This document shows, in pieces, positions 1-64,000 of a stretch of DNA of 64,000 nt. Each line of letters starts with the position of its first letter. Within the stretch, counting starts at the first letter, position 1. The DNA is from Candidatus Fermentibacterota bacterium (GTDB taxonomy: Bacteria > Fermentibacterota > Fermentibacteria > Fermentibacterales > JCC-6), in contig JAUVIR010000003.1 in the NCBI GenBank assembly GCA_030592645.1, positions 1 to 64,000 on the forward strand. The letters run 5' to 3'. The notes beneath the pieces are model-generated. The model was not told where the DNA came from. It saw only the letters and a list, made by a program, of their open reading frames with translations, and made no database searches. The translations under genes were made by a program, and so were the position numbers.

Positions 1-65
1 AACCACCGAAGGCCATTGCCAACAGATTTACAGTCTGCCCCCTTTGACCGCTCGGGAACCTCGCC
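1..65 (-). tRNA. tRNA-Tyr (anticodon GTA), 3' end cut by window edge
   Basis: Read on the minus strand this begins with acceptor strand GGCGAGG, then the typical TTCCCGAG D-arm start, an anticodon stem-loop CAGACTGTAAATCTG with anticodon GTA, and the start of a long variable arm as expected for a class II tRNA-Tyr. The T arm and 3' acceptor strand lie beyond base 1. It follows tRNA-Thr by 36 nt on the same strand. Confidence 0.93.
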
Positions 66-101
66 AGCTCCTATTATCTATATCAAAACCACTAGTTCTC
101 A

Positions 102-177
102 TGGAGCTGGCGGAGGGACTTGAACCCCTAACCTGCTGATTACAAATCAGCTGCTCTACCAATTGAGCTACGCCAGC
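102..177 (-). tRNA. tRNA-Thr (anticodon TGT) with encoded CCA
   Basis: On the minus strand GCTGGCG pairs with CGCCAGC, followed by discriminator T and an encoded CCA. The anticodon stem GCTGA/TCAGC closes the loop TTTGTAA, giving anticodon TGT (Thr, ACA codons). The T loop is TTCAAGT. The order Thr then Tyr on one strand matches the thrU-tyrU-glyT-thrT-tufB arrangement of many bacteria, so Gly and Thr tRNAs and tuf may follow outside the window. That last point is inference. Confidence 0.95.
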
Positions 178-192
178 AAAAAGCGAACATGA

Positions 193-221
193 AGCATATA
201 GAAACCCCTCTCTACTGTCAA
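193..221 (-). promoter_or_regulatory. Sigma70-type promoter of the tRNA operon
   Basis: On the minus strand a perfect -35 box TTGACA (216-221) is followed by a 17-bp spacer and a -10 box TATGCT (193-198). The tRNA-Thr 5' end lies 15 nt beyond the -10. Spacing and position fit a stable-RNA promoter. Confidence 0.75.
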
Positions 222-281
222 GATTACTGTCTCAAGACAAGTGCCCGGAAACAGAAAACATTGACGTAGACGAGAGGTAAC

Positions 282-311
282 ATGTAGCTTTATAGTTGCA
301 CAAAGCTACAT
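282..311 (+). promoter_or_regulatory. Perfect inverted repeat in the leader of the lipoprotein gene
   Basis: ATGTAGCTTT (282-291) and AAAGCTACAT (302-311) form a perfect 10-bp inverted repeat with a 10-nt loop. It ends about 7 nt before the GGGAG ribosome site of the next gene. It could be a repressor operator or a 5' UTR hairpin. There is no downstream T run to make it a terminator. Confidence 0.5.
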
Positions 312-324
312 TCAGACGGGAGTC

Positions 325-1161
325 ATGTCAATGAACAGGATCATAGTATCTGTTATAACTGCTCTTTCCTTAATTACTCTGCTATTTTCGGGCTGCGGCG
401 GCGGGGTATCAATTACGGATGAGCTTCGAATGGTTCCGGGCCTCTGCTTTCTTCATGTTCATATCAGTGAAAATATGGATATCAGCCTTATACCGGAGGA
501 GGCCGGTGAGTTCTTTCCCCTCTGGCTGTGTGATTCTCTAGCAGCCCGGGGAAGCTTCGGAGTAAGCCTTCTTGGTATCAATCTCACCGATTTTACCCCT
601 CAACTGCTTTTTCTTTCAAGGGAACTTGGAACGGACGAAATGCTGCGGCTGGGAAAAGAGGGTTTTCAATGCGGTTCGGAGGAGACCAGGCAGGGTTACG
701 ATCTGATCGATGAACGCGGCAGCATGATGGGTTCAGTTGCAAGGCGGGATGGCTGGACATGCCTGATAACTGGAAGCGGGTCGGACAGGTCCGCACGGCG
801 ATGGCTTGAACTCGAAACGGAAGAGTCGCTCGCATCGGACCCGGATCTGATCTCGATCTCAGAATCGGATGCTGATCTGACGCTTCTTATTTCACATAAC
901 TCCATTGCTTTTGTATCCGTGATTCCCACAGGAATGCTTTCGAGAAGTGAGATAGTCATCCTTAACAGAGTGAAAGACATAATCGGGGCTGTTAATCCAA
1001 AAGCGCTCAGAGTAAGCATGGCGATCATTGATGACAAACCTCCAGTGATTGTTCTGGAGTTACAATTGGTTCGGGATGGAGAGAATGTTACCAGTTTCTC
1101 AATCAGCTTCAGCGACACTGAACTGACCCAATTAATTAGGGACGGAGGTTTTTTATTCTAG
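325..1161 (+). CDS. Putative lipoprotein of unknown function
   Basis: A 278-residue protein with a signal sequence that ends in a lipobox (LLFSGC, Cys about residue 24), so it should be lipid-anchored to an envelope membrane. I do not recognise the rest. It is a mixed alpha/beta-looking sequence without clear catalytic motifs. ATG at 325 is chosen because GGGAG lies 5 nt upstream; a second ATG two codons later is less well spaced. The last residues (RDGGFLF) and the stop codon are encoded by a palindromic repeat element that begins at 1137. The native C-terminus has therefore probably been replaced by a short repeat-encoded tail. It stands alone, with the repeat separating it from the next gene. 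Confidence 0.75.
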   Translation: MSMNRIIVSVITALSLITLLFSGCGGGVSITDELRMVPGLCFLHVHISENMDISLIPEEAGEFFPLWLCDSLAARGSFGVSLLGINLTDFTPQLLFLSRELGTDEMLRLGKEGFQCGSEETRQGYDLIDERGSMMGSVARRDGWTCLITGSGSDRSARRWLELETEESLASDPDLISISESDADLTLLISHNSIAFVSVIPTGMLSRSEIVILNRVKDIIGAVNPKALRVSMAIIDDKPPVIVLELQLVRDGENVTSFSISFSDTELTQLIRDGGFLF

Positions 1162-1240
1162 AAACACAAATAATGCGGTCATACTACTCTTTTCAAGCAC
1201 AGATTAATCGCGAAATGAAATTAAAAGACCTCCGTCCCTA
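1137..1240. repeat. Palindromic-ended repeat element, copy 1 (about 104 bp)
   Basis: It starts TAGGGACGGAGGT (1137-1149) and ends with the exact inverse ACCTCCGTCCCTA (1228-1240). The interior is almost identical to the copy at 2272-2375, including ACACAAATAAT and CAAGCACAGATTAATCGCG. There is no ORF inside. This looks like a MITE or REP-type element moved in trans. It overlaps the 3' end of the preceding lipoprotein gene and provides its stop codon. Confidence 0.85.
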
Positions 1241-1273
1241 TTTATTCCTATTTATTGCAAGGGAGATGAGAGC

Positions 1274-2269
1274 ATGAGATCGATCAAATTATGTGTAGCT
1301 TTACTAACAGTCTTTACCTGTTCAGCGCAGTATATAGAGAACAGCTGTCCTGCGCCCAGCGAGCATATTACTGGCCTGGCGGGGGAGCTATATGCCATCG
1401 ACTCCCTTCAAAATGTGGTATACAAGTTAAACCCATGGAGCGGAGATGTTCTGGATACCATTCCCATACCCTGGGTTCCATGCTCACCTGTAGGCCTTGC
1501 CATCGGAGCCGATAGTCTGATTTTCGCGGAGAGCGGAAGCGCTGTGATCCGTGTCATGACAATGGACGGAGACTCGGTAGGATCAATTGACCTTTCTGTT
1601 CATGGACTCCAGAGTATCACCGGACTGTGTTCTTTTCATTTCTCTTCCACTGAGAGACTCTATATCATGGATGCGGTAACAAATACTATCTACGAATACA
1701 ATCTCCCCCTTGGCTCCGGAGATATCTCAGAACTACTCACTCTCCAGAGCTGCCCAGAGGTTCATGATATCGCCAACACATGCTATGGTGTGGCCGTTGC
1801 ATGTGAGGATTCTCTTTCACCTGTAAGAATTTACTGGGATTCAGTAAACTATTATACCCTAAGCTATGGTGATTACTCCTCAGCGGTAGGTGTCGGTACT
1901 GCTTCCGAAGGCAACAGATTCTACTTCAGCGACCCGGATATGGGCATGATCCACAGGTACTGCATGGACATGGGTGGAATCTCCGGTCAGGGTTCGCATA
2001 CCCCAAAAATCATAATCAGTATTCCGAATCCGGTTGAAGGTGACACTGAGATGCAGCTTCATCTGCGATCATCCGGAGAGGTTTGCGCAGTGGTGTCCGA
2101 TATCTCAGGCAGAGAGATTATCTCAGTATATGAAGGCATGCTTGCGGAGGGTACACATTCGATACCTGTTTACATGAAGGACCTGCCGAGCGGAGTCTAC
2201 CTGATGAAGATCCGCTGTGATGACAGTTTCTCGGTAACCGAGTTCACCCTGCTCAACAGCTACCGCTAA
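1274..2269 (+). CDS. Secreted propeller-like protein with C-terminal T9SS/FlgD-like tail
   Basis: 331 residues. There is a short signal peptide (about residues 1-18, ending in SAQ). Residues 30-235 have spaced strand motifs such as LYAIDS and LYIMDAVTNTIYEYN, as in NHL/SMP30-type beta propellers. The last about 80 residues form an Ig-like tail with the usual markers of FlgD-like or T9SS type A sorting domains: an NPV start, VVSDISGREI, and LPSGVYLMKI near the end. The protein is likely exported and surface-attached or released; its ligand is unknown. GGGAG precedes the ATG. It is flanked on both sides by copies of the same palindromic repeat, the second only 2 nt after the TAA stop. Confidence 0.72.
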   Translation: MRSIKLCVALLTVFTCSAQYIENSCPAPSEHITGLAGELYAIDSLQNVVYKLNPWSGDVLDTIPIPWVPCSPVGLAIGADSLIFAESGSAVIRVMTMDGDSVGSIDLSVHGLQSITGLCSFHFSSTERLYIMDAVTNTIYEYNLPLGSGDISELLTLQSCPEVHDIANTCYGVAVACEDSLSPVRIYWDSVNYYTLSYGDYSSAVGVGTASEGNRFYFSDPDMGMIHRYCMDMGGISGQGSHTPKIIISIPNPVEGDTEMQLHLRSSGEVCAVVSDISGREIISVYEGMLAEGTHSIPVYMKDLPSGVYLMKIRCDDSFSVTEFTLLNSYR

Positions 2270-2271
2270 AA

Positions 2272-2375
2272 TGGGGACGGAGGTTTTTTATTCTAGAAAC
2301 ACAAATAATATGGCCATACTGCCCCTTTCAAGCACAGATTAATCGCGAAATGAAATTAAATAACCTCCGTCCCTA
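2272..2375. repeat. Palindromic-ended repeat element, copy 2 (about 104 bp)
   Basis: GGGACGGAGGT (2274-2284) and ACCTCCGTCCC (2363-2373) form exact terminal inverted repeats. The interior differs from copy 1 at only a few positions (for example TATGGCC versus TGCGGTC). It sits immediately behind a stop codon and about 40 nt ahead of the nuclease gene. Confidence 0.85.
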
Positions 2376-2414
2376 TTTATTTAGTATGATTATCAACTCG
2401 GGAGGTGAGTTTTC

Positions 2415-3548
2415 ATGAAGTTCCGGATATCCTGGTTGCGCGGTGTTGCGCTCGCATTCTTTTTGTTCATCAGCGCACTCGCTTCTGCTGATCCTCCCCC
2501 AGGATACTACGATCCCGCCGACGGTCTAACCGGACCCGCCCTGCAGGAAGCTCTTCACGATATTATTGATAATCACACATATATCAGTTATAGCGCCATC
2601 TGGGACGCTTTTTATACCACCGATGACAGGTATGGGAACGAGGAAATTGTCTGGGATATGTACTCTGACACCCCAGGCCAAACTCCTCCATACGAGTACA
2701 CATTGGGCGATGACCAGAACCAGAGTGGTTCTGCAAGCGGAGAAGGCGAAACCTACAACCGGGAACACTCCTGGCCCAAGAGCTGGTTCAATGATGACTG
2801 GCCCATGAATACTGATCTGTTTCATATCGTTCCAACGGATACCTACGTGAACAGCAAAAGAGGGAACGAACCTTACGGAGAAGTGAGCAGCCCTGCATGG
2901 GTATCGGAAAACGGCAGCCGGCTCGGACCCTGTTCCTACCCAGGATACACCGGTACCGCCTTCGAACCTATCGATGGCTACAAGGGTGATTTCGCCAGGA
3001 ATTACTTCTACATGGCCACCCGCTACCTTGGGGAGGATGGCGACTGGCCGGGCAGTGCAATGGCTGACGGAGCAGTCCTTACACCATGGGCGGAAGAGAT
3101 GCTGATAGGCTGGCATATAAGCGACCCTGTCAGCACAAAGGAAACCGACAGAAACGATGCTGTTTACGCTATTCAGAACAACCGGAATCCGTTCATAGAT
3201 CACCCAGAATACGTCTTCTGGATTTACGACCCCACTTCGGTGGAAGGCGGGGAGTTCCAGACAGCTTCAGTTACGCTGCACCAGAACGTTCCCAACCCCT
3301 TTAATGGTATGACCACCATCGGATTCACACTGCCCCAGGCAGCGATGGTCACCATCACTGTGTACGACATATCCGGAAAACTTGTAAACACATTAATTGA
3401 ACACAGTCAGCTTTCCTCCGGCAACCATGACCTTATCTGGAGCGGCAGGACGGCCACAGGTGTGCCCGCTTCCGCAGGTATATACTTCTGCAGACTCAGT
3501 ACGCCCGGAGAAACAATCACCCTGCGAATGCTGATGGTATCAGAATGA
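2415..3548 (+). CDS. Secreted endonuclease I family nuclease with C-terminal sorting-like Ig domain
   Basis: 377 residues. There is a Sec signal peptide (residues 1-25, ending ASA). Residues about 30-275 belong to the endonuclease I / extracellular ribonuclease family (His-Me finger). The sequence NREHSWPKSWF carries the catalytic His region, and DLFHIVPTDTYVNSKRGNEPYG carries the conserved downstream block with the metal-ligand Asn. The last about 85 residues (VPNPFNGMTTIGF, YDISGKLV, SAGIYFCRL) form a FlgD/T9SS-A-like tail. The likely role is degradation of extracellular nucleic acid for nutrients. A strong GGGAGGTG site fixes the start. An ABC pair begins 17 nt downstream and may be co-transcribed. 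Confidence 0.9.
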   Translation: MKFRISWLRGVALAFFLFISALASADPPPGYYDPADGLTGPALQEALHDIIDNHTYISYSAIWDAFYTTDDRYGNEEIVWDMYSDTPGQTPPYEYTLGDDQNQSGSASGEGETYNREHSWPKSWFNDDWPMNTDLFHIVPTDTYVNSKRGNEPYGEVSSPAWVSENGSRLGPCSYPGYTGTAFEPIDGYKGDFARNYFYMATRYLGEDGDWPGSAMADGAVLTPWAEEMLIGWHISDPVSTKETDRNDAVYAIQNNRNPFIDHPEYVFWIYDPTSVEGGEFQTASVTLHQNVPNPFNGMTTIGFTLPQAAMVTITVYDISGKLVNTLIEHSQLSSGNHDLIWSGRTATGVPASAGIYFCRLSTPGETITLRMLMVSE

Positions 3549-3565
3549 TCAGGAACGGCACCTGA

Positions 3566-4228
3566 ATGAGCATAATAGAAGCCCGGAATATAGAGCGCAG
3601 TTTTGATGATCTGACGGTACTCTCTGGTCTTGATCTTGACGTTGCACAGGGAGAATTTCTTGCCATAGTGGGCAGAAGCGGTGTTGGCAAAAGCACTCTT
3701 CTCGCCATACTTGGAACCCATGACCTCGATCACGGCGGAACCCTGAAGATCGCCGATACGCCAACGAAGGATATCTCATCGGGGGCACTTGCGGCACTCC
3801 GCAGGGAATACCTGGGTTTTGTATTTCAGGATTTTTATCTACTGCCGGCTCTGACAGCTACGGAGAATGTGATACTGCCGACAGTCTTCTCAGGGGGCAA
3901 CCTGGAGAAAGCGAGGGCACATGCCCGGGATATCCTGGACAAGCTTTCCGTACGGACCGATGAAACCCCGACTTCGCTTCTTTCAAGGGGAGAGAGACAG
4001 AGGGTGGCCGTAGCAAGGGGACTTGTTAACAGGCCTTCGGTTCTGCTTGCCGACGAACCCAGCGCAAGCCTTGACGAGGAGAGTGAGAGCATCCTCTTCG
4101 ACCTTCTGGATGAGCTGCGCAGGCAGCAGAATTTCGCCCTGATAGCTGTGGTTCATTCCACAGGTGTCCTCAACCGTGCGGACAGGATCCTCGAACTGAA
4201 AGATGGTATTCTCCATGAAGTCATCTGA
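3566..4228 (+). CDS. ABC transporter ATP-binding subunit (LolD/MacB type)
   Basis: 220 residues, the usual size for LolD/MacB-type ATPases. It has Walker A GRSGVGKST (about residue 33-41), the Q-loop in FVFQDFYLLPALT, the signature LSRGERQR (with R where LSGGQ has G), Walker B VLLADEPSASLD and the switch His in VVHST. It energises the FtsX-type permease encoded next, with which it overlaps by up to 26 nt. Such pairs drive mechanotransmission in lipoprotein release or peptide/drug efflux rather than classical transport. No adaptor (MacA) gene lies alongside, so the substrate is unknown. Confidence 0.9.
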   Translation: MSIIEARNIERSFDDLTVLSGLDLDVAQGEFLAIVGRSGVGKSTLLAILGTHDLDHGGTLKIADTPTKDISSGALAALRREYLGFVFQDFYLLPALTATENVILPTVFSGGNLEKARAHARDILDKLSVRTDETPTSLLSRGERQRVAVARGLVNRPSVLLADEPSASLDEESESILFDLLDELRRQQNFALIAVVHSTGVLNRADRILELKDGILHEVI

Positions 4229-5504
4229 GGTCAAGCTCGCCCTGCATCTTTGGAACAGGGGACACTGGAAGGATTACATTTTCAGCCAGGGGATGCTGTT
4301 CACCGCCTCTCTGCTCCTTGTATTTTTCATATCCATCGGCCTCGGGGTACAAAACCTTCTGGACAGATTCCTCTCAAGTGACCTGCCCGCCGAACAGGTG
4401 AGGGTCACCCCTTCGGGAATGCAGGTCGGGTTCTTTCAGACCGAAACCGGCGGAATGGAGATCACCGAGGAAATAAAGAGTGAGCTGGAAAACTCACCCC
4501 TTGTCGAGAGAATAGATCCACAGATATACGCCCATGTCCCAGCCCTTCTGCGGGGTCAGCTTGGAGGACAGCCCTACTACACCGATATCACTCTGGAAGG
4601 TGTCACGGGGGAATTTCTGGGGGATTCTCTTCTTGAAGATATCAACTGGTCCTATACCCTTGAGGATTCCTCGGGCCGCTATCTTCCCATAATCCTCAGC
4701 GAGAATCTGCTGCTGCTTTACAACGCCGGTTTTGCAGAATCAAACAATCTTCTGGGTCTTACCCCGGATGGTGTGCTGGGAACGGAATGCATCGTTACAC
4801 TGGGAAGAAGTTCAATAGCGGACCTGGACAACCCCCCTGTTACTGTAAGAGCCAGAATAGAAGCGACTTCCCGCAATATGAACCTCTTCGCTATAGGTGT
4901 TCCCTTTGAATTCGTGGATGAGATAAATTTACTTTTCCTTCCGGATGATACCAGACGCTTCAGCGCGCTTGTCATAACAGCGAAGAGAGCTGAGGATGTC
5001 CCCGAGATAGTAAGAATGGTCGAGGAAACAGGTCTGCTGGCCGAGACCAGAAGAGGTATCGCCCAGAAAGCTGAGATACTTGTGGGGGCCGTGACTGCCG
5101 CCCTCTCCGCTCTGGCGGCCGCTATTCTTCTCTCCGCTCTTTCAAGCGCAATTCATACTCTGGTTGCCGACCTGAAGAACAGGCGCTTTGCGCTCGGGGT
5201 CCTTATGGCCCTCGGCACTCCGCACGACAGGCTTGCGATGATCTTCGCGTTTCAGATCCTGTTCATGTCTTTCATATCGATGGTTCTCGGGGCTGTTCTG
5301 GGCTGCCTTCTGGCATGGGGGGCAAGCACCGCGCTTCTGTCGCTGAGCCCTGTACTCAGGGCCGCTGTAGACAGCCTTGCAGTCTTCCCTGCAGGATGGC
5401 TTGCAGCGGGGATAGGTGTAATGCTGACCGCTTCAACGGGCACGGCATACATTTTCTTCGGCCGGATACTGAAAACCCCGGTAACAAGGCTGCTCCGTCC
5501 CTGA
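4203..5504 (+). CDS. ABC transporter permease, FtsX/MacB type
   Basis: 433 residues. There is one membrane segment near residues 30-50 (LLLVFFISIGLGV), a large periplasmic domain (about 60-290) and three C-terminal membrane segments (about 295-320, 345-375, 395-420). This is the FtsX/LolC/MacB topology. The periplasmic part looks like a MacB core domain. The ORF starts at 4203, but ATG at 4215 (MKSSEV) is equally possible; neither has a strong ribosome site. Overlap with the ATPase gene implies coupled translation. It ends in a convergent junction only 4 nt from the TPR gene on the other strand. Confidence 0.87.
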   Translation: MVFSMKSSEVKLALHLWNRGHWKDYIFSQGMLFTASLLLVFFISIGLGVQNLLDRFLSSDLPAEQVRVTPSGMQVGFFQTETGGMEITEEIKSELENSPLVERIDPQIYAHVPALLRGQLGGQPYYTDITLEGVTGEFLGDSLLEDINWSYTLEDSSGRYLPIILSENLLLLYNAGFAESNNLLGLTPDGVLGTECIVTLGRSSIADLDNPPVTVRARIEATSRNMNLFAIGVPFEFVDEINLLFLPDDTRRFSALVITAKRAEDVPEIVRMVEETGLLAETRRGIAQKAEILVGAVTAALSALAAAILLSALSSAIHTLVADLKNRRFALGVLMALGTPHDRLAMIFAFQILFMSFISMVLGAVLGCLLAWGASTALLSLSPVLRAAVDSLAVFPAGWLAAGIGVMLTASTGTAYIFFGRILKTPVTRLLRP

Positions 5505-5512
5505 CGCGTCAG
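5501..5512. other. Perfect 12-bp palindrome holding both convergent stop codons
   Basis: CTGACGCGTCAG contains the TGA stop of the permease gene (5502-5504) and, on the other strand, the TGA stop of the TPR gene (5509-5511). There is no T-run, so a terminator role is not supported. Confidence 0.6.
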
Positions 5513-6828
5513 AACAGGTCGAAATTTATCGAGGTTGTGAAGCTGCTGTTGAATTTTTTCCAGGTTGATATCTCGGGCGCTCTCGTATAATCCACAGTGT
5601 AACCGATTCTCACATACAGAGGACTCCATGCACTGAATGCCAGGGATATACTCCCCTTCGAAATGAAATTCTCCGGATTATCCGGCGGGAAGTATACGTT
5701 ACCTGAAATCTCCGCCTCTCTGATGAATGTATGGGGTTTCCTGTATCTCAGATCTGCAGACGCAAAAACGGAAAAATCATTTGTGTACATCTCTCCCGCA
5801 CCGGAGGTCCACCGCGCATTGACAGAACCGAGTCCCAGCCGGGGGGAAAACCAGAACCAGGATAGGATCTGTTTCTGCCATCCAGCCGCACAGTAGGAAG
5901 TTATCTGCCATGGGCGCTCGGTGTACATCTGTCTGTCCCAGTCTGATGCGGCTTCTATGTAATAACTGTCATGGAACCAGTAATCGAATCCCAGTCTTGC
6001 CCAGCCCCTGTTTGTATTGAGAGTATCTCTACTGAGGCCGTATATCTCCTCCCATGTGACTGACCGCCCGCCAATAGCCGCGTCAACTGAAGTACCCCTG
6101 CGATCGAACCGGTACGATACTCTGGCGCTGCCGCCCCATTCAAGCATGGCCCGGTTTCCGCGCTCAATTGAAAGATCCGCCACTGTTGATGCGCTGAAGC
6201 CCTGCATCGTTCCTGTGGTGGATTCCGCGTCGTAGGAATCTCCTGCGATTATCCTCAACCGGTTTCTTGCCTCACTGTTGTAAACATCCTTTTCAAGAAT
6301 TTCAAGATAGTAATCCACAGCATCCTCGGTTCTCGCTTCCCGCTGCGCGATATCACCAAGTGATAACAATGCCGGCAGGAATTCAGGATCGAGGGAAAGG
6401 GTCTCATCGAAGTAACGGAGGGCTGATCCGGAAACACCGCTCCTGGCTTTTAGTGTTCCAAGAAGATACAAAGCCAGAACGTTGTCCGAGTCCTGTCTGA
6501 TGGATTCGTTCAGCTGCTCCTCAGCATCTTCAGGATCGGAATCCGGGCCTGACATCAGAAGGACTCCATGGGCCGCCAGCGTGAGTGAGGTCTGGGAATC
6601 CGGTAGGAAGGGCTCAGCTGTAAGATCAGTACCCGCTTCAAATCCGGTTTTCAGGGCCGAGGCGATGTACACCGCTGCAAGCGCTTCAACATCGGTAGAA
6701 TCCGCGGCGTAAACTGCTCCGGCTTCCTCCATAGCAGCTTCCCAATTGCCTACAGAGCAGCTTGAATACCAGGGCTGAAGGCTTTCCGGCAGGAAGGAAA
6801 GAAGAATTATAAGCATTGAATAATACAT
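5509..6828 (-). CDS. TPR protein with C-terminal YaiO-like outer-membrane beta-barrel
   Basis: The real start is ATG 6826-6828, not the longer ORF start. That ATG overlaps the TGA of the upstream gene by one base (TGATG), and the protein then begins with a signal peptide (MYYSMLIILLSFL). The result is 439 residues. The N-terminal about 210 residues are TPR-like helical repeats (for example ALYLLGTLKARSG, ALLSLGDIAQREA). The C-terminal about 230 residues are alternating, aromatic-rich beta strands ending in INFDLF, like an outer-membrane barrel of the YaiO type. The barrel half aligns by eye to the upstream gene (WDRQ, RPWQI, WFW.SP), so the two are tandem paralogues. Confidence 0.78.
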   Translation of the reverse strand: MYYSMLIILLSFLPESLQPWYSSCSVGNWEAAMEEAGAVYAADSTDVEALAAVYIASALKTGFEAGTDLTAEPFLPDSQTSLTLAAHGVLLMSGPDSDPEDAEEQLNESIRQDSDNVLALYLLGTLKARSGVSGSALRYFDETLSLDPEFLPALLSLGDIAQREARTEDAVDYYLEILEKDVYNSEARNRLRIIAGDSYDAESTTGTMQGFSASTVADLSIERGNRAMLEWGGSARVSYRFDRRGTSVDAAIGGRSVTWEEIYGLSRDTLNTNRGWARLGFDYWFHDSYYIEAASDWDRQMYTERPWQITSYCAAGWQKQILSWFWFSPRLGLGSVNARWTSGAGEMYTNDFSVFASADLRYRKPHTFIREAEISGNVYFPPDNPENFISKGSISLAFSAWSPLYVRIGYTVDYTRAPEISTWKKFNSSFTTSINFDLF

Positions 6829-9635
6829 CAGAACAACCTCAGATTCAGCCTGGAATAGAACTCGGTATCGTATTTCTCCCAGTAATCGTAAACGGGAGTT
6901 CTTTCGTATCCCACACTGTACCCCAGAGTCAATGAGAGGGGATCCCACATTTCAAATGTAAGTTCAGCCAGCCCGTTTATAAGGGTGTTATCAGGATCAT
7001 CGGGTGGAATATAGAAGTTCCCCCAGAGCCAAAGCGATGGCCAGTGAGAGTCATCATCGGCAAACCACAGGGATACAGAACCGTATAGCGTTGTTCTATC
7101 GGTCCTCTCGTTCTCAAGACCGGAAGCCCAGTGGGTGTTTACCTGCCCGATACCCATCGAGGGGGATACCCAGAACCAGTCGTTCAGCCATTTTTTGTAC
7201 GCGAAAGAAAAATATGAGCTTATCTGCCATGGTCTGACAGTTCGGGGCTGTCTGTCCCATGAGCTGCTTGCTCTGATAGTAAAATGATTGGACAATACCC
7301 TGTCTATGGACATGGTTACATTCGCCCAGGTGTAATCACTTTCGTAATCCTTGGACGTTTCAATCAAGCTGTAATCCGTCTCAACAGATACTTCGCTGCC
7401 AGCCGCGTCATACTGGAGTGATATCTCCAGCCCGCCCGAGTATCTTCTCTCCCTGACATTTCCGTTATCAATCCTGGTATCAACGTACAGCGTAACATTA
7501 AAGCGCCTTGCGTCTCTCCGGTTCCGCTGCGGGTCAAACCCCCTGTCGGTTATACTCCTTATCTTCGATTCGGCGTAATCGTACCCGGGTAAAATAGTCA
7601 GAGCCTGAAAGTAGCTGTCCATAGCGCTGTCCGAATCGCCTTTCAGCTGATGAGCAAGGCCTATGTACGCATAGACCCACGCGGAAAGGGAATCCACTTC
7701 AAGGCTTCTTTCAAAGGCAACCAGAGCCTCATCGTACTGACCCGAAAAAAGAAGGGCTTCGCCCAGACCGCTCCAGCCGCTGAAAGAAAGGCTGTCAATT
7801 TCAACAGCCTGCCTGTACCTGTCAGCCGCTTCCTCGTCATCATCTTCTTCAAAGAAATAGTTCCCCCATTCCAGCCATACATCTATACTGTCCGGGGCAA
7901 TGACGGAGGCGGCCTCGAAGCTTCCTACCGCTTCATCATGCTCACCAAGTTCAACATACAGACCCGCTATCAGAAGCCAGAACTCATGGTCATCGGTACC
8001 ACTTTCCGAGCAGGCTTTCCCTGCAAGCTGAAGTGATATCTCCGGATTCGCCAGAGAATAGGTCCAGGCAAGGTCTACCCATGCGTAAGGGTACTCATCC
8101 GCTATCAATACTTTGAGACTGTCGGCTTCATGATCTCTGCCGGTGCTTTCGTAGATAAGTGCTTCCTCGCATAAAGCGGTGCTTTCAAAACCTCCGGCTT
8201 CAATGTAACTTCGCCAGAGGACAAGAGCTTCCTCACTGTTCCCGGATCGTGCAAGAAGCGGCGCCAGCCGCTGATACCCGAAAATGTAAGCGGAATCAAT
8301 AGATATGGCCTCGGAATAATAGTAAGCGGCTCTATCTGTTATTTCCAGCTGCTCCAGTACAAATCCCAATTCGCCCAGCAGCCATGTACCTGGATCCGCA
8401 GCTTCGGTAACCGCTTTTTCGTACCACTCGGCGGCTGCTTCCAGATCTCCATCGTTTTCGAAAAGGATACCTCTACGTTCCCATGCCCATATATACTCGC
8501 TATCAACCCTCACCCCGCTCTCGTAAGCCTCACCAGCTTCCTCAAATTTCTCGAGCTGCTCAAGAACCAGCCCGAGCTCTCCCCATGTCCAGGAGTATTC
8601 AGGATCGATCTCCAGGGCTCTGCGGTAAACGGTTTCGGCAGCAGTGTAATCGCCCATATCTTCCTGCAGAAGACCAATGGCTATCCAAGCGTCAAGATAA
8701 CTTTCGTCGATCTCCGTACATTCGCTGTACCACTGAATTGCCTCTTCGTAATCTCCATCCACTTCAGCCAGGAGACCCAGCCTGTAGTAAGCGAACGCGT
8801 AATCTGGATTTATTTCGATCCCGTCCAGATACATTAAACGGGCAGCATCGAAACTATTCAAATTTTCAAGACACCACGCTATCTCCCCGAGACTCAGAAA
8901 ACTGTCCGGATCTCTTCTAAATAATTCCCTGTATACCTTGATCGCTTCAGGGTATCTGTCCTGTCTTTCAAGCATTAATCCGAGATCTATGAGGCAATCT
9001 GTATCATCCGGATAAGCATCTGCGATTTTTCCATAGACCATCTCCGCCGCCTGAAATCTGCCTGTCAGCTCCATCAGCCAGCCCGCTTCAGACATCAGAT
9101 GTATATTCACCGGCCACCTGCCGAGGGCTTCGTTCACGCAGCCCATCGCCTTCTCGAACTCATTCTGGTACCGGTACAGCTCAGCTGTTTTAAGCCAGAC
9201 CGAAATCCAGGAGGGATCGATGCTCTTTGCGATTGTAAGCACTTCAAGTGCTTCAGGATAATCCCCCTGGACTGAAAGGCAGTGCGCCCTCCCCACAAGT
9301 GCCGGAATCAGGGTTGAATCGTAAACAAGTGAAGTCTGAAAATAGACAAGTGCTTCTTCCGTATTGTCTGTACAGGACCTTCCGAGCGCTCCCCAGGCCA
9401 TGGCCGAACAGGAATCCAGTTCTACCGCTTTCCCGGCGTACTCCGATGCTTCATCGTGGTGCCCGAGAACGCTTGCGGAAAATGCAAGGGCAGCCCATGC
9501 GTCCGAGCTTGCCGAATCGTCCGCAACGGCAGCCTCCGCCTGAGTGTAAGCGTCTTCCCAGTTGCCCGAAGAATAGTCTTCCTGCCACCCGGTCAGGTGG
9601 ATAGATGCAAGTACCGCTAGTAGAATGCAGTGCAT
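6828..9635 (-). CDS. Large TPR-repeat protein with C-terminal YaiO-like outer-membrane barrel
   Basis: 935 residues. After a short signal peptide (MHCILLAVLASIHLTG) come about 18-19 consecutive 34-residue TPR units to about residue 700, with the typical A-x-Y-x-x-G/A-L and P-D/P-E turns (AFAYYRLGLLAEVDGDYEEA is one). The last about 220 residues form a beta-barrel-like domain ending in LNLRLF, with WDRQPRTVRPWQISSY matching its downstream paralogue. It is probably anchored in the outer membrane with a TPR scaffold in the periplasm or at the surface. It lies 1 nt after uppP in an operon with lysC and a glycosyltransferase. The partner proteins bound by the TPRs are unknown. Confidence 0.82.
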   Translation of the reverse strand: MHCILLAVLASIHLTGWQEDYSSGNWEDAYTQAEAAVADDSASSDAWAALAFSASVLGHHDEASEYAGKAVELDSCSAMAWGALGRSCTDNTEEALVYFQTSLVYDSTLIPALVGRAHCLSVQGDYPEALEVLTIAKSIDPSWISVWLKTAELYRYQNEFEKAMGCVNEALGRWPVNIHLMSEAGWLMELTGRFQAAEMVYGKIADAYPDDTDCLIDLGLMLERQDRYPEAIKVYRELFRRDPDSFLSLGEIAWCLENLNSFDAARLMYLDGIEINPDYAFAYYRLGLLAEVDGDYEEAIQWYSECTEIDESYLDAWIAIGLLQEDMGDYTAAETVYRRALEIDPEYSWTWGELGLVLEQLEKFEEAGEAYESGVRVDSEYIWAWERRGILFENDGDLEAAAEWYEKAVTEAADPGTWLLGELGFVLEQLEITDRAAYYYSEAISIDSAYIFGYQRLAPLLARSGNSEEALVLWRSYIEAGGFESTALCEEALIYESTGRDHEADSLKVLIADEYPYAWVDLAWTYSLANPEISLQLAGKACSESGTDDHEFWLLIAGLYVELGEHDEAVGSFEAASVIAPDSIDVWLEWGNYFFEEDDDEEAADRYRQAVEIDSLSFSGWSGLGEALLFSGQYDEALVAFERSLEVDSLSAWVYAYIGLAHQLKGDSDSAMDSYFQALTILPGYDYAESKIRSITDRGFDPQRNRRDARRFNVTLYVDTRIDNGNVRERRYSGGLEISLQYDAAGSEVSVETDYSLIETSKDYESDYTWANVTMSIDRVLSNHFTIRASSSWDRQPRTVRPWQISSYFSFAYKKWLNDWFWVSPSMGIGQVNTHWASGLENERTDRTTLYGSVSLWFADDDSHWPSLWLWGNFYIPPDDPDNTLINGLAELTFEMWDPLSLTLGYSVGYERTPVYDYWEKYDTEFYSRLNLRLF

Positions 9636-9636
9636 C

Positions 9637-10416
9637 TCAGCCTCCCGCCAGAGAAACAGTCAGACCGCCGAGCCCCAGGAGCCAGCAATACCAGGCGAAA
9701 ATGGAGAATTTACCCTCTCTCAGAAATTTCAGCAGTACCCGCAGAGCGAGATAACCGGTAAGCGCGGAGATCACAAATCCGGTGATCATAAAAGAAGTAT
9801 CTATACCGCCCGATCCGGCGTCCCCGAGTTTCAGGATTGCGGCACCGGCAATAGCGGGAATCGAGAGCATGAAAGAGAAGCGGGCAGCCTTCTCTTTTTT
9901 AATCCCTTTGAGAAGACCTGTAGAAATGGTGAATCCTGATCGTGATATCCCCGGAAGCAGAGCGATTGCCTGGGAAATTCCTACAATGAAGCTTCCAGTA
10001 ATGGTGGGGTTATCCCTGTCTCCGCTTTTCATGAACCTGGTGCTGAACAGGACGCAGCCTGTTACAAGCAGCATCACCGATACCAGGACAGGGCTGTTAA
10101 AAGCTCTCTCGATGGAATCCGAAAGGAAAAACCCGGCCAGCGCAGCTGGAATGGAACCGATGATAAGCAGACCCGCCAGGACAAGGGATTCTCTTTGTTT
10201 CCGAAACAGACCGGATACCAGCTCCGTAAGGTCTTTTCTGTATACAGCCAGTACCGCCATGAGTGTCCCCAGATGAACCACGATCTCGAAAGTCATATCC
10301 CCTTCAGGGACGTTCATTATCATCCCTGCCAGAGCTAGATGACCAGAGCTTGAAACGGGAAGAAATTCGGTAAGCCCCTGGATGACTGCCAGCACAATGA
10401 CGGCTAAAAGCGTCAC
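9637..10416 (-). CDS. uppP: Undecaprenyl-diphosphate phosphatase
   Basis: 259 residues, normal for BacA/UppP. The two family motifs are present: QGLTEFLPVSSSGHL near the N-terminus and LLPGISRSGFTI (about residue 145-155). There are about seven to eight membrane segments. The enzyme dephosphorylates undecaprenyl diphosphate on the periplasmic face, recycling the carrier for peptidoglycan and O-polysaccharide synthesis, and confers bacitracin resistance. The start overlaps the aspartate kinase stop by 4 nt (ATGA-type). The TPR gene follows after 1 nt, so it is mid-operon. Confidence 0.96.
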   Translation of the reverse strand: MTLLAVIVLAVIQGLTEFLPVSSSGHLALAGMIMNVPEGDMTFEIVVHLGTLMAVLAVYRKDLTELVSGLFRKQRESLVLAGLLIIGSIPAALAGFFLSDSIERAFNSPVLVSVMLLVTGCVLFSTRFMKSGDRDNPTITGSFIVGISQAIALLPGISRSGFTISTGLLKGIKKEKAARFSFMLSIPAIAGAAILKLGDAGSGGIDTSFMITGFVISALTGYLALRVLLKFLREGKFSIFAWYCWLLGLGGLTVSLAGG

Positions 10417-11603
10417 TGTTCCAGAAATTCCCTGTGAAGCGCCCTCAGTGCTTCATCCCTCTTCCGAAGATGAACCAGCGCTGAAATGGTGGCGTGCGAG
10501 TCGACCGTCTGGAGCATATCGATGCCAGCCCGGTCAAGGGCAGAGGAGAACCTTGCCATAACACCTTGTATCCCATGCATACCGGCTCCCACAATGGAAA
10601 CCTTCGCGCAGGGAGATACTGTCTCGAAAACTATTCCGTTGCCGCCGAGGACTTCCGAAACCACTTTTTCATCCTCCAGCGAAACTGTGAACATGGCTGC
10701 CGCACTGAAAACACTGAACATATCCATCGATACGCCTGCAGCTGCGACAAGTCCGAAAGCGCGTGAATAGAATTCATGCATCGAATCGCTCTCTTCCGTG
10801 CTTATCCTGAACTGAACCGCATCAGATCCCGATGCCACCCCTGTTATGTACCTGCCGCTTCTGATGAAAAATGGTTCTATCTCCGTTACCTTCTCCCCTG
10901 TACGATGAGACTTCACGCTTATCCTGATGCCGGCATCGCCTGCTATTTCTGAAGCTCTCGGATGCACTATCTCCGCCCCCTGCCAGGCCAGCTGCCGGAG
11001 GTCCTCAGCGCTTATCCTGTCTACCTTCAGAGCTCGTGGAACACTTTGCGGGTCTGCTGTGTATACCGAATCGATCTTTTTGAAGAGCATCAGCTCGCCT
11101 GCCCCGAGGGCTGCGGCTATCGCTGTCGCTGTGATATCACTGCCACCTCTTCCAAGTGTGGAGATCGTTCGATTGCTGCTCATTCCCTGGAAGCCGGCCA
11201 CAACGACACAATCGTTCTCTTTCAGGGATGCATTGAGGTATTCTTTTTCGACCAGTTCGAGATCGGCACCGCAGTGCTGCTCATCGGTTCGCAGCCCGGC
11301 ATTCCAGCCGGTTATAGCAGATGCTGCGATTCCCCTCTGCCTGAGCATATCCGCAAAAACAGCCGCTGATATTACTTCTCCGCATGCCATAAGACAGGAT
11401 CTTTCATGCGGGATGGGAGCTGAAACAAGTTCCAGAAGGGTATCCGTTGAATATGGATCCCCTTTTCTACCCATTGCGGAAACCACAACAACAGCTTTTC
11501 GGTACGATGCAAGCTCGCTTATGCAGAGATCTACCGATCTTTGTCTGTCCTCCGCGATTGAAAGGCATGTTCCACCGAACTTAATGACACAGAGGTCGTT
11601 CAC
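10413..11603 (-). CDS. lysC: Aspartate kinase
   Basis: 396 residues. The N-terminal amino-acid kinase domain has KFGGTC (residue 8-13, KFGGTS in most homologues) and the nucleotide-site block LGRGGSDITATAIAAALGA. The C-terminal third holds two ACT-like segments (VSMDMFSVF and SIVGAGMHGIQGV), as in feedback-regulated monofunctional aspartokinases. It phosphorylates L-aspartate in the first step to lysine/diaminopimelate, threonine and methionine. The start is GTG, overlapping the glycosyltransferase stop (GTGA). Its position between a glycosyltransferase and uppP hints at coordination of diaminopimelate supply with envelope building; that is inference. Confidence 0.94.
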   Translation of the reverse strand: MNDLCVIKFGGTCLSIAEDRQRSVDLCISELASYRKAVVVVSAMGRKGDPYSTDTLLELVSAPIPHERSCLMACGEVISAAVFADMLRQRGIAASAITGWNAGLRTDEQHCGADLELVEKEYLNASLKENDCVVVAGFQGMSSNRTISTLGRGGSDITATAIAAALGAGELMLFKKIDSVYTADPQSVPRALKVDRISAEDLRQLAWQGAEIVHPRASEIAGDAGIRISVKSHRTGEKVTEIEPFFIRSGRYITGVASGSDAVQFRISTEESDSMHEFYSRAFGLVAAAGVSMDMFSVFSAAAMFTVSLEDEKVVSEVLGGNGIVFETVSPCAKVSIVGAGMHGIQGVMARFSSALDRAGIDMLQTVDSHATISALVHLRKRDEALRALHREFLEQ

Positions 11604-12655
11604 TTGTTACCCCCCTTTACTGATGCCATGACGAGTTCCATGAATTCCTTCCCGGTATCGTTCCAGTCGTTCATATTCTCGGCAAACATACGGCTTTTTT
11701 CTCCCATCTGCAGCCTCAGATCACTGTCCCTGATAAGGTTCTTAACAGCATCAGCAAGTTCCCCGGCGTTTCGGGGATCCGTAAGAATTCCGCTCTCACC
11801 ATCACGGACCAGTTCGGGTATGGCAGCGACATCCGAAGCGATTACAGGTAGTCCGTACCACATCCCATCGAGGATCGACATGCCGAATGCTTCCCAGCTG
11901 GCGGGATGAACAAGAATATCCGCCTTCCGGTAAGCGATTACAAGATCATCGTGCGAAAGCTCCCCTGAAATCCTTATGGAATCTGAAAGGTTTTCTTCCT
12001 TTATCAAATCCAGAACGCCTGCTGAGTACTCTGCGTCAGATTCAGTACTTCCTGCGAATTGGGCTTCGAAGCTTCCAGGCTCAAGACGGGCGCAAGCCTT
12101 AACCAGCAGATGCTGAGCCTTCCTTGGAGAAATACTGCCCACGCAGAGTAATCTGACAGGTCCGTCCCGCAGGGAACGATCCGGCAGAGGCCTCGGGTCT
12201 TTCTCAAAACCGGGGTTTATCATCATGATCCGTTCCGATGGAATTCCCATGTCTTCTATTGCTTCGGTGGTGTTTCTGCTGTTCGTCCATATCTTTCGCG
12301 CCATTGAAAGGAGCCATCTTACATACACTCTATACATGAATGACTTGAGTTTATTCCGAAGGTCCATCCATTCAAGATGATGCATGAGGTACAGAACGGG
12401 TATACCTGCGAATGTGCTCATAAGGCGGAGCAGCGGCACATATTGATAACTCTTGCTCACAATTACAAGATCAGGCTTCTTCTTCCGGATCTCTCTGCAG
12501 ATGTATCTGGACGCACTGAACCATTTCAAAGGAAGGCCGGATGGTACAGTTGTGAAGTGGATTACCTCCACTGTGACACCATGGGACCTGAGGTATGCAG
12601 CCATTCTGAAGTTGAAACCGTAACCTCCAGAATGGAAATCCTTTTTGCCGAGCAT
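11600..12655 (-). CDS. Glycosyltransferase, family 4 (GT-B fold); start probably upstream at an ATT
   Basis: 351 residues from ATG 12655. The C-terminal Rossmann half shows the GT4 pattern: VGSISPRKAQHLLVKA, DILVHPASWEAFGMSILDGMWYGLPVIASDV and a conserved ExxxxxE-like region. Starting at 12655 would cut off the first beta strand. The open frame continues upstream to give IPCSVVFVMLGKKDFHSGG, a normal GT-B first strand, but contains no ATG, GTG or TTG. The best start signal there is ATT at 12677-12679, with AAGGA 7 nt before it. I keep the conventional coordinate and flag ATT as more likely. The gene heads the lysC-uppP-TPR operon. The sugar and acceptor are unknown. Confidence 0.85.
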   Translation of the reverse strand: MLGKKDFHSGGYGFNFRMAAYLRSHGVTVEVIHFTTVPSGLPLKWFSASRYICREIRKKKPDLVIVSKSYQYVPLLRLMSTFAGIPVLYLMHHLEWMDLRNKLKSFMYRVYVRWLLSMARKIWTNSRNTTEAIEDMGIPSERIMMINPGFEKDPRPLPDRSLRDGPVRLLCVGSISPRKAQHLLVKACARLEPGSFEAQFAGSTESDAEYSAGVLDLIKEENLSDSIRISGELSHDDLVIAYRKADILVHPASWEAFGMSILDGMWYGLPVIASDVAAIPELVRDGESGILTDPRNAGELADAVKNLIRDSDLRLQMGEKSRMFAENMNDWNDTGKEFMELVMASVKGGNK

Positions 12656-12728
12656 AACGAAGACAACACTGCAGGGAATGAGCGTATCCTTTCAAATGTG
12701 TGATATCCTGAATGCTTCCTGAAAACCA

Positions 12729-12758
12729 AGTATACTGCCCCCAAGGCCACACTGTCAT
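12729..12758 (-). promoter_or_regulatory. Probable promoter of the glycosyltransferase-lysC-uppP operon
   Basis: On the minus strand ATGACA (12753-12758), an 18-bp spacer and TATACT (12729-12734) lie about 50 nt before the presumed ATT start. The boxes match sigma70 consensus at 5/6 and 5/6. Confidence 0.5.
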
Positions 12759-12814
12759 AATGTATCAAAGTAAAACCTCCTTAATTGCCGAGCAGCAAAT
12801 CCCAGACACAGGGA

Positions 12815-12854
12815 TTGACGATTTCTGAATACACTATATTATTGAATATATTCA
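12815..12854 (+). promoter_or_regulatory. Promoter and palindromic operator of the TetR cassette
   Basis: TTGACG (12815-12820), a 16-bp spacer and TATTAT (12837-12842) form a sigma70-like promoter. A perfect 12-bp palindrome TGAATATATTCA (12843-12854) abuts the -10 box. A further half-site TGAATA lies at 12826-12831. The placement suggests autoregulation by the TetR protein encoded 17 nt downstream. Confidence 0.55.
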
Positions 12855-12870
12855 TATTTGGAGGTTGTTC

Positions 12871-13485
12871 ATGGGACTTAGGGAGATAAAGAAGGAGCGC
12901 GCTCGAAGGGCGATACTGGAGACAGCCAGAGAGATGTTCTTCAGCCACGGTTTTAATGGAACCACAATAGAGGCAATTGCCCGGAAGGCTGAAGTAGCGG
13001 TTGGCACCGTTTACAATTACTTCGATTCGAAGAGTACCCTGATCCTGGCAATTACCGCCGAGGACACATCAACGCTTCTGGACAGGAAGTTTCAGATCCG
13101 TGAATCCTGTACGGGATGTGAAAGTGTGAAGCTTTACATAAATACTCTTATGGAGAACCTCTCCATGTATCCGAAGAGACTTCTGCGGGAATTGATGCGG
13201 GAAGGCTGGCGCACTGATACTACCCTGAGCAAAGGGTTTATCAACCAGGATCTTACACTTCTGGACGGCCTTGCCGGAGTACTCCGGGAGCTAGGTGCAA
13301 AGCAGAAGATCGAACCCGCCACGGATATCGAACACGCATCACTGGCTATATACGGAATCATCACTACCGCCCTGATGTGGTACGCCTCCGACGAGGAAAG
13401 AACCTCAATACAAATGCTTGAATCCCTTGAGAAAATGCTTGAGATCCTGTTCCGGGGTCTGAACTCCGAAGGGAGAGATCGATGA
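12871..13485 (+). CDS. TetR/AcrR family transcriptional regulator
   Basis: 204 residues from ATG 12871; the listed TTG at 12865 lies within the GGAGGTTGTTC spacer and is rejected. The N-terminal helix-turn-helix is classical: ILETAREMFFSHGFNGTTIEAIARKAEVAVGTVYNYF. The C-terminal ligand domain is variable. It starts a six-gene plus-strand run whose members overlap or abut, and its stop overlaps the next start (ATGA). It probably represses the whole export cassette through the palindrome at its promoter and responds to an unidentified ligand. Confidence 0.92.
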   Translation: MGLREIKKERARRAILETAREMFFSHGFNGTTIEAIARKAEVAVGTVYNYFDSKSTLILAITAEDTSTLLDRKFQIRESCTGCESVKLYINTLMENLSMYPKRLLRELMREGWRTDTTLSKGFINQDLTLLDGLAGVLRELGAKQKIEPATDIEHASLAIYGIITTALMWYASDEERTSIQMLESLEKMLEILFRGLNSEGRDR

Positions 13486-14246
13486 AATCATTTCTTCTAC
13501 TTCTGTGCCTCTCAATCATCCCGGGCATTATCAGCAGCGGGCTCTGCCAGCCGCCGATAGATGAACTGGTGCATTCGCTGGATCAGCTTTACAGAAGCGA
13601 TGACAGTTACGCTGAAATGTCGATGCATATTGTAACTCCGCACTGGGAAAGAATACTGACGATGAAGGCATGGTCTCATGGAATTGATAAGACCTTCATC
13701 AGGATACTCTCCCCGGCAAGGGAAGCTGGAATGGCATCCCTCAGGATTGGTGCCGAAATGTGGAATTACCTTCCAAACACCAGCAGCACCGTGAGGATAC
13801 CGCCATCAATGATGGCCGGTTCATGGATGGGATCTGACATCACGAACAACGATATAGTCCGAGAAATCACATACGTGAATGATTACACATACTCTTACAC
13901 GACAGATACGACCCTGACCGATGCTCAGACGGATGGTGTTGTGTACATCGAACTGTTTCCGAAATCGTCCACTGCTGTAGTCTGGTCCAGCATCGTGTTC
14001 GCAGTCAGAATCGAAGATACAATGCCTCTGTGGGAAAAATACTACGACAGCCATGGAGATCTGATCAAAACAGTGACCTACTCGGATGTGCAGGAAATGG
14101 ACGGCAGAACAATCCCCGCACAGATGCAGGTTATCCCGGCAGACAAAGAGGGGCAGAGCACAACCATCACCTGGTCTCATGCTGAATTCAACCGTGGTCT
14201 GGACAGTAGCATCTTTTCACTGAGCAACCTGCAGTCCAGCGACTGA
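13482..14246 (+). CDS. LolA-like outer-membrane lipoprotein-sorting family protein
   Basis: 254 residues with a signal peptide (about residues 1-22). It matches the family annotated as outer membrane lipoprotein-sorting protein (LolA/LppX/VioE fold, PF17131 type). The diagnostic stretch is present: ILSPAREAGMASLR, then MWNYLPNTSSTVRIPPSMM and GSWMGSDITNNDIVR. It is expected to be a periplasmic half-barrel that binds acyl chains. It is encoded between TetR and two FtsX-like permeases, so it likely receives or hands off a lipidic substrate for this transporter. The start overlaps tetR by 4 nt. Confidence 0.9.
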   Translation: MKSFLLLLCLSIIPGIISSGLCQPPIDELVHSLDQLYRSDDSYAEMSMHIVTPHWERILTMKAWSHGIDKTFIRILSPAREAGMASLRIGAEMWNYLPNTSSTVRIPPSMMAGSWMGSDITNNDIVREITYVNDYTYSYTTDTTLTDAQTDGVVYIELFPKSSTAVVWSSIVFAVRIEDTMPLWEKYYDSHGDLIKTVTYSDVQEMDGRTIPAQMQVIPADKEGQSTTITWSHAEFNRGLDSSIFSLSNLQSSD

Positions 14247-14247
14247 T

Positions 14248-15513
14248 ATGCTTCTGAAGCTCGCCTGGAGAAATGTTTTCCGGCAGAAAAGACGGACTAT
14301 CCTGACCCTTCTGACCATGACCGGCGGTTTCTTTCTCTCTTCCTTTTCAATAGGGTGGATGGACGGCTCGTACAGCAGCATAATTATGTTCTTCACAAAC
14401 AATAGGACCGGTCAGATCCAGGTTCACCGCGAAGGTTATCTGGAAGACCCGTCCATCTATTCGACGATCAGCGATTATCAAACGGTGGGAGCCTTCCTGG
14501 ATTCAATCCCGGGGGTCAGAGGATGGGCACCCAGGATATACTCCGGAGCTCTCCTTGCTGTCAGACCCCGGAGGCCTGGTTCAGGTAACGTATTCTCGAA
14601 TTCAGCGGCTGCTTCTGTAATTGGTATTGACCCTGCAATGGAGGAGGCAGCCACAAATTTCTCCGATAGAATAGTGAGCGGAGAAATGTTGACGGCTTCC
14701 GCGGCTGACACTTCCTACACCGCCACCGGCCGGATCGTACTTGGAAAAGAACTCTCCATAATTCTTGAGGCTTCAGTTGGTGATTCCCTTGTCATGCTGA
14801 CGCAGGCCGCAGACGGCAGCAGCGCTGACCGGATGTACGTTATCTGCGGCATAGTAAGCACCGGCAATGCAGATATCGATAGAAATACATGCTATATAAC
14901 CCTGTCCGATGCCCAGATCCTTTTCGCCCTTGAGGGTAAAGCGCACGAGATAGCGGTCATGACCGCTTCGCTGGGTACAGTCGATGAACTCACATTGGAT
15001 ATTTCGGCAGGGCTTTCCGGAAGAGATCTTGAAACCGATTCCTGGAAAACATTCGCCAGGGAATTCTACAACGGCATGAAGGCCGATGAGGACAGCCTGA
15101 AAGTAACGATCTTCATTATTGTACTTGTAGCCGCCATGGGAGTGCTCAATACAATTCTCATGATGGTTCTCGAACGAAGGCGGGAATTCGGTGTAATGAA
15201 AGCTCTTGGAACAAGACCGGGCTTCATTATCAGAATGATCGTACTGGAAGCGAACATCATGGGTATCATAAGCGTGATTGCGGGCGGAATCCTCAGTACG
15301 GCCGCTCTATTCTACTTTTCAGAACATGGCCTGGTTATGGATCCGCCCCTGGATTACGGAGGTACCGTCTTCCGTGAAATGATAGCATCAATAACACCGG
15401 AATGCTACTGGATCCCCGCCATTTGTGTGATCATTACAGCCTCGACCGTCAGTTTCATCCCTGCGCTGAAGGCTGCCCACACAAAAGCCGCAAAAACTCT
15501 GAGGAAGGTCTGA
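14248..15513 (+). CDS. ABC permease, FtsX/LolC type (first of two)
   Basis: 421 residues. The N-terminus WRNVFRQKRRTILTL leads into the first membrane segment. A periplasmic domain (about 45-270) follows, then three membrane segments (about 280-305, 325-355, 385-410). The motif LERRREFGVMKALGTRPG just after the second segment is the cytoplasmic coupling helix typical of LolC/LolE and MacB. It begins 1 nt after the LolA-like gene and is paralogous to the next gene. Together they would form a heterodimeric LolCDE-like transporter with the ATPase at 16754. Confidence 0.92.
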   Translation: MLLKLAWRNVFRQKRRTILTLLTMTGGFFLSSFSIGWMDGSYSSIIMFFTNNRTGQIQVHREGYLEDPSIYSTISDYQTVGAFLDSIPGVRGWAPRIYSGALLAVRPRRPGSGNVFSNSAAASVIGIDPAMEEAATNFSDRIVSGEMLTASAADTSYTATGRIVLGKELSIILEASVGDSLVMLTQAADGSSADRMYVICGIVSTGNADIDRNTCYITLSDAQILFALEGKAHEIAVMTASLGTVDELTLDISAGLSGRDLETDSWKTFAREFYNGMKADEDSLKVTIFIIVLVAAMGVLNTILMMVLERRREFGVMKALGTRPGFIIRMIVLEANIMGIISVIAGGILSTAALFYFSEHGLVMDPPLDYGGTVFREMIASITPECYWIPAICVIITASTVSFIPALKAAHTKAAKTLRKV

Positions 15514-15514
15514 T

Positions 15515-16738
15515 ATGTTCATCAGGCTTGTAAAGTTCGCCTGGAAGATCATCTGCAGGAATCGCAGGAGAACTGTGATCACCGGGCTCGCAGTCGGGCT
15601 TGGCCTCGGCTCAATGATTTTCACGGAAGCTCTGATGCAGGGAATGAGCGCGCACATGATAGATACAACAACCGAATCGTGGATGGGGGACGCTCAGATC
15701 CATAGAAATGGTTTTCTCGACACCCGGAACATCAACCTGATAATCAAAAGACCCGATTCCACACTTTCCATGCTTGAACTGGATTCAACGGTCACCTCCT
15801 GCACACCAAGGATACTCTCCCCCGCCTCGGCAACATCAACAACAGAACTGAAACCGGTTACCCTGATCGGCGTTGACATTGAAACAGACCCGGAAGTGAC
15901 TATGCTGGAAGCCGCGATAGATTCGGGATACTACCTGAGCGGGGACAGCACAGAACTCATTATCGGATACAAACTGGCATTGGACCTGAACGCAGGGCTT
16001 GGAGATGTAATAGTTATCACCGTTGCACAGGCCGGCAGCGGGCTTTCGAGCAGTATGTTCTTCGTCTCGGGTATATGCCATTTCGGCAATGACAATCTCG
16101 ACAGGTATTCCGCTTTCGTGAATCTCTCTGCCGCAGGAAGGATGCTCGGTATACAGGGGGAAATCCATGAAATCGCTGTCAAATTCCCACAGGCGGAAAT
16201 GGGAGCAGATACTTCCCTTGGATTCTGGAACAAATTCTCGGTTTTCGGCAACACTGCCCTGGGGTGGCCGGACCTGGCACCGCAAATCGGCTCTCTGCTC
16301 AGCATGGTTGATGTAAGTATGTCAATAATGGCTGCGATTCTTTTCGGTCTGGTCGTTTTCGGAATAGTAAATTCCCTGTTCATGTCCGTATATGAGCGGA
16401 TGTACGAATTCGGGGTTATGAAGGCCGTAGGAACAAGAACGGGAACAATAACCGTCATGGTGATCCTTGAAGCTTTCTGGATAGCGGTCATCAGTACTGT
16501 AATAGGAATTGCCATCGGCCTGCTGATAATATGGATAACCTCAAAGACAGGCATTAACTTCGGGGATATGGAAGTATCGGGTGTCACGATTAACAAACCG
16601 ATATTCCCGGTACTGACCCTCGGCCGGGTATGGATATATCCCCTTTCCACTCTGATTCTCACTACAGCTGCAGGAATCTATCCGGGGATTCACGCCGGCA
16701 GGCTGAACCCGGCGGAGGCGATGCGAAAAAGTTTATAG
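15515..16738 (+). CDS. ABC permease, FtsX/LolE type (second of two)
   Basis: 407 residues with the same layout as its neighbour. KFAWKIICRNRRRTVITG precedes membrane segment 1, then a periplasmic domain, and YERMYEFGVMKAVGTRTG before segment 3. The start lies 1 nt after the previous stop, with the same TGATATG junction as the gene before it. The two permeases differ mainly in the periplasmic domain, as expected for a heterodimer with distinct roles. The substrate is not shown by sequence; a lipoprotein or lipid is inferred from the LolA-like partner. Confidence 0.92.
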   Translation: MFIRLVKFAWKIICRNRRRTVITGLAVGLGLGSMIFTEALMQGMSAHMIDTTTESWMGDAQIHRNGFLDTRNINLIIKRPDSTLSMLELDSTVTSCTPRILSPASATSTTELKPVTLIGVDIETDPEVTMLEAAIDSGYYLSGDSTELIIGYKLALDLNAGLGDVIVITVAQAGSGLSSSMFFVSGICHFGNDNLDRYSAFVNLSAAGRMLGIQGEIHEIAVKFPQAEMGADTSLGFWNKFSVFGNTALGWPDLAPQIGSLLSMVDVSMSIMAAILFGLVVFGIVNSLFMSVYERMYEFGVMKAVGTRTGTITVMVILEAFWIAVISTVIGIAIGLLIIWITSKTGINFGDMEVSGVTINKPIFPVLTLGRVWIYPLSTLILTTAAGIYPGIHAGRLNPAEAMRKSL

Positions 16739-16753
16739 ATCATGGAGATGTAT

Positions 16754-17458
16754 ATGACTGATAATAATGTGATAGTTGCAAAGGGCATTGTTAAGACCTA
16801 CGATGATTCCGGAGTCCCGGTTCATGCGGTAAGGGGTATAGACTACACCCTTGAGAAGGGTGAATTCACCGCCATAATCGGTCCATCCGGTTCGGGAAAA
16901 ACGACCTTTCTGAATGTTCTCGCCGGACTCGATACACCCACAGAGGGTAAGGTATGGCTCTCCGGGAATCTGATATCCGATATGAGCGGAAAGGAGCTCT
17001 CAGACTTCAGAAGGGATCATATAGGTTTCATTTTCCAGGCTTACAACCTGTTCCCGGTACTCACCGTAGAGGAGAATGTTGAATACGTAATGCTGCTTCA
17101 GGGTGTTCCTCATGCAGAACGTCACAACAGGGTTATGAACATTCTGGAGAAAGTGGGTATCGCCGAATACGCCGGCAGGCTCCCCATGCAGCTTTCAGGC
17201 GGTCAGCAGCAAAGGGTGGCTGTAGCCAGAGCGATGGTCTCCCGTCCCTCCCTCGTCATCGCCGATGAGCCCACCGCAAACCTGGATTCAAAAACCAGCG
17301 GTGCTCTTCTTGATATGATGCGGCAGCTGAACGAGGATACGGGCATGACCTTCCTCTTCTCAACCCACGATGAGATTGTAATGAGAAGGGCAAGAAAGAT
17401 AGTTATTCTGCGGGACGGAAAAATCGACGGAAAAGCATCCCCGGAAGAGATCAAGTGA
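16754..17458 (+). CDS. ABC transporter ATP-binding subunit (LolD type)
   Basis: 234 residues from ATG 16754, preferred because GGAG lies 6 nt upstream; the ORF-track ATG at 16742 lies before that site. It shows Walker A GPSGSGKTT, Q-loop FIFQAYNLFPVLT, signature QLSGGQQQRVAVARA, Walker B LVIADEPTANLD and the switch His in STHDE. These are full consensus motifs, so it should be active. It completes an ATPase plus two-permease transporter. The following barrel gene starts with GTG overlapping this stop. Confidence 0.95.
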   Translation: MTDNNVIVAKGIVKTYDDSGVPVHAVRGIDYTLEKGEFTAIIGPSGSGKTTFLNVLAGLDTPTEGKVWLSGNLISDMSGKELSDFRRDHIGFIFQAYNLFPVLTVEENVEYVMLLQGVPHAERHNRVMNILEKVGIAEYAGRLPMQLSGGQQQRVAVARAMVSRPSLVIADEPTANLDSKTSGALLDMMRQLNEDTGMTFLFSTHDEIVMRRARKIVILRDGKIDGKASPEEIK

Positions 17459-18645
17459 AACTATCCGTCACCGGTCTGCTCCTTCTGACACTTTTTGCAG
17501 GAACAACCGCAAGGGCTGCTGAATTGTTCGGCACTCTGAAGCCGAAGTTTTCAATAACGGATCAACCTATTCCCGATTCTTCCTTAACATATACATTCCA
17601 GGTGCCCCTGATGCTCATGGTTCGTCACAGGGCAGGCAGTCTGAATTTTAACGCCGCCTGGATACTCTCTCCTTCGGGCGGGAATCCGGCACTCAGCGGG
17701 GAAAATGATGTTCAGGTTTTCAGGCTTGCAGACCCGGAAACCAGAATATTCCCTTCCTCATGGAACGGTGATGAATCTTTCAGCATCCTTCAGGATATCG
17801 ACAGGCTGAACGTCAGGCTGAGAGTTTCAGGAGCAGCACTGACAATCGGAAGACAGGCAGTTTACTGGGGTGTAGCAAAATCCGTCAGCCCGACTGATTT
17901 CATCGCCCCCTTCCAGTACGGTACCCAGGATACGGAGTACAGAATCGGTGTAGATGCAGCAAGAGCAGTTGTGTCCATCGGCATAATGTCCGAGCTGGAT
18001 GCGGGTTACCTTTTCGGGAAGGATGCGGAATTTTCAAACAGCGGCTGCTGGCTTCGTGGCAGATTCTACTTATTCAAGACCGATGCAACCCTTCTTGCAG
18101 CCTGCTTCAGGGAGAACCTCATGATTGGCGCAAGCCTGAACCGCTCTCTTGGAGGTGGAACTGGATGGGTGGAATGCGCCTTCGTATCAACAGAGTTCTT
18201 CTCAGACAATCCCGGTGAAGATACCTACTGGAGCCTTTCAACAGGATACGACAGGAGCTGGCTGAACGCTGCATTGTACGGATTTCTGGAATACCATTTC
18301 AGCTCCCCGGGAACCGATGATCCGGAGAACTATCCCATAGCCCCAGCGGGCAGCGCCTTCGGGAGCGGCGGCATCTACCTCCTGGGGAAACACTATATAA
18401 GCCCGGGGGCAAGCTGGAGTGTAACACCACTTCTTAACTTCACAGGTCAAGCGCTTGTCAACCTTACCGACGGGTCTGCTTTCCTTTCTGTAACCTCAGA
18501 ATACAGCACTTCTCAGAATACCGTTATAAATGCCGGATTATCCCGGGGGCTGGGAAGCATTACAAATGATGCTGCAGGAGATGCAGGCTCCGAATTCGGA
18601 ACCTGGCCAGCACATTATTCCCTTTCAGCAGGCTACTATTTCTGA
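17455..18645 (+). CDS. Outer-membrane barrel protein of the LolA/FtsX cassette
   Basis: 396 residues, GTG start overlapping the ATPase stop, with GGAAGAG upstream. There is a signal peptide to about residue 21 (ARA). The rest is amphipathic beta-rich sequence ending in LSAGYYF, a terminal aromatic typical of BAM-assembled barrels. The stretch LTIGRQAVYWGVAKSVSPTDF resembles the conserved GRQ-x-x-WG-PTD block of DUF1302/alginate-export-like porins; the likeness is by eye only. As last gene of the cassette it could be the outer-membrane receiver or exit pore for the exported lipid or lipoprotein. Confidence 0.75.
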   Translation: MKLSVTGLLLLTLFAGTTARAAELFGTLKPKFSITDQPIPDSSLTYTFQVPLMLMVRHRAGSLNFNAAWILSPSGGNPALSGENDVQVFRLADPETRIFPSSWNGDESFSILQDIDRLNVRLRVSGAALTIGRQAVYWGVAKSVSPTDFIAPFQYGTQDTEYRIGVDAARAVVSIGIMSELDAGYLFGKDAEFSNSGCWLRGRFYLFKTDATLLAACFRENLMIGASLNRSLGGGTGWVECAFVSTEFFSDNPGEDTYWSLSTGYDRSWLNAALYGFLEYHFSSPGTDDPENYPIAPAGSAFGSGGIYLLGKHYISPGASWSVTPLLNFTGQALVNLTDGSAFLSVTSEYSTSQNTVINAGLSRGLGSITNDAAGDAGSEFGTWPAHYSLSAGYYF

Positions 18646-18686
18646 TAAGTGAGTTTATCCTGAGCGAGCGTTCGCGAGTCGAAGGG

Positions 18687-18705
18687 AATCCACTCAGGGG
18701 TACCA
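18687..18705. repeat. Direct repeat A resembling a tRNA-Leu 3' end (copy 1)
   Basis: AATCCACTCAGGGGTACCA here is identical over 19 bp to 19501-19519 and close to 21034-21051. Ending in GGGGTACCA with a T-arm-like AATCC, it looks like the 3' end of a tRNA-Leu gene with its CCA. Upstream is TCCTGAGCGAGCGTTCGCGAG, a GC-rich imperfect palindrome. Confidence 0.7.
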
Positions 18706-18770
18706 AATAGAAAGCACCGCAGCACCGGAACCACTTTGACATTTATCATAGCCTGGAGTAATAATATAAG

Positions 18771-19319
18771 ATGCTAAAATATTTTCTGATTCTCCAACTT
18801 CTGACTTCAGTTCCGGTTTTCTGTGGTGAGTTGCGATTCGGACCTAGACTAGGTTTACTTATGCCAGACAGAATCAACGATTCACGCACTAATCCCGGTA
18901 CAGGATTGTACTGGGGCATTTCTGTTGAATATGCATTTACCCCCTTATTTGCTGTAGATTTTACAACTGGTGCAGCTCTCGGAATGGGTGAACCGAGAGG
19001 GATTCCTATTCCCTGCCTTCCGAGTTTTTCGAATGAAGATGCTGATTATTATGCAACTAACCTAACTCTATCTGTTAATCCTGCTGCTCTCAGCCTTGCT
19101 GCCGGTATCGCTTACTATTACATCAGAATGGACTGGGACCAGACTCTGATCGGGGAGAACACTGAATGGAAAACAATCGAGCTGAACAAGCTAGGATATT
19201 GTTTCTCAATTGGAATTGAACCCATCAGGAATGTCAGTATAGATTTTACCTTCAATTATCCCGATCTCGAACATATCTGGGGTGTTTTAAGCATCACGAC
19301 GATGCCTTTTAAGTTATGA
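18771..19319 (+). CDS. Small outer-membrane beta-barrel-like protein, unknown
   Basis: 182 residues with a signal peptide (about 1-19, ending CGE). The beta-rich sequence begins LRFGPRLGLLMP and has alternating hydrophobic strands (VEYAFTPLFAVDFTTGAAL), as in eight-stranded outer-membrane barrels. No family is recognised. GGAG lies about 12 nt before the ATG, rather far. Base composition is more AT-rich than the operon before it. It lies between two copies of the tRNA-3'-end-like direct repeat and may be acquired DNA. Confidence 0.6.
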   Translation: MLKYFLILQLLTSVPVFCGELRFGPRLGLLMPDRINDSRTNPGTGLYWGISVEYAFTPLFAVDFTTGAALGMGEPRGIPIPCLPSFSNEDADYYATNLTLSVNPAALSLAAGIAYYYIRMDWDQTLIGENTEWKTIELNKLGYCFSIGIEPIRNVSIDFTFNYPDLEHIWGVLSITTMPFKL

Positions 19320-19500
19320 GTTCAAAGTAGCGTTATAGTCATTTATTTGGTTCACCGAATTTCTGATTATTAGATTTCAGGGATTAGGTATGGACGCTGC
19401 AGCAACTGCTTCTCGTCAAAACCGACTTGACTTGCATGCCTATCAATGAATACTCAATTTCAACATTATGAACTCAAACTTCTGCAAAGGTGAAAGTTCG

Positions 19501-19519
19501 AATCCACTCAGGGGTACCA
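19501..19519. repeat. Direct repeat A, copy 2
   Basis: AATCCACTCAGGGGTACCA, identical to 18687-18705. It is preceded by AAAGTTCG, so the whole reads like a T-arm plus acceptor end (TTCGAATCC...ACCA) of a tRNA, but no matching 5' part is present. Confidence 0.7.
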
Positions 19520-19619
19520 GTCCCTCCAGTTTTACGAGTGATCAAATATGCTGTAGATTGTTTCCATTGTCTAATGTTTGAATATTATGATATTGATTCG
19601 GATTAGTGACGCGAAAAAG

Positions 19620-19625
19620 TATAAT
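19620..19625 (+). promoter_or_regulatory. Possible -10 box for the AT-rich secreted-protein gene
   Basis: Perfect TATAAT about 46 nt before the ATG at 19671. The best -35 candidate (TTGATT, 19593-19598) is 21 bp away, so the call is weak. Confidence 0.35.
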
Positions 19626-19670
19626 GGTGTATTTTAATACAGGCCATCTACCATCATTGCGGGGGAAACA

Positions 19671-20960
19671 ATGGAGATTATCTTTGTTCTATTATCACTT
19701 AGCACCTTAACTACTACTGAACTATCAGAATGTGAATATATATTTGATACATTCTCATGTGAATCCACAATTATCTCACCATTTGAATTCTTCACTCATA
19801 ATAATGATAGTGGAGTACCCTTCGTGTGGCGCGCGCAATTCACACCTGATAATAGATATAGGATTCTGGTATTCGATGAGAATGAACTGCTGATAATTGA
19901 GGGAATTGATGATAGCTTAGAATCCGATAGTGAATATACTATTAATAGAATAGTATTTGAGAATTATCCTGATGGGAACCATCTTAGACATCCCTTATAC
20001 TCACAAAACCTTGAGTATGCATTATTTACAGGTAAAGATACTATTGATGTTTATACACATTACCTGGTAAACACAGTGACTTGTGAGATTGACACTCTTC
20101 CATTCTCTTCACCTGGATGCGCAAGACCATCGAATGATGGCAGTCTAGCGACACTGTGCTTTACTGTACCCCCATTGGGCATGATCCCAGAAGAGTTTGC
20201 CTGGCCTTGTGTGAAACTCTCCAGATTCAATCAAATTACTGGTCAATTCGATTCTACAATTATTTTGTCAGATGTAAGCTTTCCACGTGTATCAAGGAAT
20301 CACGATAGACTATTAGTTTTCTATTTCGATGGTACTATCAGTAACATTGAGGCTTATGATGAGCAGGTAAACAGGAATTGGAGCATTTTTGAAGATGGAT
20401 ATGAACAGCTATATTTAGCTTCTACTACTTTTATCAGAAGGTGTGGATCCGCATTAAGGGGGTATCTACTAAGTTCCGGTGAGGTGATTTGGGAGGACAA
20501 TTCCATTGATTACAGCGATACTTGGTTCAGAAAAGTAAAGATATCAATGGATGAGCATACAATTGGATTACAATTCACTGGAATTGCTGATAGCCAACAC
20601 TCTAGCAACGGATCAGTATTTCTTCTTCAGCATATGCCTGATTCGCAATCTGTAACTATTTCTAGTCTTACAGACATTTATGGAGAGCTCGGTAGTATTC
20701 AACTGTGTTCAGTTTCCGATAATGGAAGGTTACTCTTCTCTTATCACCCAGATCGAATGAATCCTAGTTTAAGGAAATACATAATTACAGATGAGTCATG
20801 CGTACCCATATGGCATTCATCAGATTCTGTTGTATTCACTAGTGAGGCGGTGTTCTCTCAATATGGAGATAGGATTATTTATGAAAGGAAAGATGATAAG
20901 CTAGTAATATCGAATATACAGCAGATCTCTATTGATGATTCTGTGGATATTCATCATTGA
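19671..20960 (+). CDS. AT-rich secreted protein of unknown function, propeller-like
   Basis: 429 residues with a short signal peptide-like start (MEIIFVLLSLSTL). The body has repeated strand-turn patterns such as YRILVFDENELLIIEG and GRLLFSYHPDRMN, reminiscent of WD40/TolB-type propellers, but I recognise no family. Codon use is markedly AT-rich (many AAT, ATA and TTA codons) compared with genes on either side. GGGGGAAACA precedes the ATG. There is no C-terminal sorting-like tail, unlike other secreted proteins here. With the flanking direct repeats this suggests horizontal acquisition. Confidence 0.6.
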   Translation: MEIIFVLLSLSTLTTTELSECEYIFDTFSCESTIISPFEFFTHNNDSGVPFVWRAQFTPDNRYRILVFDENELLIIEGIDDSLESDSEYTINRIVFENYPDGNHLRHPLYSQNLEYALFTGKDTIDVYTHYLVNTVTCEIDTLPFSSPGCARPSNDGSLATLCFTVPPLGMIPEEFAWPCVKLSRFNQITGQFDSTIILSDVSFPRVSRNHDRLLVFYFDGTISNIEAYDEQVNRNWSIFEDGYEQLYLASTTFIRRCGSALRGYLLSSGEVIWEDNSIDYSDTWFRKVKISMDEHTIGLQFTGIADSQHSSNGSVFLLQHMPDSQSVTISSLTDIYGELGSIQLCSVSDNGRLLFSYHPDRMNPSLRKYIITDESCVPIWHSSDSVVFTSEAVFSQYGDRIIYERKDDKLVISNIQQISIDDSVDIHH

Positions 20961-21033
20961 TAGCTGAGTAGATTTAGTCCTTCATTGTAAGGAATCTGTA
21001 AGTGTAACCTTCCACAATAGAAGTTCTAAGAGT

Positions 21034-21051
21034 GTCCACTACGGGGTACCA
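21034..21051. repeat. Direct repeat A, diverged copy 3
   Basis: GTCCACTACGGGGTACCA matches copies 1 and 2 except at the first base and two central bases. It abuts the perfect hairpin at 21051-21097, so two repeat families meet here at the end of the AT-rich segment. Confidence 0.55.
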
Positions 21052-21097
21052 AAAGGGACGGAGGTAATTGGAAAATCTAATTACCTCCGTCCCTTTT
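21051..21097. repeat. Perfect 19-bp-stem hairpin sharing the GGGACGGAGGT ends; possible bidirectional terminator
   Basis: The left arm 21051-21069 and right arm 21079-21097 are exact inverse complements around a 9-nt loop. The ends GGGACGGAGGT/ACCTCCGTCCC are the same as in the 104-bp elements at 1137 and 2272, but the interior is reduced to almost nothing. A T run follows on both strands, so it could terminate transcription of the gene ending at 20960. Confidence 0.8.
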
Positions 21098-21170
21098 TCG
21101 TTACAGTGTTCAACATCAATTGACATCCTGCCTTCTACCTATGATTCTTGAACGATTGGAGGGGTATTAT

Positions 21171-22997
21171 ATGTATAAAAGAATCCTGACTCTTGTAATT
21201 CTCGGTTCCTTAAACCTTGCATATGCTGATTCCGCGGTTCAGACTGATTGGTCTGGTGGTTCAGAAGTAGCGGGACCTGTACTAGAGTTGAGTGATCAGT
21301 TTGATAACGAAACAGATATCAGGTGGAACAGCGATCTGGGCGATATAGAACTCCACAAGGAATTTTTCCAGCACACAATTAGTTCATATTTTAATTCATA
21401 CTCCGTCTACTCGGCAGATATTGATGGTGATGGAGATATGGACGTTCTTGCCGCTTTGTTTCAATCAAGTAACGTCAGCTGGTTTGACAACATCGATGGT
21501 TCGGGAACATCCTGGATTGAGCATCTTATTGCAGAAGATCATATCTACATTATTTCCGTATACTCTGAAGACGTTGATTCCGATGGCGATATGGATATCA
21601 TCGGTGCCGCACTCCATGATGATGAGATCTTGTGGTGGGAGAATATCGACGGCTCTGGTACATCCTGGACAGAGCATATCATTACAGGAACCTACGACGG
21701 TGCCAGCTGTGTACACTCAGTGGATATAGATAATGATGGAGATAAGGACGTAATCAGTGCTGCACGATATGCCGACGATATCACCTGGTGGGAGAACATC
21801 GATGGTTCGGGAACATCGTGGACAGAGCATACTGTCGATGGAAATTATGATGGTGCCGAAATGGTTTACTCCGATGACATTGACGGTGACGGAGACATGG
21901 ACATCCTTGGTACCGCATTCGAGGGGGATAAAGTTGTCTGGTGGGAAAACATGAACGGTTCGGGTACAAGCTGGACCGCACATATCATTGATGAAAATTA
22001 TGACGGGGCCTGCGCAGTTAATACTGAGGATATAGATGGTGACGGAGATAAGGACGTTCTGAGCACTGCGTTTGAATCAGGAGAAGCGACATGGTGGGAG
22101 AATTGCGATGGCTCTGGTACATCCTGGATTGAGCATACGGTCAATGATGATTTTGCCGGTGCGCGTTCAATATGTGCCGGGGATATAGACGAAGACGGAG
22201 ACATGGACATCTTTGGTGCGGCTTTACTGGACTGTGAAATAGCCTTCTGGGAAAATCTCGACGGTTCCGCTACATCCTGGGCAGAGTATACAGTTGATCG
22301 TGCTATCTATTGTGGTAACTCCGTTTGCCTTGCAGATATCGATGGGGACAGCACTCTGGAGATTCTAGGAACACTTGCACCCACGGGTATCTGCTGGTGG
22401 GAAGCTAATGGTTATTCTCTCACTGGTATTCTTGAATCCAGTGTTCTCGATGTGCAGGCGGAGCCCTCATGGGATTATATCCAGTGGAATTCGGAAACTC
22501 CTGCAGGAACATCCGTCTCATTCCAGGTCAGATCATCCGATGATCACGCAAATATGGGAGACTGGTCAGACACCATCTTCACTCCCTGCAGTCTGGTGGG
22601 CATCTTAGTTGATAGTGAACGGTATGTTCAGTACAGGATACTTCTAGAAACAATTACAAACATTTCCACCCCGACACTCAACGATATCACTATCAGCTGG
22701 AATCTGTTAGGAATCAATGAAACTGCAGGGCCGATTCCTCAAGTACCGGAACTGCTTCCCATAGCACCTAATCCATCTGCAGGATCACCAATGATCAGGT
22801 TCGGGTTACCCGAACCAGCTTTCGTTGGTATTTGTATCTTCGACCTTTCGGGCAGGCTCGTCAGTGAGGTCAGTGGAGATGAGTACTCCCCCGGGTATCA
22901 CGAAGTTCTACTTGCAGACCTGAATTCCGGGATCTACTTCTGCAGGATGATCACAGGAGACTTCACAGCAACGCTACGATTTATTGTTGTAGAGTAA
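21171..22997 (+). CDS. Secreted FG-GAP/VCBS-repeat protein with C-terminal sorting-like tail
   Basis: 608 residues from ATG 21171, chosen for GGAGGGG 7 nt upstream; the TTG at 21120 is a track artefact. There is a signal peptide (about 1-19, ending AYA). Residues about 75-420 hold seven to eight tandem units of about 42-46 residues, each with a DxDGDGDxD calcium loop and a WWENxDGSGTSW motif. This is an FG-GAP/VCBS-like propeller that should bind calcium. A linker of Ig type follows, then a FlgD/T9SS-A-like tail (APNPSAGSPMIRFGL, FDLSGRLV, NSGIYFCRM). The gene probably encodes a surface adhesin or carbohydrate-contact protein. The near-identical repeats at DNA level suggest expansion by slippage. 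Confidence 0.88.
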   Translation: MYKRILTLVILGSLNLAYADSAVQTDWSGGSEVAGPVLELSDQFDNETDIRWNSDLGDIELHKEFFQHTISSYFNSYSVYSADIDGDGDMDVLAALFQSSNVSWFDNIDGSGTSWIEHLIAEDHIYIISVYSEDVDSDGDMDIIGAALHDDEILWWENIDGSGTSWTEHIITGTYDGASCVHSVDIDNDGDKDVISAARYADDITWWENIDGSGTSWTEHTVDGNYDGAEMVYSDDIDGDGDMDILGTAFEGDKVVWWENMNGSGTSWTAHIIDENYDGACAVNTEDIDGDGDKDVLSTAFESGEATWWENCDGSGTSWIEHTVNDDFAGARSICAGDIDEDGDMDIFGAALLDCEIAFWENLDGSATSWAEYTVDRAIYCGNSVCLADIDGDSTLEILGTLAPTGICWWEANGYSLTGILESSVLDVQAEPSWDYIQWNSETPAGTSVSFQVRSSDDHANMGDWSDTIFTPCSLVGILVDSERYVQYRILLETITNISTPTLNDITISWNLLGINETAGPIPQVPELLPIAPNPSAGSPMIRFGLPEPAFVGICIFDLSGRLVSEVSGDEYSPGYHEVLLADLNSGIYFCRMITGDFTATLRFIVVE

Positions 22998-23082
22998 CTG
23001 TAGAAATCGATATTCTGAAATGATAAGGCTATTGTACAGTACCCTGCAGACCTTTATCTTCGGGAGTACTGGGAGGTATCGA

Positions 23083-24006
23083 ATGAAAACTGTCCGGATT
23101 GTTTCACTGATTATTCTATTGACCGCAGCAAATTCCACGTTTGGCGGTTCTCTTCCATTTTCCCGTTCCGGTCTGATCGATATCCCCACAGCTTCCATGC
23201 TTCTGCACACGCAGATCAAGCTGGGAGGTGCAGCCACAGCGTTCAGCTACCAGAATGCGGACAGCACTACTGAAAATGATTTTGCCGTAGGAGCCCATCT
23301 TGAATTCGGTCTTTTCGGCAGGGTTCAGTTAGGGATCACTTGGCTTGGAGATGCCGGGATCTCCGGCAATGTCCGGGTACTTGCCATCCACGAAAGTACG
23401 ACTATCCCCGCGATTGCATTCGGATGCCAGAATATCACGGGAGAAAAGAATTACGAATTCTTCCGGGATTCGCAGGACAGTCTTTACAGATATGAGGAAT
23501 CACAAAATTTCTCCGCATACATGGTGTTAACAAAAAGCCTTGATTACTTCTCCCGAATACCTGTCTGCCTTCATCTGGGTTACGGCATTGGAAGGTTCAG
23601 GCAGGGTGAAAATTCGGATTTTGACGGAATATCAAACCCTGTAAGAGGTCTTTTCGGCGGAATTGACTACCATCCCACCAGAAATGTATCGCTCATGCTG
23701 GAATGGGACGGAAGAGATGCCAACTTAGGCGCATCATTCACGATGAACCCGAATGTCCGCTTCCTTGGAGCAATTGCGGAACTTGAACAGCTTGCAATGA
23801 GTAACAGAGATCTCTCGGATGTCATGCAGAATGTCAAATTCAGCCTCGGAGTGGAAATCACATTAGGCCCAATCCTCAACGCTGTCACTCTCCAATCCTT
23901 CAGTGAACTGACCCAGCGTGAAACCGATGATCTTCTCCTTAAGCTTGAGGCAATTAGATCGCATGCCAGGGAAGATATCGAAGAACTTAAGCACGATGTT
24001 CCCTAA
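23083..24006 (+). CDS. Putative outer-membrane beta-barrel protein (YjbH-like)
   Basis: 307 residues from ATG 23083, set by GGGAGGTATCGA; the longer ORF start lacks a site. There is a signal peptide (about 1-20). The mature part starts with LPFSRSGLIDIPTASML and continues in beta strands (FGRVQLGITWLGDAG, CLHLGYGIGRFRQGE). This pattern is like YjbH-type or transporter-like barrels whose N-terminus reads GLIxxPTA. A short helical tail rich in E/K ends the protein. The function is unknown. It sits between a surface protein and a signalling protein, not overlapping either. Confidence 0.62.
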   Translation: MKTVRIVSLIILLTAANSTFGGSLPFSRSGLIDIPTASMLLHTQIKLGGAATAFSYQNADSTTENDFAVGAHLEFGLFGRVQLGITWLGDAGISGNVRVLAIHESTTIPAIAFGCQNITGEKNYEFFRDSQDSLYRYEESQNFSAYMVLTKSLDYFSRIPVCLHLGYGIGRFRQGENSDFDGISNPVRGLFGGIDYHPTRNVSLMLEWDGRDANLGASFTMNPNVRFLGAIAELEQLAMSNRDLSDVMQNVKFSLGVEITLGPILNAVTLQSFSELTQRETDDLLLKLEAIRSHAREDIEELKHDVP

Positions 24007-24052
24007 ATAAAGGTAGAATGAGCTGTTCCGCTAAGATATCACGGGAGGTCCA

Positions 24053-25843
24053 GTGACCGGTAAGAAGACAAATCCCGACAATACAGGATTGCTTAAGGCG
24101 CTTGAAGCGGAGAAGGCATACCTTGAGATGCTGTTCGAGGGTCTGCAGGAGGGGATCGTCATGGTTGACAGCCACGGGATCATCCAGCGTGTCAACAGGG
24201 AATTCGAAAGGCTGTTCGGTTACTCCTCGGATGAAGCCGTCGGGCAGAGCATCGATGATCTCGTCGCTCCGGGGGATTTGAATCAGGAAGCCAGAGGTAT
24301 CACATCCTCTGTTGTTACCGGTCACAAACAGATCCTGGAGACAAAGAGGCATGCCAAAGATGGAAGTGTCCTCAGTGTTTCGGTTCTTGCATCGCCGATA
24401 TCGGTGGGTGACTCCGTGGTGGGTTACTATGGAATTTACCGTGACATCGCAGACAGGAAGGAAGCCGAAGCCGATCTCAGGCGCCAGAAAGCACATCTGG
24501 AGCAGTTATTCGAAAGTGCTCAAGAGGGCATTGTAATGGTCGCAAACGATGGCATTGTTCTCAACGGTAACGGTGAGTTCCTCAGAATGTTCGGCTACGA
24601 ATTGGAAGAGATCAAGGGCAGAAATATCGATGACATAATAACATCGGAGGACTGTCATGAGGAAGCGTTAGACATAACAGACAGAGTCAGCAGCGGGTTG
24701 AAAGTATCTTTTGAGACCGTTCGAACGCGTAAGGATGGTACGAAGATCGAGGTCTCGTTACTTGCTTCCCCCATAGTTATCGACGACTTTCAGGTCGCAT
24801 TCTACGGTATCTACCGGGACATCACTGAAAGGAAGAGGGCAACCGAAAGGCTCAACAGGTCAAGACGGAGAATAGAGAGTTTGCACGGCATAGCCAGAAA
24901 CCTTGAAAAGTCCGATTCCGAGAATATGGTTTACAATTACGTTATCTCCGCAGCCTGCATGATACTGGATTTTTCTGCATGCTCGATCTCGCTGATCAGA
25001 AAGGACAAGCTCGTTCCGCTCTTCTTCTCCACACCTGACCTCGCGGAGCTGCACCAGGAGAGCTTCCTGCCCGGTGAGGGCCTTGCGGGAAGGTCCTATC
25101 TGCAGCATAAAACTCTCGTTGAGCAGCGCGATGCCTCTCTGGGTCAGCCGGTCCTGCAGATCGATAATCCTTCTTATTTCCCGCTTATAGGATCGCCGGT
25201 GGGAACATCAGGTGTCTTCACGGGATTCGGGAAGGGTTCTGATCATATTGAGGATGAGCAGGCCAATCTCCTCGAATTGCTGCTGGGCCATGCTTCAGAG
25301 GCTGTCAACAGGATACGGCTTCACCGGGAGCTCAGAGCCCAGGCAATTCATGACCCGCTGACCGGTGTCCACAACAGACTCTACTTCGATGAAGCAATAG
25401 AGAGGGAAGTAGAGAGAGCCAGAAGGTATAACCACTCCATCGGGATCGTCATGATCGATATTGATAACTTTAAGGAAGTGAACGATCGGTTCGGCCATCA
25501 GAAAGGCGACGAGGTCCTATGCGCCGTAGCGGGGAAGCTGCAGGAAGTGGTCCGGAAAGCCGATAGTGTAATTCGGTACGGTGGTGACGAGTTCCTGCTG
25601 ATCCTCCCGGAAACAGGGGGAGGGACCTGTCAGATCGTCGAGCGGCTGCGTGCCGACTTAAACGATCTTCCGGAGATCAGTTCCATCGTGAATTTTCCCG
25701 TTACACTATCGATCGGTTCTGCAATCTGGGAACCGGGGGAGGATATCTCCATACACAGGATTCTTATGAAAGCGGACGATCTCATGTACCAGGGCAAGAA
25801 GAAACACCCTGGATCGGAGAATGAGAATCAGGATCATCATTGA
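24053..25843 (+). CDS. PAS-PAS-GAF-GGDEF diguanylate cyclase
   Basis: 596 residues, GTG start with GGGAGGT 5-6 nt upstream. Domains in order are PAS (about 18-135), a second PAS (about 145-262) closely similar to the first, GAF (about 275-425) and GGDEF (about 430-590). The active site YGGDEF is intact and preceded by RKAD, the RxxD inhibitory site, five residues upstream. It should make c-di-GMP with product inhibition. There is no membrane segment or signal peptide, so it is a cytosolic sensor. Both PAS domains end in the PAC-like YGIYRDI. The ligand is unknown. c-di-GMP may control the polysaccharide locus downstream, but that is speculation. Confidence 0.93.
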   Translation: MTGKKTNPDNTGLLKALEAEKAYLEMLFEGLQEGIVMVDSHGIIQRVNREFERLFGYSSDEAVGQSIDDLVAPGDLNQEARGITSSVVTGHKQILETKRHAKDGSVLSVSVLASPISVGDSVVGYYGIYRDIADRKEAEADLRRQKAHLEQLFESAQEGIVMVANDGIVLNGNGEFLRMFGYELEEIKGRNIDDIITSEDCHEEALDITDRVSSGLKVSFETVRTRKDGTKIEVSLLASPIVIDDFQVAFYGIYRDITERKRATERLNRSRRRIESLHGIARNLEKSDSENMVYNYVISAACMILDFSACSISLIRKDKLVPLFFSTPDLAELHQESFLPGEGLAGRSYLQHKTLVEQRDASLGQPVLQIDNPSYFPLIGSPVGTSGVFTGFGKGSDHIEDEQANLLELLLGHASEAVNRIRLHRELRAQAIHDPLTGVHNRLYFDEAIEREVERARRYNHSIGIVMIDIDNFKEVNDRFGHQKGDEVLCAVAGKLQEVVRKADSVIRYGGDEFLLILPETGGGTCQIVERLRADLNDLPEISSIVNFPVTLSIGSAIWEPGEDISIHRILMKADDLMYQGKKKHPGSENENQDHH

Positions 25844-25864
25844 GATACTGCATTTATACTGTTC

Positions 25865-27511
25865 TCAGATGAACCTGTACAAACCCTTCAATTTTCTTCT
25901 CTCAAGAACGTTTCCTGCTGAAGTCTGAACTTCCATAAGGCTATCGTTTGCGGTAATGCGCCTCACTTCTGCATCAAGTACTCTCAGCAGATAGTACACC
26001 CCCGAATCAAACTGAAGCTGTCTATCTATTCTGGATACCGGTTCTGGAGATAGAAGTTCTTTCTCCATCATCCAGGTGGATGAAAGCAGTCTTCCAGCCG
26101 AGAACAGAGCACACCTTTTACTCTCTGAGAATGCTGGTTTCCATAACAGGGATGACCAGCCCAGCTGGCAGAACCATGCCCCCCTCCGCAGATCTCTGAC
26201 CCCGGATGCAAGCAGCCATTCAAAGTAATTCTTCACCCCCGCAGCATCGATGGTTTCCGGCGGGCCGCTCTCCTCATCATCTTCATCAGGCTCAATACTC
26301 TTCTCATCTATATGCCGTAACCATGCGGTAAGGCCTGATGAGAGAATATCGCTGACGGTAACGGGAGAACCGGGAAGGAGCTCATCCCTGAACATTGAAA
26401 ACCCGGATTCCAGTGCTCCATTTTCTAAAGGCAGATACCCCGGACCCGGCAGCTCAGCTGGCACTTTGCCCTCATCATTTATCCAGAGCCGCAATTTGCT
26501 TAGCAGCAGCGCGGGTGAGTTATCCGGCACAGGCCCCCACACGAAACCGCCTCCGGGGGCTGTTGAACAGGAAGATAGATCTTCCGAGAGAAATAGAACC
26601 CCTCTGCCTCTTTCTCTTAGCGCAACATTGTATGGAGGATCGAATTTTCTGATAGTCTCGAATTCCAGGAGAGCCGCCTCAAGCGGGGTTTCACACTCAT
26701 CGGTGGATACATCGTGAACCTGGGATACAAGTTCAAGTGTCTTCTCATCAGCTTTCCTTCTGGTGAAATAACTGTTGACCCGTCTCTTCAGGGATAACGC
26801 TTTGCCTGCATACAGAACCTTTCCCTCTTTTGAGAGAAGACGATATACACCTGGTGTATCCGGCAGGGAAAGCCTGGTATCCTTCGGCATGGGGTAGTCC
26901 CAGCTCCCGATTCGGGTCGCAGGCGGCTTAAGAAGAAATTCATTCAGCTGCGAAAGCTGCATGATGCCCTTTCCGTTAAGCTCTGACACAAGACTGGCCC
27001 AGATCAGTGATGTTGCCCGAACATGTTCGGCAGCCCTCTTCTTCTCATCCATGGAATACCCCAGGTATCCGGCAACGGCCCGGAGCCCTTTCCTCGGGAG
27101 GCCGGGATAGAGTCTTCTCGCTATTTCCCGTGTACAGAGGATCCTCGATATCTGCTCATCCGGGAGATATGTCGAGAAGAGATGATCGATCCATCGCTGT
27201 TCAAAAACAGCAAAATGAGCAACCGGGACAGCATTTCTGAAAACCGGCAGCAGGAGTTTTGCAAGTTCCCGCTGCTCAATACCGTCACCCGGCAATACTG
27301 ATGAAATGCCCGTCATTCTGGAAATGCGGCCTGGTAACGTCTCTTCTTCGGGAAGTGAAACAAGAAAGGAATGTATCTCCGGTTCGCGCTCCACAATACC
27401 TGATGGGAGGACCGCCCACGCTATCTCCAGCAGGGACCCTTTCGCTGGTGTCGCTCCCGTGGTCTGGCAGTCGAGGATCACAACCGGCAGGCGGGCTAGA
27501 TCATTTTCCAT
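25865..27511 (-). CDS. DnaQ-like exonuclease domain fused to UvrC-type GIY-YIG nuclease
   Basis: 548 residues. Residues about 8-175 are a DnaQ-type exonuclease fold (ILDCQTTGATPAKGSLLEIAW). Residues about 205-290 are a UvrC-like GIY-YIG module: GVYRLLSKEGKVLYAGKA, SLKRRVNSYF, then ALLEFETIRKFDPPYNVAL with the catalytic Glu. The rest (about 290-548) is a family-specific tail. Such proteins (compare Cho and mycobacterial DnaQ-UvrC fusions) are linked to nucleotide-excision-like repair. The exonuclease acidic residues look degraded: D-x-Q instead of D-x-E, and no clear Asp in the last motif (EHVRATS). The gene lies 6 nt behind the HAD gene on the RND-pump operon. Confidence 0.88.
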   Translation of the reverse strand: MENDLARLPVVILDCQTTGATPAKGSLLEIAWAVLPSGIVEREPEIHSFLVSLPEEETLPGRISRMTGISSVLPGDGIEQRELAKLLLPVFRNAVPVAHFAVFEQRWIDHLFSTYLPDEQISRILCTREIARRLYPGLPRKGLRAVAGYLGYSMDEKKRAAEHVRATSLIWASLVSELNGKGIMQLSQLNEFLLKPPATRIGSWDYPMPKDTRLSLPDTPGVYRLLSKEGKVLYAGKALSLKRRVNSYFTRRKADEKTLELVSQVHDVSTDECETPLEAALLEFETIRKFDPPYNVALRERGRGVLFLSEDLSSCSTAPGGGFVWGPVPDNSPALLLSKLRLWINDEGKVPAELPGPGYLPLENGALESGFSMFRDELLPGSPVTVSDILSSGLTAWLRHIDEKSIEPDEDDEESGPPETIDAAGVKNYFEWLLASGVRDLRRGAWFCQLGWSSLLWKPAFSESKRCALFSAGRLLSSTWMMEKELLSPEPVSRIDRQLQFDSGVYYLLRVLDAEVRRITANDSLMEVQTSAGNVLERRKLKGLYRFI

Positions 27512-27517
27512 TCCAGA

Positions 27518-28015
27518 TCATAATTCCGGATCTCTTTCGAAGAACTCGCTGGCCCACTGAAAATCACAACCGGCGTTAATGGCTGCATTTTTATCGGCAT
27601 CACGGTCACCTACGAAAAGAACGTTCTCCGGGGAAACCCCGTAAAGCTTCATCAGACGGATAAGCATTTCAGGGTCTGGCTTCCTGCAGCCGCAGCCGGT
27701 ATGCGGAATGTGAGGGCACATCTCTATGGTACCTTCTGCAGGGCTGAACCCGAAAGCTTCCCTGAACGTATCCTCAAGTAGTTTCATGGCTGTGCTCTCC
27801 GGGAAGTAACCAACACCCACACCCCCCTGGTTGCTGGCGATACCGTACCCGACACCGGGTTCCTCTCCGGGATTAACCCAGTCGAACGGGGCCAGCTTCT
27901 CGATCACACCTGGATAGAGCTCCCATTCTCCGGCTCTGTTCGGGCAGGGCTGCCCCTCAACCGTACAGTATCTGAGCGTTCCATCGGCATCAAAGATTAT
28001 CAGGCTGTGTTTCAT
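27518..28015 (-). CDS. HAD-superfamily phosphatase, GmhB/HisB-N like
   Basis: 165 residues. FDADGTLR gives the DxD nucleophile pair and SNQGGVGVG is motif II. CPHIPHTGCGCRKPDPEML carries the Cys/His zinc loop and motif III Lys of the GmhB/histidinol-phosphatase group, followed by FVGDRDAD (motif IV). It is likely to hydrolyse a sugar or polyol phosphate, for example a heptose bisphosphate. The start overlaps the RND pump stop by 4 nt (ATGA), an unexpected partner. No LPS heptose genes are nearby. Confidence 0.88.
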   Translation of the reverse strand: MKHSLIIFDADGTLRYCTVEGQPCPNRAGEWELYPGVIEKLAPFDWVNPGEEPGVGYGIASNQGGVGVGYFPESTAMKLLEDTFREAFGFSPAEGTIEMCPHIPHTGCGCRKPDPEMLIRLMKLYGVSPENVLFVGDRDADKNAAINAGCDFQWASEFFERDPEL

Positions 28016-31000
28016 TTATCTGTTTCTCCCCTGCTGCTTCCATGCCATCTGTCCAGTTTCACGTAGAGGCTGGGCAGGACGATAAGAGTTAAGAGTGTGG
28101 CGACCGCAAGGCCTCCCGCTACTGTTCGAGCCATTGGAGCCCACATTACTGAACTTTCAGTAGCCCCTATCGCAAGCGGCATAAGGGCAAGAATGGTCGT
28201 TATCGCGGTCATGAGTATGGGGCGCATTCTTTTCCTTCCAGCAAGAATAATGGCATCCCTGGATGACAGTCCTTTTTTCCTTCGAAGCTGGTTTGCGTAA
28301 TCGATAAACACAATACCGTTATTCACAACTATCCCTGTAAGCATCAGCAGGCCTACCAGTGCAGTAAGCCCTATGGTTGTCCCGGTCAGGAACAGAGTCC
28401 AGATAACTCCGATCATAGCAAGCGGAACTTCGATTATGATGATGAAAGGTTCCAGCAGCGACTCAAACTGGGAAGCCATGATCATATAAACGAGGATTAT
28501 TGCAACTCCGATCGCTATTGCCATAGTTCCGAACGCTTCGCCCCTTTCCTTGATATCACCAAGTATTTCGAACCTGTGACCGCTGAGATTCAGTGTGTCC
28601 ATCATAACTTCAACATCGGCCGCAACTTCCCCAAGTGCTCTATCTGATATCCTGCAGCTGACCTCCACCGTCCTCGTTCTGTTCCTTCTGCCTATCTCCT
28701 GGGGAGCCAGTGTACTATGAAAGCTGCCCCATGCATCCAGCGGCATCCCATACGCGATAATACCCGACAGGGCTTCAATGCTCGATCTTCTATTCTCCGC
28801 GTAACGAAGGTTAACATCGTACTCCTGATTGTTTTCCGTATAGGTCGTGGCATCCAGCCCCAGAATACCGACTGTGACCTCCGATCCTATAGCAACGGGG
28901 GACTTTCCTCTGAGGAAGAGCACATTCTCATCAGGTTCGAAGTCTATCTGCATCTGCTGGTTCTCCAGCGAGGATGAGATATCGACCGTTCCGGGAATTC
29001 GCTCCATTTCCGATTTGACCAGTTCCCCTATATCTCGAAGCTCTGAAAGATCATTTCCGTAGATAACTATGCTTACCGGTAATTCATTCCCGATAGGCAT
29101 TCCGCTTGTAAGACTGTATTCGATACCGGGTATTTCGGTCAGCAGATCACGTATCGCTGTATCGTAATACTCAATATTTCTGGATCGCTCGCTCTCTCTG
29201 ATGAAATACAGGCTTAACTCTCCGTTTGCCGAGGAAGAAGAACCGAACAGGGCACCCATGCCCTCCTGCTTGCCTACATTCAGGTAGGAATTCTCCAGGT
29301 CGCCCGGCTCGATAAGCTCGATAATTCTGCCTTCGATCGAAACCAGCAGACTGTCCGTGAATTCAAGACCGGTTCCCGGGGCCAGGCCTATACTGATTTC
29401 TATGAGACCTTCCTTCGGTTCCGGAAGAAAAGTCTTTGGAATGAATCTCATCACAAAAATCGATGATACGAACATGATGATCACAGGTATGAAAACGAAC
29501 CTGGAATGTCCGATGAACCAGCTGATGGCTCTGGAGTACCGTTCTTCCATTCTTTCCAGCCAGCGCTGAATCTTCGTAGACAGCGAACGCTCTTTGTGCT
29601 GCTTTATCAGGTTCGCAGACCTCGAGGCCAGCAGAGGTATGAGGGATTGGGAAACAAACAGTGATATGAACAGGGCAGCTGCGATTGTAAGGCTCAGATC
29701 CCTGAATAGCTGCCCGGTCATCCCCGGTACGAACAGCATCGGGATGAATACGGCAACGGTCGTAAGGGTTGATGCTGTAACCGCCATTCCAACCTGCTTG
29801 GCACCATGCTCGGCTGCTTCTGCCTGTCCTTCTCCTTCCCTTCGCCATCTGTGAATGTTCTCAAGAACGACCACCGAATTATCAACTATCATTCCGATTG
29901 ATATGCTTAGCCCTGCCAGTGACATGATGTTAAGGCTAACTCCAAGCAGGTACATCACAGCAAATGACGCCACAAATGAAAGCGGCATGGAGAGGCTGAT
30001 TATTCCCGCGTTGGATACAGATCCTAAGAAGAATGTGAGTACCGCAGCAGCAAGTATAATCGCCTGTACCGCAGTCAGCATCAGGTCCTTCATAGAGCCG
30101 GTAATGAACCTTTCCTGGTTGTAGATTATCTCTGTATTCAGGGTACCCGCGTACTCCTCCGAAACTTCAATAATTGCGGATTCAAGTCTGTTACAGGCAT
30201 TCACCGTATTGGCATCGGAACTCTTCCTGAAAACCAGAAGGATCGCTTCCCCCTGATTGAGGTGGGTGTATTCTGTCTGCTCCGCATGGCCATCAATGAT
30301 CAAAGCTACTTCTTCAAGCCTCACGTTCCGGCCATTCTGATCCCCTATCACCAGTTCCCTGATGCTCTGCAGATTATTAAAGCCGGACTTCACACTGACT
30401 GCGAACTCCATATTGCCATCGCGGATATCGCCCCCCGGCTGGTCTCCTCCGACAGAGCCCAGAGCGCCATATACTCGTGAAATGGGAATTCCAGTCTCGG
30501 CAAGCAGGACAGGATCGACCTCGATATTAATCTGTCTGACCTGCCCTCCGCTGATAGTGACGGAGGAGATGCCCTCGACCCTTCCGAGTCTTGGTGAGAT
30601 ATCCTCATCAACAAGATTTCTTATCTGAGTACCGTTCATGATATCGCTGCTGAAAGTCACCATTATCAGTGGTTTCATGCTGGATTCCATTGCCATTATG
30701 ATTGGATCCGTAGCTCCGTCCGGAAGCTGGCTTTTCACCCTGTCAACCGCGTCACTGATATCAATTTCCGCCTGATCAATATCGGCGCTGTTCTTAAGCT
30801 CAAGCGTAATCATACTGACGCCGTTTTTAGAAACGGAAACAACCGTTTCAACACCCTCAACTCCGGAGACCGCGTCTTCAATTATCTCAGTTACAAGCCC
30901 TTCAACTTCTGAAGGTCCCGCCCCTGGAAGTATTGTTACTACGGAGATCTGCCCAAGGTCAACTTTTGGAAAGTAATCGATGCCAAGCTGTGTTACCGCG

Positions 31001-31080
31001 AACAGACCTGCACCCGCCATCACTACGAAAATCATCAGGAAAGTAACTTTTCTTCTTATGGCAAGTCCTGGAAGGCTCAT
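28012..31080 (-). CDS. RND-family efflux permease (HAE1/AcrB-like)
   Basis: 1022 residues from ATG 31080, which overlaps the adaptor stop (ATGA) and gives MSLPGLAIRRKVTF; the ORF-track start is 15 nt longer. It has the RND layout: one N-terminal membrane helix, a large periplasmic loop, helices 2-6, a second loop and helices 8-12. The segment SISIGMIVDNSVVVLENI carries the proton-relay Asp in helix 4, with Asn replacing the second Asp of AcrB. It works with the adaptor encoded upstream and an outer-membrane channel not found in this window. Transcription is probably controlled by the TetR at 32135. Confidence 0.95.
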   Translation of the reverse strand: MSLPGLAIRRKVTFLMIFVVMAGAGLFAVTQLGIDYFPKVDLGQISVVTILPGAGPSEVEGLVTEIIEDAVSGVEGVETVVSVSKNGVSMITLELKNSADIDQAEIDISDAVDRVKSQLPDGATDPIIMAMESSMKPLIMVTFSSDIMNGTQIRNLVDEDISPRLGRVEGISSVTISGGQVRQINIEVDPVLLAETGIPISRVYGALGSVGGDQPGGDIRDGNMEFAVSVKSGFNNLQSIRELVIGDQNGRNVRLEEVALIIDGHAEQTEYTHLNQGEAILLVFRKSSDANTVNACNRLESAIIEVSEEYAGTLNTEIIYNQERFITGSMKDLMLTAVQAIILAAAVLTFFLGSVSNAGIISLSMPLSFVASFAVMYLLGVSLNIMSLAGLSISIGMIVDNSVVVLENIHRWRREGEGQAEAAEHGAKQVGMAVTASTLTTVAVFIPMLFVPGMTGQLFRDLSLTIAAALFISLFVSQSLIPLLASRSANLIKQHKERSLSTKIQRWLERMEERYSRAISWFIGHSRFVFIPVIIMFVSSIFVMRFIPKTFLPEPKEGLIEISIGLAPGTGLEFTDSLLVSIEGRIIELIEPGDLENSYLNVGKQEGMGALFGSSSSANGELSLYFIRESERSRNIEYYDTAIRDLLTEIPGIEYSLTSGMPIGNELPVSIVIYGNDLSELRDIGELVKSEMERIPGTVDISSSLENQQMQIDFEPDENVLFLRGKSPVAIGSEVTVGILGLDATTYTENNQEYDVNLRYAENRRSSIEALSGIIAYGMPLDAWGSFHSTLAPQEIGRRNRTRTVEVSCRISDRALGEVAADVEVMMDTLNLSGHRFEILGDIKERGEAFGTMAIAIGVAIILVYMIMASQFESLLEPFIIIIEVPLAMIGVIWTLFLTGTTIGLTALVGLLMLTGIVVNNGIVFIDYANQLRRKKGLSSRDAIILAGRKRMRPILMTAITTILALMPLAIGATESSVMWAPMARTVAGGLAVATLLTLIVLPSLYVKLDRWHGSSRGETDK

Positions 31081-32138
31081 CGCTGCACCACCCATACTGG
31101 TGAACCATCAGCAACAAGATGATGACCGAGAAGAATGACCGAGTCTCCCGGTTCCACCCCCATAGTTATTTCAAAATACGTTCCGTTAATAATTCCGATT
31201 TCAACCTGGTTGATCCTGGCGATACCGTTACTAACCACTGCTGCTTCCCACGTGGATTCATCTCTATGAAGCAGCACCCGAAGAGGAAGGACGATTGTAC
31301 CCTCCGAGGTTTCAAGCCCGATGGTTGCGATACCGGTCATCCCCGAGCGGAGCCTGCCGGAACTGTCATGAAACTGAACCATTACTGAAATCAGTCCAGA
31401 TAAGGGATCAATAGAGGACGAGAAGGATATAACTTCCCCGGAAAATAGCTCTTCGGGGTAATGGGAAGTTGCAAAGATCACAGGCAACCCTTCAGCCAGA
31501 TATTGAAAATGCCGCTCTGCAATCAGTAATTCTGACGAAACGACACCTCCGGCCGCTATTGAGATGAGAGGTCCTGAAGAAAGGTTGCCCTCCCTTGCCC
31601 AGACCCTGGTAACGGTTCCCTTGAACGGCGCCAGTATCTTTCCGCTCTCCTCTCTACTGCTTGCGTTTTCGTATCCGGCAAGAGCCTGTCTTACTGCCGC
31701 TTCTGCAGCCGCTGATGCGGCTATTGCCATTTCGTATTCAGTTTCGCTTACAGCTCCATCCAGCCTGAGCCGATCAGCTCTCTGAAGGTTGGTTCTGGCG
31801 TTTGATGCCGCTGTTCGCGCTGCCGTAATCTGTGCTGAGGAAGCGGAAACAGCACTGCTGTACTGCTGATCTGTTGAAAGCTCAACAAGGATATCACCCT
31901 CCTGAACTTCATCGCCTTCACTGACGAGAACATCCAGAATTCTTCCGGGGTTCAACGCTGTGATCAACGCTTCGCTGCCCGATTCGAGCCTGCATGCAGC
32001 AACTACTGTTGAACTTATCACCTGTTGTTCCGCCACCATTACAGTTACCGGGATAGGCTTTTCAGCCATTATCTCCGGCTGTCCGCAGGAGATCAGTAAT
32101 AAGAAAGCGGGCAGAAGGAGAGCTGTAAATCTTTTCAT
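31077..32138 (-). CDS. RND efflux periplasmic adaptor (membrane fusion lipoprotein)
   Basis: 353 residues. A lipoprotein signal with LLLISC (Cys about residue 18) anchors it to the inner membrane. The order is biotinyl-lipoyl-like half (VSEGDEVQEGDILVEL), an alpha-helical hairpin of Ala-rich sequence (SAQITAARTAASNARTNLQ), the second lipoyl half (GKILAPFKGTVTRVWAREGN), then beta-barrel and membrane-proximal domains. It connects the RND pump to an outer-membrane duct. It overlaps tetR upstream and the pump downstream by 4 nt each, a three-gene coupled unit. Confidence 0.95.
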   Translation of the reverse strand: MKRFTALLLPAFLLLISCGQPEIMAEKPIPVTVMVAEQQVISSTVVAACRLESGSEALITALNPGRILDVLVSEGDEVQEGDILVELSTDQQYSSAVSASSAQITAARTAASNARTNLQRADRLRLDGAVSETEYEMAIAASAAAEAAVRQALAGYENASSREESGKILAPFKGTVTRVWAREGNLSSGPLISIAAGGVVSSELLIAERHFQYLAEGLPVIFATSHYPEELFSGEVISFSSSIDPLSGLISVMVQFHDSSGRLRSGMTGIATIGLETSEGTIVLPLRVLLHRDESTWEAAVVSNGIARINQVEIGIINGTYFEITMGVEPGDSVILLGHHLVADGSPVWVVQR

Positions 32139-32734
32139 TTCGTCCCTGCAATTCCGTCCAGAAGTATTTTTCCGGCTGCTTCAATAAACTTTTCATTCAT
32201 TTCATCCTCTTTCAAATCTTCGCCAAGCCATGCTGATATCTTACTTCGTGAAAGGAACCACATTTCGCAGATGGCCATGAAGCAGATAACGAACATTCTG
32301 GGGTCTATATCATCCCTGAATACACCCTTTTTCTGGAGTTCGTTTAGTTTTTCAATTACTTCTCTCCTCATTTCCAGAGGAGGGTCCATGGGGAATGTCT
32401 GCTCTGCATTGAGCCATGCAAGCATCCGCACGAACTGCGGGTTATCCCTCAGGAATTCAAAATAGGTGGTGTGGTTCTTCCTGCTCCTTACTGCCCTCAA
32501 ACCCTCTGAAGAAATGGATGACACCATCTCTATCATCCGTTCGGGTAATTTTGCCTGGGATACCCTTCTTTGAATAACTTCGTCCCATAATTCCCTTTTG
32601 GATGAGAAGTAATGATAAAGAAGGCTTTTCGCCACATCAGCCTGCTCCGCGATACTTTTCATGGAGGAGCCGGAAAACCCGCTGTTAACGAAAATCTCCT
32701 CGGCGGCATTCAGTATATTGTCCCTTGTAGTCAT
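32135..32734 (-). CDS. TetR/AcrR family regulator of the RND pump
   Basis: 199 residues. The N-terminal helix-turn-helix is ILNAAEEIFVNSGFSGSSMKSIAEQADVAKSLLYHYFSSKRELW, the canonical TetR form. The C-terminal domain is of the YcdC/TetR_C type by appearance. AGGTGA precedes the ATG. Promoter and a palindromic operator lie just upstream, so it likely represses its own operon with the adaptor and pump, and releases it on binding a pump substrate. Confidence 0.94.
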   Translation of the reverse strand: MTTRDNILNAAEEIFVNSGFSGSSMKSIAEQADVAKSLLYHYFSSKRELWDEVIQRRVSQAKLPERMIEMVSSISSEGLRAVRSRKNHTTYFEFLRDNPQFVRMLAWLNAEQTFPMDPPLEMRREVIEKLNELQKKGVFRDDIDPRMFVICFMAICEMWFLSRSKISAWLGEDLKEDEMNEKFIEAAGKILLDGIAGTK

Positions 32735-32754
32735 AAATCACCTGTTTCCGTTTG

Positions 32755-32772
32755 ACTGACCGTTCGGTCAGT
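32755..32772. promoter_or_regulatory. TetR operator
   Basis: ACTGACCG and CGGTCAGT form perfect 8-bp arms around 2 bp. TGACCGNNCGGTCA is a common TetR-family operator form. It begins 1 nt after the -10 box of the tetR promoter and ends before the ribosome site, so binding would block transcription. Confidence 0.75.
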
Positions 32773-32773
32773 A

Positions 32774-32801
32774 AAGATACAAAGGAATTTCTGTATGTCA
32801 A
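32774..32801 (-). promoter_or_regulatory. Promoter of the tetR-RND operon
   Basis: On the minus strand a perfect -35 TTGACA (32796-32801), 16-bp spacer and -10 TATCTT (32774-32779) lie directly in front of the operator. Confidence 0.7.
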
Positions 32802-32828
32802 TGTTCGGAGATCCGGATTTACATGAAT

Positions 32829-34217
32829 TCAGATATGCTGTGTCTGCCTGAGCTCCGGATGTTCGGCAAGGTAATCAAGATAGACCCGAGGGGATGCCAT
32901 TTCAGGAAGGATTCCCTGATGAACCAGTTCTTCAAGATTGCCGAGGATCACTCCAATTCCACTGGATGATTCCACATCTGCCCTTTTCATAAGTACTTTC
33001 CCGAGATCCCGGGGAAGCACCCGCCTGCTTGTATCAGGCGAAAGTCTGCGCAGTCTTTCCCGCAGTTCCGCCATCCTCGCGGCACCGTTTGAAGAATAGG
33101 GTTCGGCATGTGCGGCGATATCAGCTTGCGCAAGGTCCAGCAGAGGTTCCAGGTATTCTCCGGATTCCGCGGCAAGCTTTCTCACGGCCCTGTCGGACCA
33201 TTCGCTCGAATAGAGTACAGGCCTCATGTGATTCTTCACGAGGAAGGATAGACACTTCTTCTCCTTTTTTGAAAACCTGAAACTTTCAGCTGTCTCATTC
33301 ACACGATCAGAGCCGATCTTCTCATGACCGTAGAAATGCGTATTTCCCTCTTCGTCTACGGTTCTGCTGGAAGGTTTTCCAATGTCGTGCAGAAGGGCTG
33401 CCCACCGAAGGCAGGCTGAATCACCATTCGTGTTCATCACAACATCAAGTGTGTGCTCCCAGATATCACCGTAGTGAGCTTTGCCCTGCGGCATTCCGTT
33501 GAGAATGAACATTTCGCGAAAACGCGGGATCATGTCCTGAAGAATTTCCGTATCCCTCATCATCTGCAGAACTCTTGCAACTTCTTCACCATTTTCAGCT
33601 GTAAGCAGGGAGTTCATTTCCATTTTCCAGCGTTCCCGCGATATATCCATGATGCGGTGATGCTCTTTCCCTATCGCTTCGAGCGTCTTTTTCTCGATCG
33701 AAAAACCGAGGCGGCAGGCGAATCGGAACGCCCGGAGCATTCGGAGCGGATCTTCACTGAAGGTCTCTTCCGGATTCAGAGGAGTCCTGATGACTTTCCC
33801 CTTCAAATCTATCCTGCCGCCCAGGGGATCGATAATGGCTCCCTTTTCATCCATGGCGATTGCGTTCACAGTGAAATCACGCCTTACAAGATCCTCTTCA
33901 AGATTACTTCCAAAGACAACATCGGGATGACGGGAGCCCTTGCGGTAACTCTCCTCACACCTGTATGTGGTTATCTGTATTTCAATCGGTCCTGAATCGG
34001 TTTTTATGACAGCAGCAACGGTACCGAATTCCATCCCGATGGGAATAGCGCGGAAGCTGTTCGATTCAAGTATATCTTTTGTAACCTCAGGCCTGGCGCT
34101 GGTGGCAAAATCGTAGTCTTCGGTTTCCCTTCCCAGAAGTCTGTCCCTCACATAACCGCCCACGAGAAACAGTTCTTCGCCGTTCTCCGCGAAAAGTCTG
34201 AAAAGCATTTCAAGCAC
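32829..34217 (-). CDS. cca: CCA tRNA nucleotidyltransferase / poly(A) polymerase family
   Basis: 462 residues. The N-terminal nucleotidyltransferase head has LVGGYVRDRLLGRETEDYDF with the catalytic DxD, followed by RRDFTVNAIAM and the RNA-binding domain. An HD-type domain follows (WAALLHDIGKPSSR). It adds or repairs the 3' CCA of tRNAs. Both tRNA-Thr and the repeat fragments here carry genomic CCA, so a repair role is likely. The start is GTG with a moderate site; ATG 9 nt downstream is an alternative. It is monocistronic, divergent from the gene at 34247. Confidence 0.93.
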   Translation of the reverse strand: MLEMLFRLFAENGEELFLVGGYVRDRLLGRETEDYDFATSARPEVTKDILESNSFRAIPIGMEFGTVAAVIKTDSGPIEIQITTYRCEESYRKGSRHPDVVFGSNLEEDLVRRDFTVNAIAMDEKGAIIDPLGGRIDLKGKVIRTPLNPEETFSEDPLRMLRAFRFACRLGFSIEKKTLEAIGKEHHRIMDISRERWKMEMNSLLTAENGEEVARVLQMMRDTEILQDMIPRFREMFILNGMPQGKAHYGDIWEHTLDVVMNTNGDSACLRWAALLHDIGKPSSRTVDEEGNTHFYGHEKIGSDRVNETAESFRFSKKEKKCLSFLVKNHMRPVLYSSEWSDRAVRKLAAESGEYLEPLLDLAQADIAAHAEPYSSNGAARMAELRERLRRLSPDTSRRVLPRDLGKVLMKRADVESSSGIGVILGNLEELVHQGILPEMASPRVYLDYLAEHPELRQTQHI

Positions 34218-34246
34218 TTGCCATCACCCCTGTCGGAAACAGATAC

Positions 34247-35275
34247 ATGAATCCCCTGTCAGTCTATCCGGATTATACGAAATTTGATTATCTTCCGCAG
34301 AATACGAAAGGAGATAATTTGGCATTACCTGCAACAGCCTGGAGACAGATCAGAGAGGCCGCGGGGGTCAGTTTCATCCTTTTCCGTATAATGGTCCCTG
34401 TTGTCATCGCAGTAAAAATCCTCAGTGAACTGGGTCTGGTAAAATACATAGCTACAGCCTTCGAACCCGTGATGAGCCTGGTGGGCCTGCCCGGTGAGAT
34501 GGGGCTTGTATGGGCAACCGCTGTTGTCACCAACATGTACGGCGGGATCGTGATATTCGCCTCGATCGCCCCCGGTCTTCACATGTCAACAGCCCAGATA
34601 ACTGTTATTGCCTGCATGATACTTGTGGCTCACTCCATGGCGGTCGAGACCACCATCGCCAGAAAAACAGGCGTACGCATACGCTTCATGATACCTTTCC
34701 GGATACTGTGCGCGCTTCTTTTTGGATTCATCCTCAACAGTATCTACACTCTGGGAGGCTTTCTGCAGGAAGAGGGTCATATCCTCTGGGAAGCATCATC
34801 GGGCGGTAACAGCCTGGGTTCATGGGCTTTCGCTCAATTGCAGAACCTTGCTGTAATTTTCCTTATCGTACTTGTGCTTATCATCCTGATGAAGATCCTG
34901 GACAGGCTTGGTATTACAAAGGTCATGAATACATTGCTTGAACCTGTTCTGACTTCGATGGGCATAGGTAAATCCGCCAGTACCGTAACCATACTGGGGA
35001 TGGTTCTGGGAATTTCCTATGGAGGCGGACTGATCATCCGTGATGTTAATTCGGGGAAACTCTCCAGCAGGGATGTTTTCTTCTCCATATCCCTGATGGG
35101 GCTTTCACACGCCATTGTCGAGGATACTCTTCTTATGATGTCCCTGGGAGGAAACGTCACAGGCCTTCTTTTCGGCAGAATAGCTTTTACATGGATAGTA
35201 ATTTCATGTCTTGTGCGTTTTGTCAGAAAAATGCCCGATTCTGCTTTCTACAGATATTTCTTCAGAAAGAGTTAG
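34247..35275 (+). CDS. Nucleoside-recognition (Gate) domain membrane protein
   Basis: 342 residues with about eight membrane segments in two similar halves. Each half has the Gate/nucleoside-recognition signature (LGLVKYIATAFEPVMSLVGLPGEMG, and LGITKVMNTLLEPVLTSMGI), as in SpmA/SpmB- and YjiG/YjiH-like proteins. The substrate is unknown. The listed ATG has only a weak ribosome site. A TTG at 34319 has AAAGGAG 5 nt upstream and would give a more family-like N-terminus (ALPATAWRQ), so the true start may be 34319. The 3' end overlaps the convergent secreted-protein gene by 4 nt. Confidence 0.85.
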   Translation: MNPLSVYPDYTKFDYLPQNTKGDNLALPATAWRQIREAAGVSFILFRIMVPVVIAVKILSELGLVKYIATAFEPVMSLVGLPGEMGLVWATAVVTNMYGGIVIFASIAPGLHMSTAQITVIACMILVAHSMAVETTIARKTGVRIRFMIPFRILCALLFGFILNSIYTLGGFLQEEGHILWEASSGGNSLGSWAFAQLQNLAVIFLIVLVLIILMKILDRLGITKVMNTLLEPVLTSMGIGKSASTVTILGMVLGISYGGGLIIRDVNSGKLSSRDVFFSISLMGLSHAIVEDTLLMMSLGGNVTGLLFGRIAFTWIVISCLVRFVRKMPDSAFYRYFFRKS

Positions 35276-35922
35276 AATGAAGTCTTGATCATTCCCCAGG
35301 TGGATTGTTCAAGACGGACAGAGGGATAGTTAAGAATGCTGAACAGGTATATGTCCCACTCAATGTTTGCCTCAGCAGCTATTCCTCCCCACCAATAACT
35401 TTCAACAAGCCCCTTGAATGTAAATGAAAGTGTATCTCCTGCCCAAACATCGGAAAGTGATATGTAGACAGAGCCACTGTCTATCAAACTGTACCACGCT
35501 CTAGTATCCAAAAGTTTTCCATTGCTAGAATCACTATTTAGATTAATTTTCCCACCACATGAGTCGACTATTTCCCAAAGCTCAATTGCATGTGGTGGAC
35601 TTGAACTATACATATTAAGGGTTGATGTGCTTCTAGCCCAATCTGTTGGCCAACCAGAAGAACCGCCATGACCCCACCAGTAATGATCGAAGACAAGAAC
35701 CAGGGAATCAGCAGACAGGGGGACAACAAAATCAGGTGAGATGAGGCTATCTTCTATGCTGTTGCCCATTCCGTCACACATTAAATCAAGAAAAATACTC
35801 TCTTCAGTGTATTCCCAGAAGGGACCGGCAATCCAATCACCTGATGTTGATGAAAAATCAACGGTCCAGAGAGTATCCACGGATTGGGGGACTAGACACA
35901 AGATGAAGAATAGCATATTCAT
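35272..35922 (-). CDS. Secreted protein of unknown function
   Basis: 216 residues with a short signal peptide (MNMLFFILCLVPQ). The mature sequence is strand-rich and aromatic (VLVFDHYWWGHGGSSGW, VYISLSDVWAGDTLSFTF), suggestive of a jelly-roll or carbohydrate-binding fold. No family is recognised and there is no sorting-like tail. AGGTGATAA precedes the ATG. It is divergent from the TGA-interrupted gene at 35983. Confidence 0.6.
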   Translation of the reverse strand: MNMLFFILCLVPQSVDTLWTVDFSSTSGDWIAGPFWEYTEESIFLDLMCDGMGNSIEDSLISPDFVVPLSADSLVLVFDHYWWGHGGSSGWPTDWARSTSTLNMYSSSPPHAIELWEIVDSCGGKINLNSDSSNGKLLDTRAWYSLIDSGSVYISLSDVWAGDTLSFTFKGLVESYWWGGIAAEANIEWDIYLFSILNYPSVRLEQSTWGMIKTSF

Positions 35923-35982
35923 TATTTATCACCTATATTATTCTAAGGCAATAATTAAACCGTGTCAAGGAAGGAGTCTGAT

Positions 35983-36462
35983 ATGCTTACTTTGCTTGTA
36001 AGAACAGCGCTTCTCGTTGCCCTGGCAACTTTGGGGATAGAGAACTGGTTCTTCCTGGATGATGATATGCCTCGATATGACGAGTTTCGGATAATGGAGC
36101 TTGTTCTTTCAGGTGATAATCCCGTAGTGGTTGGATTTGTTGATGATTACAATCCCACAGACCACAACCGACTGTTTACCATGCGTGAGTATGAACTAGA
36201 GAACGATTTATGGAGCAGAATATGGTATTTCAATTACGATGGTGGTCAGTGGGACGATGATGGATACGCAATAACAAGTTACAGAACAGATGATAATCCC
36301 CCCGAAGAGCGCTTTCTTGGTGTAGGCTTTCACCAGGTTGATCTTCCTTATGCTACACAAAGCACGCGTGAAGCGGGACTTGTTGTACTTCTGGATGATA
36401 ACGGTGACACGATCTGTGCACCTTTTACTTTCAGGGAAGACTGGAGTAATGTAGCTTGCTGA
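35983..36462 (+). pseudogene. N-terminal part of a secreted protein gene interrupted by in-frame TGA
   Basis: 160 codons from ATG 35983, chosen because GGAAGGAG lies 6-7 nt upstream; the GTG at 35962 does not. There is a signal peptide (MLTLLVRTALLVALATLG), then acidic, aromatic, strand-like sequence (LVLSGDNPVVVGFVDDYN). The frame stops at TGA 36460-36462 and continues unbroken in the same frame for 280 more codons. The next part resumes in the same style, so this is one 440-codon gene with a nonsense codon, a recoded TGA or a base error. The family is unknown. Confidence 0.6.
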
Positions 36463-36465
36463 GAT

Positions 36466-37302
36466 GTGGTTTACATAGGAGATCTGGATCAAGAGGAAGA
36501 GGTATATGCAACCTGTGGCTGGTACTTTGACAATGAAGAGACTCCGGTAATGCATGCTCTCGTTGAAATTGCTTATGGTAACACTGAAGTAGAGGTGATA
36601 GAGGACTCCGATATTAGCGGGGTTTGGGCAAATATCATTTACGATTCTTCTGAGGAGCTTCTTGTACTGGGGGGATTCCAAGAGGATGATGTGGATGGAT
36701 ACGGAAATATCAGGTTGGGCTGTATCGACCTGACAAGTACACCCTATGAGATCGATGAACAGGATGACTGGGGCTCAGGCACCTACGAGCTTCTTGATGG
36801 ACCTCTGGTTTTCGTGGATGACGGTCTCTATATACTTTTTGGTAACGGCATAGATGTAACCCCTGATCCTGATATTAGGTCAGTGGCTGCAACATTCTGG
36901 GAATGGGATTCTGGTTCATTTCCCTCTCTTGATTTAGAAGATTGGGAACTGTATACAAATGACGACGAATTCGATGATTATGAGGATATTGGTGTGTTTG
37001 CAGCAACTTACGATTATTCATCTGACCCGGAACGAGTGATAATGATTTTGAATGCTGTTACGGATGGTTTCTCAGAAGATCCTTACATTCTTGTGGCAAG
37101 TATTGAAGTAGATCCAGTAAATCATACTCTTGGAGACATGACAATGATCGCTGAGCTTGAAGTAACACCTGAATTAGGCTATACGGTAGAAGCCGGTGAC
37201 TTCGTATTTACAGACATTAGTCCAGTTGAAGGCATCGGTGGTGGTTCTGCGAATTCTGCATCTGTTCAGAAATTCTGGATATTCAGGATCGAGGATAATT
37301 GA
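36466..37302 (+). pseudogene. C-terminal part of the TGA-interrupted secreted protein gene
   Basis: In the same frame as 35983-36462; the frame is open from the codon after the TGA. GTG at 36466 is the first possible start, but there is no ribosome site and no signal peptide, so separate expression is unlikely. The sequence is rich in Asp/Glu/Trp (IGDLDQEEEVYATCGWYFDNEE, LVLGGFQEDDVDGYG), with strand repeats resembling a propeller or lectin-like fold. It ends QKFWIFRIEDN without a sorting-like tail. Confidence 0.55.
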
Positions 37303-37340
37303 GATTGCTTTAGCATAATAGAATTGGAATCAGCTTAATA

Positions 37341-37736
37341 ATGCAATACGGAGAAACGGAAAGCGGGAGCTCAGGCAGACCGGTTAAGGGTCCGAAAACG
37401 AGCGCCGGTGCCTGCAGATTTGCAGCAGGCGGCATTCGACTGGCCCCCGGAGAGGAACCTGCAAAAGCTCTGAAGGAGCTGGTCCGTCATTGCAGAATGC
37501 GCAAAGCCAGCCACGTAAGCTGGGCATGCAGGCTTACAACGGATGGAAAAATATCCGAGATGAAAGGTGACGGGGGCGAAAGCGGCGCGGGAAATATCAT
37601 TCTGGACGTGCTGCGTAAATCCTCTGCCGAGAATATTCTTATAGCGGTTGCCAGATGGTACGGAGGGAAACACCTTGGCGGATTGCGCTTCCGTATTTAC
37701 AGGAAGCTCACTTCGGAGATGCTGGAAACACTTTAG
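37341..37736 (+). CDS. Single-domain IMPACT/YigZ (UPF0029) family protein
   Basis: 131 residues. The UPF0029 core is visible: HVSWACRL, then GDGGESGAGNIILDVL (DDGEPSGTAGxPIL in YigZ), then NILIAVARWYGGKHLGGLRF (RYFGGxxLGxGGL). YigZ proteins are about 200 residues with a second DUF1949 domain, which is absent here. Some core residues deviate. The function in bacteria is uncertain (a translation-linked or peptidase-like role is proposed). Ribosome site weak. The last 29 nt overlap antisense with the convergent flavoprotein gene. Confidence 0.72.
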   Translation: MQYGETESGSSGRPVKGPKTSAGACRFAAGGIRLAPGEEPAKALKELVRHCRMRKASHVSWACRLTTDGKISEMKGDGGESGAGNIILDVLRKSSAENILIAVARWYGGKHLGGLRFRIYRKLTSEMLETL

Positions 37737-38292
37737 CCCCAAGTCTGCAGAGATCCCCGCCGGTGAGGAAAGCCTGCCTCATAAGCTCTTCATCCTCCAT
37801 CACTTCTTCAGCGCTTTCCAGAGCACACACCTGGACGGTTTCGATGATATCAAGTCCCGCCATACCCCACGCTTCCTTCATGCTGTCTATCTGATTGAGG
37901 AACAGCTCCGGTTTCTCGGCGCCCTGGGTAACGACGAAAACGGTTTTCTTCCGACCAAGCCTGCTCTTGAATCCCTCTCCTATAAGGCTGAAAAGTCTGT
38001 CTGTGAAAGCCTTCATCTGGGCAGTCATATAGTAGAAGTAAATGGGTGTACCCAGAATAATACTATCCGCTTTTCTAAGTTCCTCGAAGAGAGGTCTCAT
38101 ATCATCATCAAGAACACATACACCCGTTTTCCGGCACTTCATGCATGCATGACAGCCCATGATGTGAAGCAGCCCGATATGAAATACAGAGGTATCGGCT
38201 CCAGCATCTTCCGCGCCGCGGAGAACCTGCCTTACTACAGCATCGGTAACACCATCAGGTCTTGGACTTCCAATAAATGCGGCAACTTTCAT
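37708..38292 (-). CDS. Flavodoxin-fold NAD(P)H-dependent FMN reductase / iron-sulfur flavoprotein-like
   Basis: 194 residues from ATG 38292 (GAGGGGACAAT before it); the ORF start 30 codons upstream lies in the acetyltransferase gene. MKVAAFIGSPRPDGVTDAVV gives the FMN phosphate loop, and GTPIYFYYMTAQMKAFTDR is the second flavin contact. GCHACMKCRKTGVC is a cysteine cluster as in the iron-sulfur flavoprotein group. Expected to be a cytosolic redox enzyme of an anaerobe. It is the last gene of the long minus-strand run, 11 nt behind the acetyltransferase. Confidence 0.88.
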   Translation of the reverse strand: MKVAAFIGSPRPDGVTDAVVRQVLRGAEDAGADTSVFHIGLLHIMGCHACMKCRKTGVCVLDDDMRPLFEELRKADSIILGTPIYFYYMTAQMKAFTDRLFSLIGEGFKSRLGRKKTVFVVTQGAEKPELFLNQIDSMKEAWGMAGLDIIETVQVCALESAEEVMEDEELMRQAFLTGGDLCRLGAKVFPASPK

Positions 38293-38303
38293 ATTGTCCC
38301 CTC

Positions 38304-39536
38304 TTAATAATCCCAGTCGATTCTGGGAGTTGGGAGCCTGAATATTCTGTCCAGTTTTCGAATCAGCTCCTCCGGTCCGCAAAGCTCATCAGTTACACAA
38401 AGTCCCGATGCCGGTCTGGTTCCGATCCACATCCTTGAGAATGCGCCAACAGAAGCTTCCAGCATGGGAAGAGAGCTGTCACACCCTTTCTTCGCATAGG
38501 ATTCGGTTCCCAGTGAAACTACATAGCTGCCGGATATTCCGTGCCATGGAGCATCCTGCTCAAGATAATTCTCAATAGGATCCTTCAATCTGAGATTGAA
38601 ACTGACGGGCTCTCCGGGAAGAATGGTTCCCGAAAGGCACTTTTCAAGGTTGCATATTCGGATCTGCCAGTATGCCATCGCTTTGCTTGCGGCTTCGTAT
38701 TTGGATCTTTCTGTTTTCCTGAAATTCCTGAAGGGAGTTTTGAGAAGATCCTGCATCTGGATAGCTGCAGGCTCGTTGAGTTTTACAAGATGAACCTGAT
38801 CACCCAGATTCCGTACAAGACCCAGAAGCTCCAGGAACTGGAAGTGATTCCTGAAACACATCCAGTTGATCGTGTAGGGGCCGTGCTCACCCTCTGCGGG
38901 TCCGCACCAGAAATGATGTGAGAGCAGTTCGTTTTCAGCGTCCATGTATCCGAGACCGAAAGCGTTTTTGCTCCACTGCATCTCGGCTCTGGTCATCTCT
39001 TCCCGCATAAGGGAGGTATTTCCGTGAACAAGCATTCTCTTCAGTCTGGATCTGTGAACCAGCTCCCAGTCATCCTTCGTAAGACGGACAGGCGGAGGAG
39101 GATTTACATCAATATCCAGAGAGGCAGGATCAAATCCCGCATAGGTCTCGTAAGGTCCAGTTCCGAATCCAAGTTTATCGTAGTATCCCTGATCGAATAT
39201 TCCCAGCCCTGCGATAAATGCTCCTTCTGCAGCATCAAGGGCTACCAGCTCTGCGGTTAATTTTCCCGCAAGTCCCCGTCTTCTACCGACATAACTTGTT
39301 GTAACTCCGCATACGGCACAAAGGGGGAGATCCCTATCAAGATATCTGAGGGAGCCGGGTGTGGAGATAACCAATGCCTCAGTGTTTCCATTGAGTTCAC
39401 CTACAAGAGCACGGCTGCCCTGCAGAAAGATATCCATGGCTTTTTCATGTTCTTCACTCTCAACCCAGCCAACTTCCCGCCATATTCTGTGGCAGGCTTC
39501 CTTATCTCTATTCGGATCGAATTTTCTGTGAATCAT
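38304..39536 (-). CDS. Eis-like GNAT N-acetyltransferase
   Basis: 410 residues, the length of Eis-type two-GNAT proteins with a C-terminal SCP2-like domain. The acetyl-CoA site reads VTTSYVGRRRGLAGKLTAE (V-x-x-x-x-R/Q-x-x-G-x-G/A form), and GIFDQGYYDKLGFGTGP matches the Eis pattern of YxxxGFxxG. The C-terminal about 110 residues (FNLRLKDPIENYLEQ) resemble the sterol-carrier part. It may acetylate an amine in a metabolite, protein or sugar. It lies behind the Wzz gene and is likely co-transcribed with the polysaccharide locus. Confidence 0.86.
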   Translation of the reverse strand: MIHRKFDPNRDKEACHRIWREVGWVESEEHEKAMDIFLQGSRALVGELNGNTEALVISTPGSLRYLDRDLPLCAVCGVTTSYVGRRRGLAGKLTAELVALDAAEGAFIAGLGIFDQGYYDKLGFGTGPYETYAGFDPASLDIDVNPPPPVRLTKDDWELVHRSRLKRMLVHGNTSLMREEMTRAEMQWSKNAFGLGYMDAENELLSHHFWCGPAEGEHGPYTINWMCFRNHFQFLELLGLVRNLGDQVHLVKLNEPAAIQMQDLLKTPFRNFRKTERSKYEAASKAMAYWQIRICNLEKCLSGTILPGEPVSFNLRLKDPIENYLEQDAPWHGISGSYVVSLGTESYAKKGCDSSLPMLEASVGAFSRMWIGTRPASGLCVTDELCGPEELIRKLDRIFRLPTPRIDWDY

Positions 39537-39574
39537 GATTAATCAGTTTTCCATTCAGTGATGGACGCATATAA

Positions 39575-40813
39575 TCAGGATGGTCTGTGATAACCCTTTT
39601 TTCTTTTCCGCCCGGGAAATAGCTGGCTTCTCGAGATCTTCAGTACATTTTTCCAGAATGGACCGGTAGTGGAATCGTCCAGAAGCTGTTTCGTGTAAGT
39701 GATAACGGCAATCCATAGAAGGGAAAGGAAGAAGGCCAGTGCGGTGTACCGGATAACCATTTTGCCTCTCTTGGGGTAGGATCTAAGAGCGGAGGGAACG
39801 GCGGGAACCAGTATTTCCAATGTAGGGCTATCCTTCGCTTCCTCAAGTTTAAGGGATTCGAGTTCCTGTCTGAGCATCAGGTAGATTGCCCGTCTGGTTT
39901 CGAGGTTGATTGCGATGTTTTCGTATTCCTTGAGCATGGCAGGCATACTGTCCATCCCCGGGAAGTAGCTGATGCTGTCCCCGGCAGCTTTACCCATCAT
40001 ACTGCTTCTGAGGAACGCAACCTTCCTGGCTATCTCCAGATACGCTGTGCTGGATGATGACATTGTACCGCTGACACCGGCAAGTTCAGCTTCTGCAAGG
40101 ATCAGCTCAGTCTCAAGGGTACCCAGCATGTCCATGGACAGAACACCCTGATGTTCGGGAAACAGCAATCCGGTTTCCGCGCGGAATTGCTCCATTCTAT
40201 CCTGCGCTATAAGAAGGGATTCCTCAGCCGCGCTTAGAAATTCTTCTGCTGCCAGTCTGCTTCTCCGGGCTCTGCTGGTAATTATCGTTGACAGCTCCTC
40301 ATTGGAGAATGCTATGATGTCGTTCACGATAGCAGCTGCATTTTCCCTGCTGTCAGCTTCCATTGATACAACAAAAAACCCTTCGGGAGAAAGGAAGACG
40401 GAAGCCTTCTTCCTGAACTCCAGCAGAGCATCGTCCATCGTTGGGACTTTCATGTCCGCCAGAAGGTCATACTTGAAAATTATCCGTTCACAAACCGCTC
40501 TGGAGGTAACAACCTGGAAAACAAGGTTGATATCAAGCGCAGTTGGCCCCATGTTCATCATGCTTCCGATACCGGACAGCTGATCGGGCAGGAGATCACC
40601 TGCAAGTCCGGCCAGCCCCGCAAGACCCATGGATGTCTGCTGGCCGCCGGGGACAACGGTAATTGCAGAAGCGGTCCAGTACTGTTTTCTTGTCAGTGCC
40701 CATACTGCCGAGGCGAGAGCCACCACAAGACAGAGCACCGCTATTCTGCGCAGGTTCGAGGCAATGGAGCGAATCCACTTGCCCGAGAAGGAGTTCTCTA
40801 TGTTTTTTTCCAT
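39575..40813 (-). CDS. Wzz-type polysaccharide chain-length/co-polymerase protein
   Basis: 412 residues. An N-terminal membrane helix (about 22-40: IAVLCLVVALASAVWAL) is followed by the Wzz motif (RKQYWTASAITVVP) and a long periplasmic region with coiled-coil heptads (ARRSRLAAEEFLSAAEESLLIAQDRMEQF). A second membrane helix lies near 365-385 after the Pro-rich VPAVPSALRSYPKRGK. There is no tyrosine-kinase domain, so it is the short class. It sets polymer length or couples synthesis to export with the Wza-like protein 10 nt upstream in the operon. Confidence 0.9.
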   Translation of the reverse strand: MEKNIENSFSGKWIRSIASNLRRIAVLCLVVALASAVWALTRKQYWTASAITVVPGGQQTSMGLAGLAGLAGDLLPDQLSGIGSMMNMGPTALDINLVFQVVTSRAVCERIIFKYDLLADMKVPTMDDALLEFRKKASVFLSPEGFFVVSMEADSRENAAAIVNDIIAFSNEELSTIITSRARRSRLAAEEFLSAAEESLLIAQDRMEQFRAETGLLFPEHQGVLSMDMLGTLETELILAEAELAGVSGTMSSSSTAYLEIARKVAFLRSSMMGKAAGDSISYFPGMDSMPAMLKEYENIAINLETRRAIYLMLRQELESLKLEEAKDSPTLEILVPAVPSALRSYPKRGKMVIRYTALAFFLSLLWIAVITYTKQLLDDSTTGPFWKNVLKISRSQLFPGRKRKKGYHRPS

Positions 40814-40822
40814 AAATACATT

Positions 40823-41962
40823 CTAGTTACTGATCGCATAAACTGTTATACCAATCGAAATTACCGAAGTTATCAGCGAAATCAGAACCGCATTCTTGTT
40901 GAACCAGTTGTAGTTCACGTTCACAACATCTCCGGGCATAAGACGAGCGTCTTCAATAATCCCGTCAATCTCATGATCCTGACCGTTCCTATGAACAGAT
41001 ATCCCGCTTCCTGCAGTACTGATCGCACCGCCAGCCGTGACAATATAATCCCGGACAGTGCTCTCGGGATTGTAAGGCACTGAGCCCGGAACACCTACCG
41101 CACCGCCAACTGTAATCGAATCCCGCAGAGAAACAAAGATTATTGTATCACCTGGAAGAAGCCAGGTACTTATGAAACCCTGCTCCTGATCCCACACCGG
41201 TATCATGGTTTCGTCTCTGATTATTCTGCATTCGGAGAGTCTGATATTGCCCGATACTCCACCCATTCTGCCAAGAAGGGATTCGAAATCCTCCTCCGGC
41301 TGGAGTTCACGCGTCTCCAGAACATTAGCGGTACTCAGAAGATAAACGGGGTTCACACAGACATCGATGATAATACCTGCGTTATTGGTAAGAAACGGAT
41401 CGGAAACGTAAGATACGCTGCCCGGGTGGATATTGAGATCGATATCAAGCGTATCTCCGGAATCCGAATACATTGCTCCCCTGCGTGACCCAAAGGATGA
41501 AATACCGCCTGCCGCAAAAACAGCATCGGATACCCTGTTCAATGCTGTAAGCTGGTAGGTGCCCGGTTCGTTAACCATACCCCCCACGTTGATCCGCAGC
41601 ACCCGCGGTTCTGAAAGGGATAACGTAACGCGGATTGACGGATAATAACCGGCTGCTTTTCTCTGGAGGGAGTGCTGAGCTTCATCTATTGTTATACCGT
41701 TCACGCTTACAGCGCCTATTCCGGATACCGATAGATATCCATCTCCCCCTACAGTACACTGAATCCAGGGGTAAACACCGGCGCTCAGCAGAATCTGGCT
41801 GGACCCGCCTTCCACAACAACAGATACGATGTCTCCGGGACCAAGAACGTAGGAGCTTCTGTCCGCCAGTTCAAGAACGGACGATTCGGGGTACGGAATA
41901 TCCTGTGGAGAGAGCGGCGAGGGTACGGTTCCAAAGGCTATAATCATAACTGTAATCAGCAT
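40823..41962 (-). CDS. Wza-like polysaccharide export protein with SLBB domains
   Basis: 379 residues. A short signal peptide precedes YVLGPGDIVSVVVEG, the Poly_export domain start (YxLGPGDxV). SLBB-type repeats follow: VLRINVGGMVNEPGTYQL, and SITVGGAVGVPGSVPYNPESTV. The C-terminus has one hydrophobic helix (VLISLITSVISIGITVYAI), which in Wza spans the outer membrane. No lipobox Cys is seen. It is expected to form the outer-membrane channel for the polymer. Confidence 0.92.
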   Translation of the reverse strand: MLITVMIIAFGTVPSPLSPQDIPYPESSVLELADRSSYVLGPGDIVSVVVEGGSSQILLSAGVYPWIQCTVGGDGYLSVSGIGAVSVNGITIDEAQHSLQRKAAGYYPSIRVTLSLSEPRVLRINVGGMVNEPGTYQLTALNRVSDAVFAAGGISSFGSRRGAMYSDSGDTLDIDLNIHPGSVSYVSDPFLTNNAGIIIDVCVNPVYLLSTANVLETRELQPEEDFESLLGRMGGVSGNIRLSECRIIRDETMIPVWDQEQGFISTWLLPGDTIIFVSLRDSITVGGAVGVPGSVPYNPESTVRDYIVTAGGAISTAGSGISVHRNGQDHEIDGIIEDARLMPGDVVNVNYNWFNKNAVLISLITSVISIGITVYAISN

Positions 41963-42008
41963 ACTAAACCTGTTTCCAGTACATGACAGCCTTCATTATC
42001 AAATCCGT

Positions 42009-42950
42009 TCACTGTAATACCCTCAGTTTCTCTCTGAAATACTCGATGGTTTCAGCCATGCCTTTCTCGAGCCCGATAGTCGGTTCCCATCCGAGTTTTT
42101 CACCCGCCAGAGAAATATCAGGCTTTCTGACTTTTGGATCGTCCTCCGGCAGCTCCATGTGAACTATGGAACTTCGCGTATCAATACGCTCCAGCACAAA
42201 TTCCGCGAAATCCATAATAGTCATTTCCTCCGGATTACCTATGTTCACGGGACCGGGAAAATCCGATTCCATTAATCGAACAAGGCCATCCACCGTATCG
42301 GTAACATAACAGAAACTCCGGGTCTGGCGGCCGTTTCCGAATACTGTAAGATTCCTGTCGGATAAAGCCTGAGAAATAAATGCAGGCACTACACGCCCGT
42401 CATCAGCCCGCATCCTCGGGCCGTAAGTATTAAAAATTCTGGCAACCTTCGTGTTAAGTCCATGAAACCTTCTGTATGCAAAGGTTATGGCTTCTGCAAA
42501 TCTTTTAGCTTCATCGTATACGCCCCTCGGACCAACCGGATTAACATTGCCCCAGTAATCCTCACTCTGTGGATGAACGAGGGGGTCTCCGTAAACCTCA
42601 CTTGTTGAAGCAAGAAGAAACCCTGCTTCCTTGACAAGCGCCAGACCAAGGGTTTTATGAGTTCCGAGGGAACCCACCTTCAGGGTCTGTATCGGATAAG
42701 TCAGGTAATCTATAGGGCTTGCGGGGGAAGCAAGATGGAAAACAAAATCAAGCCTTCCCTGCACAAAGATGTAGTTGGTTACGTCGTGGTGGATGAAAGA
42801 GAAATCTTTCCTGCCGGCAAGATGCGCGATGTTGTCCGTTGTGCCTGTAAGCAGGTTGTCCATGGCCAGAACTTCGTGCCCGTCCGAAAGAAGCCTTTCG
42901 CAAAGGTGGCTGCCTATGAACCCTGCACCGCCGGTTACAAGGATCCTCAT
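42009..42950 (-). CDS. UDP-glucuronate decarboxylase (UDP-xylose synthase) type SDR
   Basis: 313 residues, an extended SDR. The NAD loop is [13 protein letters not shown]. The UXS-specific [21 protein letters not shown] and [18 protein letters not shown] (catalytic YxxxK) are present, as is [17 protein letters not shown]. It converts UDP-glucuronate to UDP-xylose. The start overlaps the rmlB stop by 4 nt. A UDP-glucose dehydrogenase supplying UDP-glucuronate is not in the window. Confidence 0.9.
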
Positions 42951-43972
42951 TTGCTCTCCCTGGAATTTGTCAATCTGTCATGATACATGGAAAGGTAGTA
43001 CTCCCTGAATTCACCGGACTTCACTTTCTGCCACCATACACTGTTCCTGCTGTACCAGTCTACGGTTTTTCTGAGGCCTTCCCCGAAGCCTGTGGAGGCC
43101 TTCCAACCGATCTCCTTCTCGATAAGACTGACATTCAGTGCGTACCTTCTATCATGACCGGGGCGGTCTTCAATGTATCTGACAAGGCTTTTATCGGCAC
43201 CAGTGATCTCCGGTATGGAGGAGGTAACTTCCCTGTTGTTGTATTCCTGTCCCGCTCCGATGTTGTATATCCTGCCCGGCTCAGATTTTTCCACAACCAT
43301 GATCAGCGCGTTACAGTTATCCTCAACGAACAGCCAGTCTCTCCTGTTAAGGCCGTCTCCATAAAGGGGAAGAGGCTCGCCGGTCATGGCATTGGTTATG
43401 AAAAGCGGGATAAGCTTTTCCGGGTACTGGAAGGGACCGTAGTTATTGGATGCCCTGGTTACGGTTACCGGAACCCCGTACGTAGTCCAGTAGCTCATAG
43501 CCAGAAGTTCGCCTCCGGCTTTCGAAGCAGCGTAAGGGCTTCTGGGCGCAAGCTGATCAGTTTCCAGGGAATTTCCCTGCTCTACACTGCCGTACACCTC
43601 ATCCGTTGAGATCTGCAGGAAGAGCTGCCTCTTTTCCTTTCTGAATTCTTCAAGAAGAACTCTTACTCCCTCGATATCAGTCCGTACGAATGAGGAGGCA
43701 TCATCAATGGATCTGTCCACATGGGTTTCAGCTGCGAAATTAACTACGGTATCGCATCCTTCCATCGCTTGTGATACGGCCTTTTCATCGCAGATATCTC
43801 CCAGAACAAAGGTGAATCGAGGGTCGGTCTCCAGATCTTCCAGGTTCTCTCTCCTGCCTGCGTATGTCAGTTTATCGAGAACGGTAACTTCCCAGTCAGG
43901 CTTGTTCTTAAGTGCCATTCTGGTGAAGTTGCTCCCGATGAAGCCGGCTCCCCCTGTAACCAGTAATCTCAT
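42947..43972 (-). CDS. rfbB: dTDP-glucose 4,6-dehydratase
   Basis: 341 residues from ATG 43972, which overlaps the rfbA stop (ATGA); the ORF start 84 nt upstream lies inside rfb[17 protein letters not shown] is the NAD loop. [19 protein letters not shown] and [34 protein letters not shown] are diagnostic of RmlB. It makes dTDP-4-keto-6-deoxyglucose from dTDP-glucose. rmlC and rmlD are missing here, so the product may not be rhamnose, or those genes lie elsewhere. Confidence 0.95.
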
Positions 43973-44703
43973 ATCGGGTCTCCCCTGCGAAGTTCTCTTG
44001 CCATGATTCCCGCCTGAAGCAGACCATCGATACTGCATCCGGAATCTGCCCACCATCCGCAGATGATCTGGGCATGAAGCTTGTTCAGATTCAGGTAAGC
44101 GTTGTTGATATCCGTTACTTCAAGTTCACCCCTGGCAGATGGCTCAAGGCTGTCTATTACCTCAAATACAAAACTATCATACATATAAACACCTATCACG
44201 GCATAACTGCTTTTGGGTCTCTTCGGTTTTTCCTCGATCGATATCACCCTGGTGCCGTCCAGTTCCGCAACACCGTAATCACTCGGATTATCAACTGTTT
44301 TCAGGAGAATTCTAGCGCCCTCTTTCTGATCTTTAAAGGAGGCTATTATGGAAGCCAGGGAATCCTCAAGGATATTATCACCAAGGATAACGACGAATTT
44401 ATCGCCCCCTATGAAGGTTCTTGTAAGGCCTATGGCTTCGGCAATTCCCCCCTCATTAACCTGGTAGGCATAGTTGAGTGTATTTAGCCCGAATTCCGAT
44501 CCATCCCCCAGCAACCTCAGGAAATCACCGGCGCTGTCTCCTCCGGTAACCAGCATAACATCCTTTATACCAGCTTCAGCAAGCTTCTGAATCGGATAGA
44601 AGATCATCGGCTGATCGTAGACCGGCAGAAGATGTTTGTTGGTTATACTTGTCAATGGTCGCAGCCGGGTACCAAGTCCGCCTGCCAGCACTACACCTTT
44701 CAT
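43969..44703 (-). CDS. rfbA: Glucose-1-phosphate thymidylyltransferase
   Basis: 244 residues from ATG 44703, 3 nt after GAGGATAA. MKGVVLAGGLGTRLRPLT is the nucleotide-binding loop; KHLLPVYDQPMIFYPI, ILGDNI and GEL(E)VTDINN follow as in RmlA. It is shorter than the 290-residue classical form, lacking part of the C-terminal allosteric region. It makes dTDP-glucose for rfbB, with which it overlaps by 4 nt. Confidence 0.94.
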   Translation of the reverse strand: MKGVVLAGGLGTRLRPLTSITNKHLLPVYDQPMIFYPIQKLAEAGIKDVMLVTGGDSAGDFLRLLGDGSEFGLNTLNYAYQVNEGGIAEAIGLTRTFIGGDKFVVILGDNILEDSLASIIASFKDQKEGARILLKTVDNPSDYGVAELDGTRVISIEEKPKRPKSSYAVIGVYMYDSFVFEVIDSLEPSARGELEVTDINNAYLNLNKLHAQIICGWWADSGCSIDGLLQAGIMARELRRGDPI

Positions 44704-44734
44704 ATTTATCCTCTTCCGATTCTGGGAACCTGTT

Positions 44735-46909
44735 CTAGCGTACAATTGCCAGCTTTATGAATCTGTGATCACCATTCTGTGATATCCGGATTATATAAGT
44801 CCCGGATGCCGTGAGTTCTCCATCCATGTCATATCCATCCCAGGAGAATGTATTCCTGTGCTGTGACAGGGACTCATAAACAAGTTCTCCAGTCAGGTCA
44901 AATAGATGGACATCAAACAGCTCATCCTCAAGTCCTGCTACACCGAGAACCTGTCCATCTCCCGGTATGAAGGGATTCGGATAGACAGTAGCGGTTTCCA
45001 TGGTACCGCTCATACCCTGTTCAAGGGTGAGTTTCCACAAACCGTGATCGGTTACAATGTAAAGAAGTCCATTGTCATAATCGCATGAAGCGTTTCGGAT
45101 ATCAAGGGACTGGAGAGGTGAATTGATGGTATTGTACTCCTCGATGGTTCCGTCCGGATACATTCTGAATAGTCCCTCGCCTGATGCCGCCCACAGGCAG
45201 GATAGATTATCAAAACAGAGCATGGATACATTGCCTGCGATCTGCTCTACATCAGTGATGGTCTCGCTATTGATATTCAGATACACAAGTCCCCCTGTTG
45301 TCCCGATATAGAGCTTTCCATTCCTTGAGACCGCAAGAGCCTGAATATCCTCCGAAGGCAGACCGTCGCCGGTTCCGATAGACATCAGAACCTGTCCAGT
45401 CTGGATATTCGCATTTACAAGTCCCTCCTTGCTGCCCATCCAGGCAATAAGCGGTGATGATGTTACCTCTACCGATCTTACGTCTCCGGATGGCAGTCCA
45501 TCGGGTGGTCCAAATGTCCTCCAGGATGCTGTTTCTGTCTGCCCCGGCGTCCAGGACAGTCTACATACTCCACTGGGTTCGGATGGCGTCGACCAGAATG
45601 CCTCCTGGGCAAACCATACTTCTCCTGTCGGGGATATTGCCATCTCCGTTATCTGATCGTTCAGCAGTCCGCTGTTCTGCATATTCAGGTTAAGGAAAAC
45701 ATCATCGCTTCGCTCCGGTGTCCCGTTCCAGTCAAGCCAGGTGACTCCATAATGCCAGGGAGCAATGAATACGCCGCCGGAATGGTCTGCCAGGCAGGCA
45801 AATAGCTGACCTGGACTCGATAGTTCGTTCGCGAAACCGACCCATCCATATTCACTGTAAACCGCAGCACCCATTGTGTTGCTTGTCACCCAGACATCTG
45901 ACCTTGAATCCACATCAACTGCGTAGAGATCGTTTGATGGGGTGCCCTGAGGCAGTGAGGATTTCCAGGAGTTCAGCGTTCCCAGACCGACACCATTGCC
46001 GCTGGCTCTGTCAACCGCATATACCGAGTGCTGTCCGATTGCAAGTTGACCGCCCGGGAGCCAGCTGATAGCCTCGATCACCTGACCTTCCAGGCCAACT
46101 GATCCGGATGTCCAGAGTGATCCATCGTAAATTGCGACATTCCCGTCGCCCCCCACTGCAAGCTCTCCATTGGATTCTGCAAGAGAAACCGGATAGCTGC
46201 CTGGATAAGAGCTGTCCAGCCTCCAGTCCAGGCCGGGTGCCAGGTAGTAAAGAGCATCAGTAGAAGCCGCCCAGACAGTATCGCCTGCAACCAGAATATC
46301 CTGTACAATTATGTTCGCTACGACAGGGTAGTTCAACCAGGAGTCGGGTTGTCCGGGGTAATGACCCGACCGAAGCAAGACCAGGCCATCAGCGGTTCCA
46401 ACAAAGAGTCCCGAATCAATACTTGCAACACAATTTACGACATCCGAAGGCAGTCCGCCGCCTGTAGTAAATTCTGTCCAGACCTCGAAATATCCGAATT
46501 CTCTGCTGCACAGTCCTTCTGTGGTGCCGGCCCAGATGGTAGTGTCAGGAAGAATGCAGTTGATGACAAGTGATATCGGCAATCCCTCAAGCTGTCCGTA
46601 ATGCTGTATCCCGCCCGAAGCCAGGCCCACATCAATACCGCCTCCGTATGTCCCTATCCAGAGGTTCCCGAAAGAATCCCTTGCAAGACACCTCGCGTCA
46701 CTGTGTGCAAGCTTTCCCGGACTGGTCCAGGTGGAATCCCAGACGATAGAGCCGGATTCGATCGAACCGAAGATAACACCACCGCTGGTTGCGCCGGTCA
46801 CAGAAGAACTCTCTATCAGAATATCACTGACTCCCCCGAAATGCGTATAGTGGTCCCAATCGGAAATTCTGCCAGTCAGGCTGATAAAGAACATTATCAG
46901 CAGGGTCAT
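44735..46909 (-). CDS. Secreted two-component-type beta-propeller protein with C-terminal sorting-like tail (1 of 2)
   Basis: 724 residues from ATG 46909, which overlaps the preceding epimerase stop (ATGA) and has GGGAGG 7 nt upstream. A signal peptide (MTLLIMFFISLTG) is followed by many reg_prop-type blades such as LWIGTYGGGIDVG, TIWAGTTEGLCS, LFVGTADGLV and LYIGTTGGLVYL, enough for one or two seven-bladed propellers. The last about 85 residues are a FlgD-like tail (VYPNPFIPGDGQ, HLFDLTGELVY, ASGTYIIRIS). These blades usually sense glycans in hybrid histidine kinases, but there is no kinase or membrane anchor. It is embedded in the sugar operon, 31 nt before rfbA. Confidence 0.88.
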   Translation of the reverse strand: MTLLIMFFISLTGRISDWDHYTHFGGVSDILIESSSVTGATSGGVIFGSIESGSIVWDSTWTSPGKLAHSDARCLARDSFGNLWIGTYGGGIDVGLASGGIQHYGQLEGLPISLVINCILPDTTIWAGTTEGLCSREFGYFEVWTEFTTGGGLPSDVVNCVASIDSGLFVGTADGLVLLRSGHYPGQPDSWLNYPVVANIIVQDILVAGDTVWAASTDALYYLAPGLDWRLDSSYPGSYPVSLAESNGELAVGGDGNVAIYDGSLWTSGSVGLEGQVIEAISWLPGGQLAIGQHSVYAVDRASGNGVGLGTLNSWKSSLPQGTPSNDLYAVDVDSRSDVWVTSNTMGAAVYSEYGWVGFANELSSPGQLFACLADHSGGVFIAPWHYGVTWLDWNGTPERSDDVFLNLNMQNSGLLNDQITEMAISPTGEVWFAQEAFWSTPSEPSGVCRLSWTPGQTETASWRTFGPPDGLPSGDVRSVEVTSSPLIAWMGSKEGLVNANIQTGQVLMSIGTGDGLPSEDIQALAVSRNGKLYIGTTGGLVYLNINSETITDVEQIAGNVSMLCFDNLSCLWAASGEGLFRMYPDGTIEEYNTINSPLQSLDIRNASCDYDNGLLYIVTDHGLWKLTLEQGMSGTMETATVYPNPFIPGDGQVLGVAGLEDELFDVHLFDLTGELVYESLSQHRNTFSWDGYDMDGELTASGTYIIRISQNGDHRFIKLAIVR

Positions 46910-47856
46910 ATTCTTGCCTCCCACCATGAGAATAGTTTTCGAAGACCCTCTTTTCTGTCAACTTCGGGTTTCCATCCCGCCAGGGATCGAAGCCTCGACG
47001 GATCACCCACCTGGAATTCAACATCCGCGGGTCTGAAAAGATCTGGGTCTGTTTTAATTTTTATATCCATTCCTGAGATTTCAATAAGCATGCTTACCAT
47101 GTCAGCGATGCTGATGCCTGCACCAGTGCAGACATTATATACACTTCCCGGCCGGCCCAGGCTCAGAATGCACCTGTAGGCTCGTACCACATCGGTTACA
47201 TACAGGTAGTCCCTTACCGGGCTGAGGTTTCCGACACGAATAATGTTGTTCCCGCTCCGACGCGTATCGAGGATTCTTCTGCAGAATGATGGCAGTGCAA
47301 AATCCCTGGATTGTCCCGGACCGAAATGGGGGAATGAGCGGGCAATAACAATATCAAGGTCGTAACTCCGGGCGAATTGAAGAGCTGCGATTTCAGCTGC
47401 AGCCTTGGTTGTTCCGTAAGGGTTCCTGGGACCTATTTCGCAGTTTTCGGAAATCAGATCATCTGTTGACTTGTACACCTCTGATGAGCTTACCAGAAGC
47501 ATCCTAGCCTTTGGACATTCTGAAATCATGTACTCAAGGACAGACAGGGTTCCCATGAGATTGATCTGATAAACCCTGTGCACTTCTTTCAGGGATTCTG
47601 AAACTGAACTCATTGCCGCCAGATGTATGATGTACCGCACGAATCCAAGTTCTGCAGGCGGCGTGGAGGGAAGACTCCAGCTGATCCTGGTAACCCCCTC
47701 GGGAGCTTCGAAATCCGTGTTTACGTCTGCAGCGAAATCACCCTCACCCATGCCGAGTTCCTTCATAAGATGATAACCCGCAAAACCCGCTGCACCGGTT
47801 ACAAGGATTGGTCCGGGCTCGGGGCTGATATTTCCACTTTGTTGCATATCCGGCAT
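46906..47856 (-). CDS. GDP-4-dehydro-6-deoxy-mannose reductase-like SDR (Rmd type)
   Basis: 316 residues, an extended SDR. ILVTGAAGFAGYHLMKEL is the NAD(P) loop and IIHLAAMSSVSESLKEV is typical. SSSEVYKS and NPYGTTKAAAEIAALQFARSYDLDIVIARSFPHFGPGQ match Rmd and GMD relatives. It probably reduces GDP-4-keto-6-deoxymannose to GDP-rhamnose, or a related sugar; no GDP-mannose dehydratase gene is seen here. GGAGG precedes the ATG and it is coupled to the propeller gene downstream. Confidence 0.85.
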   Translation of the reverse strand: MPDMQQSGNISPEPGPILVTGAAGFAGYHLMKELGMGEGDFAADVNTDFEAPEGVTRISWSLPSTPPAELGFVRYIIHLAAMSSVSESLKEVHRVYQINLMGTLSVLEYMISECPKARMLLVSSSEVYKSTDDLISENCEIGPRNPYGTTKAAAEIAALQFARSYDLDIVIARSFPHFGPGQSRDFALPSFCRRILDTRRSGNNIIRVGNLSPVRDYLYVTDVVRAYRCILSLGRPGSVYNVCTGAGISIADMVSMLIEISGMDIKIKTDPDLFRPADVEFQVGDPSRLRSLAGWKPEVDRKEGLRKLFSWWEARI

Positions 47857-47859
47857 TAT

Positions 47860-48786
47860 TCAATTCCTCCGGCCAAGGTACCGGATCTCCTCTTCGAGCA
47901 GCACTCCGCTGCAGGCGAGGACGGATTCCCGGACAATACCAATAAGCTCCGCTATATCATCGGATGTTGCTTTTCCAGTATTAATAATAAAATTTGCATG
48001 CCTTCTGGAAACCTCTGCTCCGCCGACAGCTCTCCCTTTCAATCCAGCGTCTTCAATAAGCCTGCCGGGAGAGATCCCTTCATCGGGTTTTTTAAACACA
48101 CTTCCCGCGTTGGGGTACTGTAGAGGAAATTTCTCTCTGCGAAGCGAAAGGATTCTCTTCCCTTCAGACCGGAGGAGGGCAGGATCACCTGGCTCAAGCG
48201 ACATTTCCACACCTGTAATAATCGTTCTCTCTTCCTGAAATCTGCTTGATCTGTATCCAAAACAGCATTCTCTGGTCGGCACTGTACTCACAGAGCCTCT
48301 GTAATCTAATACCGTAACACTTTTCAGAGAATCAGCAATTGAATTTCCGTACGCACCTGCATTCATGAATACGGCGCCGCCCAGTGTTCCTGGAATACCG
48401 ATAGCGAATGCAAGCCCCGATGCTCCTCTGCTGCAGGCAGCCCCTGACAGCGACGGCAGGTGAACACCTCCGCCGATTTTGAGATCCCAGCCCTTTTCGG
48501 AGCGATGCCATGCGGTCCGGGCCAGCCCCCCCGAGAGCCTGATAACCACCTCTGTGCAGCCAGCGTCTGAAGCCAGCACATTCGATCCCAGACCCAGGAT
48601 GAACCAGGGAATCCCTTCAGAGAATGTCAGACCAAGCAGGTCGGCAAGCATCCCTGCAGAAGTTACGGTTATCGAGACAGCCGGTCCTCCGGTTCGCCAT
48701 GCAGTCAGTTCTTTCAGCTGCAGAACATTAACATCCCCGGGGAAATGCTCACTGAGCATACCCAGAGCAGATTCAATGCTATTCAA
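47860..48786 (-). CDS. murB: UDP-N-acetylenolpyruvoylglucosamine reductase
   Basis: 308 residues. The FAD-binding motifs WFILGLGSNVLASD and GIPGTLGGAVFMNAGAYG are present. The C-terminal domain has LQYPNAGSVFKKP with the catalytic Ser, and LIEDAGLKGRAVGGAEVSRRHANFIIN. It catalyses the second step of UDP-MurNAc synthesis. The start is TTG (48784-48786) overlapping the GT2 stop; ATG at 48759 is an alternative. A peptidoglycan gene in the middle of a polysaccharide operon is unusual. Confidence 0.95.
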   Translation of the reverse strand: MNSIESALGMLSEHFPGDVNVLQLKELTAWRTGGPAVSITVTSAGMLADLLGLTFSEGIPWFILGLGSNVLASDAGCTEVVIRLSGGLARTAWHRSEKGWDLKIGGGVHLPSLSGAACSRGASGLAFAIGIPGTLGGAVFMNAGAYGNSIADSLKSVTVLDYRGSVSTVPTRECCFGYRSSRFQEERTIITGVEMSLEPGDPALLRSEGKRILSLRREKFPLQYPNAGSVFKKPDEGISPGRLIEDAGLKGRAVGGAEVSRRHANFIINTGKATSDDIAELIGIVRESVLACSGVLLEEEIRYLGRRN

Positions 48787-49714
48787 AATTCCTGCCTGAC
48801 AATCCCAGCAGGCACCCGCCTACTGAAAGGTAAGTAAAGAGAAAAGAGGGTTTTCCAAATTTTTCCATCCACCTCAGAACGCATCTGTATACAGGGGGAA
48901 GAAGGGTCAGCCTGACCAGCACTCTTACAGAAAATGTCAAAGGGTTTCGCGGCTTTGAGAAAACCGGCTTAATCCAGCTGCTTCCCAGTAGGCCTTCCGC
49001 TTCGGGGATTTTCTCTAGAGTGTATTTCAATCCCGAGCCACCGTACTCAACCATTTTCCTTGAATGTTCACGGACAGTGACAGTGTCAAGATGGTACACC
49101 TTCAGATCCGGATCCCAGTGCAGGGATACCCCCTTTTCTGCAAGCCTGAATCCGAATTCGGTATCCTCTCCTCCGTAGTGGTCAATCGCCGGATCGAATC
49201 CGGAGGTTTCGCGGAGAAGTGATGTGGGCAGGCTGACATTGCCTGTCACAAAGTATTTTGGAGGAAAGAAACGGGCAGTCCTGGCGCCCATGCCCCTTGT
49301 GTCGAACCACCGCTGCCAGGGGGAAGCGTCTTTCATCCAGCTGTTGACCCTGGCTCCCATAATCACATCCCCTGCATTCCTGCGGTGCTTTTCAATGTGT
49401 TTCAACAGGATGTCTTCTGGAAACCTTATATCAGCATCCGAAAGGAACGATACAGGCGCGGTGGCAGCCTGCCAGCCGGAGTTTCTCGCAATCGGTCTGT
49501 TGCCGCCGCTTTCTGTATGGATTATCTCGACCCGTACCGTGTCTGGGAAACTCAGGTCGAAATCATCCTCTACGGGAATACTGCTCCCGTCATCTATTAT
49601 TATCAGCTCCCAGCTGATTCCTCCCGTATCCTGTTTTCGAAGACTCTTGAGACATTCGCGAAAATCATCACCGCCATCTTTCACAGGGATCTGAAGGGAT
49701 ATCTCAGGCTTCAT
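48779..49714 (-). CDS. Glycosyltransferase family 2
   Basis: 311 residues. IPVKDGGDDFRECLKSL and ELIIIDDGSS give the GT-A start with the first Asp; the DxD is FLSDADIRFPED. Late motif HYGGEDTEFGFRLAEKG matches the ED acceptor-site pattern of chondroitin-synthase-like GT2s. The C-terminal part has one hydrophobic helix. The start lies inside the flippase 3' end (11-nt overlap). Sugar and acceptor unknown. Confidence 0.9.
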   Translation of the reverse strand: MKPEISLQIPVKDGGDDFRECLKSLRKQDTGGISWELIIIDDGSSIPVEDDFDLSFPDTVRVEIIHTESGGNRPIARNSGWQAATAPVSFLSDADIRFPEDILLKHIEKHRRNAGDVIMGARVNSWMKDASPWQRWFDTRGMGARTARFFPPKYFVTGNVSLPTSLLRETSGFDPAIDHYGGEDTEFGFRLAEKGVSLHWDPDLKVYHLDTVTVREHSRKMVEYGGSGLKYTLEKIPEAEGLLGSSWIKPVFSKPRNPLTFSVRVLVRLTLLPPVYRCVLRWMEKFGKPSFLFTYLSVGGCLLGLSGRNFE

Positions 49715-51140
49715 CAGAAGAATTTCCCTCCAGGCGGGTACCCATTAACCTGAGATATCCTACTCCCAGAACGGTTACGAGCGTGGCCGCAATAACGATT
49801 ATCATTCTGATGCCTGGATTCAGGTTTGCCATGGGTCCGAAAGCGATAGGGGGCAGGACAGTCAGTACGACTACAAAGAAACTTATGGGAAACACCTTTC
49901 TTCCAAGCCAGAAAAGACTGAGGGCCATGAACAGGTTCGTCCCGAGTGTTGCAAATGCAGCGCCCATTGCTCCGGCAACAGGTATCAGACGGAAGTTGAA
50001 TCCTATGTTCAGCATCGCTCCGAAGAGGGTCATACCGGCAATGTATTTGGTCTGCCCTGTCAGCAGACACCCTGTCTGGGAAATGAGAAAAAGCCCGTAA
50101 AGCGCTACCGATCCTGCAAGGGTCGGAAGGACCCGTGCTGCCGGAAGGAACTGCCCGCCGCCTACAAGCGGAACTATCCAGGGAGAGGACATCGCCAGGA
50201 TCAGAGAACCCCAGTTCACAAGCAGCATGAAAAGCAGCCCTGCTCTTCCCAGTTCCGCCAGCGTGCCGCCGGTTCTTTTCTTTCTGAAGATGAACCGCTT
50301 CCAGGCCATATTGAAACCCAGTATCATAGGCATGAGAACAAGGCAGGCTCTGCTTGCCCATTCGTAATATCCGCTCTGGGTCATATCGGGAAGAATACTT
50401 CTCAGCATGAACATATCGGCTGAAGAGAGAATTATCATGGAAAGCGTGGCCGGAATAAGCGGAAGACTGAATCTCAGAATTTCTTTTGTAAGCCCCTCCG
50501 GGCTCTTCAGTTTTTTCGAGTCCGCGGTTTTCTGCAGCATCAGTATTATCGCAGTAACAGCTATCAGGAAGGAGGGCGCCCATCTTGCGGTCATGAACGA
50601 TGGTATCGTATCCATAGATCCGGAATAAAGCAGAAGAGCCAGAAGGCCCAGAGCCATCACTCCTCTTATCAGCTGGAGTATCAGATACCTTCCCGCAAGG
50701 CCATCGGCCCTCGGAATGGAAAGAGCTATCTGAACGTACGCAATACTGGTTCCCAGAAGAATGGCGTGAAGCAGGTAATCCGGATACTGCAGTTTCAGGA
50801 AGGATTTCAGAAAACCCTGCAGAAGCAGAACTGCCCCTACCATCACTATAGTGGGTATTATCGGGAATGTTATCCCTCTTATCAGAACGGCACGGTGCTG
50901 CGTTGTTCTATGCCAGGATCTGATGAGCGCAGTTGGAAGCCCCAGGACTACAATACCGGCAATGGCTTCGGCAAGTATTCTCAATATGCCCAGTTCCCCT
51001 GCAGCGTCTGCTGTAAGATACCGGGACATGAACGGCAGGAATGCCACCTGAACCAGCCCGCTGAAGATCATTGCAACAGCGTAAAATGCGGATTCCCTTG
51101 AAAGGTCTCTGCTATGCGCAGATATGGATTGATCAGCCAT
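49704..51140 (-). CDS. Wzx-type polysaccharide/lipid-linked sugar flippase (MOP family)
   Basis: 478 residues from ATG 51140, inside the 3' end of the upstream gene (8-nt overlap); the ORF start is 54 nt longer. About 12-14 membrane helices. MFLGS-like blocks such as FYAVAMIFSGLVQVAFLPFMSRYLT at the N-terminus fit Wzx/RfbX. It moves undecaprenyl-linked repeat units to the periplasm; its Und-PP recycling enzyme UppP is encoded at 9637. Confidence 0.9.
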   Translation of the reverse strand: MADQSISAHSRDLSRESAFYAVAMIFSGLVQVAFLPFMSRYLTADAAGELGILRILAEAIAGIVVLGLPTALIRSWHRTTQHRAVLIRGITFPIIPTIVMVGAVLLLQGFLKSFLKLQYPDYLLHAILLGTSIAYVQIALSIPRADGLAGRYLILQLIRGVMALGLLALLLYSGSMDTIPSFMTARWAPSFLIAVTAIILMLQKTADSKKLKSPEGLTKEILRFSLPLIPATLSMIILSSADMFMLRSILPDMTQSGYYEWASRACLVLMPMILGFNMAWKRFIFRKKRTGGTLAELGRAGLLFMLLVNWGSLILAMSSPWIVPLVGGGQFLPAARVLPTLAGSVALYGLFLISQTGCLLTGQTKYIAGMTLFGAMLNIGFNFRLIPVAGAMGAAFATLGTNLFMALSLFWLGRKVFPISFFVVVLTVLPPIAFGPMANLNPGIRMIIVIAATLVTVLGVGYLRLMGTRLEGNSSDEA

Positions 51141-52218
51141 CGCAGGGTTCCGCCCATCCAAGATCCCGGTATATCCTGTGCAGTTCCCGGGCAACCGAGA
51201 GCCAGTGATGCTTTTTCCTGATCCATGGCGGGCCTGCTACCGCATGCTTCTCCCTGAGTTCACGATCAAGAACAAGCTCTCTGAGGTCTCTTTTCAAAGT
51301 ATCCGGGGTTGTAAGAAAGAATGGATGATCCGGAATGAACTCCTGATATGCGCGGCTTAAATTAGTTACCGTGGCAATGCCCATTGAAAGGCTCTCAAGA
51401 GAATTCACTCCGTAGCCCATATCCCCGCTGGCAACCTGATCGATAGCAATATGACATGAGGCTTTCATTTGCAGTGCCCGGGCATTCGTCATGTTCTCGA
51501 TCAGGACAAGTTCGACAGGTATCTCTTTCGAAAGGTCCTCCACGGCGCTTATTATCTCTTCTGTGCCTTTTACCGACCTGATCCTGGGTGCATGACAGAT
51601 ACGTACCTTCCCGGGGGACGGGGAAGCCGGAGGCATGGCATTCTGGTCAAAGGGCAGAAAGAGATAATCTACTTCGCGATATCTCTGGAAGAGGTCGAAC
51701 TCACAGGTAAGGTTCAGATCCGTAACATCCCATACGGGTCTAATCGCTCCCCTCATTCTCAGGTCCAGACCGTGATAATAGCATACTATCTTCTTACCTG
51801 CCTTCTTAAGGGCGGTTACATCCCTGCCGTCTCTATAGAAGCTCATTCCGCCTTCAAGGTGGTATATGTCAAAATCCCACAATCCATATTCCTCTGCAGC
51901 CCTGTTGATAATCGGTTTCCATACCATATCCCTGAACCTGAGCATCAGGTTTTCGATCGTTCCGGGATTCCAGAAGATCCGCTCTGTTGTTCCGGTGTAG
52001 GGAACCTGCAGGCTTCCAGCCTTTACCAGTTTCTTGAGCGAAAGCAGCCAGTCCATGGGACCGACAAAAGGGAGGTTCAGGCATATATCTTCCTCGTACA
52101 GGTTGGCAGCCCTGTAAAAAGTGACAAGCCGGCTTTCATGGCCAAGCTCTACATGTCCACGGACGAAAAGGTCGATAGTTCCAGTATAGTTCTGCGGTGA
52201 AAGATGAAGGATCTTCAT
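51133..52218 (-). CDS. Glycosyltransferase (GT-B type)
   Basis: 361 residues from ATG 52218, overlapping the preceding stop (ATGA). MKILHLSPQNYTGTIDLFVRGHVELGHESRLVT is a normal GT-B first strand. The C-terminal half has ICHAPRIRSVKGTEEII, then IAIDQVASGDMGYGVNSLESLSMGIATVTN, a GT4-like donor-site helix with E-x-x-x-x-G. The ORF track start 66 codons upstream lies in another gene. Sugar unknown. Confidence 0.85.
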   Translation of the reverse strand: MKILHLSPQNYTGTIDLFVRGHVELGHESRLVTFYRAANLYEEDICLNLPFVGPMDWLLSLKKLVKAGSLQVPYTGTTERIFWNPGTIENLMLRFRDMVWKPIINRAAEEYGLWDFDIYHLEGGMSFYRDGRDVTALKKAGKKIVCYYHGLDLRMRGAIRPVWDVTDLNLTCEFDLFQRYREVDYLFLPFDQNAMPPASPSPGKVRICHAPRIRSVKGTEEIISAVEDLSKEIPVELVLIENMTNARALQMKASCHIAIDQVASGDMGYGVNSLESLSMGIATVTNLSRAYQEFIPDHPFFLTTPDTLKRDLRELVLDRELREKHAVAGPPWIRKKHHWLSVARELHRIYRDLGWAEPCDG

Positions 52219-53507
52219 GCTGCAATCTTCCCTGCACGCCGGCTTTTCTTCAGAACAGATATTCCGGTCGCTGCCAGTACCGATGCGGCTATTGTCTGAG
52301 CAAGAACCCCTATCCAGATTGATATCCCGGCAGATGCTGCAGCAGTTGCCCCGAAAAGATCCGGGACCCCGGCGGCAAAATTTCTGAATGCTGAAATAAG
52401 CGGAGAGGAGGACCATGTCCAGAGTACTGCCTGCCGGGAAGGTTCATCGAAAAGGTCAGCACCGCTGGTCTGCTCAAGCAGGCAGGGATTACTCCAGAAG
52501 GCGGGAATGCAGACGATAACACCAAGTATGGCAATTGCAGGAAAAAGTTTCCCACCCGCACCCCTGAAGGAAAGCGGGAGAAGCAGAAACGGCAGTGTCG
52601 TAAAAAGAAACCTGGGGCCCCATCCTGTGCCGCCGGACCAGTCGTGAAGCATTCCATGGAAAATGAGAGAGAGAACAAAAGGGGTCCAGAGTCTCCAGTC
52701 CTTCTGAAAATACAGCGCGAAGATACAGAGCGGAGCATAGAATAGAAGCCCCTTGCCCGGACTGAGCAGAAGTCCTGGTATACCACCTTTGAAGGGCTCA
52801 AAAGCAATTGCGGGATCCTGCCCATGGCCGTCAAGGAATGGATTTCCAAACCGGTACCAGTTCAGGAAGAGTATAAGAAGAAGAAAGGGAACGAGCCCGC
52901 TCAGGAGTTTTTTCATGCTCTTCCAGTCATTCGCGAACAGAGGAAGAAGAAGCACGCTGTCAGCTCTCACAAGGATGGCAAAACCGAGACAGAGACCGGC
53001 TGCCAGCGATCGATCGCTGAGGAAAAAATAGAAGCCTGCCATGGCTGCGGCAGCAGCAGCAGTGACATCGAAAGTCATTCTTCCGTAAACAAGGACCATT
53101 CCGCAGATGGCAATACCTATGAATCGCATGACGGGTACATCGGAGTACTTTGCGACGGCAGAAGCGTACCAGAATCCGATCAGCGCAAGGCTGAAACCTG
53201 CGTTCAGAAGAGCCATCACCAGCTTGCCGCCATTCAATCCAAATAATTGTCCTGCAACTGCGGCGGGAATAAGGAGGATCGAGAACCCTGCGCCATGCGG
53301 GACGAAAAGACCGGGTCTGGCACCCTGAACTACCCAGCCGAAATCCCCCGAAACTGTCATGAATGGTCTCTGACCTGTAAATGAACCGGCAACATCATAC
53401 TGGGCAAGCACATCCGTTGTGTACATTCTGCCGCCGAAAACAAGTGCGAGCAATGCTGCCCATAGCAGGATCAGAGCACGAAGACGGGATTTATGAAGTT
53501 GTTCCAC
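52215..53507 (-). CDS. Polytopic membrane protein, likely lipid-linked-sugar glycosyltransferase or polymerase-like
   Basis: 430 residues, about 10-11 membrane helices. GTG start overlapping the FemAB-like stop by one base. The first loop holds YDVAGSFTGQRPFMTVSGDFGWVV and there is an Asp in TTDVLAQYD, as in GT-C enzymes (ArnT/PMT-like) whose first loop has a conserved acidic site. No family is certain. In this locus it could be the O-unit polymerase (Wzy), which is otherwise missing, or a sugar transferase using the polyprenol-P-mannose made by the gene at 56731. Confidence 0.65.
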   Translation of the reverse strand: MEQLHKSRLRALILLWAALLALVFGGRMYTTDVLAQYDVAGSFTGQRPFMTVSGDFGWVVQGARPGLFVPHGAGFSILLIPAAVAGQLFGLNGGKLVMALLNAGFSLALIGFWYASAVAKYSDVPVMRFIGIAICGMVLVYGRMTFDVTAAAAAAMAGFYFFLSDRSLAAGLCLGFAILVRADSVLLLPLFANDWKSMKKLLSGLVPFLLLILFLNWYRFGNPFLDGHGQDPAIAFEPFKGGIPGLLLSPGKGLLFYAPLCIFALYFQKDWRLWTPFVLSLIFHGMLHDWSGGTGWGPRFLFTTLPFLLLPLSFRGAGGKLFPAIAILGVIVCIPAFWSNPCLLEQTSGADLFDEPSRQAVLWTWSSSPLISAFRNFAAGVPDLFGATAAASAGISIWIGVLAQTIAASVLAATGISVLKKSRRAGKIAA

Positions 53508-54475
53508 TAAACGGTTCCGAACAGTGTGTTTCTGAAAATGCCTCTCGCTGAAAAGGATTCCTTGAACCTGCAGAGGCCATGGTTAATATCCATGTTAAGG
53601 GTAAAAGTACCAAGATCCATATAATGATACCCCATCTGCTTGGCCCATCTTATAACTTCCATGTAGACCAGATTGACCGGCCGCAGTGCCTGGTGCTCCT
53701 GGTCATGGGAGATATAGAAAGCAAGAGTGACCCTTGGATTGCAGTGGAACATAACCATTCCTGCAAGAACTTCTCCGCCCTCCATAGCGATAAATTGTGT
53801 GATATGGTCTTTCCCCAGAAGGGTTCGGAGCCTCTCCAGCTCCTCAAGCGAATGGGTGGGTTTAACATTATGACGCTGCTGAAGATTGGATTCCAGCACA
53901 TGATAAAAAAGTGAGAAATCCGGGTTTTCTTCAACTGTTACACCACTCTTGACCGCTTTCCTTACTCCTCTCAAGGCGGATGAACGAAAGCCAAGCCTGA
54001 GTTCCTCTCCCAGTCTGCTGAGGTCTATCACCGCTGTCAGCTCCCTCTTCCTGTATTCAAATCCACGTTTGATAAGGGAGAACTCCAGATAGTTATGTGG
54101 CCTGCGGTAATAGACTGTTGGAGGAGGGGTCAGTTCGATACCGCGGAAGCCCTGAGACCTGCAATAGGATATGAGTTCGTCTACTATTCCTTCGATCTTG
54201 CTCAGGCCGAGCGAATCGTTGAATACCGGACCGCCGTAGGAGGCTCCCGGATAGGATCTGAACCATGTCCCATCCTCCCTGTCAGCCAGCGCACCGGGGA
54301 TTATGGATTCGGTACCGTTTTTGCTTTCAATGATAAGGTGATGGTTCCTGAATCTGCCTTCCGGATGATAATCCAGAAAATCGGGAGAATGGAAAATTGT
54401 GCCATTGTTGGAGCGGAGGACGAAATTAGTCCATTCCTCTCTGTCGCGGGGCTCGACCTGCCTTATTGTAATCAT
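53507..54475 (-). CDS. FemAB/GNAT-like peptidyl or aminoacyl transferase
   Basis: 322 residues from ATG 54475, overlapping the propeller stop by 4 nt. Two GNAT folds appear in tandem: FRSYPGASYGGPVF in the first and EVLAGMVMFHCNPRVTLAFYISHDQEHQALRPVNLVYMEVIRWAKQMG in the second, the FemAB-like (BioF2-related) pattern. GTFTLNMDINHGLCRFKESF closes the domain as in FemAB. It may add an amino acid to a sugar or to peptidoglycan, or be one of the FemAB-like proteins common in PEP-CTERM and exopolysaccharide loci. Confidence 0.82.
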   Translation of the reverse strand: MITIRQVEPRDREEWTNFVLRSNNGTIFHSPDFLDYHPEGRFRNHHLIIESKNGTESIIPGALADREDGTWFRSYPGASYGGPVFNDSLGLSKIEGIVDELISYCRSQGFRGIELTPPPTVYYRRPHNYLEFSLIKRGFEYRKRELTAVIDLSRLGEELRLGFRSSALRGVRKAVKSGVTVEENPDFSLFYHVLESNLQQRHNVKPTHSLEELERLRTLLGKDHITQFIAMEGGEVLAGMVMFHCNPRVTLAFYISHDQEHQALRPVNLVYMEVIRWAKQMGYHYMDLGTFTLNMDINHGLCRFKESFSARGIFRNTLFGTV

Positions 54476-56715
54476 CTTACTACCGCAACCTTGCATCTGA
54501 TAACATTACTATCCCTCTCAACAAGTACTAAATAAACGCCGCTGGCAACTGAAGCTCCATTCAGTGACCCATCCCAGGTCCAATCCTCCCAGCTGTCCGC
54601 CGTAACGGAACCCAGGTATTCTCCCGTCAGTGAGAAGAATTTTACATCTATCCGTTCATCTGACCCGGACCATGCCATGTACAGTTCTTCCTCTGCAGGA
54701 AGGTAAGGCTGCGGATAGAATATCAGATCCGTGTTCTCGAAAGGACTGTGCTGCGTAATAATCGACCAGAGCCCGACAGCTGAAGAGAAGAAAACAGTTC
54801 CGTCCTCAGGGTTTATTGAGCTGAATTCATTTTCCATTCTGTTTGTTGAAATGTATATCGAATTCGAGCGGGTGAATTCGGTTACATCTCCATCCTCAAC
54901 ACTGTAAATGGCAGATTCAGTCATACACCAGATCACTCCGTTGCTGTCTACCTGCATAGCCTTGACCGACCCTGATACTCCGGCAATATCGACAAACTGG
55001 TTGCCGTTCCATCGGCTTATACCGTTCCCGGTTCCAGCCAGGATATCCCCCCCTGCATCCCTTGCGAAGCAGAAAACCTGGTTCGATTGCAGTCCCCAGG
55101 AGGTGCTGTATGCCTGTCCGTATCCAGGATACCATGTATCGGAGGATTTATCCATAGGGTCTCCTGAGTGTACAAGAAGCTGACACCCTCCCTCCGATGC
55201 AAACGATATCCACAGGCTGTCACTTCCGCACGGAAACAGTGTCTGTATATTTTTGCTGGAGAGGCCGTCGCTCTCTTCCCTTGCAGTCCACTGGAGGGTT
55301 CCCTCTTCGGGTTCACCGGAAACGGCTAGGATACCACTGGGCTCATCGGGTGTCTCCCAGAACGCCTCCTGTGCCACCAGAAGGGCTCCACTTTGAGATG
55401 TCAGCATTATGACCTGGTTATTAAGGAGGGGCGCCACAATCTGGACTACATCGGGGGAGATATCCGGAAGCGAATCGGATACGTAAGTTATTGTCGTGTC
55501 ATCATCCATGGAGTAGGTACCCCTGTCCTCTATCCATGTAAGCCCCCAGTGATAACTTGATGTCCAGATCCCCGAGCAGCCGGTCTTTGCTGCGGAGTAG
55601 GTTCGGAGAGAACGGGGCATATTGATAGTAAGCATATGGAAAGCTCTCCAGCCGCTGTCAGGATAGAACGCTAAAAGACCTAAATGATGACTGCCGATGT
55701 AAACTCTCTCTTCATCCCAGGCCATCTGATAGCAGTTCGGGGTGGCCATGCCGGGCACCGGGATATTTATCCAGGTTCCATTATCAAGATAGCCAAGTCC
55801 ATTACCTGTGTCTTTGCAGCACTCAGCCCAGGAACCGAAACCGCACCATATTTCCCCGGAACCACCGCTCAGACATGAAGCATAGCTTGCCTCCGGATAC
55901 CCGGATCCGTAAAGCTCCCAGGATCCGCCACTGTACAGCATGACCTTATTGCTTGCCGCGATGAGACCATCATCATTAACAAGTAAACCGGTAACAACCG
56001 AATCGGTACTGGCGGAATAGTCCAGCAGCCGTATCCAGCTTTCGCCCATCATTTGAGAAACTCCGCCGGAGCCGTATCCGAATATGGAATCGATGGATGC
56101 AATGTAAATGTCATCTATTCCAAGAGTCAGTGTTGAATCCTCATAGCTTGTCCAGGAGTCGGGATTAAAAATACTTCCGCTCAGATCAAGAGAATACACC
56201 CCTCTGTCTGTTGCCAGGTATAGAGTATTCCCTATACCGCTTACATCTGTCACCTCGGTGGCTGTGAAAGCCCCTCCTGTAAGATCGGAATCTATTGTAA
56301 GAAAACCATCGGCATTTCCACGCGCGAGTCCCCCGTCGGAACCGGCCCAGACATATCCCCCGCCGGTATAAACGGAATTTACGTATCCGGAACCCGGAAT
56401 ACCCTCATATACGGAAAATACCTTCCATGGATCATCCCCCTGCCTTAGAGCCAGACCGCCTCCCCCTGTAGCTACCCACAGAAGAGAATCATCAAAACAT
56501 AGATCTGTAGCGGATATCCAGGGCATATCAGGATATGAAACGCTGTCCAGCCATCCGCCTGCAGGATCGTAATGGATGATCCCGCCGGCAGTCGCACACC
56601 AGACAGTACCGTCATCGCCTGGCACAATAGAGAATATGTAGGACTGGGAGGTTTCAAAACCCCAGTTGAACGAAACACTGCCAATGATTGTCAGAGCAAG
56701 GTATGATGCTATCAT
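54472..56715 (-). CDS. Secreted two-component-type beta-propeller protein with C-terminal sorting-like tail (2 of 2)
   Basis: 747 residues. Signal peptide-like start (MIASYLALTIIGSVS). Repeated blades carry the reg_prop pattern: VWCATAGGIIHYD, LWVATGGGGLALR, VWAGSDGGLARG, LYLATDRGVYSLD and ILAGTGNGISRW. The C-terminus is FlgD-like (YPQPYLPAEEELYMAW, FFSLTGEYLG, ASGVYLVLVERD). It shares the middle block QEAFWETPDEPSGI with the paralogue at 44735 (QEAFWSTPSEPSGV). GGAG lies 10 nt before the ATG. It is translationally coupled to the FemAB-like gene. Confidence 0.88.
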   Translation of the reverse strand: MIASYLALTIIGSVSFNWGFETSQSYIFSIVPGDDGTVWCATAGGIIHYDPAGGWLDSVSYPDMPWISATDLCFDDSLLWVATGGGGLALRQGDDPWKVFSVYEGIPGSGYVNSVYTGGGYVWAGSDGGLARGNADGFLTIDSDLTGGAFTATEVTDVSGIGNTLYLATDRGVYSLDLSGSIFNPDSWTSYEDSTLTLGIDDIYIASIDSIFGYGSGGVSQMMGESWIRLLDYSASTDSVVTGLLVNDDGLIAASNKVMLYSGGSWELYGSGYPEASYASCLSGGSGEIWCGFGSWAECCKDTGNGLGYLDNGTWINIPVPGMATPNCYQMAWDEERVYIGSHHLGLLAFYPDSGWRAFHMLTINMPRSLRTYSAAKTGCSGIWTSSYHWGLTWIEDRGTYSMDDDTTITYVSDSLPDISPDVVQIVAPLLNNQVIMLTSQSGALLVAQEAFWETPDEPSGILAVSGEPEEGTLQWTAREESDGLSSKNIQTLFPCGSDSLWISFASEGGCQLLVHSGDPMDKSSDTWYPGYGQAYSTSWGLQSNQVFCFARDAGGDILAGTGNGISRWNGNQFVDIAGVSGSVKAMQVDSNGVIWCMTESAIYSVEDGDVTEFTRSNSIYISTNRMENEFSSINPEDGTVFFSSAVGLWSIITQHSPFENTDLIFYPQPYLPAEEELYMAWSGSDERIDVKFFSLTGEYLGSVTADSWEDWTWDGSLNGASVASGVYLVLVERDSNVIRCKVAVVR

Positions 56716-56730
56716 ATCAGTGAAAACTCC

Positions 56731-57438
56731 TCAGAACAGCCATGGAAAACGAAGATGCCATACCATCCAGACAGCTTCCCATACGATGCTTTTAGTCATT
56801 TTAGAGGTGCCCGCATGCCTGTCGACAAAGATTATTGGAACCTCCTTGACCGAACAGCCTGCATTAAAAAGCTTGTAAGTAACTTCTATCTGAAACGAAT
56901 AACCGTCCGATTTAATGCCAGAGAGATCAAGTTTCGCAAGAGCTTCCCTTCTGAATGCCTTGAATCCGCCGGTGGCGTCTTCCAGAGGAAGTCCGGTTAT
57001 CAATTTTGTATACTTATTGGCAAACCAGGAGAGAAGAAGCCTCGAGAGAGGCCAGTTCACCACGTTGACACCGCTGCAGTACCGGGAGCCTATTGCAAGG
57101 TCGTATTCTTCAAGGGCATCGATCAGTTCCACAACCTTTTCGGGTTTGTGTGAGAAATCTGCATCCATCTGGACAACAGGATCTAATTCATCTCTCTCAA
57201 GTGCCCACCCGAAACCTGCAATGTATGCCTGTCCAAGGCCTGCCTTTACCGGACGGCTTAAAAGGTGAACTCTGCCCGTTGACTCGAATTCCAGAACCGC
57301 ATCTCCTGTTCCATCAGGGCTATTATCGTCTACCACAAGTACATCAGGTTTTACAGGCAGGTCAAGGAGAATCGGTATCAGCTTTCTGATATTCTCAAGC
57401 TCGTTGTATGTAGGTACCACAATCAAAGGTGTTTTCAA
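56731..57438 (-). CDS. Polyprenol-phosphate mannosyl/glucosyltransferase (DPM1-like GT2)
   Basis: 235-236 residues from TTG 57438, with GGAGGT three to four nt before it, giving LKTPLIVVPTYNELENIRKLI, the usual N-terminus; the ORF track begins 42 nt upstream at ATG 57480 without a site. The GT-A motifs are VVDDNSPDGT, MDADFSHKPE and GSRYCSGVNVVNWP, then the ATGGFKAFRREAL block of DPM1-type enzymes. It loads a hexose from a nucleotide sugar onto polyprenyl phosphate at the inner membrane. It is the first gene of the long operon. Confidence 0.92.
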   Translation of the reverse strand: MKTPLIVVPTYNELENIRKLIPILLDLPVKPDVLVVDDNSPDGTGDAVLEFESTGRVHLLSRPVKAGLGQAYIAGFGWALERDELDPVVQMDADFSHKPEKVVELIDALEEYDLAIGSRYCSGVNVVNWPLSRLLLSWFANKYTKLITGLPLEDATGGFKAFRREALAKLDLSGIKSDGYSFQIEVTYKLFNAGCSVKEVPIIFVDRHAGTSKMTKSIVWEAVWMVWHLRFPWLF

Positions 57439-57524
57439 AAGACCTCCACTTTCTATATTCGGTTTAATATAATTATTCATTGCAGCACAGGTACAGTATA
57501 TTCAATTCAATCCGGATGGAGATC

Positions 57525-58565
57525 ATGACACACAGATTAAAAATCATAATTATTCTTGTTACATTGTTTTGTACACTTCCTCTGCACGCATGGAAGGTAT
57601 TTCCGTTACTCAGCTACAGCTCAACTTCCGGTGTTCTCATAGGTGGTGTAGTCAGTAATAACATGATATCTCCGTTTGAGCCCTTTGGTTTCAACGCAAT
57701 GGCTTACATGTACACAGATGGAAGCATATTCGCAGAACCAAAACTTCTGTTTCCCGCAGGCAGGGGTCTTGTAACCCTCAGCTCAAGTTATAGAGTAAGG
57801 AAGAAGGTCAAATTCTTCGGCTGGGGCAACGGAGGCGATAACGAGCTTTATACAGAGTACAATGCCGAAATACAGGATTTCTCCGGTTCCTATAATTTCA
57901 CTCCACTGTCAGGTCTTGTCATATCCGGCGGACTGCTCTGCAGACATTCCACTGTATACAACAGATCCGACGAGCAACTCTGGAGCCAGTCACCGACGGG
58001 TGAGTATGGCTCTATCTGGACTGCTGGTCCTTTCCTTAAGGGGAACTGGTCCATCCCTGTTCTTATAAACGGTTATGTATCCGCCGGATACGATATACAG
58101 CGGGGCAGTGATATCTCATATTCGAGCGCAGAATGCGCACTGGCAGTATTCGCACCCATTGGCAGCTCAACTACCCCGGCATTCAGAATGAAGGTTGAAA
58201 GACACATCGGAACGGCTTCCACACCTTTTTCGTTCCTGCCCTCCCAAGGAGGCAGTTCAGGTCTCAGAGGATACAGTGATGCAAGATTCGGAGGGAATTG
58301 GGCTCTGCTGGGTAACCTGGAGCTGAGGCAGAAGATATTCTCATTATCGATTGATGAGAACAACGCAATGGACTTCTCCCTTGTTCTGTTCGGGGATGCC
58401 GGCCAGGTGGCTGATCACCTGGGCGAGTGCCAATGGAACCGATTCCACCTGGATGGAGGTGCGGGGATGAGGATATCTCTACCGGGAGGAGGATCTCTGA
58501 GGGTAGATTTCGCCAAGTCCCCAGAGGGGCTGGGTATACAGATGGGGCTCGGAGAACTGTTCTAA
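57525..58565 (+). CDS. BamA/Omp85-like outer-membrane barrel without POTRA domains
   Basis: 346 residues from ATG 57525 (GGAG 2-3 nt upstream; ATG 57516 is an alternative). A signal peptide (MTHRLKIIIILVTLFCTLPLHA) leads directly to barrel strands WKVFPLLSYSSTSGVLIGG, with no POTRA domains. GGSSGLRGYSDARFGGNWALLGNLELR is the Omp85 L6-like LRGY segment, followed by AGMRISLPGGGSLRVDFAKSPEG and a terminal ELF. This is the bacterial surface antigen (D15) domain alone. It is divergent from the polysaccharide operon. The function could be a passive channel or assembly helper. Confidence 0.84.
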   Translation: MTHRLKIIIILVTLFCTLPLHAWKVFPLLSYSSTSGVLIGGVVSNNMISPFEPFGFNAMAYMYTDGSIFAEPKLLFPAGRGLVTLSSSYRVRKKVKFFGWGNGGDNELYTEYNAEIQDFSGSYNFTPLSGLVISGGLLCRHSTVYNRSDEQLWSQSPTGEYGSIWTAGPFLKGNWSIPVLINGYVSAGYDIQRGSDISYSSAECALAVFAPIGSSTTPAFRMKVERHIGTASTPFSFLPSQGGSSGLRGYSDARFGGNWALLGNLELRQKIFSLSIDENNAMDFSLVLFGDAGQVADHLGECQWNRFHLDGGAGMRISLPGGGSLRVDFAKSPEGLGIQMGLGELF

Positions 58566-58589
58566 CAAATACTACGAAAGGTATTGCTG

Positions 58590-59810
58590 ATGAATCACGC
58601 ATTTTTGAAAAAACTTCCCAAGACAGATCTTCACCTGCATCTGGACGGTTCTATACGATTATCAACTCTTATTGAACTGGCGAGGGAATCCGGTGTTGAG
58701 CTTCCCTCATACACCGAGGAGGGTCTGAGAGAGACCGTATTCAAGGATAGTTACAAAGACCTGAACGAATACCTCACTGGCTTCGCTTATACAACTGCAG
58801 TCATGAAAACCAGGGAACAGCTTGAGCGGATCAGCTACGAAGTCGCGGTTGATAATCAGCAGGAGGGCGTAAGGTACATAGAAGTAAGATTCGCCCCGCA
58901 GCTTCACGCGTCCGATGACATGGATATCATCGACTGCATCCGGGCGGTTAACGATGGTCTTCTCCGCGCAAAGAATGAATTCAACAACCGCAGGGAAGTG
59001 ATAGATGGCCTTGAGCCTCCCTTTCACTACGCGATCATCTCCTGCGCAATGAGGTTCTTCACTCCTGCATTCTCCGAATGGTACAGAAGATTTTTCGAAA
59101 TGCATAGTTTCTCGGACAGAGAAACAGTGTTCGCCCTTGCATCTCTGGAGCTCGAAGAAGCGGTTGCCAGAGCAAGATGGGAAGAGGACCTTCCTGCGGT
59201 TGGTATAGATCTTGCCGGTTCGGAGGCAGGCTGGCCTGCACTTAATCACCTCGAAGCATTCACGAAAGCAAAGGGACATTTCCTCAGAAAAACGGTCCAT
59301 GCCGGTGAGGCGTACGGGCCGGAAAGTATTTACCAGGCGATAACCGATCTTTACGCCGAGCGGATCGGTCACGGACTTACGCTTCTCAATCCTTCTGCAG
59401 TAAAATCCAGGTATATCAGTGACCCTGTGAAATACGTGGATGCATTGGCAAGCTACATAGCGGACAGAAGAATAACTGTCGAAGTCTGCCTTACTTCGAA
59501 CCAGCAGACGGATCCCGCTTTTCGGGATCTTTCCAACCATCCGTTCAAAAAAATGATGGAGAAGAAATTATCTGTAACCATCTGCACCGATAACAGAACC
59601 ATATCCAATACAACTGTCACGAAGGAGCTGCATAAAGCGGTAAATACCTTTAATCTCACAAGATACGACCTCAGGAATATTCTGGTTTACGGTTTCAAGA
59701 GAAGCTTCTTCCCCGGAAGGTACGATGAGAAAAGGCATTACGTACGCCAGTGCATGGAATACTTCGAGAAGATAGAACGGGAGTATTTCCAGGAAGAGAA
59801 CGTTCAATGA
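58590..59810 (+). CDS. add: Adenosine deaminase family protein
   Basis: 406 residues from ATG 58590. The metal motif KTDLHLHLDGS starts the protein, HAGE (residues about 238-241) and ERIGHGLTLL supply the catalytic Glu and the metal His. VCLTSN (CPTSN in most homologues) and ICTDNRTISNT with the last Asp follow. It is longer than the 330-350-residue family average because of inserted loops. It deaminates adenosine (or a related 6-aminopurine nucleoside) to inosine. The stop overlaps the XdhC-like start, so the two are coupled. Confidence 0.88.
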   Translation: MNHAFLKKLPKTDLHLHLDGSIRLSTLIELARESGVELPSYTEEGLRETVFKDSYKDLNEYLTGFAYTTAVMKTREQLERISYEVAVDNQQEGVRYIEVRFAPQLHASDDMDIIDCIRAVNDGLLRAKNEFNNRREVIDGLEPPFHYAIISCAMRFFTPAFSEWYRRFFEMHSFSDRETVFALASLELEEAVARARWEEDLPAVGIDLAGSEAGWPALNHLEAFTKAKGHFLRKTVHAGEAYGPESIYQAITDLYAERIGHGLTLLNPSAVKSRYISDPVKYVDALASYIADRRITVEVCLTSNQQTDPAFRDLSNHPFKKMMEKKLSVTICTDNRTISNTTVTKELHKAVNTFNLTRYDLRNILVYGFKRSFFPGRYDEKRHYVRQCMEYFEKIEREYFQEENVQ

Positions 59811-60778
59811 ACAGCATTCCCCTCTGGAAGCTTATCGGAGAGTCCATCCGTTCGAATGCTCCGTGTGCACTGCTCCTGACAGTTGAAACAAGGGGAAGCG
59901 GTCCGGGCAGACCGGGAGCTGCCATGGCGGTTACGAAAAGCGGTTCAACTCAGGGAACTGTTGGCGGCGGTGTGATGGAACACAAGCTGACCTTCAGAGC
60001 GCATAAGATGCTGGAAGATGCTGTCACTTCACCCGAACTGGCAATCTACGATCATGTAAACGGGAACGATAACAACGGAAGAGGGACTCCCTCCGGCATG
60101 ATCTGTTCAGGTTCTCAGACAACTGCGATTTTTCCCATGCAGCCGGGTATGCTTGAAACTGTAAACCTGATAATCAGCATTCTTGAAAACAGGAGGACAG
60201 GTACTTTGTACCTCTCAGGTACAGGTTTGACCGTAACGGACTCCCCCGCACAGGAAACAGATGAGTTTTTAATGACCGGAGTGGATGACTGGGAATACAC
60301 CGGACCCCTGGGGTATCGAGACACCGCGTTTATAATCGGGGGCGGACATGTGGGGCAGTCGCTTGCAAACCTTCTTCAGGGGCTGTCCTGGAACCCGGTG
60401 ATAATAGATGAAAGGGAAAGGAATTCCTTCGAGAATCCTCCTTCCTGCAGATGGATAACTGCTCCCTGCAGCGAAGCGCACAGCTGCATACCGGATGGCT
60501 GCCGCAGCTGGGCGGTTATCATGACTCCTTTTCACACTGCAGATGCTGCAGTACTGGAAAGTCTCGCCGGTAAAAACCTGAAATATGTCGGCATGATGGC
60601 AAGCAGTTCAAAGAAAGCAAAAATCTATTCGGAGCTTCTTCTGAAGGGAGTTCCCGAGGATTATCTTGACAGCGTCCGCTGCCCCATTGGAATGGCTATT
60701 GGAAGCCGTACACCGGAGGAAATCGCTGTAAGCATAGCCGCCCAGCTGATTGAGATAAAAAACAGGGGCCGGACCTAA
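59807..60778 (+). CDS. XdhC/CoxF family protein
   Basis: 323 residues from ATG 59807 (ATGA overlap with add, GGAAGAG upstream). The N-terminal XdhC_CoxI part has LTVETRGSGPGRPGAAMAV and GTVGGGVMEHKL. The C-terminal Rossmann domain reads FIIGGGHVGQSLANLL and ends with YVGMMASSSKKAKIYSELLLKG, PIGMAIGSRTPEEIAVSIAAQLIEIK. XdhC proteins sulfurate and insert molybdenum cofactor into xanthine dehydrogenase-type enzymes, but no such enzyme is seen here. The final residues and the stop lie inside a palindromic repeat. Confidence 0.87.
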   Translation: MNSIPLWKLIGESIRSNAPCALLLTVETRGSGPGRPGAAMAVTKSGSTQGTVGGGVMEHKLTFRAHKMLEDAVTSPELAIYDHVNGNDNNGRGTPSGMICSGSQTTAIFPMQPGMLETVNLIISILENRRTGTLYLSGTGLTVTDSPAQETDEFLMTGVDDWEYTGPLGYRDTAFIIGGGHVGQSLANLLQGLSWNPVIIDERERNSFENPPSCRWITAPCSEAHSCIPDGCRSWAVIMTPFHTADAAVLESLAGKNLKYVGMMASSSKKAKIYSELLLKGVPEDYLDSVRCPIGMAIGSRTPEEIAVSIAAQLIEIKNRGRT

Positions 60779-60901
60779 CATCTAAACATTTTGTCTGTTT
60801 AATTATCGGGGTCGTATCTTGAATTTTGGCATTTGATTTGTTAAGACATTGACGAATGTCAAAATTCAAGATACGACCCCGATAACTGAGGCCCGACCCC
60901 T
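60764..60901. repeat. Long palindromic repeat between convergent genes
   Basis: Arms 60803-60831 and 60857-60885 pair over 29 bp with one G-T type mismatch: TTATCGGGGTCGTATCTTGA against its inverse, around a 25-nt loop. Outer, imperfect inverse ends (AGGGGCCGGACCT and AGGCCCGACCCCT) extend it into the 3' end of the XdhC-like gene and give that gene its stop. It is a different sequence from the GGGACGGAGGT family but has the same architecture. Confidence 0.8.
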
Positions 60902-60907
60902 TTGCCT

Positions 60908-61618
60908 TTACTTCTCGGAGAACTGACCCTTGCCGACTCCGCAGACAGGGCATACCCAGTCATCCGGAATATCTTCAAAAGCGGTTCCGGGCTCGATGCC
61001 TCCATCAGGATCACCCTTTTCCGGGTCATAAACATAGCCGCAGATATTGCATACGTATTTCTTCATTGCACTCTCTTCCTTTCGTTCCTGTTCACTTTCC
61101 ACATCCTGAGACGCAGGTTTATAAGATGGAGCGGTCGGAGGTGTTTTTCCGCGGAGCACTTCCTGGTAATACGAGTATGTCATAGGGGTTCCCTCACCTG
61201 TGATCCCGCAGTCAGTTACCTCTCCTATGAACACTGTGTGTGTATCCACATCAATACTGTTACATATCTCAAGGTCTATGTATGCCAGTATGTTTGCTTC
61301 GGGCATCGGACAGCCGGAGGGGGCAAGAGTGTACGGTATTGCGGCAAATTTGTCTACATCTCTTCCGCTTTTAAATCCGAAATTGCCTATGAAGGTCATG
61401 TCCGCCTCTTCGCTGAGCACACCGATGCAGCACTTTCCGGTTCTGCTTATCAACTCATGAGTGAATTCAGCTTTGCTTATTGAGACTGCGACCTTCACAG
61501 GATCGGCTGTTACCTGAAAAACCGTATTCGATATCTGACCGTTCAGCTTATCTCCCGAGCGGGATCCCACAACGTACAGACCGTATGTAATCGTAAAAAG
61601 AGGAGTAGTATCCATCAT
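60908..61618 (-). CDS. High-molecular-weight rubredoxin (flavin reductase-rubredoxin fusion)
   Basis: 236 residues, ATG 61618 overlapping the flavodiiron stop (ATGA) with GGAGG upstream. Residues about 5-155 are a flavin-reductase-like FMN domain ([29 protein letters not shown]). A linker rich in P, S and E follows. Residues about 185-236 are rubredoxin with two CxxC knuckles ([24 protein letters not shown]). In Moorella, Hrb passes electrons from NAD(P)H to flavodiiron protein; the gene order here fits exactly that job. Confidence 0.95.
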
Positions 61619-62829
61619 TCCAAACCTCCGCAGATTTCCTTGACTCGAAGCCCTACTCTTCGCCCCAGATTCACCGATTCCTCAAGTACCTGCTCATCGG
61701 GCACGTAGACTGTTCGAAGTCCTTCGGAGACGAGCTCAACTTTCATACCCTCAAGCAGACCGTTCAATTCCTTAACCGCTTCACCGCTCCAGCCGTAGGA
61801 GCCGAACGCGGCACCAACAAGATTTCCGGGTTTCAGTCCGCCCATATAGTTCATACATTCGGCAACGGAGGGAAATATTCTTCCGTTGATGGTCGGGCTT
61901 CCTACGATAAGCGCGGACGCTTCGAGAACTTCAGCGGCAATATCGCTAATATGAGAAGCTCTCAGCGGCATCAATACGCTGCTGATACCTTCCCGCGAGA
62001 GGCCTTCTATAACTGCCTCGGCCATGGAGCGTGTGCTGTTCCACATGGTATCGTAAATTACAACTGCCTTCGGGCGCGGTTTCCTCTGAGCCCATGAGGC
62101 CCATTTTCCAAGTATCCAGTCAATGCTGCTCCTCCATACCGGACCATGGTCCGGGCACAGGAGATCAATTTCAAGTTCCATTTTCCCCAGGTTACCAACA
62201 AGAGCAGTGACCAGGGGAGAGAACGGCAATAGAATGTTCGCGTAGTACTTCCTGGCTTCCGCCTCAAGAACACTAAGAGGGAGTTCATCATCGAAACGTT
62301 CCGTCGATGCCAGATGCATCCCGAAGCCATCCTGACTGAAAAGGACTTTCTCCTCGGAAAGGTAGGATACCATACTGTCCGGCCAGTGGAGCATGCGTGT
62401 TTCTATGATATCAATTGTCATGTTTCCAAGGTCAATACTCTCTCCGGTCTTCACAACTTCTATGGGATCTTCTTCCCAGTGAAAGTGAGCGGCAAGGGCC
62501 CGGGAACCCATGGGCGAAGCGTACACCTTGTCCGGCTTGACCGCGGCCATTGTCTGCTGCAGCGATCCAGTATGATCAAGTTCGGAATGGTTGCTGACGA
62601 TTATTTCTATTGTTGAAGGATCAATCACGGAAGATATCCTCATCATCATCTCTTCAAAAAAAGGCTTCTTCACGGTATCTATCAGCGTGACCTTCTCTGA
62701 GAGAATTAGATATGCATTGTAGGTTGTACCTCTTCCCGTGCTGTATCCATGAAAATCACGTATCGCCCAGTCAATTGCTCCAACCCAGTATACATTCTCC
62801 GTCAGTTTGACGGCTTTGAACACATCCAT
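61615..62829 (-). CDS. Flavodiiron protein (FprA, oxygen/NO reductase)
   Basis: 404 residues. The diiron beta-lactamase-like domain has [11 protein letters not shown] (HxExDH), [16 protein letters not shown] and CPDHGPVWR, supplying the ligands. The C-terminal flavodoxin domain is [21 protein letters not shown]. It reduces O2 to water or NO to N2O with electrons from the rubredoxin fusion encoded next. AAGGAGATAAG before the ATG is a near-perfect ribosome site. Confidence 0.96.
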
Positions 62830-62861
62830 CTTATCTCCTTGAACGTTATCCCGGCGGGCTT

Positions 62862-63362
62862 CTATCTGGCATTCAGTCTGGTTCTCTGTTTCTCCAGGTA
62901 TGCTATATGACCTATCTCTTCATCAATAATATCGTAAATTCTGTCCTTGCCCAGCCTTGGGGAGACCAGCCTTTCAAGACCCAGGAAGAAAAGAAGAGAA
63001 TCCTTCTCGAACTGAATTGCAAGATCAATGATCTCTCCGGTACTCTTATCCTCTTCGAACTTTGCCTGATATTCACCCGTCTGCTGCCTGAACACATGAT
63101 TATCGGCCATGGCTTTCAGGTACAGTGCAGCTTCGCAATACGGATCAATAGCTGTTTGTCTCTTTTCATCCTTGCCCAGATCATTCCTCATGGATGCGAA
63201 GAGAGCTTCATGTCCCTTCTCCCATTCAGACAGGTCCAGAAGGAGCCTGGAAACCTCAAAATCATCTACAACTTCCGAAGCTTTCCTGTAGAACTCCTGC
63301 CCGTTATGTTCAATCTGCTCGGCCATTTTTAGGACTTCTTCGGCGTTGAACTGGTCTCCCAT
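62862..63362 (-). CDS. Rubrerythrin-like ferritin-family diiron protein
   Basis: 166 residues, four-helix bundle. Helix motifs EHNGQEFYRKASE, SEWEKGHEALF (ExxH), QFEKDSLLFFLGLE and DEEIGHIAYLEKQR (ExxH) give a diiron site. There is no rubredoxin domain at the C-terminus, so it is a rubrerythrin-like protein, likely a hydrogen-peroxide reductase using an external electron donor. GGAGAAGCAAA precedes the ATG. It lies between ferritin and the flavodiiron gene. Confidence 0.88.
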   Translation of the reverse strand: MGDQFNAEEVLKMAEQIEHNGQEFYRKASEVVDDFEVSRLLLDLSEWEKGHEALFASMRNDLGKDEKRQTAIDPYCEAALYLKAMADNHVFRQQTGEYQAKFEEDKSTGEIIDLAIQFEKDSLLFFLGLERLVSPRLGKDRIYDIIDEEIGHIAYLEKQRTRLNAR

Positions 63363-63372
63363 TTTGCTTCTC

Positions 63373-63888
63373 CTACTCTCCGCTGCCCGCAGCGGTATTG
63401 AATACCCTCTGTCCTAGTTCATTGTCTATCATGAACCTGCCGCCGCCCGAATCACCGATCAGCTTCAGTTTTCTGACTACTTCTCCAGCGGAAGCTTCCT
63501 CTTCGACCTGCTCTGCAACGTACCACTGCAGGAAGTTATCGGTCATATGATCATTCTCTTCCCTTGCCAGTGTCACAAGATTGTTGATCATGGAAGATAC
63601 TTTTCTCTCGTGATCAAGGGCAGCCTCGAAAGTATCGAGAACTGACTTCCATTCAACAGGAGGTTTCCCGATGGCATCCAGTATTACCCTGCCGCCCCGT
63701 TCATTCACGTACTTCATGAATTTGTCAGCGTGAACCAGCTCCTCCTGTGCCTGCGAGTTCATCCACTTCGCGGCGCCGCTCATATCAACCGATTCGAAAT
63801 ACATCCCCATCGCCACATAAAGGTATGAAGAATACAGTTCCGCATTGATCTGACGGTTGATCGCATTCTGAATATTTTCGCTTAGCAT
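63373..63888 (-). CDS. Ferritin (iron storage)
   Basis: 171 residues, normal for bacterial non-haem ferritin. AINRQINAELYSSYLYVAM carries the first ferroxidase Glu, NSQAQEELVHADKFMKYVNERGG the ExxH pair, and DNFLQWYVAEQVEEE the later Glu/Gln residues. It stores iron as ferrihydrite and limits Fenton chemistry. GAAGGGATAGAT precedes the ATG; the superoxide reductase gene ends 2 nt upstream. Confidence 0.95.
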   Translation of the reverse strand: MLSENIQNAINRQINAELYSSYLYVAMGMYFESVDMSGAAKWMNSQAQEELVHADKFMKYVNERGGRVILDAIGKPPVEWKSVLDTFEAALDHERKVSSMINNLVTLAREENDHMTDNFLQWYVAEQVEEEASAGEVVRKLKLIGDSGGGRFMIDNELGQRVFNTAAGSGE

Positions 63889-63890
63889 AT

Positions 63891-64000
63891 CTATCCCTTC
63901 CAGAGACCGTGAATGCTGCAGTATTCCCTTGCAGATACTGCACCGAGATCGCCGGTACTGAATTCAGCAACGGGATCCATTCCAGGTTTCAGGTAAGCTC
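63891..64000 (-). CDS. Superoxide reductase (desulfoferrodoxin/neelaredoxin), C-terminal fragment cut by window edge
   Basis: This is not in the ORF track because the gene is cut. On the minus strand the frame runs from the edge to TAG at 63891-63893 and reads [13 protein letters not shown] at the end. EYCNxHGxW is the signature of the Fe(His4Cys) site of superoxide reductases, supplying the Cys and a His. The fragment covers 35 residues. It is read with ferritin, rubrerythrin-like, flavodiiron and rubredoxin genes and would start this set. Confidence 0.85.

Follow-up and report, generated by a model that had tools for sequence, protein, structure and literature searches.

Duplicated PorZ-like propeller proteins in a conserved polysaccharide gene cluster of Fermentibacterota

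Two propeller genes in a polysaccharide cluster

The window analysed here, a stretch of 64,000 nucleotides from a Candidatus Fermentibacterota bacterium, contains a run of minus-strand polysaccharide genes, among which lie two genes for propeller proteins, P0001 and P0002 (Table 1). An earlier note on this DNA had described two proteins of about 730 residues, and both ORFs were found where it had placed them; its term 'giant' was an overstatement. The ATGA overlaps that it reported could likewise be read from the sequence, and from these couplings we derived the likely starts of P0001 and of the FemAB-type gene (54475). P0001 probably begins at its second Met, at 46909, giving a product of 724 aa and an overlap with the stop of the preceding epimerase gene.

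Table 1. Genes of the polysaccharide cluster, from the first gene of the run
Product	Coordinates	Strand	Remarks
Polyprenyl-phosphate glycosyltransferase, DPM1-like family 2	56731..57480	minus	first gene of the run; homologues 54-56% identical near PorZ at loci L110, L180 and L192
PorZ-like protein 2 (P0002)	54472..56715	minus	747 aa
FemAB-type (VimA-family, TIGR03019) aminoacyltransferase candidate	53507..54496	minus	likely start 54475, ATGA overlap with P0002 stop
Multi-pass membrane protein, probable GT-C (PMT-like) glycosyltransferase	52215..53507	minus	assigned via L181 homologue (25% identity)
Glycosyltransferase	51133..52416	minus	conserved beyond the order: 45.8% (L181) and 45% (Eisenbacteria L110)
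Wzx-like flippase candidate	49704..51194	minus	multi-pass sequence and position; L181 homologue at 28%
Family 2 glycosyltransferase	48779..49714	minus
MurB-like reductase	47860..48786	minus	recurrent cluster member
NDP-sugar epimerase/dehydratase	46906..47856	minus
PorZ-like protein 1 (P0001)	44735..46927	minus	730 aa ORF; two beta-propellers and C-terminal sorting-type domain
RmlA-type sugar nucleotidyltransferase	43969..44745	minus	assigned by reading the sequence and by synteny; likely start 44703
RmlB dTDP-glucose 4,6-dehydratase	42947..44056	minus	TIGR01181, 433 bits (cut-off 365)
NDP-sugar epimerase/dehydratase	42009..42950	minus
Wza-like polysaccharide export protein	40823..41962	minus	Poly_export and SLBB
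Wzz/KpsE-like chain-length protein	39575..40813	minus

The L181 homologue of the probable GT-C enzyme scored 24.8 bits against PF13231 (PMT_2), just below the cut-off of 26.1, and the flippase candidate had no Pfam match. The presence of Wza and Wzz in the cluster points to capsule-type export rather than LPS. The MurB-like gene is of a peptidoglycan type and recurs in this polysaccharide cluster. A short Omp85-like outer-membrane protein is encoded divergently at the cluster head (57480-58565), in a position conserved in relatives, and further tailed proteins are encoded at window positions 1274-3545 and 21120-22994, among them an endonuclease I whose tail is of the FlgD/Por type and an FG-GAP protein.

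Pfam detected Reg_prop repeats in P0001 and P0002 (48.1 and 25.6 bits, both above the gathering score of 20.4). The two proteins align over their full length with 25% identity (E 1e-41), indicating that they are paralogues. They are the only full-length copies in the genome, where all other matches cover the tail only, ruling out many scattered copies. The QEAFWxTPxEPSG block that the earlier note had recognised is present in each, as QEAFWSTPSEPSG and QEAFWETPDEPSG; when the pair was aligned with 17 PorZ-type proteins of other genomes, it proved to be an insertion confined to the pair, a lineage-specific feature and not a general PorZ signature. As to the sorting-like tails, P0001 passed the type A model TIGR04183 (27.0 bits, cut-off 23). 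P0002 did not match that model, but the NCBIfam PorZ model extends with its C-terminal part over the P0002 tail.

Relationship to PorZ

The NCBIfam PorZ model NF052228 matched P0001 at 110 bits and P0002 at 52.6 bits, both below a curated cut-off of 260 bits that only 5 of the 290 genomes searched passed; because of these scores we call the proteins PorZ-like. In PDB sequence searches P0001 retrieved hybrid-sensor propellers and P. gingivalis PorZ (5m11; 2e-13, over its last part and tail), and P0002 retrieved no match. AlphaFold models, made from relatives, had a mean pLDDT of 88 for P0001 and 82 for P0002, with lower confidence in the last domain, and in both models two propellers are followed by a sorting-type C-terminal beta-sandwich. 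For both, the top Foldseek match was 5m11 along the whole chain (P0001, E 3.2e-29, TM 0.65; P0002, E 2.0e-22, TM 0.51). Hybrid sensors ranked after it (TM 0.30-0.36 over both models), a range that we read as a different placing of the two propellers; against the P0001 model, BT4663-type sensors reached 0.33-0.36.

The earlier note had pointed to hybrid kinases, in which such blades sense glycans. Here PorZ proved the nearer relative, in a genome that also encodes the rest of a type IX attachment complex. The pair does share Reg_prop blades and two propellers with the hybrid two-component sensors BT4663, BT3049 and BT4673, but it lacks the Y_Y_Y domain, Pfam found no kinase or response-regulator domain on either chain, and the domains are arranged differently. 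The sensor reading was ruled out by this arrangement, as seen in the TM scores, together with the missing kinase. Like P. gingivalis PorZ (5m11; NF052228), the two proteins combine two propellers with a C-terminal sorting-type domain, similarly arranged overall, and share a conserved C-terminal end (KLAIVR/KVAVVR, as in PorZ proteins from other genomes) and a genomic setting with PorU, PorV-family, PorQ-like and SprA proteins. They differ from it in being two diverged copies, below the equivalog cut-off, with a common insertion. Despite an identity to PorZ-type proteins of only about 16-27%, we conclude that the pair are homologous to PorZ and are not free-standing sensors of glycans.

The P0002 model also aligned to a GH74 enzyme (TM 0.46), as might be expected of secreted, GH74-like propeller enzymes that cleave glycans and trim the polymer. 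This match ranked 26th, far behind PorZ, and neither Pfam nor NCBIfam assigned either protein to a glycosidase family, leaving such an activity highly improbable.

Conservation, duplication and type IX components

One or both copies occurred in 40 of the 42 genomes of the order, the window's genome included, across three families; named relatives are Candidatus Aegiribacteria, Sabulitectum and Fermentibacter (Fermentibacterota). No copy was found in genomes G009 (66% complete) and G039 (95% complete), and in G020 copy 2 lies on a separate contig. Where contigs allow, the two genes share a strand and are separated by about 9.7 kb. A homology-based comparison with eight further genomes, which represent two families and include one covered only partially, gave a single gene order: DPM-like glycosyltransferase, PorZ-like 2, FemAB, membrane glycosyltransferase, glycosyltransferase, Wzx, family 2 glycosyltransferase, MurB, epimerase, PorZ-like 1, RmlA, RmlB, epimerase, Wza and Wzz. 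ORF calling was crude in this comparison, and merged or missed frames left some genes unrecognised. This order-wide synteny rules out a chance neighbourhood and bears out the proposed link to polysaccharide genes, which scattered copies in related genomes would have undone. PorZ elsewhere in our sample is set differently, its commonest neighbours being ribH, a recN-type gene and lnt.

In a phylogenetic tree, the two PorZ-like groups were each monophyletic (100/100) and jointly split from all other PorZ-type proteins (100/99); judged from these sequences, the pair is a lineage-specific duplication. A FastTree analysis placed the three sampled PorU groups in one clade within the order. It follows that PorZ and PorU alike multiplied in this lineage.

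In profile searches of the window's genome, SprA scored 383 bits (cut-off 200), and contig C37 was found to encode two PorU-type sortases in tandem, at 430 and 395 bits against a cut-off of 420. The searches also gave PorV-family barrels above the cut-off (222 bits versus 90) and 108 matches to type A sorting tails. One PorV-family barrel is nearer PorQ (140 bits, versus 63 for PorV), at a score below the PorQ equivalog cut-off. PorU, PorV-family, PorQ-like and SprA proteins thus all co-occur with the PorZ-like pair. The GldM motor (PF12081) was not found in the whole genome, and the core machine or motor may be absent, incomplete or too diverged for this model. LpxC is present, which makes lipid A likely. 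The tandem sortase genes (C37:30015-38357, L057, in the window's genome, G000) flank a sirtuin-like gene, and each product has a GHG motif and a candidate catalytic Cys; a third PorU gene lies beside a PorV-type gene in relatives G001 and G038.

These components bear on whether PorZ-derived proteins might now help to export the polymer or assemble it at the cell surface, for example by holding a Wza-exported chain, instead of protein attachment. The Wza and Wzz genes in the same run are compatible with such a role, and duplication with a lineage-specific insertion would allow a new one. Nevertheless, the genome retains an attachment complex with a multiplied PorU, and we found in it no other PorZ candidate to serve that complex, so that we regard a move to polymer export as very unlikely.

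FemAB neighbour and proposed function

The FemAB-type gene next to copy 2 matched TIGR03019 with 47 bits, below the cut-off of 260, and is the only match to this family in the window's genome. It adjoins copy 2 in 35 of the 37 genomes that have both. Outside the order, TIGR03019 and a long stretch of PorZ were both matched in 22 genomes of the sample. The two genes were direct neighbours in four of these (G044, G050, G099 and G192), against a chance expectation, estimated from genome size, of about one in a thousand per genome; in the other 18 they were not adjacent. At locus L181 (G099), the order is lnt, porZ, femAB, PMT-like gene, glycosyltransferase, Wzx and family 2 glycosyltransferase. 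As lnt is a common neighbour of PorZ elsewhere, this locus joins the lnt-type PorZ neighbourhood to the gene order of the window. The Eisenbacteria locus L110 carries DPM, PorZ, epimerase, DegT, FemAB and glycosyltransferase genes in one stretch.

VimA has been described as a match to the same FemAB family and appears to place serine or glycine on the linking sugar (PMC7468200). The cluster resembles the Wbp/Vim linking-sugar pathway (VimA, TIGR03019) in having a FemAB-type gene beside glycan genes in a type IX genome, but differs from it in carrying RmlA/RmlB and epimerases. We identified no WbpB, WbpE, WbpD or VimE in the window's cluster, and the sole polysaccharide deacetylase match in the genome was a 940-aa ORF elsewhere. 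RmlA and RmlB would permit a deoxyhexose, and Prevotella intermedia uses an N-alanyl deoxyhexose linker (PMC11969387); since that species is without VimA, we offer a deoxyhexose linking sugar here as a suggestion. Earlier work had already connected FemAB/VimA genes with polysaccharide genes and other sortase systems (PMC7468200). PEP-CTERM/exosortase systems similarly tie FemAB and exopolysaccharide genes to a sorting system, but use XrtA, whereas the window's genome has a C25-type PorU sortase and an outer-membrane type IX route.

Sugar binding by PorZ was already proposed from its resemblance to sensors (PMC5121618), and P. gingivalis PorZ binds A-LPS, and then PorU more tightly (PMC8545088). 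If the window pair acts likewise, it would bind the polymer and then hand it on to PorU. We propose, with a probability of roughly 0.7, that P0001 and P0002, as duplicated homologues of PorZ, belong to a type IX attachment complex in which they bind the cluster's polysaccharide and present it to PorU, the FemAB enzyme adding the accepting amino acid. Both proteins would be exported by Sec and then through the SprA translocon by means of their own C-terminal domain, and would be held on the cell surface with PorQ/PorV-like barrels. There they would bind the polysaccharide made by the neighbouring genes and hand it to the PorU sortases, which would remove the tails from some 100 cargo proteins and attach the freshly exposed C-termini to the glycan. 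The accepting amine would belong to an amino acid installed by the FemAB neighbour, as VimA is proposed to do. The cluster as a whole is best read as the probable maker of a type IX anchor glycan, together with the proteins delivering it. Our analysis demonstrates the homology, the fold, the duplication, the synteny and the presence of SprA, PorU, PorV-family and PorQ-like proteins, whereas surface location, glycan binding, transfer of the amino acid and delivery to PorU are inferred from these. The polymer may be either a lipid-linked LPS or a Wza-exported chain. Arguing against the proposal are the PorZ and FemAB scores below cut-off, the low identity to PorZ-type proteins, the presence of two copies versus the usual one, the separate location of porZ and femAB in most genomes outside the order that have both, the capsule-type export genes, the negative GldM search and the lack of an identified Wbp/Vim pathway.

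The earlier note had suggested free, exported anchors or crosslinkers of the surface layer; on such a reading the pair would be ordinary type IX cargo that binds the polymer without a role in the sortase step. Glycan binding by the pair remains likely, and the cargo reading agrees with the P0001 tail passing TIGR04183, with glycan binding by reg_prop relatives and with production of the proteins together with the polymer. It does not account for a whole-chain match to PorZ instead of to sensors, strict conservation of one copy each in nearly all genomes, a FemAB neighbour unique in the genome, or remaining genome matches that cover the tail only, and is in our judgement unlikely. We prefer a shuttle that feeds the sortase because it explains the neighbours better, above all the VimA-type FemAB.

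The individual parts are of known kinds, and type IX secretion has already been stated for the wider FCB group (PMC11205867). Our literature searches found no report combining PorZ with FemAB, or type IX secretion with Fermentibacter; as far as we could find, three things are new: the link of PorZ to FemAB and candidate anchor-glycan genes, the duplication of PorZ, and the occurrence of a type IX attachment complex in Fermentibacterota, a phylum to which the complex is thereby extended. The cluster supports the role proposed for FemAB/VimA enzymes. Few type IX species have a known linking-sugar pathway, and it varies from one to another; through its gene neighbourhood, this conserved cluster offers a means of locating such pathways in many FCB bacteria that are uncultured. 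More tentatively, and with some doubt, it might descend from an ancestral FCB operon type coupling anchor-glycan synthesis, FemAB aminoacylation and PorZ delivery, in which case multiplication of PorZ and PorU in Fermentibacterota could provide parallel attachment routes in each cell.

In one genome outside the order, porZ, femAB and lptD lie in a row (L184:7020-13456), an arrangement that may connect the attachment complex to LPS transport.
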